Below are positions 1 to 64,000 of a stretch of DNA of 64,000 nt, in pieces. The notes under the pieces are model-generated. The model saw nothing but the letters and a program-made list of their open reading frames with translations. It searched no databases and had not been told where the DNA came from. The stretch comes from Herbaspirillum huttiense (GTDB lineage Bacteria; Pseudomonadota; Gammaproteobacteria; Burkholderiales; Burkholderiaceae_D), in contig NZ_CP037993.1 in assembly GCF_004367745.1 (NCBI RefSeq), positions 434,001 to 498,000 of the forward strand, written 5' to 3'. The stretch's first letter is position 1, and each line of letters opens with the position of its first letter. The translations under genes were made by a program, and so were the position numbers.

Positions 1-1428
1 AGTCGCGTCAGCCGCGAGGCCGAGGCGGTCGGCAGCACGCTGGAACTGGCCGTGGTGGCTGCCTTGCAATCGGCGGTGGCGCAGGTCAACGGCGTGCAGA
101 TGGCGAGCCGGATGCACAGCCTGCGGCAGGGGCTCGATGTGGTGGTCAACGGCGAGCGGGATTCCGTGCGCACCGAGGCCTTCGCGCAACGCATGGTCGC
201 GGCCTCGCAGGGTGCGGTGCTGAGTTACGAGATCCTGTCGCAGGAGGAAATCGACAAGCTCGATGCAGAGACCGTCGCCAAGGTGCAGGCCAGTGATGCC
301 GGGTACCGCTATTCTTCGGCGGTGCAGGGGGAGGGCAGCCAGGGCGCGCAGTCGGCGTCGGCCGAACTCAGTCACAAGGCCATGCGCAGCTACTGGAAGG
401 TCAAGTTGCGCGCCGACATCGCCCAGTACCAGGCTCCCGATGAGAAGGGCCGGCCGAAGATCGTGGTGGTGCTGCCCAAGACCCTGGTGTCCACCTATGC
501 GGTCGGCGACAGCAAGGTTGCCTCCGATGAAGTTGCGCGTGCGGTGCGTGGCCGCCTGTCGGACATCCTCACGCAGACCAGGCGCTTCATCGTGCTGGAT
601 CGCGAATTCGGTGCCGAGCTGCAAGCCGAGATCGATCACATCAACAGCGGCAACGTGCGTGTGCAGGACAGTGCCCGCATCGGCCAGCAACTGGCCACGG
701 ATCTGTTGCTGATTCCGACCATCGAGCGTTTCGACTATCCGCGCTCGGTACGCAAGCTGCGCATGTCCGCTCGTGAGCTGGTGTCGTACGCGGGCGGCGG
801 TCGCATCACCTTGCGGCTGGTCAACGCGGCCACCGGCCAGGTGGTGATGTCGCAGAGCTTCGAGCACAAGCTGGCCAGTGCCGATCCGAGTACGATGCCG
901 CGGGTCATCGATGGCAAGAGCATGGCGGCCGGGTTGATGGATGCCTTGTCCAGTCAGATTGGTGGTGCCATCGTGACGGAAATCTTCCCGGTATCGGTGG
1001 TCTCGCTGGAGGGCGATCAGGTGGTCCTGAGCCAGGGTGGTGAATCGCTGCAGGCGGGCCAGCGCTGGAAGGCCGTCTATCTGGGGGAAGAACTCAAGGA
1101 CCCGCAGACCGGCAATTCGCTGGGGCGCAAGGAAACGCCGGTGGGGACGATCCGCATTGATCGTGTCGCTGCGCAGACTTCCTATGGCACGGTGGAGGAG
1201 GACGGCAAGCTGGGTGACAAGCCTTTCGCTGCCGGTACCATCGAGCTGCGCGGGCCACTGCCCAAGCTCGCTGCCGCTGAAACCGGTGCAGCCAATGGCA
1301 AGGAAGCCGCGGCGCCGGTGGCTGCAGCTTCTGCACCAGCCAAGGCCAAGAACGGGAAGCCGAACGTAGCTGCGGCAGCCAGTGAGGGTTCCAAGGCCAG
1401 CGCGCCGGTTGTAGATGACAAGTGGTAA
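1..1428 (+). CDS. CsgG/HfaB-like protein, 5' end outside window
   Basis: The reading frame is open from base 1, so the start lies upstream and at least 475 residues are visible. The central part (about bases 430-960) looks like the CsgG fold: a segment containing GRLSDILTQTRRFIVLDREF, then a stretch with IGQQLATDLLLIPTIERFDY and a beta-rich stretch with GGRITLRLVNAATGQ. The first visible part (AALQSAVAQVNGVQM) resembles the N-terminal domain seen before CsgG-like modules in FlgT-type proteins. The C-terminus is an Ala/Lys-rich low-complexity tail ending in DDKW. A role in the cell envelope is inferred from the family; the exact function is unknown. A GTG at 52 is available but nothing favours it as the true start. 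Confidence 0.6.
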   Translation, partial: SRVSREAEAVGSTLELAVVAALQSAVAQVNGVQMASRMHSLRQGLDVVVNGERDSVRTEAFAQRMVAASQGAVLSYEILSQEEIDKLDAETVAKVQASDAGYRYSSAVQGEGSQGAQSASAELSHKAMRSYWKVKLRADIAQYQAPDEKGRPKIVVVLPKTLVSTYAVGDSKVASDEVARAVRGRLSDILTQTRRFIVLDREFGAELQAEIDHINSGNVRVQDSARIGQQLATDLLLIPTIERFDYPRSVRKLRMSARELVSYAGGGRITLRLVNAATGQVVMSQSFEHKLASADPSTMPRVIDGKSMAAGLMDALSSQIGGAIVTEIFPVSVVSLEGDQVVLSQGGESLQAGQRWKAVYLGEELKDPQTGNSLGRKETPVGTIRIDRVAAQTSYGTVEEDGKLGDKPFAAGTIELRGPLPKLAAAETGAANGKEAAAPVAAASAPAKAKNGKPNVAAAASEGSKASAPVVDDKW

Positions 1429-1680
1429 GACGTGGAGCGTGGCCCGGTGCGCAAGGATAGAAAAGGATGGCGTCGGGCCGCGACGCTTGATGATGACTCA
1501 ACGCATCGTCGGGGATCGTCAGTTTGCGCTGCGCCCTCTTGTTCAGTGCCGGTCTCCAGCGCAAAGCAGGTCGGCGGCAAAGCGAAAATGGCTGTCGAAA
1601 TGAAGGATTTTTCTCCGCTCGCATCAAAGCAGCCGGTTTTGGCGGGGCCGAGGAATAAAAAGGCAAAAATTCCAGGCAAT

Positions 1681-1712
1681 AAAAAAGCCCAGCATCGCTG
1701 CTGGGCTTTTTT
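1681..1712. terminator. Bidirectional rho-independent terminator
   Basis: An A-run, the stem GCCCAGC / GCTGGGC with loop ATCGCT, then a T-run. It follows the CsgG-like gene on the plus strand. On the minus strand it lies 24 bases beyond the 23-bp tRNA-Pro remnant at 1736-1758, so before the island inserted it probably terminated tRNA-Pro. Confidence 0.85.
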
Positions 1713-1735
1713 GTCCTTGATCTACAAGGTAATTC

Positions 1736-1758
1736 TGGTCGGGGTGAGAGGATTCGAA
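1736..1758. repeat. Left attachment site (att repeat)
   Basis: These 23 bases are identical to 27660-27682, the 3' end of tRNA-Pro read on the plus strand. Identity stops at both edges: flanking bases are c/g here and a/c at the right copy. Confidence 0.9.
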
Positions 1759-1886
1759 GCTCATCACCGTAACCTCATGATTTAAAACAGTTTCCTCGTT
1801 TGCGCTGGACCAAAATACTGGACCACGATTTGGACCACGTCATCTTAGCGTGCATGCAGGCCTTCCCGCAACGCCTCGGAAGGAGA

Positions 1887-2306
1887 CTATTTTTCTGTCG
1901 AACCGATTACTTCGCGCAAAAACTTCTCGACGATCGTTCTCTCTTTGGCATCAAGCCTGTTCAGCGCAGTTGTGACCGTATAAAACAAGTTCATTAACAT
2001 CGTCTGTTGAGAGTCGCTGAACTCGCTCATTCTATTCAGCAGGGACAGGGCTTGATCGCCCATATCGGGAGCGGTGATCTTCAATAGATCCGTGATGTCG
2101 CAGCCTAGTAACTGGGCGATCTGTTCCAAGCGCCCCAGTGTCGGGGAAATATGCCCCGTTTCTAAGCGGCTTACCGTCTCTTTTTCTATTCCCATTTGCT
2201 CGGCAAGTTGTGCCTGAGTCCATCCCTTTGCTTTTCTTCGCAAAGCAATAATGCCGCCCACTTCGCGGGCTAGCTGCTTTTCCGAATTTTTGTCTTCTAG
2301 TTGCAT
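1887..2306 (-). CDS. Xre-family transcriptional regulator
   Basis: A DNA-binding repressor-type protein of about 139 residues. A helix-turn-helix of the Xre/Cro kind runs from about residue 20 to 75, with the typical WTQAQLAEQMGIEKETVSRLE recognition region followed by SPTLGRLEQIAQLLGCDI. The ATG at 2306 is chosen because CGGAG lies 6 bases upstream; an in-frame ATG at 2321 has no visible ribosome binding site. It diverges from the outer-membrane protein gene at 2518. The AT-rich region between them holds inverted repeats that could be its operator. It is the first gene inside the left end of the island, so it may control the adjacent cargo; this is inference. Confidence 0.85.
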   Translation of the reverse strand: MQLEDKNSEKQLAREVGGIIALRRKAKGWTQAQLAEQMGIEKETVSRLETGHISPTLGRLEQIAQLLGCDITDLLKITAPDMGDQALSLLNRMSEFSDSQQTMLMNLFYTVTTALNRLDAKERTIVEKFLREVIGSTEK

Positions 2307-2369
2307 GACATGCTCCGTCATTTATTGGCAGCGAGCATGTGCTTTTTACGTCAACCTTGGAATGACTCA

Positions 2370-2431
2370 ATGCGTTAATGTTGTATGATCTAATAAATCA
2401 ATTTTAAATGATTGATCAGTTTTTAACGCAT
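2370..2431. promoter_or_regulatory. Inverted repeats between Xre regulator and OMP gene
   Basis: ATGCGTTAA (2370-2378) is repeated inverted as TTAACGCAT (2423-2431). Between them is an AT-rich palindrome AATCA...TGATT (2395-2412). This lies in the divergent intergenic region and is a plausible operator for the Xre protein. No binding evidence exists. Confidence 0.45.
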
Positions 2432-2517
2432 CAAATTTCATTGAAAGGATTGCAATTAGAACATCTGCTGCCCGGCTTACTAAGACAACCAACCCAACTC
2501 AACTCAACTCAAGCACT

Positions 2518-3135
2518 ATGAAAATTCAAACAATTGTTGCTGCTGCACTGACCATTGCCGCCATGATGAATGTCGCTCACGCCGAGGAGAGCGGTTTTTA
2601 TTTGCGAGGAGCTTTGGGGCAAGCCCATACGACTCTGGACACCTCCAATACTGTTCATGCCACTTACATCACCGGCCAAGAGGTGGATAAGCTGGGATTT
2701 GAAATTGGCGGCGGATATCGCTTCAACCAGTATGTCGGTGTGGAATTGAGCTATGTCGATTTCGGCAAGCCACACTACAACCTGACTCGTGGTGCAACTG
2801 GCGAAACCAGCGTCATGTATGTGAAGAATAACGGCGTCGTTGCCGCAGTGCGCGGCTTCTACCCAGCCAGCGAGAACTTCACTGTGACGGCGCGTGTTGG
2901 CGCGATTTTCGTGCATACCTCTCTTGATCGGCAATCAGATTCCCCTGACGATGCCTATACAGGCAAGGACAATCAAATTCACAGCACCTTGGGTATCGGC
3001 GGCATGTACAAGTTGACCGACAAGTTGAATCTGACCGCCGACTTCAACTGGTATCCGAAGATTACGAAGACCAACGACAACGCCACCGACACCAATGCCC
3101 GCATGATCTCGGTCGGTCTGCAATACAACTTCTAA
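2518..3135 (+). CDS. Outer-membrane beta-barrel protein
   Basis: A 205-residue protein with a clear Sec signal peptide (MKIQTIVAAALTIAAMMNVAHA, cleavage before EE). It then has alternating beta strands and a C-terminal aromatic motif ending GLQYNF, as required for insertion by the Bam machinery. Strand patterns such as GFEIGGGYRFNQYVGVELSYV fit the small OmpA/OmpW-like eight-strand barrel class. It is followed at 3143 by a lipoprotein gene, probably in one transcript. No Shine-Dalgarno sequence is visible; instead the start is preceded by three AACTC repeats (2496-2510), which is odd. The function in the island is unknown; a surface role such as altering phage or mating-pair contact is only speculation. 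Confidence 0.8.
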   Translation: MKIQTIVAAALTIAAMMNVAHAEESGFYLRGALGQAHTTLDTSNTVHATYITGQEVDKLGFEIGGGYRFNQYVGVELSYVDFGKPHYNLTRGATGETSVMYVKNNGVVAAVRGFYPASENFTVTARVGAIFVHTSLDRQSDSPDDAYTGKDNQIHSTLGIGGMYKLTDKLNLTADFNWYPKITKTNDNATDTNARMISVGLQYNF

Positions 3136-3142
3136 TCGCGCT

Positions 3143-3568
3143 ATGAAAAACACAGTCATGGCAGGCCTCGCCCTGAGCTTTCTTTCTGCCTGCACCACTT
3201 TCAACAGCGAACCAACACATGTGGCTTTCGGGAAGATTGTCTCTATTGAGAACCGTCAAATCATCGGGAGTGAGCCTAATTTGGCCGGAGCATTGCTCGG
3301 CGGCGTTGCTGGTGGTGCTGTAGGCCACCAGTTCGGCAAGGGCAATGGAAAAACTGCCATGACAGTGTTAGGAGCCGTCGCAGGTGCTGCCGCGGGCAGC
3401 CAATATAACCGGACGGAAACAGTAAAACAGGTTTCAGATCTGGGTGTGCAAATGCAAGACGGCAGAGTCTTCACAATCACAGCCACCACAAATGAATTCC
3501 GATTGGGGCAGAGCGTGAGAATTGTCCAGCAAGGACACAAGGCAACGATTGAGGCAATCAATAACTGA
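3143..3568 (+). CDS. Glycine-zipper lipoprotein (17-kDa antigen/SlyB type)
   Basis: 141 residues. The signal sequence ends in the lipobox LSAC with Cys17 as the lipidation site. A glycine-zipper segment (about residues 50-90: GALLGGVAGGAVGHQFGKG, then VLGAVAGAAAGSQYN) follows, as in SlyB/Rickettsia 17-kDa antigen proteins. The C-terminal part is a small beta domain (VQMQDGRVFTITATTNEFRLGQSVRIVQ). It starts 8 bases after the outer-membrane protein gene with no obvious ribosome binding site, which suggests translational coupling. The predicted location is the outer membrane, inner leaflet. Confidence 0.75.
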   Translation: MKNTVMAGLALSFLSACTTFNSEPTHVAFGKIVSIENRQIIGSEPNLAGALLGGVAGGAVGHQFGKGNGKTAMTVLGAVAGAAAGSQYNRTETVKQVSDLGVQMQDGRVFTITATTNEFRLGQSVRIVQQGHKATIEAINN

Positions 3569-3582
3569 GAAGAGAGTTCAAC

Positions 3583-4017
3583 ATGGGAATACAATGTCCG
3601 AAATGCAGCGGCGAAAACGTTCAAGCGATTCGCGCGATTCTGCAATCAGGTACGACGTTCAGTAGCGGCACTGTTACCGGCATTGGCGTTGGAGACGGCT
3701 CTGGAGTTTTTGTCGGTACGACCAGCGGTACCAGCCAGACAACATTGGCGTCGAGATTCAGCGCTCCGAAAAAACCGAGCAAGCTTGAGGTGATCGGAAC
3801 GGGTGTGATGGCGCTTGCATCCTCCCCTTGGCTTGCGGCCAACGGTCCAGACGTGATGTGGCGGTACATGAATCTGGCATTCTGGGCGGTTTTTGCATGG
3901 TTCGTCTGGAGCTATCGAAAGAAGTCCGCCGATTACAAAGAAAAATATCCGAAGTGGAAGGCACTGCACGATAACGGCTATTACTGCCATCGGTGCGGAA
4001 CCGCATATATTCCCTGA
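3583..4017 (+). CDS. Membrane protein with split zinc ribbon, unknown function
   Basis: 144 residues beginning MGIQCPKCSGENV and ending YYCHRCGTAYIP. The two CxxC pairs at opposite ends could form one zinc ribbon. Between them are a Gly/Thr/Ser-rich stretch (about residues 22-48) and a hydrophobic segment (about 85-110, with NLAFWAVFAWFVWSY) that should cross the membrane. It lies 14 bases after the lipoprotein gene, so the three genes look like one transcription unit. I do not recognise a named family. Confidence 0.6.
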   Translation: MGIQCPKCSGENVQAIRAILQSGTTFSSGTVTGIGVGDGSGVFVGTTSGTSQTTLASRFSAPKKPSKLEVIGTGVMALASSPWLAANGPDVMWRYMNLAFWAVFAWFVWSYRKKSADYKEKYPKWKALHDNGYYCHRCGTAYIP

Positions 4018-4487
4018 CCCCTATCCGCATGAAATCTTTAAGCCAGTCCATTGCTGCGGAGAGGTTGAAAGAGCGCCTGTGATTTCTAATGCTGATTTTT
4101 CCTGTTGACGTCTTCACGGCAATCGATAAGCAAGCTGCGGTTAGAAAATTTCTTCAAAGAGGTTTTGTTGGAACTGCGGCAATGCCTATATGCATATTCC
4201 GGCATCTTCGTAGCTTGTCCGGTGCTTATGAGCACCGGCAGGGACACGCAGCTAACCGGGTCATTGCACAAGTTAAGTTGAACGCGGAAAGCGACCCTTA
4301 GCTGTACTTCGGCCGTTCGGAAAGCGGTCATTCAACGACTGACATGAGCTGCAGCCGCAAGCTATTCGTACTATGGAGCTGTTAGGTATTAACACGCACC
4401 GACCCTGAGTGGGGAGCAGGTGCTTTAGCACCTGCTCCCGACAGCACCTCGCCCTCCGCTGACGCGGAGTCCAGGGAGTTGCCCGTT
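4018..4487. other. 470-bp intergenic region, no gene recognised
   Basis: This lies between the convergent zinc-ribbon gene and the Ntn-hydrolase-like gene. Short open frames here have no family features. It holds two hairpins: CCGGTGC / GCACCGG around 4219-4238, and the perfect 12-bp inverted repeat at 4412-4439. Confidence 0.5.
4412..4439. terminator. Perfect 12-bp hairpin, terminator-like
   Basis: GGGAGCAGGTGC and its exact complement are separated by TTTA. It sits between convergent genes but has no T-run, so factor-independent termination is uncertain. Confidence 0.4.
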
Positions 4488-5312
4488 TCACTGCCTGCGC
4501 AAAGGGTCAGGCTGTGGTTGTGCATGTGGCAGCTTTTCCATCTTTCGAGCATCACAAAGCTCAAAGTTGGCGTTCCGCCACTGGACTTTATCAAAGTTCC
4601 TCAGATTGTCGACATGGGCGCCAAGAAACGTCCGCTTTCCGTCATGGATCACACCAAGCGTGAACGCAGTGGAATCCGGCTTTCGAATCAACCCGACGAG
4701 TTGAGGAGGTCCTCCGACAGTGTGATCAGTTGAGTTCGCAAGCGTATCACAAAAGCAATGAAAAACCGCGCGGCTGGTTCCCTTGGTAGGCCCATTCCTG
4801 TATCTCAAGTAATTTTCATTGAAAGCTGTTGCCCCGGTCCCCAAAGCGAACAGCACATCTGACGTGACAGGCATTCGCTTTTCTTCTCCTCGCCACTTTC
4901 CTTCCGAGGTCCACGAAATGGAGTGACAGAAGAAGACGCTGTTCTCCTTCGGATGGCGGGAACCATGGACGATTGTCAGCTTGTTCTTTGCCAGGCCTGC
5001 TCTCAGCGCTGGGTACTCAGAAGCTAAGTCGTTTAGTTTGTCCACGATAGCCTGAAACTTCTGCTTCGGAGAGAACTCCGGCGCAAAGAGAAGTCCGGCG
5101 TCTGCCAGATCGACGATTTGATTCAGTGCCAACGACGGAAAGAGGACGTCTCCACAATAACCGAGAACGTCGGGCCATCGGGTGAATGCGAAAACCTTGC
5201 GGCCTGCGTCAAAGGAGTTTGACCTGTCCCACGATAACCTGCTGTCGCTCGCAATGTACAACGAGGACGTGCCATGAGTGTCTATGCCGACCCAAGATAC
5301 GAGCAGAGTCAT
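4488..5312 (-). CDS. Proteasome-fold (Ntn hydrolase-like) protein
   Basis: 274 residues. The N-terminus reads MTLLVSWVGID, then YIASDSRLSW and GRKVFAF. This matches the proteasome beta/HslV pattern in which a nucleophilic Thr1 is followed by a second strand ending in DSR and then a lysine in a KV/KI pair. If the initiator Met is removed, Thr2 would be the N-terminal nucleophile, Asp23 the Asp17 equivalent and Lys40 or so the Lys33 equivalent. The loop between the first two strands is about five residues longer than in proteasomes. The mid region (VLFALGTGATAFNENYL) keeps a Gly-rich strand. The start has GAGG 9 bases upstream. It is followed on the same strand, downstream of a MltR-like gene. 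Enzyme activity and substrate are unknown; the fold assignment is pattern-based inference. Confidence 0.55.
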   Translation of the reverse strand: MTLLVSWVGIDTHGTSSLYIASDSRLSWDRSNSFDAGRKVFAFTRWPDVLGYCGDVLFPSLALNQIVDLADAGLLFAPEFSPKQKFQAIVDKLNDLASEYPALRAGLAKNKLTIVHGSRHPKENSVFFCHSISWTSEGKWRGEEKRMPVTSDVLFALGTGATAFNENYLRYRNGPTKGTSRAVFHCFCDTLANSTDHTVGGPPQLVGLIRKPDSTAFTLGVIHDGKRTFLGAHVDNLRNFDKVQWRNANFELCDARKMEKLPHAQPQPDPLRRQ

Positions 5313-5426
5313 TGCTGAGGGCCTCTATGAACCCGAATGTTCGACGTAAGGAGCAGCTTGCACGTTCAAGCAAGTCGTTCCCTTGACGGAAGGGTTGAGC
5401 GATAGTTTGCAGTGCAGCTGCATGCT

Positions 5427-6008
5427 TCAGTTCCTAGGCTTCGACATGACTACGACCGGCATTCCAAGTGAAGGTAATTCATCCCCGACAGACCGCCACT
5501 TGGTGGCGCTCTCGTCGACCCAAGTCTTTGGTTTCCTGCGTTCTAGTGCCACCCAATCGGGACGGTGGTAGAGGCGCAAGGCAAGAACGACTACTGCGTT
5601 CGTGAAGCGGAATCTCGGATCTTGAAGAGGGTAACCTGCGTCCTTGGGAAGATCGGACTTGAGCGTGGAGCATAGGCCTTGGATGCGGGGACTTGAGAAG
5701 GACATGCCGTGCTTCTGGTGCGCGAACTCGTTTCGCACCTTCCGGATGAGTCCAATTTCATTGTATTCAAACTCGTCGATGAGGCCTAGCGCGTAGCACG
5801 CTTCGGTTCTTGACGAGAAACTGCTGAGGGGAGCGCTTCCATCATCAAGCAACTTTGCAGTGCTCTGTACTTCGCAAAAGAATGAACGAAGTGTCTCGGT
5901 GAGGCGGTCATCAATCAACGCTGCTGCCACCAAGGAGAGGCCCCGGTCCGTCTCGCGCTTAAGCTCCTCGACGAACTTAGCCAAGTCTTCTGCGGTAGAA
6001 AGGAGCAT
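5427..6008 (-). CDS. MltR-like (mannitol repressor family) protein
   Basis: 193 residues, all-helical in appearance. The segment around residues 35-105 matches the MltR family: DRGLSLVAAALIDDRLTE, then APLSSFSSRTEACYALGL and LIRKVRNEFAHQK. In E. coli MltR represses mannitol uptake, but many stand-alone homologues lie in mobile islands with no mannitol genes, as here. The ATG at 6008 has AGAGGAA upstream. The Ntn-hydrolase-like gene follows after 114 bases on the same strand. A regulatory role is not established; the RNEFAH motif is also seen in HEPN-like helical domains, so a non-transcriptional role is possible. Confidence 0.65.
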   Translation of the reverse strand: MLLSTAEDLAKFVEELKRETDRGLSLVAAALIDDRLTETLRSFFCEVQSTAKLLDDGSAPLSSFSSRTEACYALGLIDEFEYNEIGLIRKVRNEFAHQKHGMSFSSPRIQGLCSTLKSDLPKDAGYPLQDPRFRFTNAVVVLALRLYHRPDWVALERRKPKTWVDESATKWRSVGDELPSLGMPVVVMSKPRN

Positions 6009-6376
6009 GCGTGGTTCCTCTGTGGCTCAACTGCAAATTTAACAGGATACCCAGCGTCCGCTATGCATGGGCGCGGATCGAGCGTCAGGCTGTATGACGC
6101 CCGTTCATTCGGCGGTCAGCATATATAAATTCTATTCTAGCAATAAATCAACTAGCAAAAAATCTTTACCCTCCGCCAAGGAGGATAAAGCTGCCCGTCA
6201 GCGTACCGTATCTGCTTACGGCACCGGGATTGGTGAAGCTGATTTATTAGAATGGCTGCTGACAATGAATCGGATTGGTTGATTACAAGGCGCCGTTATA
6301 TGTCCCTGTATTTCCCGACGGTCCTTTGAGAAAACAAAAACAATGGGGCTCACACCCCATTTTCTCTTTCGCGAAA
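6009..6376. other. 368-bp intergenic region
   Basis: It separates the MltR-like gene from the end of the primase gene. A 71-codon frame at 6067-6282 has no convincing start or family. The only supported feature is the minus-strand terminator at 6331-6361. Confidence 0.5.
6331..6361 (-). terminator. Terminator of the primase operon
   Basis: Read on the minus strand: stem AATGGGG / CCCCATT with loop TGTGAG, followed by GTTTTTGTTTTC. It begins 16 bases past the primase stop codon. Confidence 0.75.
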
Positions 6377-7840
6377 TCAATCCGTGTCGGAGTCGTATCC
6401 AAACGCCTGAGAAATTTCATCCATTTCCTGTTGCACCTGATCGGACAAGTCGTCCGGTGAAAAAACACCCATCGTCAAGTTGACACAGCGCACACGCTTC
6501 TTGTCGATGCCGCTGCCAACCGTCTGACGTGCTTCCTGCATGTCAGGAAAGAAGGTACGGAGCCGAGTGTAAAACTGTGGCAAGGCACATGGCGTCAAAT
6601 GATTGTGGCGGCAGTATTCGACGTAATCATGAAACAGTACACTCTTGTCCATGTAAAGCTGGCTAGGGCTGCAATAGGTAATGCCAGCATATTCCACCCA
6701 GCTCGCGACACTATTGGAATCCAGTTTGGCCTGATGCTTGGCGACGTCGACTGCCTCAGGCACGATGAACTTGCCGTCACGCTGCAATTTCTGCAGTCCC
6801 AGCAACGCCCAATCAAGAACCAGATGCAGTTCGTGTTTAATGATCTGCTGATCCAGATTCAGAATGGCCTTTCCGTTCGTGAAGGTCTGGTTCCATTCAA
6901 TGACATGGAAGCGGCGCCAGAATGCATCCGACTGATCGATCAAGGCTGGCAAATGGTTGGCGCAGATGATGAACTTGGCACTATTGGCATAGCCGATGGT
7001 TTCCTTGTACTTCCTGTCGATCACAGTTGATCCGCCAGAAATCAGCGACTTCAACACCTGCTGGTTAATCTTACCCTTTGGGGTTTCGTCACAGGCGACC
7101 AGGGTGGCTCCGATCAGACTGGTCAAGTAAAAGCCGTCCAGCTTGTCCAGTTGCACAGGCACAGCATTTTCGTGCAAGGCCATCGCGATCTTCAACATGG
7201 TGCTCTTGCCGTTACCGCCTTTCTCGCCAATCCAGAACTGGGCGACCTGATGATCGGTATGACCGGTCAGCGTGTAACCAATATAGGTTTGCAGCAAGCT
7301 GCGCACCTCTGGGTCGGGCAATGAAGAAACCAGAAAGCGGGCAAACATCGAATCATCAGGCAATGGGGCAGGACAGTAATCCCCGATATTCATGCTGGCT
7401 GCGATAGGCACGGCATGGGTAACACCGATGGTGCGGTTGGGGCGCTCGGCTTGAATCAAGCCCTGTTCATCCACCCAAAGCCACCTGTCACACAAAGGAA
7501 TGATCAAGTCAGCAGGCTTCGCTGGCAACTTGTTTGCCATCAGCAAAACAGCCTTGATGCAGCTTTCCGCCGTGGCGACCGTGGCACGCTTGCCCATGTT
7601 CTTGCTCAACCAGTTCAATGCCATGCGCGTGGCATCCTGATCGTCCTGGACTTTCCAGAAATGGCCGTTCCAGCAGTACAGCAATCCGCCATTGGCACTG
7701 ATATCGGGATTGGCCTGGACATGGTGGGCATACTGCATTTCTGCGGACAGTTCGCTGTGAGGATTTTTAATCACAGGCTTGGAATTGCTCACGACGTTAC
7801 CTGCTTGATGCGTACTACGATTTTTTGCAAATGGATTCAT
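6377..7840 (-). CDS. P4/D5-type primase-helicase (SF3)
   Basis: 487 residues. The C-terminal two thirds is a superfamily 3 helicase of the phage P4 / plasmid primase kind. It has Walker A GEKGGNGKS (about residue 205), Walker B with LVACDE, and the sensor region AKFIICANHLPALIDQSDAFWRRF. The N-terminal part resembles the D5_N region. Such proteins start replication of integrated elements after excision, so this is the likely replication protein of the island. The ATG at 7840 has AAAGGAG well placed upstream. It is the last gene of a minus-strand run after the ParB/MT-A70 gene and an 88-residue protein. The full Toprim/primase half of P4 alpha is absent, so priming activity is uncertain. Confidence 0.85.
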   Translation of the reverse strand: MNPFAKNRSTHQAGNVVSNSKPVIKNPHSELSAEMQYAHHVQANPDISANGGLLYCWNGHFWKVQDDQDATRMALNWLSKNMGKRATVATAESCIKAVLLMANKLPAKPADLIIPLCDRWLWVDEQGLIQAERPNRTIGVTHAVPIAASMNIGDYCPAPLPDDSMFARFLVSSLPDPEVRSLLQTYIGYTLTGHTDHQVAQFWIGEKGGNGKSTMLKIAMALHENAVPVQLDKLDGFYLTSLIGATLVACDETPKGKINQQVLKSLISGGSTVIDRKYKETIGYANSAKFIICANHLPALIDQSDAFWRRFHVIEWNQTFTNGKAILNLDQQIIKHELHLVLDWALLGLQKLQRDGKFIVPEAVDVAKHQAKLDSNSVASWVEYAGITYCSPSQLYMDKSVLFHDYVEYCRHNHLTPCALPQFYTRLRTFFPDMQEARQTVGSGIDKKRVRCVNLTMGVFSPDDLSDQVQQEMDEISQAFGYDSDTD

Positions 7841-7913
7841 CTTTTTCTCCTTTAAGTCAGTTTTTGTTGATGCTGCTTTTTTTGTTACTTGGGAGTTGAT
7901 CGCTAAAGATGAA

Positions 7914-7946
7914 AGGTCGTCGCTATAAAAAAGTCAGGTCGTCGCT
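7914..7946. repeat. Two AGGTCGTCGCT direct repeats
   Basis: The 11-mer occurs at 7914-7924 and 7936-7946, period 22, in the 148-bp gap before the primase gene. This is about two helical turns, so a protein-binding site is possible. Confidence 0.35.
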
Positions 7947-7988
7947 GTATGGGTAAAACATGCCAAGATGGCTGGGGAAAAACAGTAA

Positions 7989-8255
7989 TCAGTGGTTCAA
8001 CGATTCGAAATAGGCGTTGCCGAAATCTGCATGGGCCCAGTCGTTGCCGTTGTCAGGCAAGCTGTGATCACCCCGCCTGATCCGCTCTTCCGCTTCACTT
8101 AACAATTCGCACCGTGCAATGTACGGAGGAATGTGGGATTTCTTTGGCAGGTAAGTCTCCCTAAAGACATCCTTGGCACATTCTTCATCGTTAGCCTCGA
8201 CCACCATCTCGTCGAACATGCCGAGGTCATAAAATCCAATCAAATATTTATCCAT
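7989..8255 (-). CDS. Small acidic protein, unknown function
   Basis: 88 residues starting MDKYLIGFYDLGMFDEM and ending NAYFESLNH. The start at 8255 is chosen because AGGAAA lies upstream and the longer frame would run back into the ParB/MT-A70 gene. It begins 16 bases after that gene stops, so the two are co-transcribed. The sequence is acidic, with EANDEECAKDVFRETY and RRGDHSLPDNGNDWAHADF. I do not recognise a family; an accessory role in the replication/methylation module is only suggested by position. Confidence 0.65.
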   Translation of the reverse strand: MDKYLIGFYDLGMFDEMVVEANDEECAKDVFRETYLPKKSHIPPYIARCELLSEAEERIRRGDHSLPDNGNDWAHADFGNAYFESLNH

Positions 8256-8271
8256 CACGTTTCCTTTCTTG

Positions 8272-9483
8272 TTAGTCGTTGTTTTCGTTATTCGGCTTCC
8301 AGGTGCATTCGTTTCCCCAGCCGGCCCAGCCAGCAGCGGGTTCGCCACGGCAGAACAACTCCACCTTCTGCAATTCGGGATACATGTCGTCGATGATCTG
8401 GTAGAGATCGACCGGCTTGCGACTGTGTTCGGCACGTGGAAACTTCAACACGGAGGAGGGGCGGGCACCGTAGGGCACTTCAGGAACCTGCCCCTTGATA
8501 CCGATCATCAGTACCTCATGCGCTTGGCGGAAGTACGCACCTTGCCCCATCACGTTCTTGTCCCAGACCGCACTGGTCTTGAAGGTAAAGCCCCATGCCG
8601 CCATAACTTTCAAGCCTTCGCACAGCAGTGAGGAAGAACACCACATGAACAGCACCGCGTCCTCGGTCGTAATGTCATGGATCGGCATGTCGCAGATATC
8701 CTCAACAGGCATGCAGGGATAGCCCACAGCAAATTCACCCATGTAATCCCAAGGGGGATCGGCATAGACCACACTGAACGTGCCCAGTGATGCTTCCAGC
8801 GGCTTATTGTTGGCACGCTTGGCCTCGATCTGCTGAATACGCTCCAGACGACGGGCTTCGAACTTGGCCTTGTTGATCGCCTTGCTGGCATCCTGAATCG
8901 CCTTGATGTCGTCGAAATTCAGTTGTGCCTGATCTTCCTTGGCCAGGTTGGCCAGCCTGGACGCATTGCTCAAGTCAATCTTCCCCGCTTCCACCGCTGC
9001 GATCAGTTCAGGACTTCCGTGAGTGAGCACCTTCTTGCCACGGGCAATGGAGTCGGTGGAGATATTCAGATCGGCAGCGAGCTGCTGCTGGGATACCGCC
9101 CCGGCGGTATGCTGGTTCGTTCCCATGCCGGTATTGCACAGACGTGCAGCGATCAATGCACGCTGATTGATATCCAGATGGCGGCGATGCAGATTGATGC
9201 TGACAACGGTTGCCTGCATTTCGGCATCGTTCGCTGCGGCCATTTCCTCAAAGCGCGGATCGATGCCAAGCTCGATGCAGGCACGCAGGCGATGACGACC
9301 ATCCACCACTTTGCCCTGGTAGCAGAGGATCGGCATCCTCAGACCGTATGCCGAAATATCGGCCTTGAGTTCGTTGAACTCGGTTTCGGACATTTCGGGG
9401 AACAGATGGGCCACCTCGTGGATTTCCAGTGACTGGGTTGTGGATGCTGCTTCTGGCTGGTTGTTTTCAAACACATGACTCAT
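8272..9483 (-). CDS. ParB-like nuclease domain / MT-A70 methyltransferase fusion
   Basis: About 403 residues. The N-terminal half (about 20-210) is ParB/Srx-like: LKADISAYGLRMPIL, VVDGRHRLRACIELG, and a helix-turn-helix with VSQQQLAADLNISTDSI. The C-terminal half is an MT-A70-type adenine-N6 methyltransferase with the catalytic DPPW (VVYADPPWDY) followed by VLFMWCSSSLL. These fusions are common in phages and integrative elements and methylate DNA adenine, probably to mark or protect element DNA. The ATG at 9483 is preferred because AGGAGAA lies just upstream; an upstream frame extension to 9516 has no such site. It heads the minus-strand operon that ends with the primase. Confidence 0.85.
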   Translation of the reverse strand: MSHVFENNQPEAASTTQSLEIHEVAHLFPEMSETEFNELKADISAYGLRMPILCYQGKVVDGRHRLRACIELGIDPRFEEMAAANDAEMQATVVSINLHRRHLDINQRALIAARLCNTGMGTNQHTAGAVSQQQLAADLNISTDSIARGKKVLTHGSPELIAAVEAGKIDLSNASRLANLAKEDQAQLNFDDIKAIQDASKAINKAKFEARRLERIQQIEAKRANNKPLEASLGTFSVVYADPPWDYMGEFAVGYPCMPVEDICDMPIHDITTEDAVLFMWCSSSLLCEGLKVMAAWGFTFKTSAVWDKNVMGQGAYFRQAHEVLMIGIKGQVPEVPYGARPSSVLKFPRAEHSRKPVDLYQIIDDMYPELQKVELFCRGEPAAGWAGWGNECTWKPNNENND

Positions 9484-9548
9484 TTTTCTTCTCCTATTAA
9501 AAACTCTTTGCTGCAATTTTTTCGGCCGGTTTACGAAGTTCGTCTGTA

Positions 9549-9582
9549 AATTCCTTCCGCATGAAATTCGCTATTTCATTCC
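9549..9582. repeat. Operator-like repeat, copy 1
   Basis: A 34-bp sequence nearly identical (30/34) to 9699-9732. It contains CCGCATGAAATTCG followed by CTATTTCATTCC, an imperfect GAAAT...ATTTC dyad. It lies 66 bases upstream of the ParB/MT-A70 start. Confidence 0.6.
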
Positions 9583-9698
9583 CACCAGAGGTCGCATTCG
9601 ATGTGATAGGCAATGCGAGGGCAGGTACTTCATGCCGTCGCTCCTCTGGTAAGCTAGTCGCGATTGACTATGTGGAAATCTTAAGAAAATCGAATCTG

Positions 9699-9732
9699 AA
9701 TTCCTACCGCATGAAATGCGGCATTTCATTCC
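9699..9732. repeat. Operator-like repeat, copy 2
   Basis: The second copy contains a perfect dyad GAAATGC-G-GCATTTC. It lies 27 bases before the GTG start of the unknown gene at 9760, 150 bases from copy 1. It probably binds a regulator acting on both divergent genes. Confidence 0.6.
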
Positions 9733-9759
9733 ATTGACACGGACCTGATGGAGAGAGCA

Positions 9760-10722
9760 GTGGCAGGACGACCGAAGAGACCGCCGATAGACAAGATGAA
9801 GACCCGGCTATGGCTGGCCGAACTGCTGCGGGTCACCGGCATGGAAAATCTGAACCAGTTGGGCGATCTGCTGGACGGCGTGGACATCAAGAAGATGCTG
9901 TACCGCTACGCGAATGGAGCCAACGTCGTCTCTGGAAAGATGCTGGCGGAAGTCGAGGCAAGGGTGAGGCAGAGCGGTTCTCGTCACACAGGAAGTGAGT
10001 CGTTTTTCTTGATCGGTCCGGGCAGTCCGACCGAAACGGTGGAATTTGCGCCGCTGTGGGATGCGCTGGATGGAACAATGGAAGATGTCTGGAACGTCAT
10101 GCTGACCTACGACCCGGACTTGGCCGTGCAGAAGTTCCTTGGTGTGCCGTTCAACCTACGCTGTGCCTTTCTGGTCGTGCAGGTGTTTGGCACGACCGAG
10201 CCGCCGCAGTACTGGAAGGAAGAGGAGATCAGTAATCGCGTAGCGGAAGCGTATGCCAGGGGGGAACTGGCGGTGGATACCGATCTGGTCACATTTGCCA
10301 TTGCGGCATGGCGCATGGCCCATTTCATCGGCCAGGACCAGCCCATGCTGGATTACATCCTGATCGGACTACTGGACAAGGCCATTCCTGAGCTGCTGGA
10401 CAGGCGCTTCACCATCGAGGTGGATAAAGGCGAACATCGGCATGGCATTACTGCCGATGTTCTGGACCACCTTGAAGCGCTGGCGGGGCAACATCTGAAA
10501 GAGGCTGGCATCGCTGTCAAGGACATGGACTACGCGGCCAATATGTATCCTGCAGTAGAAAGCCATCCCGTCCGGGGTGTCCAGGTAAAGTTCGAACAAC
10601 CTTTCGATCACAACTTTCAGTTTGAGCGTTTGAAGCGCCACAGTGTGGCAGAGTTTTTTGCACGGAAGCGAATGACGCAAGATCCTATTGTGACGGAGGG
10701 GGCCGCCCAAGCGGTAGCCTGA
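9760..10722 (+). CDS. Unknown 320-residue island protein
   Basis: I do not recognise this protein. It begins VAGRPKRPPIDKMKTRLWLAELL and is probably started at GTG 9760 because GGAG lies 6 bases upstream; an ATG at 9748 is in frame but without a ribosome binding site. The basic N-terminus followed by a short helical region (ENLNQLGDLLDGVDIKKMLYRY) could bind DNA. The rest is mixed alpha/beta without visible catalytic motifs. It diverges from the ParB/MT-A70 operon and shares its repeat-bearing intergenic region. A regulatory or replication role is inferred from position only. Confidence 0.6.
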   Translation: MAGRPKRPPIDKMKTRLWLAELLRVTGMENLNQLGDLLDGVDIKKMLYRYANGANVVSGKMLAEVEARVRQSGSRHTGSESFFLIGPGSPTETVEFAPLWDALDGTMEDVWNVMLTYDPDLAVQKFLGVPFNLRCAFLVVQVFGTTEPPQYWKEEEISNRVAEAYARGELAVDTDLVTFAIAAWRMAHFIGQDQPMLDYILIGLLDKAIPELLDRRFTIEVDKGEHRHGITADVLDHLEALAGQHLKEAGIAVKDMDYAANMYPAVESHPVRGVQVKFEQPFDHNFQFERLKRHSVAEFFARKRMTQDPIVTEGAAQAVA

Positions 10723-11188
10723 GTAACTTAAGACCGCAATTCGACCAAGGTGGGGCCAGGAGTGGACATTCGTTCGGCTGCTCCCATATCCGGCAATGTT
10801 GATCGTCTGCCACGGGACGCGCTCTGCAATCACCGCCGAATAGCTAAGGTCTAGAAGGTGGTCTATAACCGCCGGCTACATCATTCTGGGCAAGCGCAGC
10901 CTACGGCCACAACCAGACTGTCACCTAGTCTACAATGCCGCCATTGGAAAGGCCGCCCCCCTCTGAAACCTGCCGGGTAACCTACGGGAACGCATCGCTC
11001 AAAGTTGCCGTTAGCATCAGGTAAATCAGATGGCGGGTATTCGGCTTTTGCCAGACGAATGCCTTGTTTTCGTCCAAATCAAATAAAGAGATTTCGCGAA
11101 TGTATAAGTGTGGTCCCGAACGGGTTTTTGCTGGACAATACATAGATTTCCTTGGAACAACAATAACGTAAGAGCGTAAGTTATCGCC
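10723..11188. other. 466-bp region without a recognised gene
   Basis: It lies between the unknown gene and the restriction operon. No frame with family features is seen on either strand. It may mark the left edge of the inserted defence operon and must hold its promoter. Confidence 0.5.
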
Positions 11189-14100
11189 ATGTCGAATCCA
11201 TTCTTCGATCACCCAATTCTGAACTCCCCGTATGCCCGCCCTTCGCGGCACTGGGAGTTGGACGAATCGGGACAACCGACGCAGCAAATTCTTGAAACGC
11301 GTAGGCGTGCCGAGTTCATTACTCCAATCCCGAAGCCGAAGAAGCAAAAGAAGACGCCCAAGCAGGAAGGCTTCGTCTTTGATGAGGGCGAGGGTCTATC
11401 CACAAAAGCGCAGCAGTACGACACGACCTCGATCATCAACGAGGTGCGGAGTCACGTTGACTCGTGGCGTGCGCTTCCGAATCCGAGCCAATGGCAGGTC
11501 ACCCCCGAGACGGCACGGCTCTTGCAGCACTGGCGCCATCACGGGTTCAACGGCGTCCGGCCTTTCTTCTGTCAGGTCGAGGCTGTCGAAACGGCAATCT
11601 GGCTAACCGAGGTTGCGCCGAGCACCAAACACGGCAAGCGCATTCTCGATCACTTGGCGGCAGCCAACAAGGACGCCAACCCCCAGTTGATGCGGCTGGC
11701 GCTCAAGCTCGCCACTGGGGCGGGTAAAACGACCGTGATGGCAATGCTGATTGCCTGGCAGACGATCAATGCCGTTCGTCGTCCCGCCAGCAAGCAATTC
11801 ACGCGCGGCTTCTTGATCTGCGCGCCGGGCCTTACCATCAAGGACCGCCTGCGCGTACTTCAACCCAACGACCCTGATAGCTACTACAGGGAACGGGAAT
11901 TGGTGCCGAGCGACCTTCTGGACGATATGGGTCGTGCCAAGATCGTCATCACCAACTACCATGCCTTCAAACTGCGAGAGCGCATTGACATTTCCAAAGG
12001 CGGGCGGCAATTGCTCAAGGGTCGTACCGGCGAAGAAATCATCACCACCGAAACCGAAGGCCAGATGCTTCAGCGAGTCATGCCCGATCTGATGGGCATG
12101 AAAAACATCCTAGCCATCAATGACGAAGCCCACCACTGCTACCGCGAAAAGCCGTTGGAGATAGACGACGAGGAGCTGAAGGGCGACGAAAGGAAAGAGG
12201 CCGAAAAGAACAATGAAGCCGCCCGGTTGTGGATCTCAGGGCTTGAGGCGGTCAATCGAAAGCTCGGCGTGTCTCGTGTCATCGACCTCTCCGCCACACC
12301 GTTCTTCCTGCGTGGTTCGGGGTATGCAGAGGGCACTCTGTTTCCTTGGACGATGAGCGACTTCTCGCTAATGGACGCCATCGAGTGCGGCATCGTCAAG
12401 CTGCCGCGCGTTCCGGTGGCGGAAAACATTCCCGGCGACGAGCTGCCCGTTTTCCGCAACCTCTGGGAAAACATCCGCAAGGACATGCCCAAGAAAGGGC
12501 GCGGTTCAAATCAGGAACTTGACCCACTCAAGCTGCCGACCCGGTTACAAACCGCACTGCAAGCACTCTACGGCCACTACGAAAAAACTTTCAAACTCTG
12601 GCAGGAGGCCGGGATCAAGGTGCCGCCGTGCTTCATCGTAGTGTGCCAGAACACCGCGATCTCCAAGCTGGTCTATGACTTCATTTCCGGTTTCCACCGC
12701 AAGAACGATGGCGGCACCACCACCTTGGAAAACGGTCGCCTGCCATTGTTCCGCAACTTCGACGAAACCACCGGCAACCCCTTGCCACGTCCCAATACCC
12801 TGCTGATCGATAGTGAACAGCTCGAAGCCGGTGATGCGCTGGACGACAAGTTCCATGAAATGGCCGCCGATGAAATTGAGCGCTTCCGCCGCGAGATCGT
12901 CGAGCGCACCGGTGATGCCCGTGCGGGTGACAGCATCAGCGATCAGGAGTTGCTGCGGGAAGTCATGAACACTGTCGGGAAGGCAGGGCAACTCGGTGGC
13001 TCGATCCGTTGCGTGGTGTCGGTCTCAATGCTCACCGAAGGCTGGGACGCCAACACCGTTACCCACGTGCTCGGTATACGCGCCTTCGGTACTCAGCTCC
13101 TGTGTGAACAGGTAATCGGCCGCGCCCTGCGCCGCCAGTCCTATGAACTCAACGAGGAAGGACTGTTCAACGTAGAGTACGCTGACGTGTTCGGCATCCC
13201 CTTCGACTTCACTGCCAAGCCAGTTATTGGCCCCCCACAACCGCCACGCGAAACCGTACAGATCAAGGCGATTCGGCCTGAACGCGATGTGCTGGAAATA
13301 GTTTTTCCACGCGTCGACGGCTATCGCGTCGAATTACCGGAAGAACGCCTCGTGGCCAACTTCAACGAGGAATCGACGCTGACTTTGACTCCCGATCTCG
13401 TCGGGCCGTCTCAGACCCAGAACGCCGGAATCATCGGTCAGTCGGCCGACATGACTCTTCAACATTTGGGCGACGTTCGGTCGTCAACATTGTTATTTCA
13501 CCTTACCCAGCGCCTGCTCTATACCAAGTGGCGCGATCCCGGCGAGGAACCCAAGCTACATCTGTTCGGCCAGCTCAAGCGCATCACCAAGGAATGGCTC
13601 GACAATCATCTCGAATGTAAGGGAGGCACTTATCCCGCGCTGCTGATGTACCAGGAGTTAGCAGACATGGCGTGCAACAGGATTACCGCTGCCATTACTC
13701 GACAGTTCCTAGGCAATCGACCGATCAAGGCATTGCTCGACCCCTACAATCCCAGCGGTTCGACGCGCCATGTACGGTTCAACACCTCCAAACCCAGCCG
13801 CTGGGAAACAAGTTCCAAGCATTGTCACGTCAACTGGGTGGTGCTCGACAGCGATTGGGAGGCGGAATTCTGCCGGGTGGCCGAGGCACATCCCAAGGTG
13901 CGAGCCTATGTCAAAAACCACGGTCTCGGTTTCGAGGTACCTTATCGCTACGGGTCAGAAACGCGCAAATATCTGCCCGACTTCATCGTACTGATCGATG
14001 ATGGCAAGGGGGCAGACAACTTGCTTCGACTGGTCGTCGAAATCAAGGGTTATCGACGCGAGGACGCCAAGGAAAAGAAATCGACGATGGACACCTACTG

Positions 14101-14260
14101 GGTGCCAGGTGTGAATCACCTTGGCACCTACGGGCGTTGGGCGTTTGCCGAGTTCACCGATGTGTTCCAGATGCAAGACGATTTTGCCAAGAAGGTCGAA
14201 AGCGAATTCAACAAGATGATCGAGGCTGCGGCAGGCAAGACCGCCGCCCAGGAAGCATAA
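11189..14260 (+). CDS. Type III-like restriction helicase-endonuclease (Res)
   Basis: 1023 residues, the restriction subunit of the operon. It is a superfamily 2 helicase with Walker A ATGAGKTT (about residues 175-182), a DEAH box in AINDEAHHCY (about 311), and motifs V/VI in MLTEGWDANTVTHVLGIRAFGTQ cut into two blocks and VIGRALRR. Near the C-terminus a PD-(D/E)xK nuclease is visible: YLPDFIVLI (about 928) and VVEIKGY (about 951). This layout fits Res subunits of type III systems, and I recall the family name BPTD_3080 for close relatives. The methyltransferase gene follows after 2 bases. The start at 11189 has no strong ribosome binding site. Confidence 0.85.
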   Translation: MSNPFFDHPILNSPYARPSRHWELDESGQPTQQILETRRRAEFITPIPKPKKQKKTPKQEGFVFDEGEGLSTKAQQYDTTSIINEVRSHVDSWRALPNPSQWQVTPETARLLQHWRHHGFNGVRPFFCQVEAVETAIWLTEVAPSTKHGKRILDHLAAANKDANPQLMRLALKLATGAGKTTVMAMLIAWQTINAVRRPASKQFTRGFLICAPGLTIKDRLRVLQPNDPDSYYRERELVPSDLLDDMGRAKIVITNYHAFKLRERIDISKGGRQLLKGRTGEEIITTETEGQMLQRVMPDLMGMKNILAINDEAHHCYREKPLEIDDEELKGDERKEAEKNNEAARLWISGLEAVNRKLGVSRVIDLSATPFFLRGSGYAEGTLFPWTMSDFSLMDAIECGIVKLPRVPVAENIPGDELPVFRNLWENIRKDMPKKGRGSNQELDPLKLPTRLQTALQALYGHYEKTFKLWQEAGIKVPPCFIVVCQNTAISKLVYDFISGFHRKNDGGTTTLENGRLPLFRNFDETTGNPLPRPNTLLIDSEQLEAGDALDDKFHEMAADEIERFRREIVERTGDARAGDSISDQELLREVMNTVGKAGQLGGSIRCVVSVSMLTEGWDANTVTHVLGIRAFGTQLLCEQVIGRALRRQSYELNEEGLFNVEYADVFGIPFDFTAKPVIGPPQPPRETVQIKAIRPERDVLEIVFPRVDGYRVELPEERLVANFNEESTLTLTPDLVGPSQTQNAGIIGQSADMTLQHLGDVRSSTLLFHLTQRLLYTKWRDPGEEPKLHLFGQLKRITKEWLDNHLECKGGTYPALLMYQELADMACNRITAAITRQFLGNRPIKALLDPYNPSGSTRHVRFNTSKPSRWETSSKHCHVNWVVLDSDWEAEFCRVAEAHPKVRAYVKNHGLGFEVPYRYGSETRKYLPDFIVLIDDGKGADNLLRLVVEIKGYRREDAKEKKSTMDTYWVPGVNHLGTYGRWAFAEFTDVFQMQDDFAKKVESEFNKMIEAAAGKTAAQEA

Positions 14261-14262
14261 CT

Positions 14263-17064
14263 ATGGCCAAGCAACCAACCACGAACAAGAATGTCAGCGC
14301 AATTAAGCACGACGCCAAGCGCAAGAACATCCCCACCGCCGAATACCAGTCGGTGCTTGACGAAGTGCAGAAGAACCCCAAACAGGTGCGCTACCCGCGC
14401 AACACTGACCTTGACCCGCAACTGGTCTGGCGCGGCAAGGACGAGCAGGACTGGAGCGATCTCGTCGTCCATGCTCCGCCGCTCTACATTCAGGAAAAGG
14501 TCCACCCCAAGGCGCTGATAGACGATTTGCTGCGCGAATCGAAGGAGCGCGAGCACGAGCAGGGGCAGATTACTGCAGATCTTTTCGCCGACTTCAACGG
14601 TATCCCCAAGGACGCCGACAAGACCGAGTTCTACCAGCACGACCAAAATTGGACCAATCGCATGATCCTCGGCGATAGCCTTCAGGTCATGGCCAGCCTT
14701 GCCGAACGCGAGGGGCTACGCGGGAAAGTGCAGTGCATCTACTTCGATCCGCCCTATGGGATCAAATTCAACAGCAACTTCCAATGGTCAACCACCAGCC
14801 GCGATGTGAAGGACGGCAAAGCCGACCACATCACACGCGAGCCGGAGCAGGTCAAGGCGTTTCGCGATACCTGGCGAGACGGAATTCACTCCTACCTCAC
14901 TTACCTGCGTGATCGGTTGATAGTGGCGCGCGATCTGCTGACCGTGTCCGGTTCGATCTTCGTTCAGATTGGCGACGAGAACGTACACCGAGTAAGGGTG
15001 TTGTTGGATGAGGTATTTGGGGAAACTAACTTTGTTAGTCAGATTGCATTTCAGACAACAACGGGCCGTGCAAATGCTGCTCTCGCGGCGGCTTCGAATT
15101 ACCTGCTTTGGTTTGCCAAAGACTCCCGTGCGCTGAAGTTTCGCGCGCCGCTGTTGCCGAAGTCCAGCGGCGCATCTACTGAGCAGGTATACCGGATGGT
15201 CCGTAAGCCTGATGGTGATTCTCGGCGCTTAAATGCAGACGGCGTGGTGAAGGAAGGTGAGCGCATCTTCCGCGCCGACAACATCACTAGTTCCCGTCCA
15301 GCCGGAGATGGCGATGTGCGGTTTTTTGAGTACCAAGGGCAAGCGTATCCCTCCGGGAAAGGCACATTCAAGAGCGACGAACCTGGCCTGAAACGACTCG
15401 CTAAAGCTGATCGCATATGGAAGGCGAAAAACAGTATTCAATACGTTCGCTATCTTGACGACTTCGACGCTATACCGATCTCGAACGTTTGGACCGACAC
15501 CCAGACGGGTAACTTCACCGAAGACAAAGTGTATGTTGTCCAAACCGCGCAAAAGGTTGTCCAACGTTGCTTGCTTATGACTACTGACCCTGGTGATCTT
15601 GTGCTTGACCCTACCTGCGGCTCAGGCACCTCTGCCTATGTCGCCGAGCAATGGGGGCGCCGCTGGATCACCATGGACACTTCTCGCGTCGCACTGGCGC
15701 TAGCTCGCGCCCGCATCATGGGAGCGCGCTACCCGTTCTACCTGCTGGCTGATTCGTACGAAGGGCAACTCAAGGAAGCCGAAGTCACTCGTAGCGCACC
15801 CAGCACGCAGCCCGTGCACGGCAACATCCGCCACGGCTTTGTCTATGAGCGCGTGCCGCACGTCATGCTGAGTTCCATCGCCAACAACGCCGAGATCGAC
15901 GTGATCTGGGAAAAGTGGCAGGAAAAACTGGAGCCGTTGCGCGAGCAACTGAACGCAATGCTGAAGAAGACCAGGCAGGAATGGGAGATTCCCCGTGAAG
16001 CCGATGCGAAATGGCCGGACAAGGCGAAGCAGCTCCATGCCGATTGGTGGCGAGCGCGTATCGCGCGGCAAAAGGAGATCGATGCCTCCATCGCCGCTAA
16101 GGCGGAATTCGAGTACCTCTATGACAAGCCTTACGAGAACAAAAAAGCAGTCCGTGTGGCTGGTCCCTTCACCGTTGAGAGCCTGAGCCCACACCGCGTT
16201 CTAGGTGTTGATGAGGACGACGAGTTGATCGATACCCTCCGCGAGCCGGAAGCGCAATACGCAGCCAAGCAATCCTTCCCGCAGATGATTCTTGAGAACC
16301 TGAAGACGGCGGGCGTACAACAGGCGCACAAGGAGGACCGAATTATGTTCACATCGCTGGTCGCGTGGCCGGGGGAACTGGTTTGCGCCGAGGGCCGCTA
16401 TATCGAGGAAGGAAAAGTTGGTGCTGACGAGGCGGCGACTGCTGGAGTAGAAAAGCGCGCTGCCATTTTCATTGGCCCCGAATTTGGCACTGTGCAGCGC
16501 GCCGATCTGGTCGAAGCTGCGCGGGAGGCAGCTGATGCCGGTTTCGACGTGCTGATAGCCTGTGCCTTCAACTTCGAGGCGCACACCACGGAGTTTTCCA
16601 AGCTCGGCAAGCTGCCAGTGCTCAAAGCGCGCATGAATGCCGACCTGCACATGGCCGAAGACCTCAAGAACACCGGCAAGGGCAACCTGTTCGTAATCTT
16701 CGGCGAGCCGGATATTACGCTCCTGCATGAAGGTGACATGCTGCGCGTGACGGTGAATGGCGTCGATGTGTTCAAGCCACAGACTGGCGAAGTCGTCAGC
16801 GACGGTGCGGACGGTATTGCCTGTTGGTTCATCGACACCGACTACAACGAGGAGAGTTTTTTCGTCCGCCACGCTTATTTCCTTGGAGCGAACGATCCTT
16901 ACAATGCCCTCAAGACCTCCTTGAAGGCCGAGATCGACGCAGAGGCATGGGCAAGCCTGAACAGTGATACCTCGCGTCCGTTCAAGAAACCAAAATCCGG
17001 CCGGATTGCGGTAAAGGTGATCAATCACTTGGGGGATGAAGTGATGAAAGTGTTCAAGGTTTAG
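14263..17064 (+). CDS. Type III-like DNA adenine methyltransferase (Mod)
   Basis: 933 residues. DPPY (CIYFDPPYGIKF, about residue 161) precedes the AdoMet-binding motif LVLDPTCGSGT (about 449), the beta-class order typical of type III Mod and related N6-adenine enzymes. The N-terminal segment before the catalytic region and a long C-terminal extension of about 480 residues probably carry target recognition and subunit contacts. The ATG at 14263 has AGGAAG upstream and lies 2 bases after the Res stop; longer in-frame extensions only overlap Res. It should methylate the site cut by the partner enzyme. The recognition sequence cannot be read from the protein. Confidence 0.85.
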   Translation: MAKQPTTNKNVSAIKHDAKRKNIPTAEYQSVLDEVQKNPKQVRYPRNTDLDPQLVWRGKDEQDWSDLVVHAPPLYIQEKVHPKALIDDLLRESKEREHEQGQITADLFADFNGIPKDADKTEFYQHDQNWTNRMILGDSLQVMASLAEREGLRGKVQCIYFDPPYGIKFNSNFQWSTTSRDVKDGKADHITREPEQVKAFRDTWRDGIHSYLTYLRDRLIVARDLLTVSGSIFVQIGDENVHRVRVLLDEVFGETNFVSQIAFQTTTGRANAALAAASNYLLWFAKDSRALKFRAPLLPKSSGASTEQVYRMVRKPDGDSRRLNADGVVKEGERIFRADNITSSRPAGDGDVRFFEYQGQAYPSGKGTFKSDEPGLKRLAKADRIWKAKNSIQYVRYLDDFDAIPISNVWTDTQTGNFTEDKVYVVQTAQKVVQRCLLMTTDPGDLVLDPTCGSGTSAYVAEQWGRRWITMDTSRVALALARARIMGARYPFYLLADSYEGQLKEAEVTRSAPSTQPVHGNIRHGFVYERVPHVMLSSIANNAEIDVIWEKWQEKLEPLREQLNAMLKKTRQEWEIPREADAKWPDKAKQLHADWWRARIARQKEIDASIAAKAEFEYLYDKPYENKKAVRVAGPFTVESLSPHRVLGVDEDDELIDTLREPEAQYAAKQSFPQMILENLKTAGVQQAHKEDRIMFTSLVAWPGELVCAEGRYIEEGKVGADEAATAGVEKRAAIFIGPEFGTVQRADLVEAAREAADAGFDVLIACAFNFEAHTTEFSKLGKLPVLKARMNADLHMAEDLKNTGKGNLFVIFGEPDITLLHEGDMLRVTVNGVDVFKPQTGEVVSDGADGIACWFIDTDYNEESFFVRHAYFLGANDPYNALKTSLKAEIDAEAWASLNSDTSRPFKKPKSGRIAVKVINHLGDEVMKVFKV

Positions 17065-17080
17065 GTCAGGAAATTGACAG

Positions 17081-18859
17081 ATGATAATTACGCCAACTTC
17101 GCTGACCATCAATCAGCTTTTCGGCTCGAACAACGAGCAGTACGTCATCCCTACCTATCAGCGTCGGTACTCGTGGCATGACCGCCAGATTTGGGAGCTA
17201 ATAGACGACATCGGATTGATCGAAGGTAGTGATACCCATCTTCTGGGTAGCATCGTATGCCTTGCCGGTCACCATACCGCCGGATTGAACAAGCTCGAAC
17301 TGGTGGATGGTCAGCAGCGCCTGACGACTATCACGATCCTCCTTGAGTGCATTCGTCAACATCTCGACTCAATTGGAGAGAAGGATGAGGCGGCGGAGGT
17401 GGCACGCTTGCTTCAAGCAAAGCCTCTAGGTGGACAGCCGGTACGCAAGGTAGCGCTCGACTCCATCGACGCGGCGGAATTCGATCGTCTAGTTGCTGCT
17501 GACAGTCAGCAGGAATTTCAAAACGAAAGATTGGAGTGGGCTTTTGCTATTGTTCGTGCGTGGGTAGCAGAGCAATCTCTCGAATACTTGGGATCCTTTC
17601 TGTATCGGCTAAAGAACCAGGCGATCGTGATCCGTCTCGACGTCAGCGAAGCAAAGGATGCCTTCAAGCTCTTTGAAACGATTAACAACCGCGGTTTGAA
17701 GCTGAGTCCGACCGATATCATCAAAAACTTCCTGTTGGGTAATGCCGCTCGATTCGGTGACGCTGCCTTACAGGCGGCGCGAGCCAGTTGGACGCATTTG
17801 ATTCAGCATCTCGACGGTACTAACTCGGATGCGTTTTTCCGCTATTACCTGATGAGCTTGTGGAAGGTGCGCTTAACGGCAGCTGATGTGGTACCTAGCT
17901 TCAAGAAGGTGTTTATGGAGCAGGTCCTAGAGGCCAAGGAATTACCGGAGCGGCATCTTTATGCTGACTCAGAAGAGACAACCGAGGATGAGTCCGAGAA
18001 CGGAGACGAAAGTATCGTTGGCGAAGTAGATGCAACCAATATCGGGCAAGTCAATTTCACGGACTTTCTGGAAAGACTGGTGTCGAGCGCCAAGATTTAC
18101 GGTGAACTGGTGCTTGTAAAGACCACTGACGCCGAAACAAACAGGTATCTGCGCAACTTGAAGATGATCAAGGCCGTCCAAACGTATGGTTTCTTGATGC
18201 ATCTTCAGGTAGGCCGCTGCACCAAGAAACATTTTAGGGAGGTGCTGAAACTCACCGAAAGTTTCGTGTTGCGGCGGCATGTTTGCCGCGAACGATCAAA
18301 CGAAACCGAGGCACTTTTTGCCAGATTGTGCTCGGTTAGTCCGTCAGACCCCGTTCAGAAGACGAGAGAGGCTTATCGAGAGCTGTGTCCTGCCGACGAG
18401 AAGTTCCGTGAGGAATTCGCGACGACAAGCTTCACTTCCAACGTGATTGACCGTGCGCGCTACTGCTTAGAACAGATTGAATTGTCGAAGCATGGTGACT
18501 ATGAAGAGTTGCAGGTCCTTGGTGCCGAAGACGTGCATGTGGAACACATTATTCCGCAGAAGATCAAGACCAAGAGGGTGAGGGAGGACCTTGGAGATTG
18601 GGTGGAATATCTTGGCGACAAGGCCGAGTCACGCCATCTTAAGTATGTATCTCGAATCGGCAATCTGACCCTGTTTGCGGGTGCGCTGAATATCGGCGCG
18701 TCAAACAACCCGTTCCACAAGAAGCGGCAGGCCTACAAGGAATCAGGTATCAAGCTGACACAGGACTTGGTGAAGAAATCGCAGTTCAAATTCAAGGACG
18801 TCGATCAACGCTCAAGGGATCTTGCCGAGATTGCCCTCGGAATCTGGCCGATGCCCTGA
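17081..18859 (+). CDS. GmrSD-like DUF262/DUF1524 nuclease
   Basis: 592 residues. The N-terminal DUF262 (ParB-like, nucleotide-dependent) domain shows YVIPTYQRRYSW and the DGQQR motif (about residue 75). The C-terminal DUF1524 domain has an HNH-type core: VEHIIPQ (about 488), GNLTLFAG, and ASNNPFHKKR. Single-chain GmrSD proteins are type IV restriction enzymes against modified DNA; homologues also accompany type I and III systems. Here it lies 16 bases after the methyltransferase in the same operon, so it may cover phages whose modified DNA escapes the Res/Mod pair. That division of labour is inference. Confidence 0.85.
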   Translation: MIITPTSLTINQLFGSNNEQYVIPTYQRRYSWHDRQIWELIDDIGLIEGSDTHLLGSIVCLAGHHTAGLNKLELVDGQQRLTTITILLECIRQHLDSIGEKDEAAEVARLLQAKPLGGQPVRKVALDSIDAAEFDRLVAADSQQEFQNERLEWAFAIVRAWVAEQSLEYLGSFLYRLKNQAIVIRLDVSEAKDAFKLFETINNRGLKLSPTDIIKNFLLGNAARFGDAALQAARASWTHLIQHLDGTNSDAFFRYYLMSLWKVRLTAADVVPSFKKVFMEQVLEAKELPERHLYADSEETTEDESENGDESIVGEVDATNIGQVNFTDFLERLVSSAKIYGELVLVKTTDAETNRYLRNLKMIKAVQTYGFLMHLQVGRCTKKHFREVLKLTESFVLRRHVCRERSNETEALFARLCSVSPSDPVQKTREAYRELCPADEKFREEFATTSFTSNVIDRARYCLEQIELSKHGDYEELQVLGAEDVHVEHIIPQKIKTKRVREDLGDWVEYLGDKAESRHLKYVSRIGNLTLFAGALNIGASNNPFHKKRQAYKESGIKLTQDLVKKSQFKFKDVDQRSRDLAEIALGIWPMP

Positions 18860-18872
18860 TTGGGAGAGTCTT

Positions 18873-20978
18873 ATGGAATTCCGCATTGCTGATACTTTCA
18901 CCGATAGTCTTGCTCGGCTGACTGGCGACGAACAGAAGCTTGTTAAAACGACAGTGTTCGACTTGCAGTTGAATCCTGCTAGCCGCGGCATGAGTTTCCA
19001 CAAGCTGGACCGCGCCAAAGACAAGAATTTCTGGTCGGTTCGCGTTGGAAGTGATATTCGCCTGATTGTTCATCGCAGCGAATCGAGCCTGCTGCTTTGT
19101 TACGTTGACCATCACGACAAGGCCTACCAATGGGCCGAGCGTCGTAAGCTTGAGACTCATCCAAAGACCGGCGCGGCGCAACTGATCGAAATCCGCGAAA
19201 CGGTTCAGGAAGTGGTCGTACCAGTCTATGTCCAGAGCGAGTCTACGCTGTCGACAAGCATCCCGAAACCAGCATCTGTGGCAAAGCAGTTATTTCAAGG
19301 CATGGCTGATGACGACCTGCTGAGCTATGGTGTTCCACCAGAGTGGCTGCCCGATGTGAAACAAGCCACCGAGGCTACCTTGCTCGTTCTTGCGGATCAT
19401 TTGCCTGCTGAGGCTGCAGAAGCACTTCTTGAACTGGCAACAGGCGGCAAGCCTCGTGTTGCGACGCCATCGACCGCAAATCCATTCGACCACCCCGACG
19501 CGCAACGCCGGTTCCGGGTGATGAGCAACGTCGAGGAATTGCAGCGTGCGCTTGATTATCCGTGGGAGAAATGGACGGTTTTTCTTCACCCCGAGCAGCG
19601 CCAGTGGGTGGAGCGAGATTACAGCGGTCCGGCGCGCGTGTCTGGTTCGGCTGGCACAGGTAAGACCATTGTTGCCTTGCACCGCGCTGCCCACTTGGCG
19701 CGCCAGTATCCCGATGCGCGCGTATTGCTCACCACCTTTTCCGACACGTTAGCCAATGCTTTGCAATCGAAGCTGAATCGGCTGCTGACCCACGAGCCAC
19801 GCCTTGCCGAGCGTGTCGACGTGTATTCCCTCGAAGCCATCGGGCTGCGATTGCACAAGACTCAGGCCGGTCCAGCGAAGCTGGCGTCCCGTAAGGACAT
19901 TCGGCAGTTGGTGGGTAACGCTGCTACAGCGGTACCGGGACATAAATTTGGACACCACTTTTTGCTGGCTGAATGGGAACAAGTAGTCGACGCGTGGCAA
20001 CTTGATCATTGGGAGGCCTATCGCGACGTTGTACGCCTCGGCCGTAAGACCCGATTGCCAGAAGCGCAGCGGGCAGTATTGTGGGACATCTTTGAGCGTG
20101 TTCGATCGAGCTTGCGTGAAAAAGGTTTGGTCACGACCTCCGGATTATTCACGGCCTTGGCGAGTGCCCTGAGGACAAGGAGCAATCCTATCTTCGATTT
20201 CGTTGTCGTCGATGAAGCGCAGGACATCGGAATCGCACATTTGCGATTCCTGGTCACGCTGGGCGGCGGTGAGGGCGCAATTCGTCCGAACGCGCTGTTT
20301 TTTGCCGGCGACCTTGGGCAGCGCATCTTCCAGCAGCCGTTTTCATGGAAGTCACTGGGCGTCGACGTGCGCGGACGGTCCCGTACGTTGCGTGTCAATT
20401 ATCGAACATCACACCAAATTCGCAGCCAGGCAGACCGGCTGCTTGGCCCGGCAGTGACCGACGTAGATGGCAATGCCGAAGATCGTAGCGATACCGTATC
20501 GGTCTTCAACGGCCCGCCGCCACGAATTCAAATTCTTGACGATGCAGGAGAAGAAAGCGCCGTCGTCGGGCGGTGGCTCGCCGAATGTGGAAACGTCGGC
20601 ATCTTGCCGCATGAGATTGGCATATTTGTTCGGTCTGAAGCGCAAATCGGCCGGGCCGAGGAAGCTGTTCGTCTCGCCGACTTGCCCTACCAAATTCTGG
20701 ATAACGACGTGGCCACAGAGCTTGACCATGTTTCGGTCAGTACAATGCATCTGGCGAAGGGGCTGGAGTTCCGCGCAGTGGCTGTAATGGCCTGCGACGA
20801 CGAGATTATTCCCTTGCAAGAGCGGATTGAAACAGTCGGCGATGATGGTGATTTGCAGGAGGTTTATGACACCGAGCGGCAATTGCTCTATGTAGCGTGT
20901 ACGCGCGCCCGGGACCACCTACTGGTTACCGGCACAATTCCATCATCCGAGTTTTTGGAAGATCTGGTAGGCAAGTAG
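18873..20978 (+). CDS. RelE/ParE-like domain fused to UvrD-type helicase
   Basis: About 701 residues. The first 95 residues look like a RelE/ParE toxin fold (MEFRIADTFTDSL, then KNFWSVRVGSDIRLIVH). The rest is a superfamily 1 3'-5' helicase: Walker A SGSAGTGKT (about 260), Walker B VVVDEAQD (about 444), GDLGQRIFQQPFSW, VNYRTSHQIR, and motifs V/VI in VSTMHLAKGLEF and LLYVACTRARDHL. The ATG at 18873 has GGGAGAG upstream and lies 13 bases after the GmrSD-like stop; an earlier in-frame start only overlaps that gene. This is the last gene of the defence operon. Whether the toxin-like domain cuts RNA or only binds is unknown; the classical catalytic residues of RelE are hard to place here. Confidence 0.8.
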   Translation: MEFRIADTFTDSLARLTGDEQKLVKTTVFDLQLNPASRGMSFHKLDRAKDKNFWSVRVGSDIRLIVHRSESSLLLCYVDHHDKAYQWAERRKLETHPKTGAAQLIEIRETVQEVVVPVYVQSESTLSTSIPKPASVAKQLFQGMADDDLLSYGVPPEWLPDVKQATEATLLVLADHLPAEAAEALLELATGGKPRVATPSTANPFDHPDAQRRFRVMSNVEELQRALDYPWEKWTVFLHPEQRQWVERDYSGPARVSGSAGTGKTIVALHRAAHLARQYPDARVLLTTFSDTLANALQSKLNRLLTHEPRLAERVDVYSLEAIGLRLHKTQAGPAKLASRKDIRQLVGNAATAVPGHKFGHHFLLAEWEQVVDAWQLDHWEAYRDVVRLGRKTRLPEAQRAVLWDIFERVRSSLREKGLVTTSGLFTALASALRTRSNPIFDFVVVDEAQDIGIAHLRFLVTLGGGEGAIRPNALFFAGDLGQRIFQQPFSWKSLGVDVRGRSRTLRVNYRTSHQIRSQADRLLGPAVTDVDGNAEDRSDTVSVFNGPPPRIQILDDAGEESAVVGRWLAECGNVGILPHEIGIFVRSEAQIGRAEEAVRLADLPYQILDNDVATELDHVSVSTMHLAKGLEFRAVAVMACDDEIIPLQERIETVGDDGDLQEVYDTERQLLYVACTRARDHLLVTGTIPSSEFLEDLVGK

Positions 20979-21509
20979 GGGAGGGACGAATTTAGAGTTT
21001 CGACACAACCAATGGCGGAATCTGCCCCATTGTTCACCTTACACATTGCCTGCGCCAACGTCTGGAATGTCCGACGGGCTGCCTATGAGCGGTCGTATCG
21101 TGCGATCGTTCAACGCGCTTACCTGCCGCTGGAGGTAAATTTCGCATAAAGCTAGGCAATTTGCTTCACGGAACCCGGCCAAGAACCTTTTTAAAGCCTC
21201 CCGCTCAAGCGGTATCCAGACAGTAAAAATCCTTTTAACATTTTCGGATGGACGACCCGGACGCTAGTCCACCGTGTGAATGACTGTCAAGGTTGCCGCA
21301 TTCCCCCGTGCCAAGCTGATTTATTTTCCGAGTGTTCAATTTTCGACTTGCTATTCGTTTTTGGTTTGGTAAAACAATCCTAAGACGAAAGACAAGCAAG
21401 GTTAACCCATTGCCCGTATGAATCCTCGGCGCAATGGTTAATCTGGGGCGTCGCCCCAGTCCCCTGTTGTACAGACGTCTCCCATAACAATAAAAACATG
21501 GAGATGCAT
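20979..21509. other. 531-bp region holding a candidate oriT
   Basis: No gene is recognised. Immediately before mobC it contains the dyads at 21402-21459 described separately. Confidence 0.5.
21402..21459. other. Candidate origin of transfer (oriT)
   Basis: Two adjacent dyads: TTAACCCATTGC (21402-21413) with GCAATGGTTAA (21431-21441), one base unpaired; and CTGGGGC-GTC-GCCCCAG (21443-21459). The sequence AATCCTC lies in the first loop. Such nested inverted repeats next to mobC-mobA are where relaxases nick. The nick site is not identified. Confidence 0.45.
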
Positions 21510-21908
21510 ATGGAATCACGTATCAAATTCAAACCTGGCCAGGCCGGTGCAGATGGCAACCACCATCTGCGCAACAAGCGCATAGAGATTCGCGTCAGCA
21601 CGCAGGAATACAGCAAGCTGGAGCAACGGGCACAGGACTTGGGCTACCACAATCTGGCTCAGTATCTGAGGGAGGCGGGCTTGACCCGTGAGCAACTCGT
21701 CTCGCCAACTACCCGTCAGAAAGAAAAATCAGAATGGTTGTATGCGATCAATCGCATCGGCAACAACATCAACCAGATCGCTCGTCATTTAAACATGGGG
21801 CAAGATCCTGATGACGACATGCTGCTCATGCTGGCGCAGATTCAGGACATGGCCAACAGTGCGTTCAAGAAAGCATTGAAAGGAAACGATGACTGGGAGG
21901 GAGTATGA
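21510..21908 (+). CDS. mobC: MobC relaxosome accessory protein
   Basis: About 132 residues. The N-terminal ribbon-helix-helix-like part (KRIEIRVSTQEYSKLEQRA) is followed by LGYHNLAQYLREAGL and the MobC signature WLYAINRIGNNINQIARHLN. MobC proteins bind oriT and help open the DNA for the relaxase. The ATG at 21510 is preferred because GGAG lies 6 bases upstream; ATGs at 21498 and 21504 are in frame. Its stop overlaps the relaxase start by 4 bases (ATGA). Confidence 0.85.
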   Translation: MESRIKFKPGQAGADGNHHLRNKRIEIRVSTQEYSKLEQRAQDLGYHNLAQYLREAGLTREQLVSPTTRQKEKSEWLYAINRIGNNINQIARHLNMGQDPDDDMLLMLAQIQDMANSAFKKALKGNDDWEGV

Positions 21909-23290
21909 TCGTGCGCATCTTCCGCTCTGGTATCTCCAGTGGTGAATCACCCGTCAATTACCTATTGGGCGATGTCGACCCTGCTGGCCAGTCACGTTCC
22001 GTTGCACCTGAAGTGCTGGCAGGCGATCCGCAGACCACCATTGATGTGATCAACAGCATCCAGCGCAAACACAAATACATCTCAGGTTGCCTGAGCTTCC
22101 GAGACTCGGAAAAGCCGAGCCGAGAGAAACTGCTGGAAGTCATCGATGATTTCAAGGCGACTTTTTGTCCAGGTTTGACATCGAATCATTTCAACAGTCT
22201 GTTTGTTCTGCACCAGGATAAGGGCAATACCGAAGTCCATTTCGTCATTCCCACGCAGGAGCTGACCTCTGGCAGAAGGATGAATATTCATCCGCCCGGC
22301 AAAGCCAATCTGGAATTCTTCGAAGCCTATACACGTGTGACGAATCACCGGATGGGATATGCGCAAATCGTCCCGAATCCACTCAAGATGGCCTTCTCGG
22401 ATTTTGAACGAAAGACTCCGTTGGGCAGAAGGGAACAATCGGATAAACGCTGGGTGCACAGGAATCTGGTCAAAGCCGTTGTCGAAGGAACGATCCAGAA
22501 CCGTGACGATTTGTGTCGCTATCTGGATGAAGAGTTCGGCATCACTGTCACTCGACAGGGCGACGATTATCTTTCCGTGAAATTTCCGGGGGGCCAGAAA
22601 GCCAAGCGATTGCGTGGCCCTCTCTACAGCAGCGATGCCGATTACCAATCCCTGCTGGAACAATCAGAGATAGCCAAGCAGCCGAAGTATCTGACTAAGA
22701 AAGAATTCGAATCCGAGAAAACTTGTCTGAGTCAATTTATTCAAGAACGCAGGCAATTCAACGAGCAGACCTATCTGGCTGCCAGAAAAATCCGTCGACT
22801 GGTCAGATCACACGCCTCATTGAAACCCGTAAACCCTGCGGCCAATACAACAATAACTACAAGGAGCCCAGCCATGAAAAACACCATCCATCTTCCCGTC
22901 ATCAAAAGCATGATTTTGAGGGCGCTGGCGATCGCTAGAGAAGAAGTCCATGTGCCATTTCAACCAGTCCGTATCGTCCAGCCGAAAACCCGCAAAGCGA
23001 CGATGCACAACATCAATGCGCTACGAGAAAAGGCCTTCGGCCAAACCTCACCCGAAATTCAGACAGGCTTGGCGGATTTGATGATGGCCATTGCAGAAGT
23101 GGAAGTCAGCTTGGGCGAAACCATAAGCAAATTAAGCGATGCCGAAACACCAGAGAAGGCGGAAAAACTGAGACAGCGAATCATCCATCTACAACTGGAG
23201 CTGGACAAACTGAACGCCCAAAAAGTGATGTTACCTGTGCAGGGTCTGAACGACGAGTTGAACCAAATTTGGCGCAAAAAGAGTGGCTAA
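21905..23290 (+). CDS. mobA: MobA-type relaxase (MOBP)
   Basis: 461 residues. The N-terminal relaxase domain shows INSIQRKHKYISGCLSF, then HFNSLFVLHQDKG and the histidine-containing strand TEVHFVIPTQELTSGRRMNI, as in MOBP relaxases. After the nuclease domain there is a helical region (about 230-290) and a C-terminal coiled-coil-like part (SLGETISKLSDAETPEKAEK). It nicks oriT and pilots the strand during transfer. The element has no type IV secretion genes, so it must use another element's machinery. It overlaps mobC by 4 bases. Classical ColE1-type subfamily placement would need alignment. Confidence 0.85.
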   Translation: MIVRIFRSGISSGESPVNYLLGDVDPAGQSRSVAPEVLAGDPQTTIDVINSIQRKHKYISGCLSFRDSEKPSREKLLEVIDDFKATFCPGLTSNHFNSLFVLHQDKGNTEVHFVIPTQELTSGRRMNIHPPGKANLEFFEAYTRVTNHRMGYAQIVPNPLKMAFSDFERKTPLGRREQSDKRWVHRNLVKAVVEGTIQNRDDLCRYLDEEFGITVTRQGDDYLSVKFPGGQKAKRLRGPLYSSDADYQSLLEQSEIAKQPKYLTKKEFESEKTCLSQFIQERRQFNEQTYLAARKIRRLVRSHASLKPVNPAANTTITTRSPAMKNTIHLPVIKSMILRALAIAREEVHVPFQPVRIVQPKTRKATMHNINALREKAFGQTSPEIQTGLADLMMAIAEVEVSLGETISKLSDAETPEKAEKLRQRIIHLQLELDKLNAQKVMLPVQGLNDELNQIWRKKSG

Positions 23291-23388
23291 ATAGAGCTGA
23301 GTCGACTTACTTGGCAATGATTTCCTGGGGTAAGTGGAGATGTGACATTCTCCGAGCAACTCAGCACAACGATGGCTCCGGGCGGAGG

Positions 23389-24261
23389 TTATTGGGGAAC
23401 ATACAAGCGCCATTCTTTCACGTATTTCGGATTTTCTATTTGATGTGATAAATAAAAATCAAACTCCATTGGGATAGTTTTGAGTCGTTCTATGTCTTTG
23501 CTCGGATATCCAGCCACTTCTAAATAGTATCCAACAGATTGATGGTATGGATAAAGATAACCCAGCTTACTTAGCGTAGCTGAGAGATGTTGAATATCTA
23601 CTTTCCCTTTCGCTTTTTGAAAGGCTGTTTGAACAGTTGTTACACCACCGGCATAAATTGGACGAACAACTGCATCGATCAACGTGCGTTCAATATTGGT
23701 AACTCGAACAAGTGAAGCTTCATCTCCATACAGCGCACGCATTTCTATTACGCCGAGTTGGCGGGTATGTTTTCCATTTAAGAGATGAATTCGCATACCG
23801 TCTTTTTCCACAATGTTGGTGGATTCTCTTACTTTCCGCTTAAAAGCAGCATCAATTCTTCCTTGCTCTAAACCTATACCTGGGGGCTGAGGTTTTTGTT
23901 CGTGATTGAAGTAGATATCTTCATGTTTTTGGTCAGTTAGTTGATGTAGTTCTAGCGCCGTCAGATGAGTAAAGTAGGACTGCGTTTTTAGACTCATCAG
24001 AATTTCGAGTAGCGGTAAATTGCCCCAGACATATCGGGTTTCATTTCTGTAAGGAAATGGGAACTCATGCAACTTGAGGTCTCCTTGTTCCATTAAAAAC
24101 TCGATGAATTGCTTTGTGTTTGTATTTTTCGCAAGTTGCCAAGAGCTTCTATTTATCGAGAGGATTTCCGCAAGGTCTGTGGGTCTGAAGAGCTTTGTTG
24201 TATTTTTGTTAAAAAAATCCAGTAAGGCGGGTTTGGCGCTTTGAATTCGACTGATAGCCAT
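23389..24261 (-). CDS. AbiEi-like antitoxin-family protein without AbiEii
   Basis: 290 residues. The N-terminus looks like a winged helix (LLDFFNKNTTKLFRPTDLAEIL). The middle matches AbiEi family proteins: YFTHLTALELHQLTDQ, then TNIERTLIDAVVRPIYAGG. In AbiE systems this protein is the antitoxin and autorepressor, paired with the nucleotidyltransferase AbiEii. No AbiEii gene is present here; the next gene is a divergent Fic protein. No clear ribosome binding site precedes the ATG at 24261. The first of three long palindromes lies 16 bases upstream of the start. Its partner and function are therefore open. Confidence 0.75.
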   Translation of the reverse strand: MAISRIQSAKPALLDFFNKNTTKLFRPTDLAEILSINRSSWQLAKNTNTKQFIEFLMEQGDLKLHEFPFPYRNETRYVWGNLPLLEILMSLKTQSYFTHLTALELHQLTDQKHEDIYFNHEQKPQPPGIGLEQGRIDAAFKRKVRESTNIVEKDGMRIHLLNGKHTRQLGVIEMRALYGDEASLVRVTNIERTLIDAVVRPIYAGGVTTVQTAFQKAKGKVDIQHLSATLSKLGYLYPYHQSVGYYLEVAGYPSKDIERLKTIPMEFDFYLSHQIENPKYVKEWRLYVPQ

Positions 24262-24277
24262 ATATGAACGTCAGGCA

Positions 24278-24319
24278 CGGAGGGGAATGTGAAGTATATA
24301 TACTTCACATTCCCCTCCG
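24278..24319. repeat. Perfect 42-bp palindrome 1
   Basis: Both 21-bp halves are exact complements. The centre is GAAGTATATATACTTC (24291-24306) and the outer arm is CGGAGGGGAATGT. It lies just upstream of the AbiEi-like gene. Confidence 0.9.
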
Positions 24320-24335
24320 CTATCAAGTGCCACTT

Positions 24336-24373
24336 AGCTAACTGACGAAGTATATATACTTCGTCAGTTAGCT
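24336..24373. repeat. Perfect 38-bp palindrome 2
   Basis: It has the same 16-bp centre GAAGTATATATACTTC, with a different, perfectly complementary arm AGCTAACTGAC. Confidence 0.9.
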
Positions 24374-24377
24374 GTAG

Positions 24378-24419
24378 AGTACCTATCGATGAAGTATATA
24401 TACTTCATCGATAGGTACT
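24378..24419. repeat. Perfect 42-bp palindrome 3
   Basis: It has the same 16-bp centre, with a third unrelated arm AGTACCTATCGAT that is again perfectly complementary. It begins 4 bases after palindrome 2. Confidence 0.9.
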
Positions 24420-24438
24420 GACTTGATGAATATGTAGA

Positions 24439-24474
24439 CCGGCAAAAGTATTGGCAAAAGCATCGGCAAAAAAT
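24439..24474 (+). repeat. Three 12-bp direct repeats (GGCAAAA)
   Basis: GGCAAAA recurs at 24441, 24453 and 24465 with a strict 12-bp period. A second block has GGAAAAA at 24542 and GGCAAAA at 24554, again 12 bp apart, the last overlapping the Fic start codon. They look like operator iterons of the Fic gene. Confidence 0.7.
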
Positions 24475-24559
24475 CTGCGAATTTTTTTGTGGTAGTGGCT
24501 ATATGTGTATAAGAATCAGTGGGTTATAATTTTTATCCATCGGAAAAAAGATCGGCAAA

Positions 24560-25738
24560 ATGTACGACTCCCCGCACCAATTTACCCCTCTGCTGCCTCA
24601 AACGAGTCTGGATGCTCTTCAGGAGAAGGCCAGCAAGGTGGTGCAAGCATCCATTGGATTGGCCTCTACGGGGCATGCCTCAGCTCGTCGGGTGGTAAGA
24701 GAACTTGTGCGATCAATCAACTCTTATTACAGCAATCGTATCGAAGGGCAAGGCACTCATCCCGCGAACATTGAAAGGGCGTTGAACCAAGACTTTTCCG
24801 AAAAGCCCGATGTGGCTCAACTTCAACGTATCGCATTAGCTCATATAGATGCTGAAAGGGAGTTGGAGCAAGCCGTAGAGGCTGGGCGCTCGGCCATTTT
24901 TTCGGATTTCCTCTTGGATGCTCACAAAGCTCTTTACTCCCGCTTATCCGAAGCAGACCGAACTACTAAAGATGGGCATATTGTTGAGCCGGGTCAACTC
25001 AGAACGCAGCTCGTTGAGGTTGGTCGACATATCCCGCCAACCCCGGAGTCGGTTCCCCGATTTTTAGCAATGATGGATGAGGTTTATGGTAGAGAAAAAG
25101 GATGGGAAAGGCTTCTAATCGCAATCGCTTGTCTGCACCATCGGGCTGCATGGGTGCATCCTTTTTTTGACGGAAATGGTCGCTCTACCAGGCTTCAAAG
25201 CCATTGTGCTTTGTGGCCGCTTTCTGGTGGGCTGTGGTCAACCAGCAGAGGATTAGCGCGAGCTCAGCAAGACTACTATGCAAAGCTGATCAACGCCGAC
25301 GCCCCGCGCCGAGGTGATCTTGATGGTAGGGGGAATTTAACGGCCGCAGGCCTAGCTGAGTGGGTAGACTTCTTCTTGGGTATATGTGAAGACCAAGTTG
25401 CGTTCATGGGGCGGATGTTAGACCTTGACGGTATGAAGCGGCGAATTGAAGCGCTAGTGCTGTTTAGAGGAGTGGCTGATAAAGATATACGGCCTGAGGC
25501 CATTCTTCCTCTTTACCATCTATTCGCTGCCGGGCCACTCACTCGTGGAGAATTCATACAACTAACTGGCTTGGGAGAGCGAACGGGAAGATCGTTATTA
25601 TCCAAGTTACTAGCGGTAAAGCTCATTACCAGTGATAGTCCTCGCGGGCCAGTAACGTTTGGGCTTCCCCTGGATTCGTTACATTTTTTATTGCCCGAGC
25701 TTTATCCTGAAGCAAACACTAGAAATGAGCATCACTAA
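24560..25738 (+). CDS. Fic-family protein (AMPylase type)
   Basis: 392 residues. The Fic active-site motif is intact: HPFFDGNGRSTR (about residue 201), with the catalytic histidine first. Upstream, SNRIEGQG (about residue 59) matches the inhibitory (S/T)xxxE(G/N) helix of class II Fic proteins, so the enzyme should be self-inhibited. A C-terminal winged-helix-like part (LTRGEFIQLTGLGERTGRSLL) suggests DNA binding and autoregulation, consistent with the 12-bp repeats before and across the start. It diverges from the AbiEi-like gene. Fic enzymes usually transfer AMP to target proteins; the target here is unknown. Confidence 0.85.
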   Translation: MYDSPHQFTPLLPQTSLDALQEKASKVVQASIGLASTGHASARRVVRELVRSINSYYSNRIEGQGTHPANIERALNQDFSEKPDVAQLQRIALAHIDAERELEQAVEAGRSAIFSDFLLDAHKALYSRLSEADRTTKDGHIVEPGQLRTQLVEVGRHIPPTPESVPRFLAMMDEVYGREKGWERLLIAIACLHHRAAWVHPFFDGNGRSTRLQSHCALWPLSGGLWSTSRGLARAQQDYYAKLINADAPRRGDLDGRGNLTAAGLAEWVDFFLGICEDQVAFMGRMLDLDGMKRRIEALVLFRGVADKDIRPEAILPLYHLFAAGPLTRGEFIQLTGLGERTGRSLLSKLLAVKLITSDSPRGPVTFGLPLDSLHFLLPELYPEANTRNEHH

Positions 25739-25897
25739 GGCATACGGAATTCGCTTTCTGACATCGGGAGCTTCCAGCGGGGGCTGCGTCTTCCTGTAGT
25801 CAGATACATAGGATTCGCCTTGGGGGCGTAGCAGCAGGGAGCGGCATCTTTCCAACCGCGTGAGGTTCGAAGAAGATAAGACGGTAACTTTAGTTTC

Positions 25898-27565
25898 TTA
25901 CTTTGGCATAGGTTTTCCAGCCAAGCGGTAACGTTCCTCTCTTGCTTGCTTTGCGGCGATCCGCTGCGGACTGGCGACTTTCTTTTTCGCGGTTTCAAAT
26001 GGGTTTTCAAAAAATTGCCCTGTTTGATATTTAAGGTGTCCGAAAAGAACTCCCTCAAAACGCAGCCCCTTGATGAATTCGAATTTATTCAACATGCGAT
26101 GGGTAGAGGAATAGACAAGTGAATTGATGCCATGGTGAGCATGTCCAGTTAACTCTGAACGTGCTTCCTCGCCAAGCAATGCAATCTGCTTTAGGTTGTC
26201 ATTGAAGGTGTGGCGGAAGGAATGGAATACCTTCTCTTTCTCAGTGATTCCAATGCTCGTCAGATACTCCGCGAAGTTCCTGCCCGGTAGCCTCCCGTAG
26301 CTGTTTTCCACATACGAGAGATGTGGGAATAGCCGATCTTTCCCTGTCTTTTTGACGTCTTCAACAAAATCCAAGAATCCGAGTTCCAGTAGCTGCGGAT
26401 GCACCGGCACCAGCCGCTTAGAGGTGGCATTCTTAAGTCGTTTATCGGGGCGATTCTTGTTGATGTCAAATGCCCAGATGCCGTTCACCTCGATAATGTC
26501 GGTCAGGTAAAGCTGTGCAATCTCGTTGAGCCGCATTCCCGTGAATAGTCCGATCAGTGGGAACCAGAATTCGTGTGAGTTCTTCCTGGTGCTGTAGTTT
26601 TCAGGGGCAAAAATCTTCCGCAAGTCTTCGTTAGAAAAAGGAAGTCGAGCACCTTCCGTATCGGCGTCTCGTTCTGCCTTGGTCTGGATCTTCTGGCCTT
26701 CAAAATAATTCTTGCCGTGAACGTAGCCTTTGCCGATGGCCCATTTGAAGAAGGTGCCGAGGATGCCGATATGCTTATCCACAGTGCGAGGTGACATACT
26801 CAGATCGGCAGGGATGAGCGGGGCGTCAGGATTTTGTCGGCGTTTGTGATTTTCGGCTTCCTCCATCTCCTTGCGGATCTGGATGATCTCGTCGATAGAC
26901 TTTCCCCGATAGGCCTTCACTTTATTTCGGTTGGGCGGAAGCTGTTGGACGATATCCACAAAGTGGTTGGCATCGTCCTGCGAGAAGTGAGTAATCGGCT
27001 TGTCGCCAATCACGTCAATTAAGAGGTTATAGGCGGAAGTGAAGTCGTCCAGGCTGTGGCCGCTGATTCCGGCCTTATCCCGGTGCCGCAGATAGATAGG
27101 GAAGATCTGCGAGAGCAGATTCTTGTCGGCACTTGCCGTGGGCTGTGGCGGCGTGGCTGGAGGCTGTGGAGAGGATTGTGCTGCTTCAGCCTCGGCTTCC
27201 GCACGGTATTGCTCCCGCAAGGTGGCCAGGACCTTGTTAAACGCCTCCACATCAAGCGGATTGTTGCTATCCACGTTGATGCCTTTGAGTTTGGCGCCCC
27301 CGATTTCCAGACTTTCGATTTCGAATGAGCGAATGTTGTCGAAATCAATGCTTGGCAGCTTTCCCATATCTTCTTTGAGTGTCTTGAGTTTTTGAAGGAC
27401 ATTAGCAGACATGGTGGCGGCCAGCAATAAAGCCTCCCTGCGGTCGTGAGTGCGCAGAGACCTGCGAATCTCAGACCTGCCGAGAAGTTGACGCCAATGC
27501 TTGGGGATTGTGAAACGAAAGTAGTATCCGCTAGGGCGAAGTACCACATAAGGTGGGATACGCAA
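25898..27565 (-). CDS. Tyrosine integrase of the tRNA-Pro island
   Basis: 555 residues. The catalytic C-terminal half has the first Arg in LFTGMRLNEIAQLY, the H-x-x-R box in HSFRHTFND, a later His in LTGHAHHG and the Tyr in LVYSSTHR. The N-terminus (PPYVVLRPSGYYFRFTIPKHW) is an arm-binding region of the sort found in large Proteobacterial island integrases. It starts 95 bases from the tRNA-Pro gene that holds the right att repeat, the usual position. It should join and excise the island at the 23-bp repeats; no excisionase gene was recognised, although small DNA-binding proteins may have been missed. Confidence 0.9.
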   Translation of the reverse strand: MRIPPYVVLRPSGYYFRFTIPKHWRQLLGRSEIRRSLRTHDRREALLLAATMSANVLQKLKTLKEDMGKLPSIDFDNIRSFEIESLEIGGAKLKGINVDSNNPLDVEAFNKVLATLREQYRAEAEAEAAQSSPQPPATPPQPTASADKNLLSQIFPIYLRHRDKAGISGHSLDDFTSAYNLLIDVIGDKPITHFSQDDANHFVDIVQQLPPNRNKVKAYRGKSIDEIIQIRKEMEEAENHKRRQNPDAPLIPADLSMSPRTVDKHIGILGTFFKWAIGKGYVHGKNYFEGQKIQTKAERDADTEGARLPFSNEDLRKIFAPENYSTRKNSHEFWFPLIGLFTGMRLNEIAQLYLTDIIEVNGIWAFDINKNRPDKRLKNATSKRLVPVHPQLLELGFLDFVEDVKKTGKDRLFPHLSYVENSYGRLPGRNFAEYLTSIGITEKEKVFHSFRHTFNDNLKQIALLGEEARSELTGHAHHGINSLVYSSTHRMLNKFEFIKGLRFEGVLFGHLKYQTGQFFENPFETAKKKVASPQRIAAKQAREERYRLAGKPMPK

Positions 27566-27659
27566 GGGCCATTCCTTTTGAGTGAAATGGACCAGCGTTT
27601 GGACCAGGCTGCGAGTTTGCTAAGACTTAAAACTTATTTAAATCAACAACTTGCGAGAA

Positions 27660-27682
27660 TGGTCGGGGTGAGAGGATTCGAA
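27660..27682. repeat. Right attachment site (att repeat)
   Basis: The 23-bp copy lies within the 3' end of the intact tRNA-Pro gene and includes its encoded CCA; it is identical to 1736-1758. Confidence 0.9.
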
Positions 27683-27736
27683 CCTCCGGCCTCTACGTCC
27701 CGAACGTAGCGCTCTACCAGGCTAAGCTACACCCCG
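27660..27736 (-). tRNA. tRNA-Pro (anticodon CGG)
   Basis: On the minus strand, the acceptor stem CGGGGTG / CACCCCG, anticodon arm CTACG-TTCGGGA-CGTAG (anticodon CGG), T-loop TTCGAAT and encoded ACCA end fold as a standard 77-base tRNA. It is the integration target of the island. The island now separates it from the terminator at 1681-1712 that probably served it. Confidence 0.95.
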
Positions 27737-27752
27737 TCGAGTGAGATCTAAG

Positions 27753-28742
27753 TCAGTGATTTCGATCTACTGCGAAAGCCGATAATTCTAACAGGGATTT
27801 TTTGAATTGGCTATCGGGAAGTGAAATAATTGCATCCGCAGCGCGCCGGGCGGCGATTTCCGCCTGTTCGCGCGTATAGGCCAGGGCGCCGGAGTGAGTG
27901 ATGGCCGACAGCACTTCGTCGAAATGCTGTTCGTCGCCGTTCTCGATGCAGGTGCGCACCAGTTCGCGCTGTTGCGGCGTGCCGTGCTGCATCAGCCAGA
28001 TCAGCGGCAGCGTGGGCTTGCCTTCGCGCAGGTCGTCGCCGACGTTCTTGCCGATCTCGGCACTGTTGCCGGAATAATCCAGTACGTCGTCGATCAGCTG
28101 GAAGGCGGTGCCGATGGAGCGGCCATATTCACCGGCAGCTTCGATGCCGGCTTCATCGGCACCGGCAATCAGGGCGCCGATCTGGCTGGCGGCCTCGAAC
28201 AGCTTGGCGGTCTTGGAACGGATCACCTGCAGGTAGCCGGCTTCGTCCACATCCGGATTGTGCATGTTGAGCAGCTGCAGCACCTCGCCCTCGGCGATGA
28301 CGTTGGTGGCGTCCGCCACGATTTCCATCACGCGCGGATTGCCCACCGCCACCATCATCTGGAAGGCGCGCGAATACAGGAAGTCGCCCACCAGCACCGA
28401 GGCCGCATTGCCGAACATGGCATTGGCAGTCTGCTTGCCACGGCGCAACGAGGATTCGTCGACCACGTCGTCATGCAGCAGGGTGGCGGTATGAATGAAT
28501 TCGATCACGGCCGCCAGCGAGTGGTGATGCTCGCCCTTGTAGCCGAAGGCATTGGCGATGAGCACGACCAGCACCGGGCGCAGGCGCTTGCCGCCCGCAC
28601 TGATGATGTATTCGGCGACCTGGTTGACCAGCGGCACCTCCGAGTACAGCTGCCGGCGGATGACTGCGTTGACCGCCTCCATGTCGGCGACGATCGGATG
28701 CATGATGGTTTGTTGCGAAGCGTTTTGTACGGCGGCAGACAA
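27753..28742 (-). CDS. ispB: Octaprenyl diphosphate synthase
   Basis: 329 residues, a long-chain trans-prenyltransferase making the ubiquinone side chain. The first Asp-rich motif is in LLHDDVVDESSLRRG and the second in QLIDDVLDYSG; GGKRLRPVL precedes the first. Length and motifs fit IspB. It diverges from rplU, the arrangement found in most beta- and gammaproteobacteria. The start used is a TTG at 28742; an ATG at 28703 (MHPIVADM) is an alternative, and neither has a strong ribosome binding site. Confidence 0.92.
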   Translation of the reverse strand: MSAAVQNASQQTIMHPIVADMEAVNAVIRRQLYSEVPLVNQVAEYIISAGGKRLRPVLVVLIANAFGYKGEHHHSLAAVIEFIHTATLLHDDVVDESSLRRGKQTANAMFGNAASVLVGDFLYSRAFQMMVAVGNPRVMEIVADATNVIAEGEVLQLLNMHNPDVDEAGYLQVIRSKTAKLFEAASQIGALIAGADEAGIEAAGEYGRSIGTAFQLIDDVLDYSGNSAEIGKNVGDDLREGKPTLPLIWLMQHGTPQQRELVRTCIENGDEQHFDEVLSAITHSGALAYTREQAEIAARRAADAIISLPDSQFKKSLLELSAFAVDRNH

Positions 28743-28948
28743 GGCGGAACCTGTGGAAAATGGTTATTCCCCGGATTATACGATGACAAGGCAGGGGCAC
28801 GCCAAAGAGCCTGAGACCGGAAAGTAAAGGTTTTTCATTGATGGAATGAAAACATGGGTGGGGATGCGGGTTGCCTGGCAGGCAAGTCCTGTTCCATTGT
28901 CCTGCCGGAAACTGTGTTGTACAGAGGTCGGGCAAAGTGTCAAGCCTT

Positions 28949-28977
28949 TTGACCGAGCGGCTAAGTGCCTGTATAAT
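28949..28977 (+). promoter_or_regulatory. Sigma-70 promoter of rplU-rpmA
   Basis: TTGACC at 28949-28954 and TATAAT at 28972-28977, spacer 17 bp, about 86 bases before rplU. Confidence 0.8.
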
Positions 28978-29062
28978 TTGCGGTTTTCCTGTTTCGCCAT
29001 GGGTTTTTGACGGGCGCGGCAAGGGAAAAATCGTTCTTATTCATTCATTCGTGAGGTTTCAC

Positions 29063-29374
29063 ATGTACGCGGTCATAAAAACCGGCGGCAAACAATACAA
29101 AGTTGCTGCTGGCGAAAAACTCAAAGTAGAACAGATACCGGCTGACATTGGCTCCGAAATCACTTTGGATCAAGTGCTCGCAGTGGGCGCAGGCGAAACC
29201 GTGAAGTTCGGTGCGCCGCTGGTCGCAGGTGCTACGGTGCTGGCTACTGTGGTAGCGCAAGGTCGCCATGACAAGGTCCGCATCTTCAAGATGCGTCGTC
29301 GCAAGCACTACCAAAAGCGTCAAGGCCATCGTCAGAACTACACCGAACTGCAAATCGTCTCCATCAACGCTTGA
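29063..29374 (+). CDS. rplU: 50S ribosomal protein L21
   Basis: 103 residues, the usual length. It starts [18 protein letters not shown] and ends with the conserved basic region [20 protein letters not shown]. It is part of the large ribosomal subunit and is followed after 48 bases by rpmA. The ATG at 29063 is the family start, with GTGAGG upstream. Confidence 0.97.
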
Positions 29375-29422
29375 GCGTTGACCCGAACGAACTGCTCATC
29401 CAAAGTCATCAAGGAGTTTTAA

Positions 29423-29680
29423 ATGGCACACAAAAAAGGCGGCGGCACTACGCGCAACGGCCGTGACTCAGAATCGAAACGCCTGGGCGTCAAGGTTTAT
29501 GGCGGCCAAGTGATCAACGCTGGCGGCATCATCATCCGTCAACGCGGCACCCGCGTCCACGCTGGCGAAAACGTCGGCGTCGGCAAGGACCACACCCTGT
29601 TCGCCCTGAAGGACGGCAAGGTCAAGTTCGTTGTCAAGGGCCTGCAACAGCGTCAATACGCTACCGTCGTTACGGCGTAA
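29423..29680 (+). CDS. rpmA: 50S ribosomal protein L27
   Basis: 85 residues starting [19 protein letters not shown], the conserved N-terminal tail that reaches the peptidyl-transferase centre. AAGGAG lies upstream of the ATG. It is the second gene of the rplU-rpmA unit; a terminator at 29719-29749 follows. Confidence 0.97.
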
Positions 29681-29718
29681 GCGTTCCTGTCATCCGGGTT
29701 CGCCCGGAAACCAGGCTT

Positions 29719-29749
29719 AAAAAGGCTCTGCCGATGGTGGAGCCTTTTT
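29719..29749 (+). terminator. Terminator after rpmA
   Basis: AAAAAGGCTC and GAGCCTTTTT form a stem with an 11-base loop and a T-run. Confidence 0.85.
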
Positions 29750-29868
29750 GATTTTTGAAGAGCCGTCAACAAAGCGCCGAGCCCAGGCTTCCGTCGGAAG
29801 CTCCGGGGTGGGTCCTGACCAGGACCGAGGTGCATCGACGTTTTGTTAGCGGCTCCCATGTCCCATGA

Positions 29869-30990
<1,122 letters not shown>

Positions 30991-31106
30991 TTCGTGCCGG
31001 TGCAGCCCTGAAGCTTCTTGGGGCTGCGCGCGGGGGCTGTTCGGGCTATCATCTCTGCCTGTCGGATTTTCCGACCGCTCCCAGAAGAATCAGAACCCGG
31101 AACACT

Positions 31107-32225
31107 ATGCAATCGGTCATTCAACGCGCCAAGCGACTCATCATCAAGGTTGGCTCTTCCCTGGTCACCAATGATGGCAAGGGCCTGGACGCCAACGCCA
31201 TCGCCCGCTGGGCGGAACAGATCGCGCAATTGCGTGCGCTCGGCAAGGAAGTGGTGCTGGTCAGCTCCGGCGCGGTGGCCGAGGGCATGCAGCGCTTGGG
31301 CTTCGACAAGCGCCCGACCGGCATCCATCACCTGCAGGCCTGCGCGGCCGTGGGCCAGATGGGCCTGGCACAGATCTACGAAACCAGTTTCCGCAAGCAC
31401 GACCTGCACACCGCCCAGGTGCTGCTGACCCACGCCGACCTGGCCGACCGTGAACGCTACCTCAATGCCCGCTCCACCCTGTTCGCTCTGCTGCAACTGG
31501 GCGTGGTGCCGGTCATCAACGAGAACGACACGGTGGTCACTGATGAAATCAAGTTCGGCGACAACGACACCCTCGGCGCCCTGGTGGCCAATCTGATCGA
31601 AGCCGAAGCGCTCATCATCCTCACCGACCAGCCGGGCCTGTTCACCGCCGATCCGCGCAAGGATCCGGCGGCCACCCTCATTTCCGAAGCGCGTGCCGGC
31701 GACCCGTCGCTGGAGCTCATCGCAGGCGGCACCGGCTCCGGCATCGGCCGTGGCGGCATGCTGACCAAGATCCTCGCCGCCAAGCGCGCGGCCACCTCCG
31801 GCGCACATACCGTGATCGCCTGGGGACGAGAGGAGCAGGTCCTCACGCGCCTGGCTGCAGGTGAAGCCATCGGTACCCAGCTCAACGCCGAGACCGCGCA
31901 ACTGACCGCGCGCAAGCAATGGATGGCCGATCACCTCAAGACCGCCGGCCGTGTGGTGCTCGATGCCGGCGCAGTGCAGAAGCTGAGCCTGGAAGGCAAG
32001 TCACTGCTGCCTATCGGCGTGGTGGAAGTCTCGGGCGAGTTCGGCCGGGGCGACGTGATTACCTGCGTGGACGAGAGCGGCCGCGCCATCGCGCGCGGCA
32101 TGAGCAACTACAACAGCTCGGATGCGCGGCGCATCATCCGCCATCCATCCTCCGAGATCCAGGCCATCCTCGGTTTCGTCGAGGAGCCGGAACTGGTGCA
32201 TCGGGATAATTTGGTGCTGCTGTGA
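31107..32225 (+). CDS. proB: Glutamate 5-kinase
   Basis: 372 residues, the first step of proline synthesis (glutamate to glutamyl-5-phosphate). The amino-acid kinase domain shows [41 protein letters not shown] and [15 protein letters not shown]-terminal PUA domain (about 285-372) is present. Feedback inhibition by proline is known for the family. It is followed by a bidirectional terminator. Confidence 0.96.
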
Positions 32226-32290
32226 AGGTGATGCATTGCAGTAAAGAAATAATTCATACGATTTATACGATATAAATTATTTCATGCGGA

Positions 32291-32326
32291 CAATAAAAAA
32301 CGCGGCCAAGGCCGCGTTTTTTATTG
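32291..32326. terminator. Bidirectional terminator, proB / CNP1-like gene
   Basis: CAATAAAAAACGCGGCC and its exact complement surround AA, giving A- and T-runs on both sides. It serves both convergent genes. Confidence 0.9.
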
Positions 32327-32350
32327 TGTGCTTCGAGCCAGCCGCCGGGA

Positions 32351-32938
32351 TCAGCGACGCACAGGATCAATACGCGTCTGCGTCTTGAGGCGATTGACGA
32401 TGCTCTTGACGTTCTCATTGTCGGCAATGATCTTGCCTTCGCAGAAATAATCCTTGAACAGCGCGCCATCGATGCGATTGACGCCGATATCGCGGATCGG
32501 CTGCCACTTGTCGCGGCGCGAGCGCGACCATTTGCCATCGGGATGGCCGAAGGCGTAGGTCTTCTTTTCCCAGGTCTCGCAGCGCATGCCTTCGTACATC
32601 ACGTTGACCGCACCGCCTTCGGTCTTGGTGACCACGGTGTAGCGCACCACCTTGTCAGTGCCGATCGAAACGGAATTGGTATCGATGTAGGCCTTCATGG
32701 TGGCATTCGGGCTGAGATAGAACTCGGCCAGGTTCTGCTCTTGCGGCGTCGGCGGCAACTGCACGGCGATTTCCTGCCAGGGCTTTTCCTCGTCGTCGAA
32801 TTCTTCATCGAAGCTCTGCGCCAGTGCGCCGGCGCAGGCCGCCAGCAGCGAGCAGGCCAGCACCGCGCGGCGCAGGCCGCGCACGGTGAACAGGGGATGT
32901 GGGGGTTCAGGTTGCTGGAAAGAGGGCATGGAACTCAC
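32351..32938 (-). CDS. CNP1-like family exported protein
   Basis: 195 residues. An N-terminal hydrophobic signal ([17 protein letters not shown]) is followed by an acidic stretch [10 protein letters not shown] and the CNP1-like domain ([38 protein letters not shown]). The predicted location is the periplasm or outer membrane. Function is unknown in the family. The GTG start at 32938 overlaps the rppH stop (GTGA); an ATG at 32929 is an alternative. It is transcribed with rppH. Confidence 0.85.
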
Positions 32939-33525
32939 TTGGTTTCCGGCGTGCTCGCGCCGTTGCAGGGCTGGGCTTGTGCGGCCTGGCCCGGATTCTT
33001 GTGGGGATGCGCAATGCGCCCGGCTTGCTCGGCCCGGCGCGGGCCGTGGCCCGGACGACTCAGGAAGCGCGACAATTCCTGCAGCGCCTGCTGATAGACC
33101 TCGCGTTTGAACTCGATGACCACATCCAGCGGCACCCAGTAGTCATGCCAGCGCCAGGCATCGAATTCCGGATGCGAGGTGCCACGCAGATTGACGTCGC
33201 AATCGCGCCCGACCATGCGCAGCAGGAACCAGATCTGCTTCTGGCCGCGGTAATGGCCGCGCACTTCGCGCTTGATGAAATGATCGGGGACTTCGTAGCG
33301 CAGCCAGTCACGGGTGCGGCCGATGATCTTGACGTGCTCGGCACGCAGGCCGATCTCTTCTTCCAGTTCCCGGAACATCGCCTGTTCGGGGGTCTCGCCG
33401 TGCTTGATGCCGCCTTGCGGGAATTGCCAGGAGTGCTCGCGTACGCGCTTGCCCCACCACACCTCGTTATTGGCGTTGAGCAGGATGATGCCGACGTTCG
33501 GGCGGAAGCCTTCTCGATCCAGCAT
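32935..33525 (-). CDS. rppH: RNA pyrophosphohydrolase
   Basis: About 196 residues. It has an N-terminal [15 protein letters not shown] and a Nudix box [20 protein letters not shown] followed by IGL. RppH removes pyrophosphate from mRNA 5' ends and starts decay. The ATG at 33525 is chosen because GAGG lies 7 bases upstream and this is the usual family start; the frame extends four codons further. It has a C-terminal basic tail. It diverges from proS. Confidence 0.94.
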
Positions 33526-33751
33526 GGTGATCCTCAAACTTTCTGCGGCTGGAAGTCCCTTTCAGGCAGGCTCATGCGACTGCGGGCGCACGCGGCAAAG
33601 CCGGTACGCCAGGCGGTCAGGAGCAATCACATCGATGCACGGATGTCATTGAAACTAGGAGCAAATCTGCAAAGAAAGGGCGCATCAGCCAGCTAATCCT
33701 TTAAAATTGGAACGATTATAACCCTCCTCTTTTTAAAAAGAACCGACCGTC

Positions 33752-35479
33752 ATGCGCGCCTCACGTTTTTTTATTTCCACCCTGAAAGAAGCCCCGTCCG
33801 ACGCTGAAATCGTGAGCCACAAGCTGATGATGCGTGCCGGCATGATCAAGCGTCTGGGGGCCGGCATCTACACCTACATGCCCATGGGTCTGCGCGTGAT
33901 TCGCAAGGTCGAAGCCATCGTGCGCGAGGAAATGAATCGCGCCGGTGCCGTCGAGCTGTTGATGCCGGTGGTGCAGCCGGCCGAGCTGTGGCAGGAAACC
34001 GGCCGCTGGAACAAGATGGGGGCCGAGCTCATGCGCGTGAAGGATCGCCATGGCCGCGACTTCGCCATCCAGCCGACCTCCGAAGAAGTGGTCACCGATG
34101 TGGCCCGTACTGAACTGCGCAGCTACAAGCAATTGCCGGTCAACTTCTATCACATCCAGACCAAGTTCCGCGACGAGCGCCGTCCGCGTTTCGGCCTCAT
34201 GCGCGGCCGTGAATTCACGATGAAGGATGCCTACTCCTTCGACCGCGATGTCGATGGCCTGAAGAAGTCCTACCAAGCCATGTATGACGCCTACGTGCGC
34301 ATCTTCACCCGCTTCGGCCTGGAGTTCCGTGCCGTGGCCGCCGACAATGGTGCCATCGGCGGTTCCGGCTCGCACGAGTTCCACGTCATCGCCGCCACCG
34401 GTGAGGACGCGCTGGTCTATTGCCCCACCTCCGATTACGCCGCCAACATGGAAGCCGCCGAAGCGCTGCCCGTGGACAGCAGCCGTGGTGCCGCCACCCA
34501 GGCGCTGGAAAAGACCGCCACGCCCGGCAAGTCCAAGTGCGAAGCCGTGGCTGAATTGCTGGGCCTGCCGCTGGCACGCACCGTCAAATCCATTGTGCTG
34601 GCAGTGGACAACGAAGATCCGGCCAAGAAGGAAATCTGGCTGCTGCTGCTGCGCGGCGACCATGAACTCAACGAAGTGAAGGCCAGCAAGATTCCGGGCC
34701 TGTCCACCTACCGCTTCGCCAACGAAGCCGAGATCGTTGAATGGTTCGGCACGCCCCCGGGCTACCTGGGCCCGATCGGCACCAAGAAGCCGGTCAAGGT
34801 GGTCGCCGACCGCACGGTGGCCAACATGGCCGATTTCGTCTGCGGCGCCAACGAAGCCGATTTCCACTACACCGGTGCCAACTGGGGCCGTGACCTGCCC
34901 GAGCCGCTGGTGGCCGATATCCGCAATGTCGTTGAAGGCGACGCCTCGCCGGACGGCAAGGGCGTGCTGGCGATTCAGCGCGGCATTGAAGTGGGCCATG
35001 TGTTCCAGCTGGGCACCACCTATTCCGAAGCGATGAAGGCGACTTATCTGGATGAGTCCGGCAAGCCGCAACCGCTGGTGATGGGCTGCTACGGCATCGG
35101 CGTGACCCGTATCCTGGGCGCGGCCATCGAACAGAATTTCGACGACCGCGGCATCATCTGGCCGACCTCGATTGCGCCCTTCGAAGTGGTGCTCTGCCCC
35201 ATGGGCTATGACCGCAGCGAAGCCGTCAAGACCGAAATCGACAAGCTGTACGCGCAACTGACCGAGGCGGGTGTGGATGTGGTGCTGGATGATCGTGGCG
35301 AGCGTCCGGGCGCGATGTTCGCCGACTGGGAACTGATCGGCGTGCCGCATCGCATCGTGGTCGGTGACCGTGGCCTCAAGGATGGCAACATCGAATACCA
35401 GGGTCGCCGCGATGCAGAAGCCACCCAAGTACCGCTGGCCGAGGCGCTGGCCTTCATCCAGGGCAAGCTGGCCGCCTGA
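33752..35479 (+). CDS. proS: Prolyl-tRNA synthetase
   Basis: 575 residues, the bacterial-type class II enzyme that charges tRNA-Pro. It starts [19 protein letters not shown]. Motif 2 is in [17 protein letters not shown]. The editing (INS/YbaK-like) insertion occupies about 225-400, and an anticodon-binding domain lies at the C-terminus ([21 protein letters not shown] in part). The terminator at 35503-35535 follows. Confidence 0.96.
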
Positions 35480-35502
35480 TCTTTCCACAGGCTGCAATGA
35501 CA

Positions 35503-35535
35503 AAGGCGGACGCCATGGCGTCCGCCTTCGTTTTT
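35503..35535 (+). terminator. Terminator after proS
   Basis: A 26-bp perfect palindrome (AAGGCGGACGCC ATGG ...) is followed by CGTTTTT. It also lies downstream of the convergent gene at 35549. Confidence 0.8.
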
Positions 35536-35548
35536 GGGGAGAGCGAAA

Positions 35549-35956
35549 TTACTTGGCCGGGACGATGGTCACGGTCTCGCGCAGGATGCCGCCCGAGGCG
35601 ACGCTGCCATCGCTGTTGCCCTGGCCGTTGACGCGCTTCTCGCAATCGATGCGATCCGATTGCGGCAAGCCCTCACAGCGGCGCAGGGCGTTTTCCTTCA
35701 GTTGCGCCGCGCCCGGATCGGTCAGCGTGCCGCGCGCAGCGGCTTGCTGGGCAGCACCTGCTTCACGCAGGCAGGTAGCGCGGTCTTCGGTGGAGGCGCC
35801 GCTCTTGCAGGCGGCGATCTGCTGCTGGTATTCCGAATTGCCGGCCTTGCCCGCAGCGAACACGTGCGAGGCACCGCCCAGGGCGGCCAGGCCGATCACG
35901 AGGGCGCTGGCCGAACGCAGCAGTTGGTGACGCAGGGTGGCGGTTTGGTTTGGCAT
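35549..35956 (-). CDS. Small exported protein, unknown function
   Basis: 135 residues. The N-terminal signal peptide (LLRSASALVIGLAALGGASHVFA) is followed by a mature part with cysteines in QIAACKSGAS, RATCLREAG, RRCEGLPQSDRIDCEKR. The spaced Cys pairs suggest disulfides in the periplasm. The ATG at 35956 is preferred because AAGGAAA is correctly spaced; the frame extends to 35980. It resembles conserved Oxalobacteraceae proteins of unknown role. Confidence 0.7.
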   Translation of the reverse strand: MPNQTATLRHQLLRSASALVIGLAALGGASHVFAAGKAGNSEYQQQIAACKSGASTEDRATCLREAGAAQQAAARGTLTDPGAAQLKENALRRCEGLPQSDRIDCEKRVNGQGNSDGSVASGGILRETVTIVPAK

Positions 35957-36297
35957 GGTCATTTCCTTTCTCTTGGTCATGAGCGTCCAGGCTCATCAGT
36001 GGATGGCACAGGGATAGACCCGGTTTCCGGTTTTCGGTTCTTTTATTCAGTTCTGCCGGAGGCGATGTGAGCTGGAAAGCTGAAACCGGCCTTTGCGGCC
36101 AGTGCCACACCCTGCAGAACCGCCATGGTAGGCGGTGACAGGCCCGCTCGCCATCAGAGAAGTGCTGCATGCGGCGTCAGACAAGAGGAAAACCGGCCGG
36201 CAAGACCACGCCTTCTGAAACATCTGGAAACAAAAACGCCCGCATGACATCTGCGGGCGTTTTTGTTTGCAAGTCGCTTGCAAACCGCGGGCGTCGA
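35957..36297. other. Intergenic region with terminator
   Basis: Apart from the terminator at 36228-36268 and the promoter of the exported-protein gene, nothing is seen. Confidence 0.5.
36228..36268. terminator. Terminator of the SWIB-domain gene
   Basis: Stem CGCCCGCA / TGCGGGCG with loop TGACATC, extended by an A-rich/T-rich complementary run. It lies 30 bases beyond the SWIB gene stop. Confidence 0.85.
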
Positions 36298-36753
36298 TCA
36301 GCTCAGGTGAGCCGAGATCAGCTTGGTCATTTCAAACATCGTGACTTGCTTCTTGCCACCGAAGATTGCCTTGAGCTTGTCATCGGCATCGATGTTGCGC
36401 TTGTTTTCGGCGTTCTGCAGCTTGTGCTTCTTGATGTATTCCCAGACCTTCTTGGTCACTTCAGTGCGCGGCAGCGGCTTGGCACCGACCACCTCGCCCA
36501 GGGCTGCCGACGGCGTCAGCGGCTTCATGAAGGCGGCATTGGGAGTACGTTTTGCTGCGGGCTTGGCGGCGGGTTTTGCTGCGGCTTTCTTGGGAGCGGC
36601 TGCCTTGGGAGCGGCCTTCGGTGCGGCTTTCGGCGCTGCCTTGGCGGCTGCCTTGGGAGCGGCGGCTTTGGCGGCCGGTTTGGCGGCTGCCTTGGCTGCG
36701 GGTTTTGCTGCTGGCTTCTTTACTGCGGCTGCTGCTTTTTTTGCTGTGGCCAT
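36298..36753 (-). CDS. SWIB/MDM2-domain protein with H1-like tail
   Basis: 151 residues. Residues 1-70 are a Lys/Ala/Pro-rich, histone H1-like tail (KKPAAKPAAKAAAKPAAK). Residues about 72-150 form a SWIB/MDM2 domain: MKPLTPSAALGEVVG, TEVTKKVWEYIKKHKLQ, RNIDADDKLKAIFGG. The domain is typical of eukaryotic chromatin remodellers but also occurs in chlamydiae and betaproteobacteria. A nucleoid-binding role is likely from the basic tail; it has not been shown. A terminator follows. Confidence 0.85.
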   Translation of the reverse strand: MATAKKAAAAVKKPAAKPAAKAAAKPAAKAAAPKAAAKAAPKAAPKAAPKAAAPKKAAAKPAAKPAAKRTPNAAFMKPLTPSAALGEVVGAKPLPRTEVTKKVWEYIKKHKLQNAENKRNIDADDKLKAIFGGKKQVTMFEMTKLISAHLS

Positions 36754-37169
36754 CGGAAAGACTCCTCACAAGAATGAGATGAATGCGTCATTTACGCACC
36801 GCTAATAGTGGTGCTCTTTGCACGGCCACGCAAGTATTTTTTAGTGGATTTTCCCGTGAAAGCGCCAGGAAACAACGAGCCGCCCCGATCCGCCGTCAAG
36901 CCGCGCCGGTAAAGGGATCGCGGCGGATCGCAGAAGTCCGGAAAAGGGCTGCTTTGACGATATCGGAGGTGAAGCAAAAGCGATGAAAGAAGGGCATGTT
37001 TTCGTGCGCATGAAGCGGGCAGAAAACGCATCCGGAGAGATGGGAGCGGGTCTGGAAAACGGAGGGGAAACGCGGAGGAGGGGAGTTTTTCCGGCGCCAG
37101 AGGAGACCGCCGGAGGTCGTGTGAAAGAGCCGCAAAGCCTTGTGCAGAAAGGCTTTGCGGCCGATGTCG
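36754..37169. other. 416-bp intergenic region
   Basis: It lies between the SWIB-domain gene and ffh. No gene is recognised. It contains the SWIB promoter and the hairpin at 37130-37160. Confidence 0.5.
37130..37160 (-). terminator. Terminator-like hairpin after ffh
   Basis: CCGCAAAGCCTT and AAGGCTTTGCGG pair over a 7-base loop, 10 bases past the ffh stop. The T-run is weak. Confidence 0.6.
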
Positions 37170-38540
37170 TCAGCGCATGCCGCCCGGCAGCATGCCCTTC
37201 ATGCCACGCATCATCTTCATCATGCCGCCGCCCTTGAGCTTCTTCATCATCGATTGCATCTGCTCGAACTGCGACAGCATGCGGTTGACTTCCTGCACCT
37301 GCACGCCGGCACCGGCGGCGATGCGGCGCTTGCGGGTGGCCTTGATCAGTTCCGGCTTGGCGCGTTCCTGCGGGGTCATGGAGTTGATGATGCCTTCCAT
37401 GCGGCGCACCTGCTTCTCGGCCTGGTCCATGTTGGCGTTGCCGGCGGCGGCCTGCATCTGGGCCGGCAGCTTGTCCAGCAGGCTGGTGAGGCCGCCCATC
37501 TTCTTCATCTGCGACAGCTGGGCCTTGAAGTCATTGAGGTCGAACTTGCCGCCGCCCTTGATCTTGTGCGCCAGGTCCTGCGCGGCTTCCATGTCCACGC
37601 CCTTGCGTGCCTCTTCCACCAGCGCCAGGATGTCGCCCATGCCCAGGATGCGGTTGGCCATGCGCGAAGGATCGAAGGCTTCCAGGCCGTCGAGCTTTTC
37701 GGCCACCCCGGCGAACTTGATGGGCTTGCCGGTGATGTGGCGCACCGACAGCGCAGCACCGCCGCGCGAGTCGCCGTCCAGCTTGGTGAGCACCACGCCG
37801 GTCAGCGGCAGGGCGTCATTGAAAGCCTTGGCGGTGTTGATGGCGTCCTGGCCCAGCATGGCGTCGACCACGAACAGGGTTTCGATGGGCTTGATGGCGG
37901 CGTGCACAGCACGGATTTCATCCATCATGGCCTGGTCGATGCCCAGGCGGCCGGCGGTGTCGACGATGAGGACTTCGTGGTGGTGCTTCTTGGCGTAGTC
38001 CAGCGCGGCCAGGGCGATGTCGACCGGCTTGTCGGTCGGCTGGCTGGGGAAGAAGTCGGCACCGGCCTGGCCGGTCACGGTCTGCAGCTGGCCGATGGCG
38101 GCCGGGCGGTAGACGTCGGCGGAGACGGTCAGGACCTTCTTTTTCTTGTTCTCGCGCAGGTACTTGGCGAGCTTGCCGACGGTGGTGGTTTTACCGGCAC
38201 CCTGCAGGCCGGCCATCAGGATGATGGCCGGCGGCTGGGTGGCAAAGTTCAGTTGCGAGGCTTCGGCACCGAGGTCGGCACCCATCAGGCTGGCCAGCTC
38301 GCGCTGGACCACGCCGACCAGGGCCTGGCCAGGGGTGAGCGAGCCGATGACCTCTTCGCCCATGGCTTTTTCCTTCACCTTGGCGATGAACTCGCGCACG
38401 GCGGGCAGGGCCACGTCGGCCTCCAGCAGGGCCAGGCGCACTTCGCGCAGCATCTCGGCGGTATTGGACTCAGTCAGTCGCGCCTCGCCGCGCATGGTTT
38501 TGACGACTTTGGCGAGGCGTTGGGTCAGGTTGTCTAGCAT
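37170..38540 (-). CDS. ffh: Signal recognition particle protein Ffh
   Basis: 456 residues, the SRP54 GTPase that delivers inner-membrane proteins to the translocon. It has the N domain, then G1 GLQGAGKTTTVGKLA, G3 DTAGRLG, TKLDGDSRGG, and a Met-rich M domain at the C-terminus (MKKLKGGGMMKMMRGMKGM). It diverges from the transporter operon. In related genomes ypjD is its direct divergent neighbour; here a transporter operon lies between. Confidence 0.97.
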   Translation of the reverse strand: MLDNLTQRLAKVVKTMRGEARLTESNTAEMLREVRLALLEADVALPAVREFIAKVKEKAMGEEVIGSLTPGQALVGVVQRELASLMGADLGAEASQLNFATQPPAIILMAGLQGAGKTTTVGKLAKYLRENKKKKVLTVSADVYRPAAIGQLQTVTGQAGADFFPSQPTDKPVDIALAALDYAKKHHHEVLIVDTAGRLGIDQAMMDEIRAVHAAIKPIETLFVVDAMLGQDAINTAKAFNDALPLTGVVLTKLDGDSRGGAALSVRHITGKPIKFAGVAEKLDGLEAFDPSRMANRILGMGDILALVEEARKGVDMEAAQDLAHKIKGGGKFDLNDFKAQLSQMKKMGGLTSLLDKLPAQMQAAAGNANMDQAEKQVRRMEGIINSMTPQERAKPELIKATRKRRIAAGAGVQVQEVNRMLSQFEQMQSMMKKLKGGGMMKMMRGMKGMLPGGMR

Positions 38541-38884
38541 GGTGATATCTGCAAATGAATGGGGGCGGAAAGGCCGCAGGGCCGCTGGCCGGGACTACGA
38601 CGCACCGGGAGTGCGCAGGCGGGGCGGCGGGCAATCCTGCATTCTAACCGATCAGCCCCGCTGCGCCCCTGCCGGCGCGTGCGGCCCAGATGGGGGCGCT
38701 ACGTAAAATTAACAGCTTGTACGGCTTGCGCTCTTTGTGTATACATGGGCGCTGAATTTCCAAGCGCACAGAATAATCAAGGCCCCTGCCACGCAGCACG
38801 GGCCAACGCCATCGAGACTGCCGGCCTGCACGACTGCCGCCGGCGCGCCGTATCAACAACGATACACACAAGAGGAGAGTGGAA
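38541..38884. other. Divergent promoter region ffh / transporter
   Basis: A sigma-70-like promoter for the transporter lies at 38717-38745. No riboswitch structure was recognised. Confidence 0.5.
38717..38745 (+). promoter_or_regulatory. Sigma-70-like promoter of the ABC operon
   Basis: TTGTAC (38717-38722), 17-bp spacer, TATACA (38740-38745), about 140 bases before the first gene. Confidence 0.55.
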
Positions 38885-39850
38885 ATGCAAAAGCAAAAAC
38901 AATGGATCGCGCTGGCCCTGCTGGCCTGCGCCGGATTTTCGGCCAGCAGCCACGCGGCCGACGACGTCATCCGCCTGGGCAACCTGAAGTTCGCCCACTA
39001 TGGTGCGGTGTCCTACATCAAGGAGATCGCCCCCAAGTGTGGCATCAAGGTCGATGAAAAGGTCTTCGCCAAGGGCCCGGACGTGATGCAGGGCATCCTG
39101 GCCGGTGAGCTCGATGTGGGTACGACCGCCTCCGAGGCCGCCATTTCGGGCCGGGCCAACGGCGCGCCGATCTATGTCGTGGCCGGTTTCGCCAAGGGCG
39201 GCGCGCGCCTGGTGGCGGGCAAGGACTCCGGCATCAAGTCGGTCAAGGACCTGAAGGGCAAGAAGGTGGGCGTCACCCGGGGCGGCATCCATGAAGTGCT
39301 GCTGGATGCCGAATTGGGCCAGAACGGCCTGACGGCCAAGGATGTCACCATCGTCTATCTGGCCTTCGCCGACCTGAACCAGGCCCTGCTGGGCAAGAAC
39401 ATCGACGCCATGATGCAGAGCGAGCCGCAATCCTCGCAGGCCATCAACAAGGGCTTCGGCGTGGAAGTGATGAAGCCGTATGACACCCCCATCGGCGAGC
39501 CCTATCGCACCATGGTGATGACCGAGAAGTTCTACACCGAGAAGCGTCCGCTGGCCGAGAAGTTCATGCGCTGCTTCCTGGAGGCGACCAAGACCTTCAT
39601 CGACAAGCCGGAAGTGGCCGAAAAGTACGTGCGTGAAGTGATCTTCAAGAACCAGATCACCAAGGAAGACTTCTACGACGCCATCGGCAACTCGCCCTAC
39701 GCCTACGACATTACGGCCGAGCACATCCAGGTCACCACCGACACCATGGCCAAGTACGGTACCGGCAAGATGGCCAAGCCGCCGGTGGCCAAGGATTGGG
39801 TGAAGACCGATCTGCTGGAGCAGGCCAAGAAGAGCATGAACCTGAAGTAA
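38885..39850 (+). CDS. ABC transporter substrate-binding protein (SsuA/TauA type)
   Basis: About 321 residues. The signal peptide (ALALLACAGFSASSHA) is cleaved before ADDVIRLG. The mature part is an NMT1/SsuA-like periplasmic binding fold: VMQGILAGELDVGTTASEAA, GKKVGVTRGGIHEV, LNQALLGKNIDAMMQSEP. The ATG at 38885 has AGGAG 7 bases upstream; a GTG at 38879 is in frame but closer. It is the first gene of a three-gene uptake operon. The substrate is not readable; sulfonates, taurine, nitrate or thiamine precursors are family options. Confidence 0.85.
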   Translation: MQKQKQWIALALLACAGFSASSHAADDVIRLGNLKFAHYGAVSYIKEIAPKCGIKVDEKVFAKGPDVMQGILAGELDVGTTASEAAISGRANGAPIYVVAGFAKGGARLVAGKDSGIKSVKDLKGKKVGVTRGGIHEVLLDAELGQNGLTAKDVTIVYLAFADLNQALLGKNIDAMMQSEPQSSQAINKGFGVEVMKPYDTPIGEPYRTMVMTEKFYTEKRPLAEKFMRCFLEATKTFIDKPEVAEKYVREVIFKNQITKEDFYDAIGNSPYAYDITAEHIQVTTDTMAKYGTGKMAKPPVAKDWVKTDLLEQAKKSMNLK

Positions 39851-39865
39851 GACGGGGGAATCTCG

Positions 39866-40687
39866 ATGGCAAAGAACAACAAGGGCAGCTTCCTGCAGGG
39901 GCTGCTGGTGCCGATCGTCGTGATCGCGCTGTGGGAGGGCGCCTCCCGGGCTGGCTGGATCAATCCGCAGATCCTGCCCTCGCCCTGGGCGGTCCTGAAG
40001 AAATGGGTGGAATACGCCACCCCCCTGAAACCCTATGAGCCCGAGGCCGGCAGCTGGCTGGCCTGGGCCTTTTCGGGTGAACTGATCATGGATGCCATCG
40101 GCAGCCTGTACCGGGTGGTGGCCGGCTTCCTGATCGGTGCCGGGCTGGCCCTGCCGCTGGGCTTGCTGATGGGCTCCAGCCAGCGCATCTATGGGCTGAT
40201 GAACCTGACGGTGCAGGTGATCCGTCCGATTCCGCCGATTGCCTACATCCCGTTGGCCATCCTCTGGTTCGGGCTGGGCAATCCGCCGGCGCTGTTCCTG
40301 ATCTCGCTGGGGGCGTTCTTCCCGGTGCTGATGAATACCATCGCCGGGGTGCGCCAGGTCGACAGCATCTACCTGCGCGCGGCCCGCAATCTGGGGGCGA
40401 GCCAGTCCACGCTGTTCCTGCGGGTGATGCTGCCGGCGGCGGTGCCTTACATCCTCTCGGGCGTGCGCATCGGCATCGGGACTGCCTTCATCGTGGTGAT
40501 CGTGGCCGAGATGATTGCGGTGAGCAATGGCCTGGGTTTCCGTATCATGGAGGCACGTGAATATTTCTGGTCGGACAAGATCATCGCCGGCATGATCACC
40601 ATCGGCCTCCTGGGCCTGGCGATCGACCTGGGCATGAGCCGCCTCAACAATTACATGCTGCGCTGGCATCGCGGGCTGGAGAACTGA
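39866..40687 (+). CDS. ABC transporter permease (SsuC/TauC type)
   Basis: 273 residues with about six membrane segments. The EAA loop for ATPase contact is seen as AARNLGASQSTLFLRVMLPAAVP. It lies 15 bases after the binding-protein gene and one base before the ATPase gene. Confidence 0.9.
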   Translation: MAKNNKGSFLQGLLVPIVVIALWEGASRAGWINPQILPSPWAVLKKWVEYATPLKPYEPEAGSWLAWAFSGELIMDAIGSLYRVVAGFLIGAGLALPLGLLMGSSQRIYGLMNLTVQVIRPIPPIAYIPLAILWFGLGNPPALFLISLGAFFPVLMNTIAGVRQVDSIYLRAARNLGASQSTLFLRVMLPAAVPYILSGVRIGIGTAFIVVIVAEMIAVSNGLGFRIMEAREYFWSDKIIAGMITIGLLGLAIDLGMSRLNNYMLRWHRGLEN

Positions 40688-40688
40688 G

Positions 40689-41498
40689 ATGAACCAGACA
40701 AATGCTTCTCCGCGCATTCGTATACAGAATGTGCACAAGGTCTTCAAGACCGATGACCGCGAGGTCGTGGCCCTCAAGGACATCCATTTCGATATCCCGG
40801 ATGGCCAGTTCGTCTGCCTGCTGGGCCCTTCCGGCTGCGGCAAGTCCACGCTCCTGAATGCCATCGCCGGGTTTGCCTTGCCATCGTCCGGCCAGATCCT
40901 CACCGGCGACAAGGTGGTCACCGAGCCGGGACCGGATCGCGGCATGGTGTTCCAGGAATACGCTCTCTTCCCCTGGATGACGGTGGAACAGAACGTGGCC
41001 TTCGGACTGGAGATCAAGGGAACGCCCAAGGCCGAGATCCACCAGCGCGTCACGCAACTGCTGGACAAGCTGGGCCTGATCGACTTCCGCACCCGCTTCC
41101 CCAAGGATCTCTCGGGCGGCATGCGCCAGCGGGTGGCCATCGCCCGGGTGCTGGCGCTGGATTCGCCCATCATGCTCATGGACGAGCCCTTCGGTGCCCT
41201 CGATGCGCTGACCCGCCGCAACCTGCAGGATGAGCTGCTGCGCATCTGGGACGAGTTCAGGAAGACCATCGTCTTCGTCACCCACAGCATCGAGGAGGCC
41301 ATCTACCTGGCTGACCGCATCGTGGTCATGACCTACCGCCCGGGCACGGTCAAGCGCGACATGCTGGTGAACCTGCCGCGCCTGCGCGATCCGGCGGACC
41401 CCGAGTTCAATGCCTTGAAACGCGAACTGGGCCAGCTGGTGATGGAAGAGCAGCAGCGCCATCACAATGCGGAGATGAAGGCGGCGGCGGTCGACTGA
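40689..41498 (+). CDS. ABC transporter ATP-binding protein (SsuB/TauB type)
   Basis: 269 residues. Walker A is LLGPSGCGKST, the Q-loop is in MVFQEYALFPW, the signature is DLSGGMRQR, Walker B is IMLMDEPFGALD, and the switch His is in FVTHSIEEA. It energises uptake with the preceding permease and binding protein. The hairpin at 41529-41557 follows. Confidence 0.92.
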   Translation: MNQTNASPRIRIQNVHKVFKTDDREVVALKDIHFDIPDGQFVCLLGPSGCGKSTLLNAIAGFALPSSGQILTGDKVVTEPGPDRGMVFQEYALFPWMTVEQNVAFGLEIKGTPKAEIHQRVTQLLDKLGLIDFRTRFPKDLSGGMRQRVAIARVLALDSPIMLMDEPFGALDALTRRNLQDELLRIWDEFRKTIVFVTHSIEEAIYLADRIVVMTYRPGTVKRDMLVNLPRLRDPADPEFNALKRELGQLVMEEQQRHHNAEMKAAAVD

Positions 41499-41528
41499 CG
41501 CGGCTGCAGCTCTCTATAGTGAAGCGCC

Positions 41529-41557
41529 CGACACGGCAGGCAAGCCCTGCCGTGTCG
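41529..41557 (+). terminator. Strong hairpin after the ABC operon
   Basis: CGACACGGCAGG and its complement surround a 5-base loop. No T-run follows, so the termination mode is uncertain. Confidence 0.55.
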
Positions 41558-41634
41558 CATTTGGCGGGCCCGATTCGCGCGCCGGCTGACCGGGCGCAAG
41601 CGGGCCGGGGGCCGAGATAGTGTAAACTCGGGTG

Positions 41635-42447
41635 ATGCAAACTTATTTTTTCATCCTGGCTGCGCTGCTCTATCTGGGCTGCGCCTTCATGCCTTCGGAG
41701 CGGCGCGTGCCGATTTCGGCGGGCATCGTGGTCGGCTGGATGCTGCATGGCGGGGCGCTGCTGTCGGACATGTTCGCGCCCGACGCGCTGCGGGTGGGCT
41801 TTGCGGTCATGCTGTCGTCCACGCTGTGGATCTCGGTGGCGGCGTACTGGCTGGAAAATCGCAATTTCTCGCTCGACAGCATGCGCGTGCTGGTCTTGCC
41901 GGTGGCGGCGGTGGCCGTGGTGCTGCCCAGCGCCTTCCCCGGCAACATGGTGGCGCTGGCCGGCAAGTCCGACTGGTTCCTGGCGCACATCGCCATCTCC
42001 ATCCTGGCCTACAGCACGCTCACCATCGCCGCCTTCCATGCGGTGCTGATGGTGCTGCAGGAGTCCCGCCTGCATACCCGGCCCGGTCCGGCCGCCCAGT
42101 CGGGCTGGTTCGGGCTGGCGCTGGATCGCCTGCCGGCGCTGCTGACCATGGAAAAACTGCTGTTCCGCCTGATCGCCTTCGGCTTCACCTTGCTGACGCT
42201 GACGGTGCTATCGGGTGTCGTCTTCTCCGAGCAGTTGTTCGGGACACCATTCAAGTGGGACCACAAGACGGTCTTCACCATGCTGTCCTGGCTGCTGTTC
42301 GGCCTGCTCCTGGCCGGCCGTCGCTGGCAGGGATGGCGGGGGCGGACCGCGCTGAGCTTCACGCTGGCCGGGTTCGCCATCCTTTTATTGGCTTATGTGG
42401 GCAGCCGGTTCGTTCTTGAAGTCGTGCTGCATCGGGTTCTGACATGA
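41635..42447 (+). CDS. ypjD: CcsA-like inner-membrane protein YpjD
   Basis: About 270 residues with about eight hydrophobic membrane segments, matching the CcsA/YpjD family (WFLAHIAISILAYSTLTIAA; LLTLTVLSGVVFSEQLFG). CcsA-type proteins handle haem in cytochrome c assembly; YpjD itself is of uncertain role. The start is ATG 41635 or the GTG at 41632. It overlaps the next gene by 4 bases (ATGA). Confidence 0.85.
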   Translation: MQTYFFILAALLYLGCAFMPSERRVPISAGIVVGWMLHGGALLSDMFAPDALRVGFAVMLSSTLWISVAAYWLENRNFSLDSMRVLVLPVAAVAVVLPSAFPGNMVALAGKSDWFLAHIAISILAYSTLTIAAFHAVLMVLQESRLHTRPGPAAQSGWFGLALDRLPALLTMEKLLFRLIAFGFTLLTLTVLSGVVFSEQLFGTPFKWDHKTVFTMLSWLLFGLLLAGRRWQGWRGRTALSFTLAGFAILLLAYVGSRFVLEVVLHRVLT

Positions 42448-42743
42448 AATATCTGATTTGGCTGGTGGTCCTGCTGGCCGTGGTGGTGTGGTTCCAGCGC
42501 GCCAAGAAATCCATGCTGGCCGGCAGCGACCGTCCCACCGACGGCCACCCCGCTGGCGCCGAGCCCGAGCCGGGCATGCCGCGTCCCAAGCCCTCGCGCT
42601 TTCGCCGCCGTGGCGACAGCAATGTCGAGACCATGGTGCAGTGCGCCCATTGCGGCATCCACTTCCCGGCCTCCGAGGCGGTGGTCCACGCCTCCGGCGC
42701 GCAATACTGCTGCGAAGAGCATCGCCGCCTGGCTTCCTTCTGA
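42444..42743 (+). CDS. PP0621-family membrane-anchored zinc-ribbon protein
   Basis: 99 residues: an N-terminal membrane anchor (YLIWLVVLLAVVVWFQ), a Pro-rich linker, and a C-terminal zinc-binding part (VQCAHCGIHFPASEAV, QYCCEEHRR). It overlaps ypjD by 4 bases and lies 2 bases before ampD. Its function is unknown. Confidence 0.8.
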   Translation: MKYLIWLVVLLAVVVWFQRAKKSMLAGSDRPTDGHPAGAEPEPGMPRPKPSRFRRRGDSNVETMVQCAHCGIHFPASEAVVHASGAQYCCEEHRRLASF

Positions 42744-42745
42744 GC

Positions 42746-43369
42746 ATGGACGCTGTCTTTTCTGACCCCGGCGCCTGGATCATCGATGGCGACGGCTGGT
42801 GCGATCACGCCCGCCGCGAACCCTCGCCCAATTGCGACGAACGTCCCGAAGGCGTGGCCGCCGAACTGCTAGTGATCCACAACATCAGCCTGCCACCCGG
42901 TGAATTCGGCGGCCCTTATATCGCCGACCTGTTCTGCAACCGGCTCGACTTTGACGCGCATCCCTATTTCGACCAGCTGCGTCCCCTGCGCGTCTCGGCC
43001 CACTTCCTGATCCGCCGTGATGGCGAAGTGGTGCAGTTCGTCCCGGCCCATCGCCGCGCCTGGCATGCGGGGGTGTCCAGCTTCGAGGGACGCGAGCGCT
43101 GCAATGATTTTTCCATCGGCATCGAGCTGGAAGGGACTGACTTTGAACCCTTCACCGAGGCCCAATATGAGACGTTGGTGCAGCTCTCCCAAGCCCTGGT
43201 AACGCGCTACGGATTGACCGCCGTGGCTGGCCACGAACACATCGCGCCGGTGCGCAAGACCGACCCCGGACCCTTCTTCGACTGGGACGGCTATCACAAC
43301 AAAATGGTGAAAATCGTTAACGCGGCGCAATTGCGCTTCCCCGTTGGCCTTCACAAAAGTCAAGCTTGA
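42746..43369 (+). CDS. ampD: 1,6-anhydro-N-acetylmuramyl-L-alanine amidase AmpD
   Basis: 207 residues, a cytoplasmic zinc amidase in peptidoglycan recycling. It has the amidase_2 signatures: LVIHNISLP (zinc His), FGGPYIADLF, VSAHFLIRRDG, NDFSIGIELEG and GHEHIAPVRKTDPGPFFDW, with the last zinc His and Asp. The ATG at 42746 follows the previous stop by 2 bases and is the family start. Its products influence beta-lactamase induction where AmpR is present. Confidence 0.93.
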   Translation: MDAVFSDPGAWIIDGDGWCDHARREPSPNCDERPEGVAAELLVIHNISLPPGEFGGPYIADLFCNRLDFDAHPYFDQLRPLRVSAHFLIRRDGEVVQFVPAHRRAWHAGVSSFEGRERCNDFSIGIELEGTDFEPFTEAQYETLVQLSQALVTRYGLTAVAGHEHIAPVRKTDPGPFFDWDGYHNKMVKIVNAAQLRFPVGLHKSQA

Positions 43370-43770
43370 ACAGCACAAAAATTCTCTAAATAGCGGTTGC
43401 ATCCGCCTGGACCCGCTACTAGAATTAGTCCCATTCGATGTTTTGATACTAGATGTAGTGTTCAGTTGAACTTGTTGTTGGTGTCGGGTCTTCATCCACG
43501 GTCGGCCCGTTTCAGGCAGTGCTTCAGAAGGTGCAAGACCAGCGAGGCAGTAACCAAGTACGACAACGCCCCCGGTTCTCCTTCTTTTAATTCCGTTCCA
43601 CACATCAGTTTCAAGCAGTTTTGCGTCAGCATGAATGTCCACGCAAGGGACAGTCATTGTGGGACGCTTCCGCCGTTCGCGGGTCCTTTGCCGTTTGGGG
43701 CCCGGATGAAGTTATTAGCAACGCAGGTGGCAACCCCCGGCCATCTGCCCCATGTACCCCAGGAGGCTAA
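43370..43770. other. 401-bp nrdA upstream region
   Basis: No gene is recognised. It contains two NrdR-box-like dyads (43416-43461) and must hold the nrdA promoter. Confidence 0.5.
43416..43461. promoter_or_regulatory. Two candidate NrdR boxes
   Basis: CTACTAGAATTAGTCC (43416-43431) and ATACTAGATGTAGTGT (43446-43461) each contain an ACTA...TAGT dyad. Their centres are 30 bp apart, about three helical turns. The second matches 13 of 16 positions of the remembered NrdR consensus. NrdR represses ribonucleotide reductase genes. Confidence 0.6.
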
Positions 43771-46755
43771 GTGCGCTCAACCCAAGAAATTTCCGTCAAA
43801 TCGCCCGCTCCGTTCGGCACCTCTGCCGAGCTGGAAGGTTCCGCTGAAGGCCAGGCCATCGTGTCCCAGACCGCTGGCCTGGGCGAATACCGCATCATCC
43901 GCCGCAATGGCGCGGTGGTCGGTTTCGAGCCCTCCAAGATTTCCATCGCCGTGACCAAGGCCTTCCTGGCCGTCAACGGTGGCCAGGGTGCCGCTTCGGC
44001 GCGCGTGCGCGAGATGGTCGAGCAACTGACCACCAACGTGGTGTCGGCGCTGGTGCGCCGCCAGCCCACCGGTGGCACCTTCCATATTGAAGATATCCAG
44101 GATCAGGTCGAGCTGGCCCTGATGCGTTCGGGCGAGCATGACGTCGCCCGTGCCTACGTGCTGTACCGTGCCAAGCGCATGGAAGAGCGCGCCCAGCAAG
44201 GCGCCGCCACCAAGACCGAAGTGGCCGCACCGCAACTGCACGTGACCGAAGACGGCCAGAGCCGTCCGCTGGACATCAACGAAGTCCGTTCCCTGATCGC
44301 CGCTGCCTGCGTCGGCCTGGAATCGCACGTCGATGCCGATGCCATCCTGTCCGAAACCGTCAAGAACCTGTACGACGGCGTGCCCGTCGAAGAGCTGTAC
44401 AAGTCCGCCATCCTGGCTGCCCGCGCGCTGATGGAAAAGGACCCTGCTTACAGCCAGGTGACCTCGCGCCTGCTGATGCACACCATCCGCAAGGAAGTCT
44501 TCGGCAAGGAAGTGGCTCAGGCCGACGCCCCGGCCGAGTACCTGGAGTACTTCCCGCAATACGTGAAGAAAGGTATCGAAGCCGAGCTGCTCGACACCAA
44601 GCTGGCCCAGTTCGACCTGGCCAAGCTGGCTGCTGCCATCAAGCCCGAGCGTGACCTGCAGTTCGGCTACATCGGCCTGCAGACCCTGTATGACCGTTAT
44701 TTCCTGCACATCGGCGGCACCCGCATCGAGATGCCCCAGGCGTTCTACATGCGTGTGGCGATGGGCCTGGCACTGAACGAAATCGACCGCGAAACCCGCG
44801 CCATCGAGTTCTACGACCTGCTGTCCTCGTTCGACTTCATGAGCTCGACCCCGACCCTGTTCAACTCGGGTACCCAGCGTTCGCAGCTGTCTTCCTGCTA
44901 CCTGACCACGGTGGCCGATGACCTCGACGGCATCTACGAAGCCATCAAGGAAAACGCCCTGCTGGCCAAGTTCGCCGGCGGCCTGGGCAATGACTGGACC
45001 CCGGTGCGTGCCCTGGGTGCGCACATCAAGGGCACCAACGGCAAGTCGCAAGGCGTGGTCCCCTTCCTGAAGGTGGTCAACGATACCGCCGTGGCGGTCA
45101 ACCAGGGCGGCAAGCGCAAGGGCGCAGTCTGCGCCTACCTGGAAACCTGGCACATGGACATCGAGGAATTCCTCGAACTGCGCAAGAACACCGGCGACGA
45201 TCGCCGCCGTACCCACGACATGAACACCGCGAACTGGATTCCCGACCTGTTCATGAAGCGCGTGATGGAAAAGGGCGAGTGGACCCTGTTCTCGCCCTCC
45301 GACACCCCGGACCTGCACGACAAGTTCGGCCGTGCCTTCGAAGAAGCCTACACCGCCTATGAAGCCAAGGCCGCTCGTGGCGAGCTGAAGCTCTTCAAGA
45401 AGGTGCAAGCCAACGACCTGTGGCGCAAGATGCTGTCGATGCTGTTCGAAACCGGCCACCCGTGGATCACCTTCAAGGATCCTTGCAACATCCGTTCGCC
45501 GCAGCAACACGTGGGCGTGGTGCACAGTTCCAACCTGTGCACCGAGATCACCTTGAACACCAACGAGAGCGAGATCGCGGTCTGCAACCTGGGTTCGGTG
45601 AACCTGCCGGCGCACCTGGTCAATGGCGAGCTGGACCATGCCAAGCTGCAAAAGACCATCCGCACCGCTATGCGCATGCTGGACAACGTCATCGACATCA
45701 ACTACTACGCCGTCAAGAAGGCACGTGATTCCAACCTGCGCCACCGTCCGGTGGGCATGGGCATCATGGGCTTCCAGGACTGCCTGCACATCAAGCGCGT
45801 GCCGTACGCCTCGATGGACGCCGTCGAATTCGCCGACCGCTCCATGGAAGCCGTCTGCTACTACGCCTACATGGCTTCGACCGAACTGGCCGAAGAGCGC
45901 GGCCGTTACGCTTCCTACCGCGGTTCGCTGTGGGATCGCGGCATCCTGCCGCAGGATTCCCTGAAGCTGCTGGCGCAAGAGCGCGGCGGCTACCTGGAAA
46001 CCGACAGCACCGAAACCCTGGACTGGGCCGCCCTGCGTGCACGCATCGCCGAACACGGCATGCGCAACTCGAACTGCGTGGCCATCGCCCCGACGGCGAC
46101 CATCTCCAATATCATCGGCGTGTCCGCTTGCATCGAGCCGACCTACCAGAACCTGTACGTGAAGTCGAACCTGTCGGGCGAATTCACCGAGATCAACGAG
46201 TACCTGGTGCGCGACCTGAAGGCCCGTGGTCTGTGGGATGAAGTCATGGTCGCCGACCTCAAGTATTTCGACGGCAGCCTGGCCAAGATCGACCGCATCC
46301 CGCAAGACCTGCGCGACATCTACGCCACCGCCTTCGAAGTGGATCCGTCCTGGCTGGTGGAAGCCGCCTCGCGTCGCCAGAAGTGGATCGACCAGGCCCA
46401 GTCGCTGAACATCTACATGGCCGGTGCTTCTGGCAAGCGCCTGGACGAGACCTACAAGCTGGCGTGGCTGCGTGGCCTCAAGACCACCTACTACCTGCGC
46501 ACCATCGGCGCGACCCACACCGAGAAGTCCACTTCCCGTGCGGGTGCACTGAACGCCGTGGCCGTTGACGGCGGCGCCGGTGCCATGGCCTCGGCTTCCG
46601 GTACGGCCGTGCCGGCCGCACCGATCGCTTCGGCGGCTGCTGCCTCGGCTGCCTACGTGATGCCGACCCCGGGTGCTTCGATCGAAGCCGATGGTCCGGT
46701 CTGCACCATGCGTCCGGGCGATCCGGGCTTCGAAGAGTGCGAGGCCTGCCAGTGA
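43771..46755 (+). CDS. nrdA: Ribonucleoside-diphosphate reductase alpha subunit
   Basis: 994 residues, class Ia. Two ATP-cone-like regions lie at the N-terminus (IIRRNGAVVGFEPSKISIAV; PLDINEVRSLIAAACVG). The catalytic barrel shows FNSGTQRSQLSSCYLTTV, NLCTEITLNTNESEIAVCNL and PTATISNIIGVSACIEP. An Ala-rich linker leads to the redox tail ending EECEACQ. The GTG start at 43771 has AGGAGG 5 bases upstream. The mobile element at 46754 begins exactly after the last codons, so the stop is now TGA supplied by the element; the right junction keeps CTGCCAGTAAG, suggesting the original stop was TAA. Confidence 0.96.
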   Translation: MRSTQEISVKSPAPFGTSAELEGSAEGQAIVSQTAGLGEYRIIRRNGAVVGFEPSKISIAVTKAFLAVNGGQGAASARVREMVEQLTTNVVSALVRRQPTGGTFHIEDIQDQVELALMRSGEHDVARAYVLYRAKRMEERAQQGAATKTEVAAPQLHVTEDGQSRPLDINEVRSLIAAACVGLESHVDADAILSETVKNLYDGVPVEELYKSAILAARALMEKDPAYSQVTSRLLMHTIRKEVFGKEVAQADAPAEYLEYFPQYVKKGIEAELLDTKLAQFDLAKLAAAIKPERDLQFGYIGLQTLYDRYFLHIGGTRIEMPQAFYMRVAMGLALNEIDRETRAIEFYDLLSSFDFMSSTPTLFNSGTQRSQLSSCYLTTVADDLDGIYEAIKENALLAKFAGGLGNDWTPVRALGAHIKGTNGKSQGVVPFLKVVNDTAVAVNQGGKRKGAVCAYLETWHMDIEEFLELRKNTGDDRRRTHDMNTANWIPDLFMKRVMEKGEWTLFSPSDTPDLHDKFGRAFEEAYTAYEAKAARGELKLFKKVQANDLWRKMLSMLFETGHPWITFKDPCNIRSPQQHVGVVHSSNLCTEITLNTNESEIAVCNLGSVNLPAHLVNGELDHAKLQKTIRTAMRMLDNVIDINYYAVKKARDSNLRHRPVGMGIMGFQDCLHIKRVPYASMDAVEFADRSMEAVCYYAYMASTELAEERGRYASYRGSLWDRGILPQDSLKLLAQERGGYLETDSTETLDWAALRARIAEHGMRNSNCVAIAPTATISNIIGVSACIEPTYQNLYVKSNLSGEFTEINEYLVRDLKARGLWDEVMVADLKYFDGSLAKIDRIPQDLRDIYATAFEVDPSWLVEAASRRQKWIDQAQSLNIYMAGASGKRLDETYKLAWLRGLKTTYYLRTIGATHTEKSTSRAGALNAVAVDGGAGAMASASGTAVPAAPIASAAAASAAYVMPTPGASIEADGPVCTMRPGDPGFEECEACQ

Positions 46756-46781
46756 GATGAGTTAAGGAAATACGTCTTTAA
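46746..46781. repeat. Left end of the nrdA-inserted element
   Basis: The core CTGCCAGT (46746-46753) is followed by 18 bp and ACGTCTTTAA (46772-46781). The right end mirrors this exactly. An inner inverted copy TTAGAGACGT lies at 46811-46820. Confidence 0.8.
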
Positions 46782-46875
46782 GTGTGATTGAAATCCTTAT
46801 CGGTATTGGCTTAGAGACGTATTCCTTGATGTTTTTCGCATTGCGGGAAATGAAGGTATCTGAGAGAATTCGAAA

Positions 46876-48141
46876 ATGTCTTTAACCCAGGTCCTTCCTT
46901 TCCAACTCTCAAGAGCGCTACTCCCTGATGGGGAGCGGCGCTCTTTTTTAGTTGACAAGATGGGGATGGAAGACGACTACGCGTCTCTCTTCGTCATTGC
47001 GACTATCCGTAATACAGGTCTCTCGGTTTCAAGCCAGGACGCAGCTTTAAACGCCATCAATGTCCTCAGCGGTTTCTGCCAACAACATGAGATTGATTTG
47101 GCGGGGCGGTTGCGAGATGGCAATTATTTAACGTTTGTAGAGTGTGAGGCACTGAGCAACTTTGCTCGCCAGAACTTTGGAATGGAAGCTAAGCGGCATC
47201 AAAAGGTAGTGGCTCTGGGCAAGGTACGCCGTGGATATGCGTATTCCCTGCCTTCCGTTGCTGGGCCTACGCTTTTCAAACGACTGACACACATTTCAAA
47301 CTTCGTGGGTTGGATGGCCAAGTACCTGGTCTCCCACGTGAGTCCTGAGCGTCTAAGCGGTATCAACGAGATGCAGTCGCAAATCCTTCTGCACCGTAAC
47401 TCCAGAAGTCCTTATCGAGGCGACTTCGAAGAATTCAAATTCACCCGTAACCACAACCAGATTCTCAATGAACTGATTGAGCCTGGCAGTGAGCGCAACC
47501 CCTTTACGCCTGCATTGCAGCTCCGCAATCTCATTTGCTTTGAGCTCCTGCGTCAGACGGGGATTCGCAAGGGAGAGCTCCTGAGCCTGCAGGTCCGCGA
47601 CATTGACACCGTCAAGCGTCAAGTGACCGTACACAGGCGGCACGACGCCAAAGACGACCCTCGCATTGACCAGCCAGTTGCTAAGACTGCTGGGCGAGCA
47701 ATCCCTATTTCGGCCTACCTGACTGAGCTGCTGGTTCAATACGTGAGTCAGCGTAGGACAGTGCCAGGGGCCACGAAGCACCGCTATTTGCTCGTCACTC
47801 ACAAGTCGGGCCCTACGCAAGGGCAGCCGATGACTAAGGACGCGTTGAAGGAAGTGTTTGAGCGCTTGGCAGGTGCGGATGAACGCCTTGCAAAGGTGCG
47901 TGCGCACTTGCTGCGTCACTTCTTCAGCAATGAGCTGGCACGCCTGCAACATGAGCAGGGAAGCGATGGCGATACCAAGGAGCTGCATCGTAGGGTCCGG
48001 AACCATCTGGCTGGCCGTAAGCAGACTTCTGATGTCGATGCCGTCTACACGATGATGGAGACTGAGCGTCAGGCCCGTGCTACTGCTCTTGCCGTACAAG
48101 AGCGTATGGCGCCTCCTAAGCTGCCTCAGAGGCCTGCATGA
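46876..48141 (+). CDS. Tyrosine recombinase 1 of the trio (IntA-like)
   Basis: 421 residues. The catalytic domain shows the first Arg in RQTGIRKGELLSLQV (about residue 228), the HxxRH box in RAHLLRHFFSNEL (about 346) and the nucleophile Tyr in DVDAVYTMME (about 389), with NHLAGRKQ before it. All key residues except a clear second His are visible, so it should be active. The ribosome binding site before 46876 is weak. It overlaps the next gene by 4 bases (ATGA). Confidence 0.88.
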   Translation: MSLTQVLPFQLSRALLPDGERRSFLVDKMGMEDDYASLFVIATIRNTGLSVSSQDAALNAINVLSGFCQQHEIDLAGRLRDGNYLTFVECEALSNFARQNFGMEAKRHQKVVALGKVRRGYAYSLPSVAGPTLFKRLTHISNFVGWMAKYLVSHVSPERLSGINEMQSQILLHRNSRSPYRGDFEEFKFTRNHNQILNELIEPGSERNPFTPALQLRNLICFELLRQTGIRKGELLSLQVRDIDTVKRQVTVHRRHDAKDDPRIDQPVAKTAGRAIPISAYLTELLVQYVSQRRTVPGATKHRYLLVTHKSGPTQGQPMTKDALKEVFERLAGADERLAKVRAHLLRHFFSNELARLQHEQGSDGDTKELHRRVRNHLAGRKQTSDVDAVYTMMETERQARATALAVQERMAPPKLPQRPA

Positions 48142-49811
48142 GCCTTATCGACGTCACCACGCCAGCGGGCAATGCAGCCGAAACCGGTTCGCACATCGTC
48201 CGTACTCGCTATGGCATTGAGTTCGATGCCCGCGAGGACTGGTGGCCGATTGACGGAAAGCAGGGCATTGATGTTGCTGCGATTCGTAGCTTAGTCTCGC
48301 CTGGCCTCCTCCCTGGGTTGGAGTCGACGCTGCGTCAGGCCTGTGCGAAGTATTCCTGGGCCACACTGAACATGTACGGGTATGGGGTAAAGACCTTCCG
48401 GAAGGAGTGTTTCCCCGATGGCCTCATTACAAGCTGGAACCTAGCCGACTTCCGTCGTTATCGGACAATCTTGCTCGAGCAGTTCGGGCATGAGGATGCT
48501 TTGCGCCATTTGCGGTCATTATTGGCAAATTGGCATCAAGCAAAGCACTCAGGGGTTTCGGATGACCTGATGGCTTCCTTGAAGGAGATGAAGCTCAAGG
48601 GAGTTGAGGCTGGGCGCGCGGTAAGGGTGATGGACCCTGATGAAGGCCCGCTGACGCCCCAACAGGCCCATCACCTGATTCAGGATTTAAACGACGCTGC
48701 AGAGGCTGGCAAGCTGACTATCAGCGAATTCAGCCTTGCTTACTTCCACCTTTGCACGGGACGGCGCCCGGTACAGAGCGCGGCTCTCAAGTGCAAGGAT
48801 GTGATTGAAGGCTCTGGTGAGCCCGAACCAGGGTTCCCGAACGGCCGACCAATCTATCTGATTGCAGTGCCGCGCGCCAAGCAGCGAGGGCATACCTTCC
48901 GCGAATCGAGGCGGGCTATCGACCTCACGGAGGACAACTACCAAGTCTTCAAGGCTCAGCGCGAAAGCATTAAACAGGCCTTCGCAGAGCAGTTGGAACG
49001 CGGTGGCTGGCAGCTTCAGTCGCAGGACCTTCAAGACCTCCTAGGCGAGCTTCCACTGTATCCTATTTGGCCCACTGTGGTTGAGGCGCTGGAGTTGGCC
49101 TCGCAAATGCGTCAACGCGGGGAGCACGGAAAGGCCCTTCAGGCGTTGCAAATGGATGTTAAGGGGATGGCGTGGCATGGTGCGCCTTTGCATCAAAGCA
49201 ACCGACTGCGCGCCATTTACAGCGCTGTGCAGATGCACAGGGCTGCAGAGGACCGGATTCCCGTGTCGGCCAACCGTCTTCGCTACACAAAGGGGACCGA
49301 TTTGGCCCGCGAGGGCTTGCCGGCAAACCTGATTGCCTGGCTTCTGGACCACTCGACCTCGCGCTCCGCTGAAATCTACGTCGACAATCTCCCAGAGCAT
49401 GCAGCCGAGATTAGCCGTGCCGTGTCGACCTCTTTGACGCTGCAGCGCTTCGCTTCGGCCTTCCGCGGCACCCTAGTGGACTCCGAAGCTGACGCGGTTG
49501 CTGGTGGCGACCCAGAGAGCCGTGTTGCCTACAAGGGGCAGAATGCCGCTACGTGCGGTCACCTGAAGCAGTGTGGCCTCGATGGCGGCCTCCCCCACGC
49601 GTGCTACACGTGCAGCCACTTCCAGCCGTGGCTCGATGGCCCGCATGCCGAGTTCTTGGCCGAACTGCAGGCAGAACGCGCCGACCAAGTGGCCCAACTG
49701 GGCGCAGACAGCCCGGTCGCTAAGCGTCGAGACAAGCTGATTGGGGCTGTGGAGCGAGTGATTCTGTTGTGCGACGCCCGCCGCGCCGAGCTCTCGGAGA
49801 GGGCTGTATGA
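48138..49811 (+). CDS. Recombinase-fold protein 2, His replaced (TFP-like)
   Basis: 557 residues. A tyrosine-recombinase fold is visible: HLCTGRRPVQSAALK carries the first Arg, and LLDHSTSRSAEIYVDN carries the final Tyr region. In the middle box the sequence is SANRLRYTKGTDLA, so the usual first His is Asn and the last His is Tyr. It may therefore be a non-catalytic partner. The C-terminus has a Cys/His cluster (CGHLKQCGLDGGLPHACYTC) that could bind zinc. It overlaps its neighbours by 4 bases on each side. Confidence 0.8.
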   Translation: MSLIDVTTPAGNAAETGSHIVRTRYGIEFDAREDWWPIDGKQGIDVAAIRSLVSPGLLPGLESTLRQACAKYSWATLNMYGYGVKTFRKECFPDGLITSWNLADFRRYRTILLEQFGHEDALRHLRSLLANWHQAKHSGVSDDLMASLKEMKLKGVEAGRAVRVMDPDEGPLTPQQAHHLIQDLNDAAEAGKLTISEFSLAYFHLCTGRRPVQSAALKCKDVIEGSGEPEPGFPNGRPIYLIAVPRAKQRGHTFRESRRAIDLTEDNYQVFKAQRESIKQAFAEQLERGGWQLQSQDLQDLLGELPLYPIWPTVVEALELASQMRQRGEHGKALQALQMDVKGMAWHGAPLHQSNRLRAIYSAVQMHRAAEDRIPVSANRLRYTKGTDLAREGLPANLIAWLLDHSTSRSAEIYVDNLPEHAAEISRAVSTSLTLQRFASAFRGTLVDSEADAVAGGDPESRVAYKGQNAATCGHLKQCGLDGGLPHACYTCSHFQPWLDGPHAEFLAELQAERADQVAQLGADSPVAKRRDKLIGAVERVILLCDARRAELSERAV

Positions 49812-51991
49812 ACCAGATGGTAGACAGCGCCGTCAAGATGCTCGTGCCCCGCGATGACCAGGCTGGTGCAGTGAAGCTAGCGGACTACATCCGGAGCGCC
49901 AAAGACGAGTCGAAGGTCCTCAAGGTCGACTGGAATGAGCCCTACTGGGAAGGTATTGGTTACTTTGTAAAGCAAGCCCATGCTCCTCGGGGGAGCATGA
50001 GGCGGGCTGATATCGCAGCGGAGGTGCGGCTGGATGGCGCCTTCATCGACTTTGCCAAGGCTTATGTAGTCGAGCGCCATCTACTGAATCCCGGTGAAAG
50101 CCGCGCGGGCCATATCAAGCGGTTGCAGCTGCTGCGTCTCCTCGAGGAATCCTTGCTCGCCCAGCGTGGGAAGGCAAGCCCGCTCGATATCGACCTCGCA
50201 GTGATGGATGCAACGGCGAGTCTGGCCAAGAAGCACCTGGCTACCAGCGGTTCATACAGAGCAGGCGTAGAGCTGGTACAGCTCGCGGAGGTAATGGTCC
50301 GCTTCGGCATCTGGCCGGTAAGTTGCGTAACATGGGCGAACCCCAACAAGCAGCCCAAGAACCACGGAATCGGTGTTGGCGAGGCGTCTGAGCGTGCTCG
50401 CCAGGACAAATTGCCTGACCATCGTGCCCTGTACGCTCTGGCAGAGGTCTTCAACAAGGACTTCGACCTGTCGGACGAGAGATGCCACAAGGACGTCGTG
50501 ACGAGTAGTGTGTCCGCGTTGTTGATGTGTGCCCCGTCTCGGGGACAAGAGATCTTCCGACTGCCGGCGAATCTCGAGTTCGAGGCCACAGACAAGTTCG
50601 GTAAGGAGCAACTGGGACTTCGGCTGCACGCATCCAAGGGCTTTGGTGCCTACGTGAAGTGGGTGTGGGCTGAGATGGTCCCCGTTGCAGAGCGTGCTAT
50701 CCGTATGCTTCGAGACATCACAGAGGAAGGGCGCAAGCTGGCGCGCCACCTAGAGGACCCTCGTACGAAGGGGCGCTTCTACCGGCATGAGAACTGCCCG
50801 AATGTCGCCGATGACCACCCTCTCACCAAGGCGCAGGTGTGTTACGCTCTCGGGTTCTCTACCGCGTCCGGTACCTATGCGAGCCTGAGCAACAATGGGC
50901 TGGAACGAGCTGATGGCTCCTACACGCTGCAGACCCTGTGGGACACCTTCGTCCTGCCGCGGCACGCGAAAGAGCATCCGCACTTCCCGTACGTCAGCGC
51001 TGCTGACAAGGCTCTCGGGGTCAAAGGCGGGCTGAAGTTCAGCGAGGCGTTGTTCTGCATGCGTCGGTTCCAGTTGCACGCACGGTCGGGTACGAGTCCA
51101 CTCTGGCTCTGGATGCCGGACCTAACCGACCTCAACCACGAGTTCAAAGGCCGTAAGACCCACGAAAGCATCTTTGCGCGCTACGGGTATCTGGATGAGA
51201 AGGGCGCGCCGCTCAAGCTGACGTCGCACCAGGCCCGACACCTGATAAACACTGAGGCGCAGCGTGCTGGCCTCACTGACGAACAGATTGCACACTGGTC
51301 CGGCCGGCGCCGCGTAGACCAGAACGCAGCCTACGACCACCGGTCCCAGGACGAGCGAGCTGAACAGGCCCGCGGCATCGTGGAGTCGGTGCAAGCGGAG
51401 GTTGGGCTGCCGAGCAGCTACCGCGCTGGGCAGTGGACCGTATCGGTGGTTCGAAGCCCGCGCAACTTGGCTGACATAGATAGCATCCAGCCGCAGCTGT
51501 CGGGCCTGAAGACCCTGTATGGCGAGTGCCACCACGATTGGTCGTTCGCGCCTTGCGAGGGCTTCGTGAAGTGCCTGGACTGCAGCGAGCACGCCTGCAT
51601 CAAGGGCGAGGAGGATGCCGATAAGAAGCTCGAGCGCCTTCGTGCCCTGTATGCCAGCGTTGCCCAAGAGGTCTCCAAGGCCGAACAGGCCGCGGAAGAC
51701 GACGTAGATGCGCAGGACTGGCTCAACGTGCAGCAGCGCTACATGGAGAAGGTCCAGCAGCTCATTGAGATTCTGGAGAGCGAGGTCGTCCCCGACGGTT
51801 CGGTCATCCGGACGGCCAATGGCCAGAACCCGACGCACCTCCATCGCGCCCTGCGCGGCCTGGCTGCGAAGGCCTTGGAGCTGGGTACCAGCTCAAGGCC
51901 AGCTATGGAACAACTGCTCAGTTCGCTTGAGGCGGGACTGGGAACAACGGAGAGGCTCCTTCAGCCGGCCGCCGGCGCGGGAGTAAGCTGA
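49808..51991 (+). CDS. Tyrosine recombinase 3 of the trio (IntB-like)
   Basis: About 727 residues. The catalytic residues are intact: Arg in CAPSRGQEIFRL, HxxRH in TSHQARHLINTEAQ, His/Trp in IAHWSGRRRVDQ and Tyr in NAAYDHRS. The C-terminus has a Cys/His-rich part (CHHDWSFAPCEGFVKCLDC) followed by a long coiled-coil-like helix. The ATG at 49808 overlaps the previous stop (ATGA); a longer frame to 49769 is not needed. It overlaps the next gene by one base. Confidence 0.88.
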   Translation: MNQMVDSAVKMLVPRDDQAGAVKLADYIRSAKDESKVLKVDWNEPYWEGIGYFVKQAHAPRGSMRRADIAAEVRLDGAFIDFAKAYVVERHLLNPGESRAGHIKRLQLLRLLEESLLAQRGKASPLDIDLAVMDATASLAKKHLATSGSYRAGVELVQLAEVMVRFGIWPVSCVTWANPNKQPKNHGIGVGEASERARQDKLPDHRALYALAEVFNKDFDLSDERCHKDVVTSSVSALLMCAPSRGQEIFRLPANLEFEATDKFGKEQLGLRLHASKGFGAYVKWVWAEMVPVAERAIRMLRDITEEGRKLARHLEDPRTKGRFYRHENCPNVADDHPLTKAQVCYALGFSTASGTYASLSNNGLERADGSYTLQTLWDTFVLPRHAKEHPHFPYVSAADKALGVKGGLKFSEALFCMRRFQLHARSGTSPLWLWMPDLTDLNHEFKGRKTHESIFARYGYLDEKGAPLKLTSHQARHLINTEAQRAGLTDEQIAHWSGRRRVDQNAAYDHRSQDERAEQARGIVESVQAEVGLPSSYRAGQWTVSVVRSPRNLADIDSIQPQLSGLKTLYGECHHDWSFAPCEGFVKCLDCSEHACIKGEEDADKKLERLRALYASVAQEVSKAEQAAEDDVDAQDWLNVQQRYMEKVQQLIEILESEVVPDGSVIRTANGQNPTHLHRALRGLAAKALELGTSSRPAMEQLLSSLEAGLGTTERLLQPAAGAGVS

Positions 51992-52401
51992 TGTCCAAGA
52001 ACAGACACATCACACCGGAGCAAGTGGAGCGCATCGTTCATGCTATCCACACCTGGGACCAGAGCTCCATTGGGTGGGAGGCGGTCTGCAAGGTAGCCAA
52101 GCCGATGCTGGGCTACCTTCCAAGCCGCTCTGGGCTGAGTGCGCATGCTGATATCCAAGCAGCGTTCACGGCCCGCAAGAAGAACCTCGGCCAGCGACCC
52201 TCGGGCAAGATGCCAAGCCCAGGTAGCTTAGCTGATGCCTCTCGGATGATTGCAGCCCGCGATGCCGAGATAGCTTCCCTCAAGTTACTCGTGACTGAGT
52301 ACAGAGAGAAGTTTGATAGGTGGCGCTACAACGCGATGCTATCCAAGGTCACGATAGACCGGTTGGACGCGCCGCTGCCACAAATTGAGAGGAAGTCCTA
52401 A
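51991..52401 (+). CDS. Small helical accessory protein (Srap-like)
   Basis: 136 residues, helical, with a basic middle (TARKKNLGQRPSGKMPSPGS) and a coiled-coil C-terminal half (ADASRMIAARDAEIASLKLL). The start codon shares its A with the stop of the previous gene. Position and size fit the auxiliary protein at the end of SE-type recombinase operons and recall TnpC of Tn554. It probably helps the recombinases or biases strand exchange. Confidence 0.7.
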   Translation: MSKNRHITPEQVERIVHAIHTWDQSSIGWEAVCKVAKPMLGYLPSRSGLSAHADIQAAFTARKKNLGQRPSGKMPSPGSLADASRMIAARDAEIASLKLLVTEYREKFDRWRYNAMLSKVTIDRLDAPLPQIERKS

Positions 52402-52794
52402 GACATCCTCGCTGTAATGGAATTGGATGCTATACGTCTGTAAGTGAGGGCATATGAGCTGCTTACCGACAAACATATGGACGTGTGTGTTCAGAACTTG
52501 TAAAACTAACCTGATAGGAAGAAGATATATGAAGAAGCAAACCGTTAAAGACGTGGTCTCAACTCCAGTTAACTGCCAGTAAGCAATCCGGGCAGGGCCG
52601 GGACGGCCTGCTGATGAGGATGATCCAAGGTCATCTGAGATGACGGCAGCAACACTGTCCCAAGTCCTGCCCACCCTAGCCGGCGCATCGCGGTGAACTT
52701 CACCGGATGCGCCGTTGTCACCTGATAGACACCCGCCGCGCCATGGTCATGCGACCTCGCCGGCAGCTACCGATAAAGTAAAGAGGAACCACAG
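52402..52794. other. Element right end and original nrdA-nrdB spacer
   Basis: Bases 52402-52580 belong to the element, with end motifs. Bases 52581-52794 are the probable old spacer, with hairpins GTCATCT / AGATGAC (52630-52644) and a long imperfect hairpin 52681-52714 (CGGCGCATC / GATGCGCCG). nrdB must now be read from here or from the element. Confidence 0.5.
52545..52580. repeat. Right end of the nrdA-inserted element
   Basis: TTAAAGACGT (52545-52554), 18 bp, then the core CTGCCAGT (52573-52580). It is the mirror image of the left end. An inner inverted copy ACGTCTGTAA lies at 52434-52443. Confidence 0.8.
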
Positions 52795-53961
52795 ATGCTT
52801 TCTTGGGATGATGAAGTCAAGCAACCGGCCCAGGCGCCGCGCACCCCCAACCTGCAGCCGCAACTGCAACCGGCCTTCGGCCAGTCCAATGCTGCGCTGA
52901 ACCCGGCACTGATGGCCGGCAACAGCGAGCAGGTCGACACCACCCGCCGCGTCAATGCTGCCGACAAGCGCATCATCAACGGCCACACCGACGTCAACCA
53001 GCTGGTGCCCTTCAAGTACAAGTGGGCCTGGGACAAGTACCTGGCCGGCTGCGCCAACCACTGGATGCCGCAAGAGATCAACATGCAGCGTGACATCGAG
53101 CTGTGGAAGAACCCGAACGGCCTGACCGAAGACGAGCGCCGTCTGGTCAAGCGCAACCTGGGTTTCTTCGTCACCGCCGACTCGCTGGCCGCCAACAACA
53201 TCGTGCTGGGCACCTATCGCCACATCACCGCACCGGAGTGCCGCCAGTACCTGTTGCGCCAGGCTTTTGAAGAAGCGATCCACACCCACGCCTACCAGTA
53301 CATCGTCGAATCGCTGGGCCTGGATGAAGCCGAGATCTTCAATGCGTATCACGAGGTCGCATCGATCCGCGACAAGGACGAGTTCCTGATTCCCTTCATC
53401 GATACGCTGACCGATCCTGAGTTCAAGACCGGCACGATGGAGAATGACCAGAAGCTGCTGAAGTCGCTGATCGTCTTCGCGTGCATCATGGAAGGGCTGT
53501 TCTTCTACGTGGGCTTCACGCAGATCCTGGCACTGGGTCGCCAGAACAAGATGATGGGCGCGGCCGAGCAGTATCAATACATCCTGCGTGACGAATCGAT
53601 GCACTGCAACTTCGGCATCGACCTGATCAACACCGTGAAGATGGAGAACCCGCACCTGTGGACTCCGGAGTTCCGCGACGAAATCAAATCGTTGTTTTTA
53701 CGCGCGGTGGAGTTGGAATATCGTTACGCAGAGGATACAATGCCGCGAGGCGTGCTCGGGTTGAACGCTACCATGTTCAAGGGCTACCTGCGATTCATCG
53801 CAAACCGCCGCGCACAGCAAATCGGATTGGACCCGCTGTTCGCACAAGAAGAAAATCCGTTCCCGTGGATGAGCGAGATGATCGACTTGAAGAAGGAGCG
53901 CAACTTCTTTGAGACCCGTGTCATCGAATACCAAACCGGGGGCGCACTGAGTTGGGAATGA
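52795..53961 (+). CDS. nrdB: Ribonucleoside-diphosphate reductase beta subunit
   Basis: 388 residues, class Ia radical-bearing subunit. Di-iron ligands are seen in [16 protein letters not shown] and in [14 protein letters not shown]. The C-terminal tail ends [10 protein letters not shown], as needed to bind NrdA. The ATG has AGAGGAA upstream. The mobile element separates it from nrdA by about 6 kb, although the two products must be made in balance. Confidence 0.95.
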
Positions 53962-54464
53962 TGTGCAGTCTTGAAGTTCTCTTCATCGAGACATGATGCA
54001 CAACAGGAGCCGGGTAGCTTGCAAGATGCCCGGCTGCTGAAACGGAAAAGGCCTACGCCAAATTAATGAACAGTCAGAGACCGAATCAATCTTCTCTGTT
54101 ATCGCCGCTTAACCCCATCTTGTCGGGTCAGGCGGCTTTTCCTTTGAAAAACACCAAGGTTTTTCAGGAACGCGATTCCGACGCTAGCGTTTGAACACGC
54201 TGGCGTTTTTTTTGGTGTCGCGCCTGCTCCCGTAGTCGCATCTTCCTGCGCCATTGCGCGGGCACTACCGGAGGGGCGTCGCCAAGATAGCTGAAGCGCT
54301 GCATAGGTGAGGGGATGCAGCAGTTCAGCTGGTGCCGAATTCATTAGCGCAAGCCACAGGCGGCTTGTGCCGATGAATAGCTCGCCCGCGTCATCGCGAT
54401 GTCGCGTGCGGGTTGCTTATATCAAGCTTGATTTTTTCCATTCACGTGAAGAAGGAGAAACAAA
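53962..54464. other. 503-bp region, terminator but no gene
   Basis: It lies between nrdB and the H1-like gene. A terminator is at 54181-54213; no RNA gene was recognised. Confidence 0.5.
54181..54213 (+). terminator. Rho-independent terminator after nrdB
   Basis: ACGCTAGCGT and ACGCTGGCGT pair (one wobble) over TTGAAC, followed by eight T. It is 220 bases past nrdB. Confidence 0.8.
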
Positions 54465-55361
54465 ATGGCAACAGCAGCAAAGAAGACCGCGGCGAAGAAG
54501 CCGGCGGCAAAGAAGGCGGCAGCCGCCAAGGAAACCACCAAGAAGGTAGCCGCGCCCAAGGCCGCAGCCGCCAAGAAGACCGTGGCCAAGGCCGCCGCCA
54601 AGCCGGCAGCTGCCAAGAAGGCAGCCGCTCCGAAGGCAGCAGCGAAGAAGGTTGCAGCCCCGAAGGCAGCAGCAAAGAAGACCGCAGCTCCGAAGGCAGC
54701 CGCAGCGAAGAAGGTTGCAGCCCCGAAGGCAGCAGCCAAGAAGACCGCAGCTCCGAAGGCAGCCGCAGCGAAGAAGGTTGCAGCTCCGAAGGCAGCAGCC
54801 AAGAAGACCGCAGCTCCGAAGGCAGCCGCAGCGAAGAAGGTTGCAGCCCCGAAGGCAGCAGCCAAGAAGGTTGCAGCGCCGAAGGCAGCCGCCAAGAAGG
54901 CAGCAGCGCCGAAGGCAGCCGCAGCGAAGAAGGTTGCAGCTCCGAAGGCAGCAGCCAAGAAGGTTGCAGCGCCGAAGGCAGCCGCCAAGAAGGCAGCAGC
55001 TCCGAAGGCAGCCGCAGCGAAGAAGGTTGCAGCACCGAAGGCAGCAGCCAAGAAGGTTGCAGCGCCGAAGGCAGCCGCCAAGAAGGCAGCAGCTCCGAAG
55101 GCAGCCGCTCCCAAGGCCGCAGCCGCCAAGAAGGTTGCAGCGCCGAAGGCAGCTGCTCCCAAGGCCGCCGCCAAGAAGGTAGCCGCTCCGAAGGCCGCAG
55201 CGCCCAAGGCAGCTGCAGCACCGAAGGCAGCCGCCAAGAAGGCCGCCGCTCCGAAGAAGGCAGCCGCCAAGCCGGCAGCCGCCGCAGCAGCACCGGCCGC
55301 CAAGACCGTGCTGAACCCGGCCGCTGCATGGCCGTTCCCGACCGGCGCTGGCCGTCCGTAA
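54465..55361 (+). CDS. Histone H1-like Lys/Ala/Pro-repeat protein
   Basis: 298 residues, almost all built from K, A, P and V in repeats such as AAPKAAAKKVAAPKAAAKK. The C-terminus has a short unique tail TVLNPAAAWPFPTGAGRP. Such AlgP/H1-like proteins bind DNA through their lysines and compact the nucleoid. The DNA has tandem units: 63-bp spacing of AAGACCGCAG (54678, 54741, 54804) and 93-bp spacing of GTTGCAGCGCC (54870, 54963, 55056), so length should vary between strains. The ribosome binding site AAGGAGAAACAAA precedes the ATG. The terminator at 55401 follows. Confidence 0.9.
   Translation: MATAAKKTAAKKPAAKKAAAAKETTKKVAAPKAAAAKKTVAKAAAKPAAAKKAAAPKAAAKKVAAPKAAAKKTAAPKAAAAKKVAAPKAAAKKTAAPKAAAAKKVAAPKAAAKKTAAPKAAAAKKVAAPKAAAKKVAAPKAAAKKAAAPKAAAAKKVAAPKAAAKKVAAPKAAAKKAAAPKAAAAKKVAAPKAAAKKVAAPKAAAKKAAAPKAAAPKAAAAKKVAAPKAAAPKAAAKKVAAPKAAAPKAAAAPKAAAKKAAAPKKAAAKPAAAAAAPAAKTVLNPAAAWPFPTGAGRP
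54678..55090. repeat. 63-bp and 93-bp coding tandem repeats
   Basis: Two repeat registers lie inside the H1-like gene. The first has period 63 (three units), the second period 93 (three units). Both keep the reading frame. Confidence 0.8.
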
Positions 55362-55678
55362 GATCGGCGTGCGTCTAGTCTGATCCCCTCAGACTGAAGG
55401 CCGCTGTATGGCATTGCGCCATGCAGCGGTTTTTTTATGCCTGCTGGAAGGGCCTTGCCTCCCCCGTGCCGCCGCTCCCGGCGATGATGAAGGGCTGCAT
55501 CTCTGCTCTGGCATTCCGGCACAATGGCACAATATATGAAAGCTCAGGTATGCTCGCACGCGGCGCTAACGCTTGCCTGCGCGACCACCTCGCCGCGGGC
55601 AGCACGCAGCAGTCAGCGATTGCGCAGCGACCGCTTGCCCACTAGTATGTGCCCTGCCTCTCACTGATGGAGATCCCT
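55362..55678. other. 317-bp intergenic region
   Basis: It contains the terminator at 55401-55436 and the YggT promoter region. No gene is recognised. Confidence 0.5.
55401..55436 (+). terminator. Terminator after the H1-like gene
   Basis: CCGCTGTATGGC and GCCATGCAGCGG (one wobble) over ATTGC, then a run of seven T. Confidence 0.9.
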
Positions 55679-56218
55679 GTGCTGCATAGTATTTTCACGA
55701 TGATCGTCAACGCCGTCGCCAGCATCCTGGCCGGTGTCCTGCTGCTGCGCTTCTGGATGCAGGTAGTGCGCGTACGTCCGCCGCAATCGGTGGGTCAATT
55801 CGTCTACCAGCTCTCGGACTGGCTGGTGCTGCCGCTGCGCCGGGTGATGCCGGGCGGCCGCCATGACTGGGCCAGCCTGCTGGGGGCCTTCCTCATCGTG
55901 CTGCTGTCCATCATCGCCATCCTGGGCTTTCAGAGCGGTTTCGACTTCAAGCTCATCTTCCTGGTGGCACTGGAGCGCTTCTTTGAATGGATCTGCTACG
56001 GCTTCATGGCCACGCTGATCATCGAGGCCGTCTTCAGCTGGGTCAATCCGCACGCACCGCTGGCCCCCTTCGTGCGGGCCCTGAACGATCCGCTGCTGAG
56101 TCCGCTGCGCAAGATCATCCCGCCCCTGGGCGGCGTGGACCTGTCGCCGCTGGTCCTGCTGATCCTGCTGCAGATCGCGGTGCGCGTGGTCAGTGGCCTG
56201 CTCTTCGGCGGATTCTGA
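55679..56218 (+). CDS. YggT-family inner-membrane protein
   Basis: About 179 residues with two repeated YggT units, each with a hydrophobic hairpin. The signature parts are LSDWLVLPLRRVMPG and LNDPLLSPLRKIIPP. The GTG start at 55679 is chosen because GGAG lies 6 bases upstream. Function in bacteria is poorly defined; links to osmotic tolerance and membrane protein integration have been proposed for the family. A bidirectional terminator separates it from the convergent peroxiredoxin gene. Confidence 0.88.
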   Translation: MLHSIFTMIVNAVASILAGVLLLRFWMQVVRVRPPQSVGQFVYQLSDWLVLPLRRVMPGGRHDWASLLGAFLIVLLSIIAILGFQSGFDFKLIFLVALERFFEWICYGFMATLIIEAVFSWVNPHAPLAPFVRALNDPLLSPLRKIIPPLGGVDLSPLVLLILLQIAVRVVSGLLFGGF

Positions 56219-56245
56219 CCAGACCGCCGGGTTTGCCGCCACGTG

Positions 56246-56274
56246 AAAAGAGCCGGACATCCGGCTCTTTTTTT
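56246..56274. terminator. Bidirectional terminator, yggT / peroxiredoxin
   Basis: AAAGAGCCGGA and its complement surround CA; T-runs occur on both strands. Confidence 0.9.
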
Positions 56275-56298
56275 CATCTGCACGCGGCAACAACGCGA

Positions 56299-56892
56299 TC
56301 AGCGCTTCTGCTTTGCCGACCACTGCTCCAGCGCCTGCATGGTGTTCTCCACATGCTTTTCCGGATTCATGTCGGTGTACTCGTAGAGGATCGCATGGTC
56401 CGGCGTGATGACGTAGGAGGTGCGGCTGGCATAGCCGGTGACCTTCATGAACTGCGCGTCATAGGCCTTCATGATCTTCTTGTCGACATCGGCCGCCACC
56501 GCGAACTTGCTGCGGCATTCGCTGACCGAGAACTTGTTGAGGGTCTCGATGTTGTCGCCCGACACGCCGATGACGGTGGCCCCCAGCGCCTTGTAGCGAT
56601 CCACGGCTTCCGCAAACAGGTGCGCTTCGATGGTGCAGCCGGAGGTGAAGGCGGCCGGATAGAAGTACAGCACCACCGGACCTTTCTTCAGCGCTTCCGA
56701 CAGCGAGAAGGTCGACACCTGTCCGCCCAGCGAACTCGGTGCGGAGAACTCGGGGGCCTTGTCGCCCGGCTTGAGAGCGGCCACTGCACCCTGCGAACAC
56801 AGCACTGCCGCCAGCAGGAGCGAGGCACCACACCAGCGGCGCAGGCGCGCGGCCGCATCGGCCGTGAGGGAAAACGAGGAAGGGTTCAGCAT
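56299..56892 (-). CDS. Exported peroxiredoxin (AhpC/TSA, Bcp-like)
   Basis: 197 residues. The N-terminal signal (WCGASLLLAAVLCSQGAVAA) implies a periplasmic enzyme. The thioredoxin fold shows KPGDKAPEFSAPS and the peroxidatic site FYPAAFTSGCT; a second Cys in SVSECRSKF may resolve it. It should reduce hydroperoxides with a thiol partner. The terminator at 56246 follows. The signal peptide separates it from the cytoplasmic Bcp proteins. Confidence 0.88.
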   Translation of the reverse strand: MLNPSSFSLTADAAARLRRWCGASLLLAAVLCSQGAVAALKPGDKAPEFSAPSSLGGQVSTFSLSEALKKGPVVLYFYPAAFTSGCTIEAHLFAEAVDRYKALGATVIGVSGDNIETLNKFSVSECRSKFAVAADVDKKIMKAYDAQFMKVTGYASRTSYVITPDHAILYEYTDMNPEKHVENTMQALEQWSAKQKR

Positions 56893-56965
56893 GGCGAATC
56901 TCCTTGATGATGCGGGGAGCCGGCATCGCGCATGAGTCGCTGCGCGTCACCGGCAGGGAAGCCCA

Positions 56966-57901
56966 TCAGCCGAAGCGATAGCCGAAGGCCTTGTGGAAGC
57001 GCTCTTCGATCTCCGCCTTGGTCGGCGCATGGTTCTGCGGACCTTGCGAAGCGATCTTGATGGAACCCATCAGGCTGGCCAGGCGGCCGGTGGTTTCCCA
57101 GTCATAGCCTTCGGTCAGGCCGAACAGCATCCCGGCGCGGAAGGCATCGCCGCAGCCGGTCGGATCGGCGATCTTGTCGGCCTTCACGCAGGGGATGGCG
57201 TGGTGCTTGCCGTCCACGAAGATGTCGGCACCCAGTTCGCCGCGCGTGACCACCAGGGCCGTGACGCGCTCAGCAATCTGCGCCAGCGACAGCCCGGTAC
57301 GCGCGGTCAGCAGTTCGGCTTCGTAGTCGTTGACCGCGACATAGGTCGCCAGATCGATGAAGTTCTTGAGGTCATTGCCATCGAACATCGGCATGCCCTG
57401 GCCCGGATCGAAGATCAGCGGGATCTTCAGTTCAGCCGCCTGCTGTGCGTGCTGCAGCATGCCGTCACGGCCATCGGGCGCGACGATGGCGAACTTGACC
57501 GCACCGGCGTCAGCGACCTTGTTCTCGTGCGACCAGGTCATGGCACCCGGGTGGAAGGCGGTGATCTGGTTGCTGTCGGCGTCGGTGGTGATGAAGCACT
57601 GCGCGGTGAACGAGGACTCGATCTGGCGCACGCATCGGGTCGAGATGTCCAGGGCGGCAAAACGCTCCATGTAGGGTGCGCTGTCCAGGCCGACGGTGGC
57701 CATCACGATCGGTTCGCCACCCAGCAGCTTGAGGTTGTAGGCGATGTTGCCGGCACAGCCGCCGAACTCGCGGCGCATGGTCGGCACCAGGAAGGAGACG
57801 TTGACCTTGTGCAACTGGTCAGCCAGCAGGGCTTCAGCGAAACGGCCCTCGTATTGCATGATGTTGTCGTAAGCGAGGGAACCGCAGATCAGGGAGCTCA
57901 T
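56966..57901 (-). CDS. PfkB-family carbohydrate/nucleoside kinase
   Basis: 311 residues, ribokinase fold. The N-terminal signature GGCAGNIAYNLKLLGG and the C-terminal anion-hole motif DPTGCGDAFRAG (catalytic Asp last) are present. The length and sequence (SLICGSLAYDNIMQY) are like adenosine-kinase-like members of betaproteobacteria. The substrate is not certain. The ATG at 57901 is the family start; the longer frame to 57976 has no support. Confidence 0.88.
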   Translation of the reverse strand: MSSLICGSLAYDNIMQYEGRFAEALLADQLHKVNVSFLVPTMRREFGGCAGNIAYNLKLLGGEPIVMATVGLDSAPYMERFAALDISTRCVRQIESSFTAQCFITTDADSNQITAFHPGAMTWSHENKVADAGAVKFAIVAPDGRDGMLQHAQQAAELKIPLIFDPGQGMPMFDGNDLKNFIDLATYVAVNDYEAELLTARTGLSLAQIAERVTALVVTRGELGADIFVDGKHHAIPCVKADKIADPTGCGDAFRAGMLFGLTEGYDWETTGRLASLMGSIKIASQGPQNHAPTKAEIEERFHKAFGYRFG

Positions 57902-58037
57902 GGCGTGGTCGGGACAAGTGAGTGAATGATGCCGCATTGTAGAAGAAAAGCGGCGTGCAGTCCGAACCTGATGCAAGTCGTTTCGAGTTCAGGCCGGGCA
58001 GTGATGATCGGCGACGATCAGCCGGGATGAGTCCGGG

Positions 58038-59327
58038 TCAGGGATAGAAGAGATAGATGCGATAACCCGAGACCAGCGCATCCTTGAGCTCGAAGTTGAG
58101 CTTGATCTGCTGCTCGCTCTCGGGCCCGATGCCACGGTCGACCTGCGCCGGGTCGGCCAGGTAGTCGCGCGGGCGGAAGACGCGCCGCACCACTGCCTTC
58201 TCGTCGTCATTGTTGAGCGTAAGTTCAATATGCGGCCAGGCCTGGGCGCTGGTGCCGCGATTGCGCATCACCAGCGAGAGCGCATAGACATTCTGGTTGG
58301 GTGGCACCACCTGCAGTTCGTTGGATTCCAGCGAGAGGCGCTCGATCTCGGTGGGCAGGCCCACGGTGCAATGGAAAGCCACGCACATGCCGTTGAGCAT
58401 GGGACGCAGCTGCGGCACGGAGGCGGCCAGCGGATTGCGCCAGTAGTAGAGCGATTGCAGCAGCAGTATCGGCACCATCACGCCGGCCAGCACCATCATC
58501 ACCATCTTCATGGCCTGGCTGATGCGAGCGCGGCGCTCGGCACGCTTGACGAAGCCGGGTTCGTCGGCGGGCTCGTCGTCTTCCGCTTCCGCTTCTTGTG
58601 CGTCGGATTTTTCGGCATCGCCGGGGAGACCGTCCTTGGCATCGGCCACATCATGCAACACCGGCTCATCGTCGATACGGAAGACCGCGGCCACCTCGGG
58701 CGGCGCGGCAATCTCGTCGGACTCGGCCGAGGAGCGGCGCAGCAGCGCGCCGCTGTCGGGGCCATCCTCTTGCGGCAGCATCGGGCTGCTGGCTTGATCC
58801 TCGGGACTTGTCTTGTCCACAGGCACAGCGGGTTTGAAGCTCGCACCAAGATCCGGGAGGTAGCCCGGACTGGTTGGCGAGCGGAACACCTTGGGCTCGG
58901 CAATGACCGGGATGGCGGCAGGCAAGGGAGCCGGCACAGCAGCCTGGACGGGCGCGGCTGCCGACATTGGCTGCGGCGCAGGAACGTTCACCTCGGGGAC
59001 GGGCGTTTGAGCAGGGGGAACGAAGGGAGGCTGTTGCGCCGTCAGCGGCGCGCCAGTTCGTTCATAGGGGCTGTTAGCGGGGGGCGTCGGGACGGAGGAG
59101 GACGAAGGTGCCGGCGCAAACACCGGTGTCGCCATCCCGGCCTGGGCTTTGCTGCCTGGTGCCGGTTGGTAGTGGCCGTCGGCCACGCTGGCCTCGACCA
59201 GGTATTCGTTACCGTTGAAGACCTGGCGGCAATTGCCGCAGCGGACCAGTCCGCCGCGCAGTTTGAGCTGGTCGCTGGCGACCCTGAAGATGGTCAGGCA
59301 GTGCGGACACTGGGTCGCCAACGCCAT
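58038..59327 (-). CDS. Zinc-ribbon / DUF3426 membrane protein
   Basis: 429 residues. The N-terminal MJ0042-type zinc ribbon (QCPHCLTIFRVA, VRCGNCRQVF) is followed by a long Pro/Ala-rich linker (about 60-250), a membrane segment (MVMMVLAGVMVPILLLQSLYYW in part) and a periplasmic DUF3426 beta domain at the C-terminus. It starts 3 bases after prmA stops, so it is co-transcribed. Function is unknown. Confidence 0.88.
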   Translation of the reverse strand: MALATQCPHCLTIFRVASDQLKLRGGLVRCGNCRQVFNGNEYLVEASVADGHYQPAPGSKAQAGMATPVFAPAPSSSSVPTPPANSPYERTGAPLTAQQPPFVPPAQTPVPEVNVPAPQPMSAAAPVQAAVPAPLPAAIPVIAEPKVFRSPTSPGYLPDLGASFKPAVPVDKTSPEDQASSPMLPQEDGPDSGALLRRSSAESDEIAAPPEVAAVFRIDDEPVLHDVADAKDGLPGDAEKSDAQEAEAEDDEPADEPGFVKRAERRARISQAMKMVMMVLAGVMVPILLLQSLYYWRNPLAASVPQLRPMLNGMCVAFHCTVGLPTEIERLSLESNELQVVPPNQNVYALSLVMRNRGTSAQAWPHIELTLNNDDEKAVVRRVFRPRDYLADPAQVDRGIGPESEQQIKLNFELKDALVSGYRIYLFYP

Positions 59328-59330
59328 GGA

Positions 59331-60245
59331 TTACTCCGGCAGGCGGCCTGCCAGGGCCACCCAGCCTTCATGTTCGGCCCAGACGGTCAGGGCGATCCAG
59401 GGCGCGTAGGCGTTGATGACTTCTTGCGCCTGGCGATCCAGCACGCCCGAGAGCACCAGCGCACCGCCGGCGCGCACGCGGCCGGCCAGCATGGGGGCCA
59501 TCAGCTGCAGGGGGCCGGCCAGGATGTTGGCCACCACCACGTCGAAGCGCTCACCTTCCGGGTGGGCTGCGGCGAAGGGTTCCGGCAGGTAATAAGTCGC
59601 GCTGCAGTGGTTGCGTTCGGTATTGTGCTTGGCTGACTCCAGCGCCTGCGGATCGATGTCCACCCCGATCACCTGCGGCACGCCGATCTTGGCCGCCACC
59701 AGGGCCAGGATGCCCGAGCCGCAGCCGTAGTCCAGCAGGGTTTGGGCCTGGGTGGCATTGGCTTCCAGCCACTCCATGCACAGCCGGGTGGTCGGATGGC
59801 TGCCCGTGCCGAAGGCCAGGCCCGGGTCCAGTTCCAGCACCAGGGCGTCCGGATCGGACGGTGCCTCGTGCCAGCTGGGTACCACCCAGATACGCTGGCC
59901 GATGTGGATGGGCTCGAACTGGGATTGCGTCAGGCGCACCCAGTCCTGCTCTTCCACAGTGCGCGTGGCAAAGGGCAGGGCATAGTCCAGGCCGATGGCC
60001 TTGGCCGCATCCATCACGATGGTGGCGTGGTCGGCATCCTTGCCGGCCAGCGCCACCACACGGCTGCGGTCCCAGGCGGCTTCTTCCGGCTCCATGCCGG
60101 GTTCGCCGAAGAGCGGACGCTCGGCGTCCGTCCCTTCATCGGCATCTTCCACCGACACCGAGAGGGCGCCAGAGTCCATCAGGGCGTCGGACAATGCTTC
60201 CGCCTGTTCGCGCGCCACTTCGATGACGATTTCTACCCAAGCCAT
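59331..60245 (-). CDS. prmA: Ribosomal protein L11 methyltransferase
   Basis: 304 residues. The AdoMet motif [19 protein letters not shown] and the catalytic-loop motif [10 protein letters not shown] are clear; the N-terminal L11-binding part begins [10 protein letters not shown]. It trimethylates L11. It lies between accC and the DUF3426 gene in the usual Burkholderiales order. Confidence 0.95.
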
Positions 60246-60302
60246 GCTTGCCTGCCTTTGCTGTCGTTACTGTTATTACTGTTGTTGCTGCTGAACTGCG
60301 AT

Positions 60303-61682
<1,380 letters not shown>

Positions 61683-61799
61683 AACAGGAATGAGGCGTCG
61701 CCAGGTTCAAGCGTTATAGGTTCCGGAGCCGGGCCGCGGCAGCCGGCATGTGCCGCGCGGCGGCCGTTGCTGCCAGGCCAGGGACTGCTGCGGCGGGAA

Positions 61800-62273
61800 T
61801 CAGCCCAGCACGAACAGCGGTTGGCCGAACTCGACGGCCTGGCCGTTTTCCACCAGGATCTGCTTGACCACGCCACCCTTGTCGGCGTCGATTTCGTTGA
61901 GCAGCTTCATGGCTTCGATGATACACAGGGTATCGCCTTCCTTGACTTCCTTGCCCACTTCGACGAAGGCCGGTGCGCCCGGTGCCGAGGAACGGTAGAA
62001 GGTACCGACCATGGGCGACTTGACGATGTAGCCTTCCGGCACGGCCGGCGCCGCCGGTGCGGCAGCGGGAGCAGCAGCAGCCGGGGCGGCCGCGGCCACG
62101 GGGGCAGCGGCGGGAGCGTAGGCTTGCTGTTGCGGCACCATCACGACCTGGTTCTGGGCATTCGGGGACGACTTGACGATGCGGACCTTGCTTTCGCCTT
62201 CGGTGACTTCCAGCTCTTCGATGGCCGATTCAGCAACCAGGTCGATCAGCGTCTTGAGTTTTCGTAAATCCAT
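61800..62273 (-). CDS. accB: Biotin carboxyl carrier protein
   Basis: 157 residues. The C-terminal biotinyl domain has the biotinylated Lys123 in [11 protein letters not shown]. An Ala/Pro-rich linker (about 50-80) joins it to the N-terminal part [13 protein letters not shown]. It carries carboxybiotin between AccC and AccAD. Confidence 0.97.
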
Positions 62274-62396
62274 TTGAATCCCTCGGAATGTAGATGAGTA
62301 GTGTTAAACGAAACGCCGGCGCTCTGTGGCGCCCGGCGGGTTCAGTCTGGGTCTTGCAGTACGTGAAGCGATCCGTTCGAAGCGGCGTGTCCGCCC

Positions 62397-62834
62397 TCAG
62401 GATTGACGCAGCCAGAAATCAACGGCCATACGATAGCCATCGACCCCGAAGCCGCACAGGACTGCCCGGGCAATGCCGGACAGATAGGAAAAATGCCGGA
62501 ACTCCTCGCGCTGGTGCACATTGGAGATATGCAATTCCACGAAGGGGATCGCCACCCCGGCCAGCGCATCGCGCAGGGCCACGCTGGTATGGGTCAATCC
62601 ACCCGGGTTGATGATGATGCCATCGACCCCCTCCAGGCGTGCCTGGTGGATGCGGTCGATCAGCGCACCTTCGTGGTTGCTCTGGAAGGTGGCCAGGGTC
62701 GCGCCGGCGGCGCGGGCCTGTTCTTGTGCACGCTGTTCGATATCGGCCAGCGTGGTGGATCCGTAGACTTCCGGCTCCCGGGTTCCGAGCAGATTGAGGT
62801 TCGGTCCATTGAGCAGGAGAAGCTGTTTTGCCAT
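62397..62834 (-). CDS. aroQ: Type II 3-dehydroquinate dehydratase
   Basis: 145 residues. It starts [20 protein letters not shown]; the catalytic Tyr (EPEVYG) and His ([16 protein letters not shown]) are present. It acts in the shikimate pathway. It lies upstream of accB on the same strand, the common order. Confidence 0.96.
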
Positions 62835-62965
62835 GGAGATTAAGCTCCGTTTGACGACGATGCGCGCATTTTGCCGTCAAATGCCATCATTTGGCAAGAA
62901 AAACTTTCTTTTCACGGATTTGCGTTTGCGGGCCGCCGAGGTGGCCCTGCAAGTGACTCTGCGAT

Positions 62966-63487
62966 TCAGAGCTGTGACAGGTCGGCGCGCAGTTCATCGA
63001 ACTTGATGCGGCCCAGGTAGACCTTTTTGACGTTGCCGTCCTTGCCCACCAGAGCGGTGAACGGAAGACCGCCCGCCTGATTGCCGAATTGCCGCAGCAA
63101 ATCGGTGGCGCCGGTTCCGGCAACGAAGAGAGGATAGCGGATTTGGTACTTTTGCGCAAACTTGGCGATATTTTCCTGACTATCGACGCCAATTCCGAGG
63201 ATTTGCACCGGCGCGATCTCCTGCTGCAAGGCCGTCAGCTCGGGCATTTCTTCCACGCAGGGGCCGCACCAGGTGGCCCAGAAGTTCAGGACCAGGGGTT
63301 TGCCCTTGTATTGCGCCAGCGATTGGGTCTGGCCGCTGGCATCCGGCATCGATTGCGACAGCAGCTTGTTGAGCGCCTGGGTCTCGGGGGAGGCGGGCGG
63401 GTTGGCGCGATGGCTGGCATAGACGCCAACACCCACGCAAACGACCGCAACCACGGCCAACAGGATCACATTTTTCAGTTTCGTCAT
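62966..63487 (-). CDS. TlpA-like thioredoxin-fold disulfide reductase
   Basis: 173 residues. An N-terminal membrane anchor/signal (NVILLAVVAVVCVGVGVYA) precedes a thioredoxin fold with the active site ATWCGPCVEEMP. It is likely anchored in the periplasm, where it would reduce disulfides for cytochrome maturation or similar uses. It starts 3 bases after the preceding partial gene stops. Confidence 0.9.
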   Translation of the reverse strand: MTKLKNVILLAVVAVVCVGVGVYASHRANPPASPETQALNKLLSQSMPDASGQTQSLAQYKGKPLVLNFWATWCGPCVEEMPELTALQQEIAPVQILGIGVDSQENIAKFAQKYQIRYPLFVAGTGATDLLRQFGNQAGGLPFTALVGKDGNVKKVYLGRIKFDELRADLSQL

Positions 63488-63490
63488 GAA

Positions 63491-64000
63491 TCAGTCCTCG
63501 GAGGGGGCATCGATGAGCGCCGCCAGCGCGGCCGCATCGCCGCGCTCGGGGCGTTTGCCAGGGGCGGCACGCAGGCTGCCGCGCAGGTCGTCTTCGTCAT
63601 ACAGGGCCAGATGGGCCAGTTCGGGGTCGGCACCGCGCTGGGGCAGCAGGAAGCTCAGGGTTTCCACCGTCTGGCCGGTGCGGAAGTGGCTGGTTTCGCC
63701 GACCTCGAAGTTCACATTCTTGTTCAGAAGAAAAATCTCGACATCCTTGGCGCTGGGCGAGAACAGCTGCAGGTGGATGTCCGAATGTTCACCTGCCGTG
63801 CCATTCCACACCGCGCCGGTAATATAAGGATTGAACTGCTGCAGGTCCTGCATCAGCTGCAGGGCCACCTGGCGCAGGTGCAACAGGCGCGCCGGCTGGG
63901 TATCGGCAAAGAAGAGTTCGTTGTAGATGCGGACTTCTTCTTCGATCTGCTCGTTATCCGGCATGATCTCGCCGCGCACCTTCTGGTTGCCCAGGATCTG
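63491..64000 (-). CDS. Conserved protein of unknown function, 5' end outside window
   Basis: The frame is open to the window edge (170 codons visible), so the start lies beyond 64000. Visible features are a helical first part (EEEVRIYNELFFADTQPARLL) and a beta-rich part (HSDIHLQLFSPSAKDVEIFLL). I do not recognise the family. It lies 3 bases before the TlpA-like gene and is probably co-transcribed. Confidence 0.6.
   Translation of the reverse strand, partial: QILGNQKVRGEIMPDNEQIEEEVRIYNELFFADTQPARLLHLRQVALQLMQDLQQFNPYITGAVWNGTAGEHSDIHLQLFSPSAKDVEIFLLNKNVNFEVGETSHFRTGQTVETLSFLLPQRGADPELAHLALYDEDDLRGSLRAAPGKRPERGDAAALAALIDAPSED

Follow-up and report, generated by a model that had tools for sequence, protein, structure and literature searches.

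A probable type III-like restriction-modification operon of Herbaspirillum huttiense with a conserved three-gene unit and exchangeable cargo

Introduction

Type III restriction-modification (RM) systems recognize an asymmetric site, methylate one strand and cut at a fixed distance when two sites lie head to head, and their canonical gene order is mod-res. Immune loci can reportedly also harbor embedded defences, as a 2024 preprint by Payne et al. is said to describe. The main texts of two further studies report DarTG2 embedded in a type I RM system (PMC12255303) and auxiliary effectors, including GmrSD, carried by BREX (PMC12839542). The embedding of defences as such is already known.

According to the main text of its description, ARMADA type II ends in ArmD, a UvrD-family helicase with an N-terminal RelE-like domain that is accompanied by a methyltransferase and a helicase, and requires both ArmD and the Walker A lysine of ArmD (PMC12458937). 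Its further components are ArmA, a BrxHII-like helicase, ArmB, a PglX-like methyltransferase, and ArmC, a YprA-like helicase. The same text presents this defence as non-abortive, cells staying viable with undisturbed metabolism and lysis still occurring at the highest multiplicities. In this study, we analysed an operon in a 64,000-nucleotide stretch of the Herbaspirillum huttiense genome, hereafter the window. This operon likewise ends in an ArmD-like RelE-UvrD protein and likewise combines it with a methyltransferase and a helicase, the methyltransferase being a type III Mod and not a PglX-like enzyme. In the main texts of the literature, supplements and the Payne et al. preprint aside, no description of a Res-Mod-RelE-UvrD operon was found.

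Results

Four genes follow one another on the forward strand with gaps of exactly 2, 16 and 13 bases: Res (11189..14260, 1023 aa), Mod (14263..17064, 933 aa), a GmrSD-like DUF262/DUF1524 nuclease (17081..18859, 592 aa) and an ArmD-like RelE-UvrD protein (18873..20978, 701 aa counted from its ATG). These open reading frames and spacings are those given in the original prediction, whose domain calls also hold (ResIII and endonuclease, N6_N4 methyltransferase, GmrSD_N with GmrSD_C, and UvrD). The operon sits on a mobilizable element in a tRNA-Pro gene. Among 60 relatives of the host, none carried a full-length Mod, and 40 gave weak or partial methyltransferase matches.

Res, the first core gene product, is an SF2 helicase with a C-terminal PD-(D/E)xK nuclease. 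It corresponds to the NCBIfam BPTD_3080 family restriction endonuclease (NF046055, 1394 bits against a cutoff of 800). Its ResIII match lies above the Pfam cutoff and its type III endonuclease match (PF19778) reaches 23.2 bits, 0.2 below the cutoff of 23.4. The Walker A lysine, the DE and H of DEAH, and the PD and ExK residues are kept in 38/38 aligned sequences, window included; a search for PDB sequence relatives of Res at E<=0.01 found none. Mod, the second core gene product, is a type III-like beta-class DNA methyltransferase that matches the PADLOC type III model with 1421 bits, and its best PDB matches are a type III Mod (6k0w, 1.3e-17) and the Mod of EcoP15I (4zcf, 2.8e-14). Its DPPY motif, which precedes DPTCGSGT, is kept in all 38 aligned sequences, while identity is only 0.25-0.42 across residues 251-400. 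This low-identity hypervariable block (15023..15532, forward strand) is the presumed target-recognition domain; DNA similarity to one relative (L036) breaks inside it, and to two others (L038 and L042) within 32 bases of it.

Compared with EcoP15I-like type III systems, the operon thus has the same kind of SF2 helicase-nuclease as Res, an amino-methyltransferase of the beta class akin to type III Mods, and the two genes adjacent in one operon with a 2-base gap. It differs in the order, Res then Mod, unlike the canonical one, and in its longer Mod (933 aa, the EcoP15I chain having 644); a third conserved gene and two cargo slots are its own features.

The ArmD-like protein, the product of the third core gene, has a Pfam UvrD match and UvrD motifs conserved across 38 sequences. 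Within the full-length protein, its RelE part gave no Pfam match at E<=0.001. As a 110-aa piece, it matched the HigB-like toxin profile at 0.00095, with 20 bits against a curated cutoff of 27, and this profile matched 57 of 60 ArmD members at E<=1 (best 4.2e-06). The AlphaFold2 model of residues 1-110 has a pLDDT of 90.2 and the RelE/YoeB/YafQ fold over approximately residues 1-90 (18873..19142, forward strand), with a Foldseek probability of 1.00 and an E of 3.6e-05 to YoeB, and a Z of 10.8 to YafQ. Among the PDB matches are two ribosome-bound structures, those of RelE (4v7j) and of the RelE-bearing effector Cami1 (8phj). A profile search for PDB sequence relatives of the domain found none at E<=1, whereas the fold search does find kin. 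By its modelled fold the domain belongs to the RelE/ParE superfamily, its catalysis being unproven. In blocks of 50 residues, identity among ArmDs is 0.80-0.82 in the RelE domain and 0.81 in the Walker A block, for 0.67 over the whole protein. The full-length model (pLDDT 69, pTM 0.43) was excluded from our conclusions.

The RelE-UvrD protein is 33% identical to an ARMADA-type homologue on an E. coli plasmid, itself encoded after a DEAD/DEAH helicase gene. Across the whole window, tblastn with YprA-like ArmC queries from the E. coli plasmid (partial) and from Thermus gave no match at 1e-3, and a partial Allomeiothermus query for the PglX-like methyltransferase ArmB had no match in the window. 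Membership of ARMADA was rejected on the comparison of ArmD, which is present, and ArmC, which tblastn with the two queries did not find. In a tree that comprised 40 survey ArmDs (one in two of 79), the window protein and 16 others, window-type and ARMADA ArmDs fell into separate groups, a separation that carries a long-branch warning.

The locus survey used RelE-UvrD, the last gene, as bait and kept the best 80 of at least 549 relatives (60-86% identity); because only these were retained, it is biased to close ArmDs. In 74 of these 80 loci a co-directional Mod precedes the bait gene, the other six ending at a contig edge, and all 52 loci that show both Res and Mod have Res-Mod-ArmD on one strand. 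Moreover, 8 of the 369 genomes of the class have a close ArmD that is complete or nearly so, and all of these also carry close Res and Mod. Distance matrices of 38 sequences were correlated for Res-ArmD (0.669), Mod-ArmD (0.538) and Res-Mod (0.442), with 0 of 2000 permutations in each case, these coefficients ignoring host phylogeny. The outer flanks are unrelated: 92 upstream ORFs formed 92 clusters and 288 downstream ORFs formed 285. Beyond Res or ArmD no recurrent gene was found among ORFs of at least 80 aa within 4 kb, a tiling that includes spurious ORFs. Among the loci in which the space between Mod and ArmD is empty, four have the Mod stop and ArmD start overlapping by one base. A chance cluster is ruled out by the co-occurrence with Mod (74/80), the unrelated flanks and the sharp borders. 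As judged from these comparisons, the conserved unit is Res, Mod and the ArmD-like RelE-UvrD protein, an order shared by many distantly related bacteria. The idea of one system, as originally proposed for all four genes, is thus borne out for these three by their order (52/52), correlated histories and sharp outer borders, and fails for the DUF262 gene, since only 1 of the best 80 loci has a close homologue of it in the interval from Mod to RelE-UvrD.

There are exceptions to the unit. A Tistrella plasmid has the order Mod-Res, with ArmD converging from the opposite strand; in one class genome (G307) ArmD is inverted and 31 kb distant. On two Methylibium plasmids some 38 kb separate a close Res from a partial Mod, and the matches listed include no ArmD; the plasmid searches listed 40 to 60 records each, a lower bound, one search being complete with 54 records. 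Of 14 class genomes with close Res/Mod, 6 lack ArmD, and of these six only one (G259, with 9.2 kb of sequence downstream) is unexplained by a nearby contig end or fragments. Qipengyuania (L025) has an ArmD of this clade in a different context. ArmD is also absent beside more distant Res/Mod, namely at 12 class loci (37-43% Mod identity) and at L032-L034; it was therefore added in a single clade and is no general subunit.

The DUF262 protein matches GmrSD_N with 123.2 bits and GmrSD_C with 82.9 (cutoffs 33.2 and 23), and HEC-06 of PADLOC with 265 bits. It has DGQQR at residue 76, EHIIPQ at residue 488 and also GNLTL, which we take to be GmrSD motifs. Both domains, DGQQR and an HNH-type C-terminus are shared with GmrSD-like type IV enzymes, which cleave modified DNA and are the subject of Machnicka 2015 (PMC4619093). 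The window protein differs in being a single polypeptide and exchangeable cargo of a type III-like operon. The ptuXYZ operon likewise joins a DUF262 protein to a RelE-superfamily protein. Its PtuX is described without DUF1524, its toxin carries a fused PIN-like domain, a PtuA-like ATPase is the product of the third gene, and the main text mentions no UvrD or helicase (PMC11980606). It is a different arrangement from that of the window.

DUF262 homologues also occur apart from the other genes. Two Rhizobium plasmids (L030, L031) carry them with none of the three core genes in the surrounding 9 kb or so, and G116, which has the one other homologue in the 369 class genomes (E<=1e-40), is absent from the matches listed for the other three proteins. 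Except in the comparison with L081, DNA similarity to relatives breaks off where Mod ends and sets in again at the start codon of RelE-UvrD. The GC content of the gene is 0.515, against 0.563-0.572 in Res, Mod and RelE-UvrD; its third-position GC (0.611, against 0.599-0.708) does not separate it from them. GmrSD-like genes do occupy slots in at least 5 of the best 80 loci (clusters 11 and 24), a count that rests on cluster representatives and tblastn, so that further loci may exist. The constant spacing that had been read as a sign of a single system proved a weak argument, because other cargo shows tight packing as well. Since the three core genes stay in order while the contents of the gaps vary, the DUF262 nuclease is swappable cargo of the window allele, outside the fixed unit.

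The two gaps are best described as cargo slots, with lengths measured from exact stop codons. Slot 1, between Res and Mod (14261..14262), is empty in the window allele and longer than 200 bp in 25 of the 52 relatives; slot 2, delimited between Mod and RelE-UvrD by the border analysis (17065..18872), is filled by the DUF262 gene in the window and exceeds 200 bp in 56 of 74 loci (best 80 of at least 549). Such a length does not by itself amount to a recognised gene, and a co-directional ORF of at least 90 aa is present in slot 1 in 24 loci and in slot 2 in 54. The 169 insert ORFs, of which 152 are in operon orientation, fall into 102 clusters, 17 of 186 having been omitted from clustering (<90 aa) and 15 clusters with minus-strand representatives being unannotated. 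The 87 annotated representatives were compared with Pfam (20 individually, 67 in bulk) and with PADLOC (all 87 in bulk, with the 25 commonest families listed, and 10 individually at E<=1e-10). They include IetAS, SIR2-HerA, PD-Lambda-5, reverse transcriptase, Fic and GmrSD-like genes.

The borders of slot 2 are sharp. In blastn matches at 1e-10, with pairs sharing a slot-2 cargo cluster excluded, 2134 of 2234 matching pairs lose similarity no more than 15 bp from the Mod stop, and 2241 of 2453 regain it no more than 15 bp from the ArmD ATG, pairs not being independent. Two loci (L087 and L092) with 96% identical ArmDs differ in slot 1, in the recognition block and in slot 2. In another (L081), a window-like Mod-DUF262-ArmD' is followed by a second set of cargo, the two being fused through an ArmD'/'Mod remnant. 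Such truncated gene ends inside slot 2 look like scars of recombination. On the evidence of sequence, the slots are two positions that take up and exchange unrelated genes, known defence genes in many cases. Unrelated defence genes likewise lie between the core genes of the immune operons described in the main texts of PMC12255303 and PMC12839542. The operon type studied here differs from these by two recurrent slots in a Res-Mod-ArmD frame, by core-gene remnants in some loci and by near-identical frames with different cargo.

Discussion

Taken as a whole, the locus is probably best explained as a type III-like RM operon with a conserved three-gene unit and exchangeable cargo. Mod would mark self DNA by means of a recognition domain that is replaced rapidly, and pass unmarked sites to Res, which would translocate and cut. 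The UvrD motor of ArmD may act alongside Res or follow it, on invader DNA that has been cut or unwound, and the RelE-fold domain of ArmD could provide an RNA-directed or nucleic-acid-binding step. Cargo would be co-transcribed and add a second layer, here by cleaving modified DNA invisible to Res/Mod; it is plausible, and unproven, that in the window allele a modification-dependent DUF262 enzyme complements Res/Mod. Cassettes might swap by recombination at the conserved Mod and ArmD ends. A more ambitious reading, possible although we hold it somewhat short of an even chance, is that of a new restriction class, in which a type III-like complex has an obligatory RelE-UvrD subunit linking it to ARMADA and the operon is an open docking frame for defences swapped at the Mod and ArmD ends.

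Other explanations have been weighed. One is that the four genes form a single integrated system in which Res/Mod, the DUF262 nuclease and RelE-UvrD co-evolved, as their tight co-directional packing, the recurrence of GmrSD-like cargo and the repeated Mod-DUF262-ArmD' order of L081 might suggest. The single close homologue in the best 80 loci, the separate homologues of G116 and the two Rhizobium plasmids, and the breaks in similarity at both edges of the gene in relatives other than L081 speak against it, as does its lower GC, though third-position GC does not set the gene apart. The locus survey and the similarity borders lead us to reject this system, which is highly improbable. The genes might also be mere neighbours in a defence island, with no joint function and kept together by selection for horizontal transfer. 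The mobilizable element, the mixture of unrelated defence systems in the cargo and the exceptions to gene order in Tistrella and G307 would fit; such an origin is nevertheless quite unlikely given that the order and orientation of Res, Mod and ArmD are constant in 52/52 survey loci despite differing flanks and cargo, and that Mod and ArmD overlap translationally in four loci.

Some type I systems have a back-up device, PrrC. By analogy, a plain type III Res/Mod could be accompanied by a separate RelE-UvrD back-up: upon failure of restriction or a build-up of DNA ends, its helicase would sense them and its RelE domain would arrest translation. Toxins of the RelE/ParE superfamily cleave mRNA in a ribosome-dependent manner and come with a cognate antitoxin. 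The confirmed fold, with ribosome-bound structures among its matches, is in line with this, and the RelE domain is among the best-conserved parts of ArmD. However, ArmD remains the last gene of the unit whatever the cargo, and no co-directional ORF of at least 60 aa that might encode an antitoxin lies between the RelE-UvrD gene and position 21498. Moreover, ARMADA type II, which needs a homologous ArmD, left cells viable, with lysis at the highest multiplicities, in the main text of its description (PMC12458937). Given this non-abortive action, the role of back-up killing device first suggested for the helicase is disfavoured, and we consider it an unlikely, if still the most serious, alternative to the type III-like operon with exchangeable cargo.

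To conclude, our results tell the fixed genes (Res, Mod and RelE-UvrD) from the exchangeable ones, and experimenters therefore know which deletions are informative. Because IetAS, SIR2-HerA, PD-Lambda-5 and reverse transcriptases occupy the slots, slot genes in new genomes are good defence candidates, and the remnants in slot 2 offer a testable model of defence-island shuffling. As RelE-UvrD is tied to two different restriction-like machines, the role of its RelE domain can be tested by comparison. If the reading as a new class is true, a single operon would gain a changing second-line immunity by swapping defence systems.

Results

Four co-directional genes on the forward strand, Res (11189-14260), Mod (14263-17064), a GmrSD-like DUF262/DUF1524 nuclease gene (17081-18859) and a RelE-UvrD fusion gene (18873-20978), lie in an operon with gaps of 2, 16 and 13 bases, as the original prediction had it, and the gene names proposed there match Pfam, NCBIfam and PADLOC calls. 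Motifs are intact in Res (Walker A, DEAH, PD...ExK), in Mod (DPPY, DPTCGSGT) and in the UvrD part of the fusion protein; the DUF262 protein has DGQQR and an HNH-type C-terminus. When the window was aligned with 37 related loci, the lysine of both Walker A motifs, the PD and ExK residues and DPPY were invariant in 38/38 sequences, and neighbouring motif positions were partly variable. Residues 251-400 of Mod form a hypervariable block.

The RelE-UvrD protein was used as bait in a collection of 84,980 species with one genome each, and the best 80 of at least 549 candidate stretches with RelE-UvrD relatives (60-86% identical) were searched with the four window proteins. In 74 of these 80 loci RelE-UvrD is preceded by Mod in the same orientation, and in some of them only the last Mod codons are visible at a contig edge; in the remaining six a contig ends 87-1530 bases upstream of RelE-UvrD. 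Wherever Res and Mod were both visible (52 loci), the order was Res, Mod, RelE-UvrD on one strand (52/52). The hosts belong to many phyla, among them Pseudomonadota, Acidobacteriota, Chloroflexota, Nitrospirota, Planctomycetota, Verrucomicrobiota and Gemmatimonadota. No gene recurred outside the unit when flanking ORFs were clustered: 92 upstream ORFs from 32 loci gave 92 clusters, and 288 downstream ORFs from 70 loci gave 285. Protein distances of the 38 sequences were correlated (Res with RelE-UvrD 0.669, Mod with RelE-UvrD 0.538, Res with Mod 0.442), and none of 2000 permutations reached any of the three values, in a statistic that ignores host kinship. Order, orientation, unrelated flanks and correlated distances together argue that the fixed unit is Res-Mod-RelE-UvrD. 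Thus, the idea that the four genes make up one system holds for these three and fails for the DUF262 gene, of which a close homologue (56%) was found in 1/80 loci (L081). Three-gene operons without DUF262 were also present on plasmids of Pseudomonas, Gemmobacter, Shinella, Rhizobium and Sphingomonas.

Some cases depart from this arrangement. According to match coordinates, a Tistrella mobilis plasmid (NC_017958.1, 745248-753318) carries Mod before Res, with RelE-UvrD converging on the opposite strand. On two Methylibium plasmids, about 38 kb separate a close Res from a partial Mod, and the matches listed include no RelE-UvrD. Eight of 369 sampled genomes from the host's class have a close RelE-UvrD that is full or nearly so (in pieces in G269), and all eight have close Res and Mod. 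One of them, G307, has RelE-UvrD inverted and 31 kb from Res/Mod (about 2.812 Mb and 2.843 Mb of contig 2), perhaps a rearranged operon, and in G364 it is on another contig. Two more genomes have RelE-UvrD fragments only: G145, where the fragment lies at a contig end and neither Res nor Mod was matched, and G210, where a Res fragment is also present. Conversely, close Res/Mod occurs in 14 class genomes, six of them without RelE-UvrD; five of these six have a contig end no more than about 4 kb away or contain fragments only, and in G259 no RelE-UvrD was found in the 9.2 kb downstream of Res/Mod. Three further genomes (G261, G211, G210) have close Res fragments only. None of twelve more distant Mods of the class sample (37-43%) had a RelE-UvrD in the sequence fetched around it, which in some cases was cut off by a contig end. 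Plasmids of cyanobacteria, Chlorohelix, Methylomagnum and Rhodococcus with Mods at 45-53% were absent from the RelE-UvrD matches listed (40 and 60 of 85 records), and two such Mod loci that were fetched (L032, L034) had no RelE-UvrD nearby.

The unit has two slots, between Res and Mod (slot 1) and between Mod and RelE-UvrD (slot 2). Measured from exact gene ends, slot 1 exceeds 200 bp in 25/52 loci, slot 2 in 56/74, and neither does in 12/52. A co-directional ORF of at least 90 aa is present in slot 1 of 24 loci and in slot 2 of 54. In four loci with an empty slot 2 (L053, L072, L084, L090), the Mod stop and the RelE-UvrD start overlap by one base, an arrangement in which the two genes could be translationally coupled. 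The 169 insert ORFs of at least 90 aa, of which 152 are in operon orientation, fall into 102 clusters, 27 of them found in more than one locus. The recognised cargo comprises an AAA ATPase and subtilase pair (IetA/IetS), SIR2 with HerA, PD-Lambda-5, a DRT reverse transcriptase (UG14), Fic, YhcG nuclease, ABC-3C components, OLD-like ATPases, AriA-like proteins, a TIR protein, HepT, AbiJ, PIN, D12 methyltransferases and GmrSD-like proteins, the last identified in 5/80 loci (L070, L085, L099, L073, L081). Slot-2 clusters 1 (10 members) and 2 (8 members), with examples at L061 8151-9029 and L069 9394-9993, gave no Pfam match at E≤0.001 and no PADLOC match at 1e-10 for the scanned representatives and are candidate unknown defence genes.

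Judging from its distribution, the DUF262 gene is cargo of this kind. Besides the close homologue in L081, the survey contained a weak one (26%) in L073. Res, Mod and RelE-UvrD are all missing from the surroundings (about 9 kb) of the two nearest plasmid relatives (58% and 56% identical). Among the 369 class genomes, a homologue at E≤1e-40 was found in one other genome only, G116 (40%), close to a contig end, and this genome is absent from the match lists of Mod (E≤1e-60), RelE-UvrD (1e-30) and Res (1e-40). In the window its overall GC is 0.515 versus 0.563-0.572 for the other genes; third-position GC does not set it apart.

DNA similarity between the window and its relatives stops at the Mod end (17054-17060) and resumes at the RelE-UvrD start codon, at 18873 in L035, L036 and L038 and at 18872 in L042. 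A further gap spans the Mod recognition block, from 15023-15048 to 15532-15564 (L036, L038, L042), and in L036 similarity extends from 11184 to the RelE-UvrD stop at 20978. Across pairs of loci with a DNA match and no common slot-2 cargo cluster, the beginning of similarity and the RelE-UvrD start codon are at most 15 bases apart in 2241/2453 pairs, and the end of similarity and the Mod stop in 2134/2234, the pairs not being independent. For the 37 loci in which Res, Mod and RelE-UvrD are each full-length, the nearest filled-slot relative shared a cargo cluster in 2/16 cases for slot 1 and 2/25 for slot 2. L087 and L092, with 96% identical RelE-UvrD proteins and DNA alike for 577 bases beyond that gene, differ in slot 1 (52 bases against 1.2 kb, from match ends), in the recognition block and in slot 2, where one carries PD-Lambda-5 and the other a reverse transcriptase. 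Truncated RelE-UvrD starts or Mod ends lie inside slot 2 in 5/80 loci (L061, L068, L069, L081, L100), and truncated core-gene ends in one more locus beyond the 80 (L153). We read them as recombination scars, the recombination itself being inferred. L081 is the clearest case: Mod and DUF262 are followed by a single short ORF whose beginning is that of RelE-UvrD and whose end is that of Mod, then by a second cargo set and RelE-UvrD, so that a window-like allele seems to be fused to another allele.

Discussion

RelE-UvrD proteins are also found in another setting. On an E. coli IncY plasmid, a homologue is preceded by a long DEAD/DEAH helicase gene, and in the class sample distant RelE-UvrD proteins (32-36%) occur at seven places, six of them directly after a relative of that helicase gene. 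We take this arrangement to be ARMADA type II, for which the ARMADA section of PMC12458937 gives the names ArmC (the helicase, YprA-like) and ArmD (the RelE-UvrD protein). In a tree of 57 proteins, midpoint-rooted and with a long-branch warning from the tree tool, six ARMADA proteins and the G179 protein formed one fully supported group, and the restriction-type proteins stood together with those of Thermus, Allomeiothermus and Qipengyuania, the last nested among them. The window shares the ArmD-like protein with ARMADA type II but contains no ArmC-like helicase; on this gene content, the operon is not ARMADA and appears to use an ArmD-like subunit. Plasmids of Thermus and Allomeiothermus (L027, L028) carry a distant RelE-UvrD immediately behind the gene for a long DEAD/DEAH helicase and, further upstream, a DNA methyltransferase gene; this layout is ARMADA-like. 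On a Qipengyuania citrea plasmid (L025, 5787-17757), RelE-UvrD is flanked on one side by a RecB-like nuclease gene with a small ORF and on the other by a DUF4011 gene, which is a third setting of the protein.

The predicted RelE-like N-terminus is borne out by its structure model (pLDDT 90.2), which matched YoeB, RelE and YafQ structures (Foldseek probability 1.00); a separate structure comparison gave Z 10.8 over 85 residues to YafQ, and the Pfam HigB-like toxin was matched by 57/60 family members at E≤1 (best 4.2e-06). Identity in the RelE domain, 0.80-0.82 per 50 residues, equals that of the Walker A block, against 0.67 for the whole protein, and Ser55, Arg63, His81, Asp82, Tyr85 and Trp87 are kept in 10/10 diverse proteins, including ARMADA-type and Thermus proteins. 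Given this conservation, the RelE domain is probably important, and RNA cutting by it is a possibility. The helicase had been proposed as a possible back-up killing device; a pure suicide role is less likely by analogy, because ARMADA type II is reported as non-abortive in the section cited (PMC12458937), which reports no RelE-domain mutant.

A 23-bp exact direct repeat (1736-1758 and 27660-27682), with its right copy forming the 3' end of tRNA-Pro (27660-27736, minus strand), and an integrase gene (25898-27565) mark a 25.9-kb integrated element carrying the operon. A NikA/MobC-like protein and an MbeA-like relaxase are encoded just downstream of the operon (21498-23290), and the element looks mobilizable. 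It also encodes a Fic family protein (24560-25738), Fic being slot cargo in relatives, and a protein that has an MT-A70 methyltransferase domain and, at its N-terminus, a weak ParB-like match (8272-9516, minus strand). Upstream of the operon and in its orientation, an ORF of 324 aa (9748-10722) matched nothing in Pfam, PADLOC or NCBIfam at E≤0.001.

Our literature search found no description of Res-Mod-RelE-UvrD. A 2024 preprint is reportedly a further source on defences embedded in immune loci. Such embedding is already known from PMC12255303 and PMC12839542, and the presence of toxins in R-M operons has been pointed out before (PMC3710099).

As for the mechanism, we infer that Mod and Res would form a type III-like restriction enzyme, whose specificity would change with the hypervariable block of Mod, and that the RelE-UvrD protein may act on invader DNA, with or after Res. 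In the window allele, the DUF262 nuclease probably adds an attack on modified DNA, as originally proposed.
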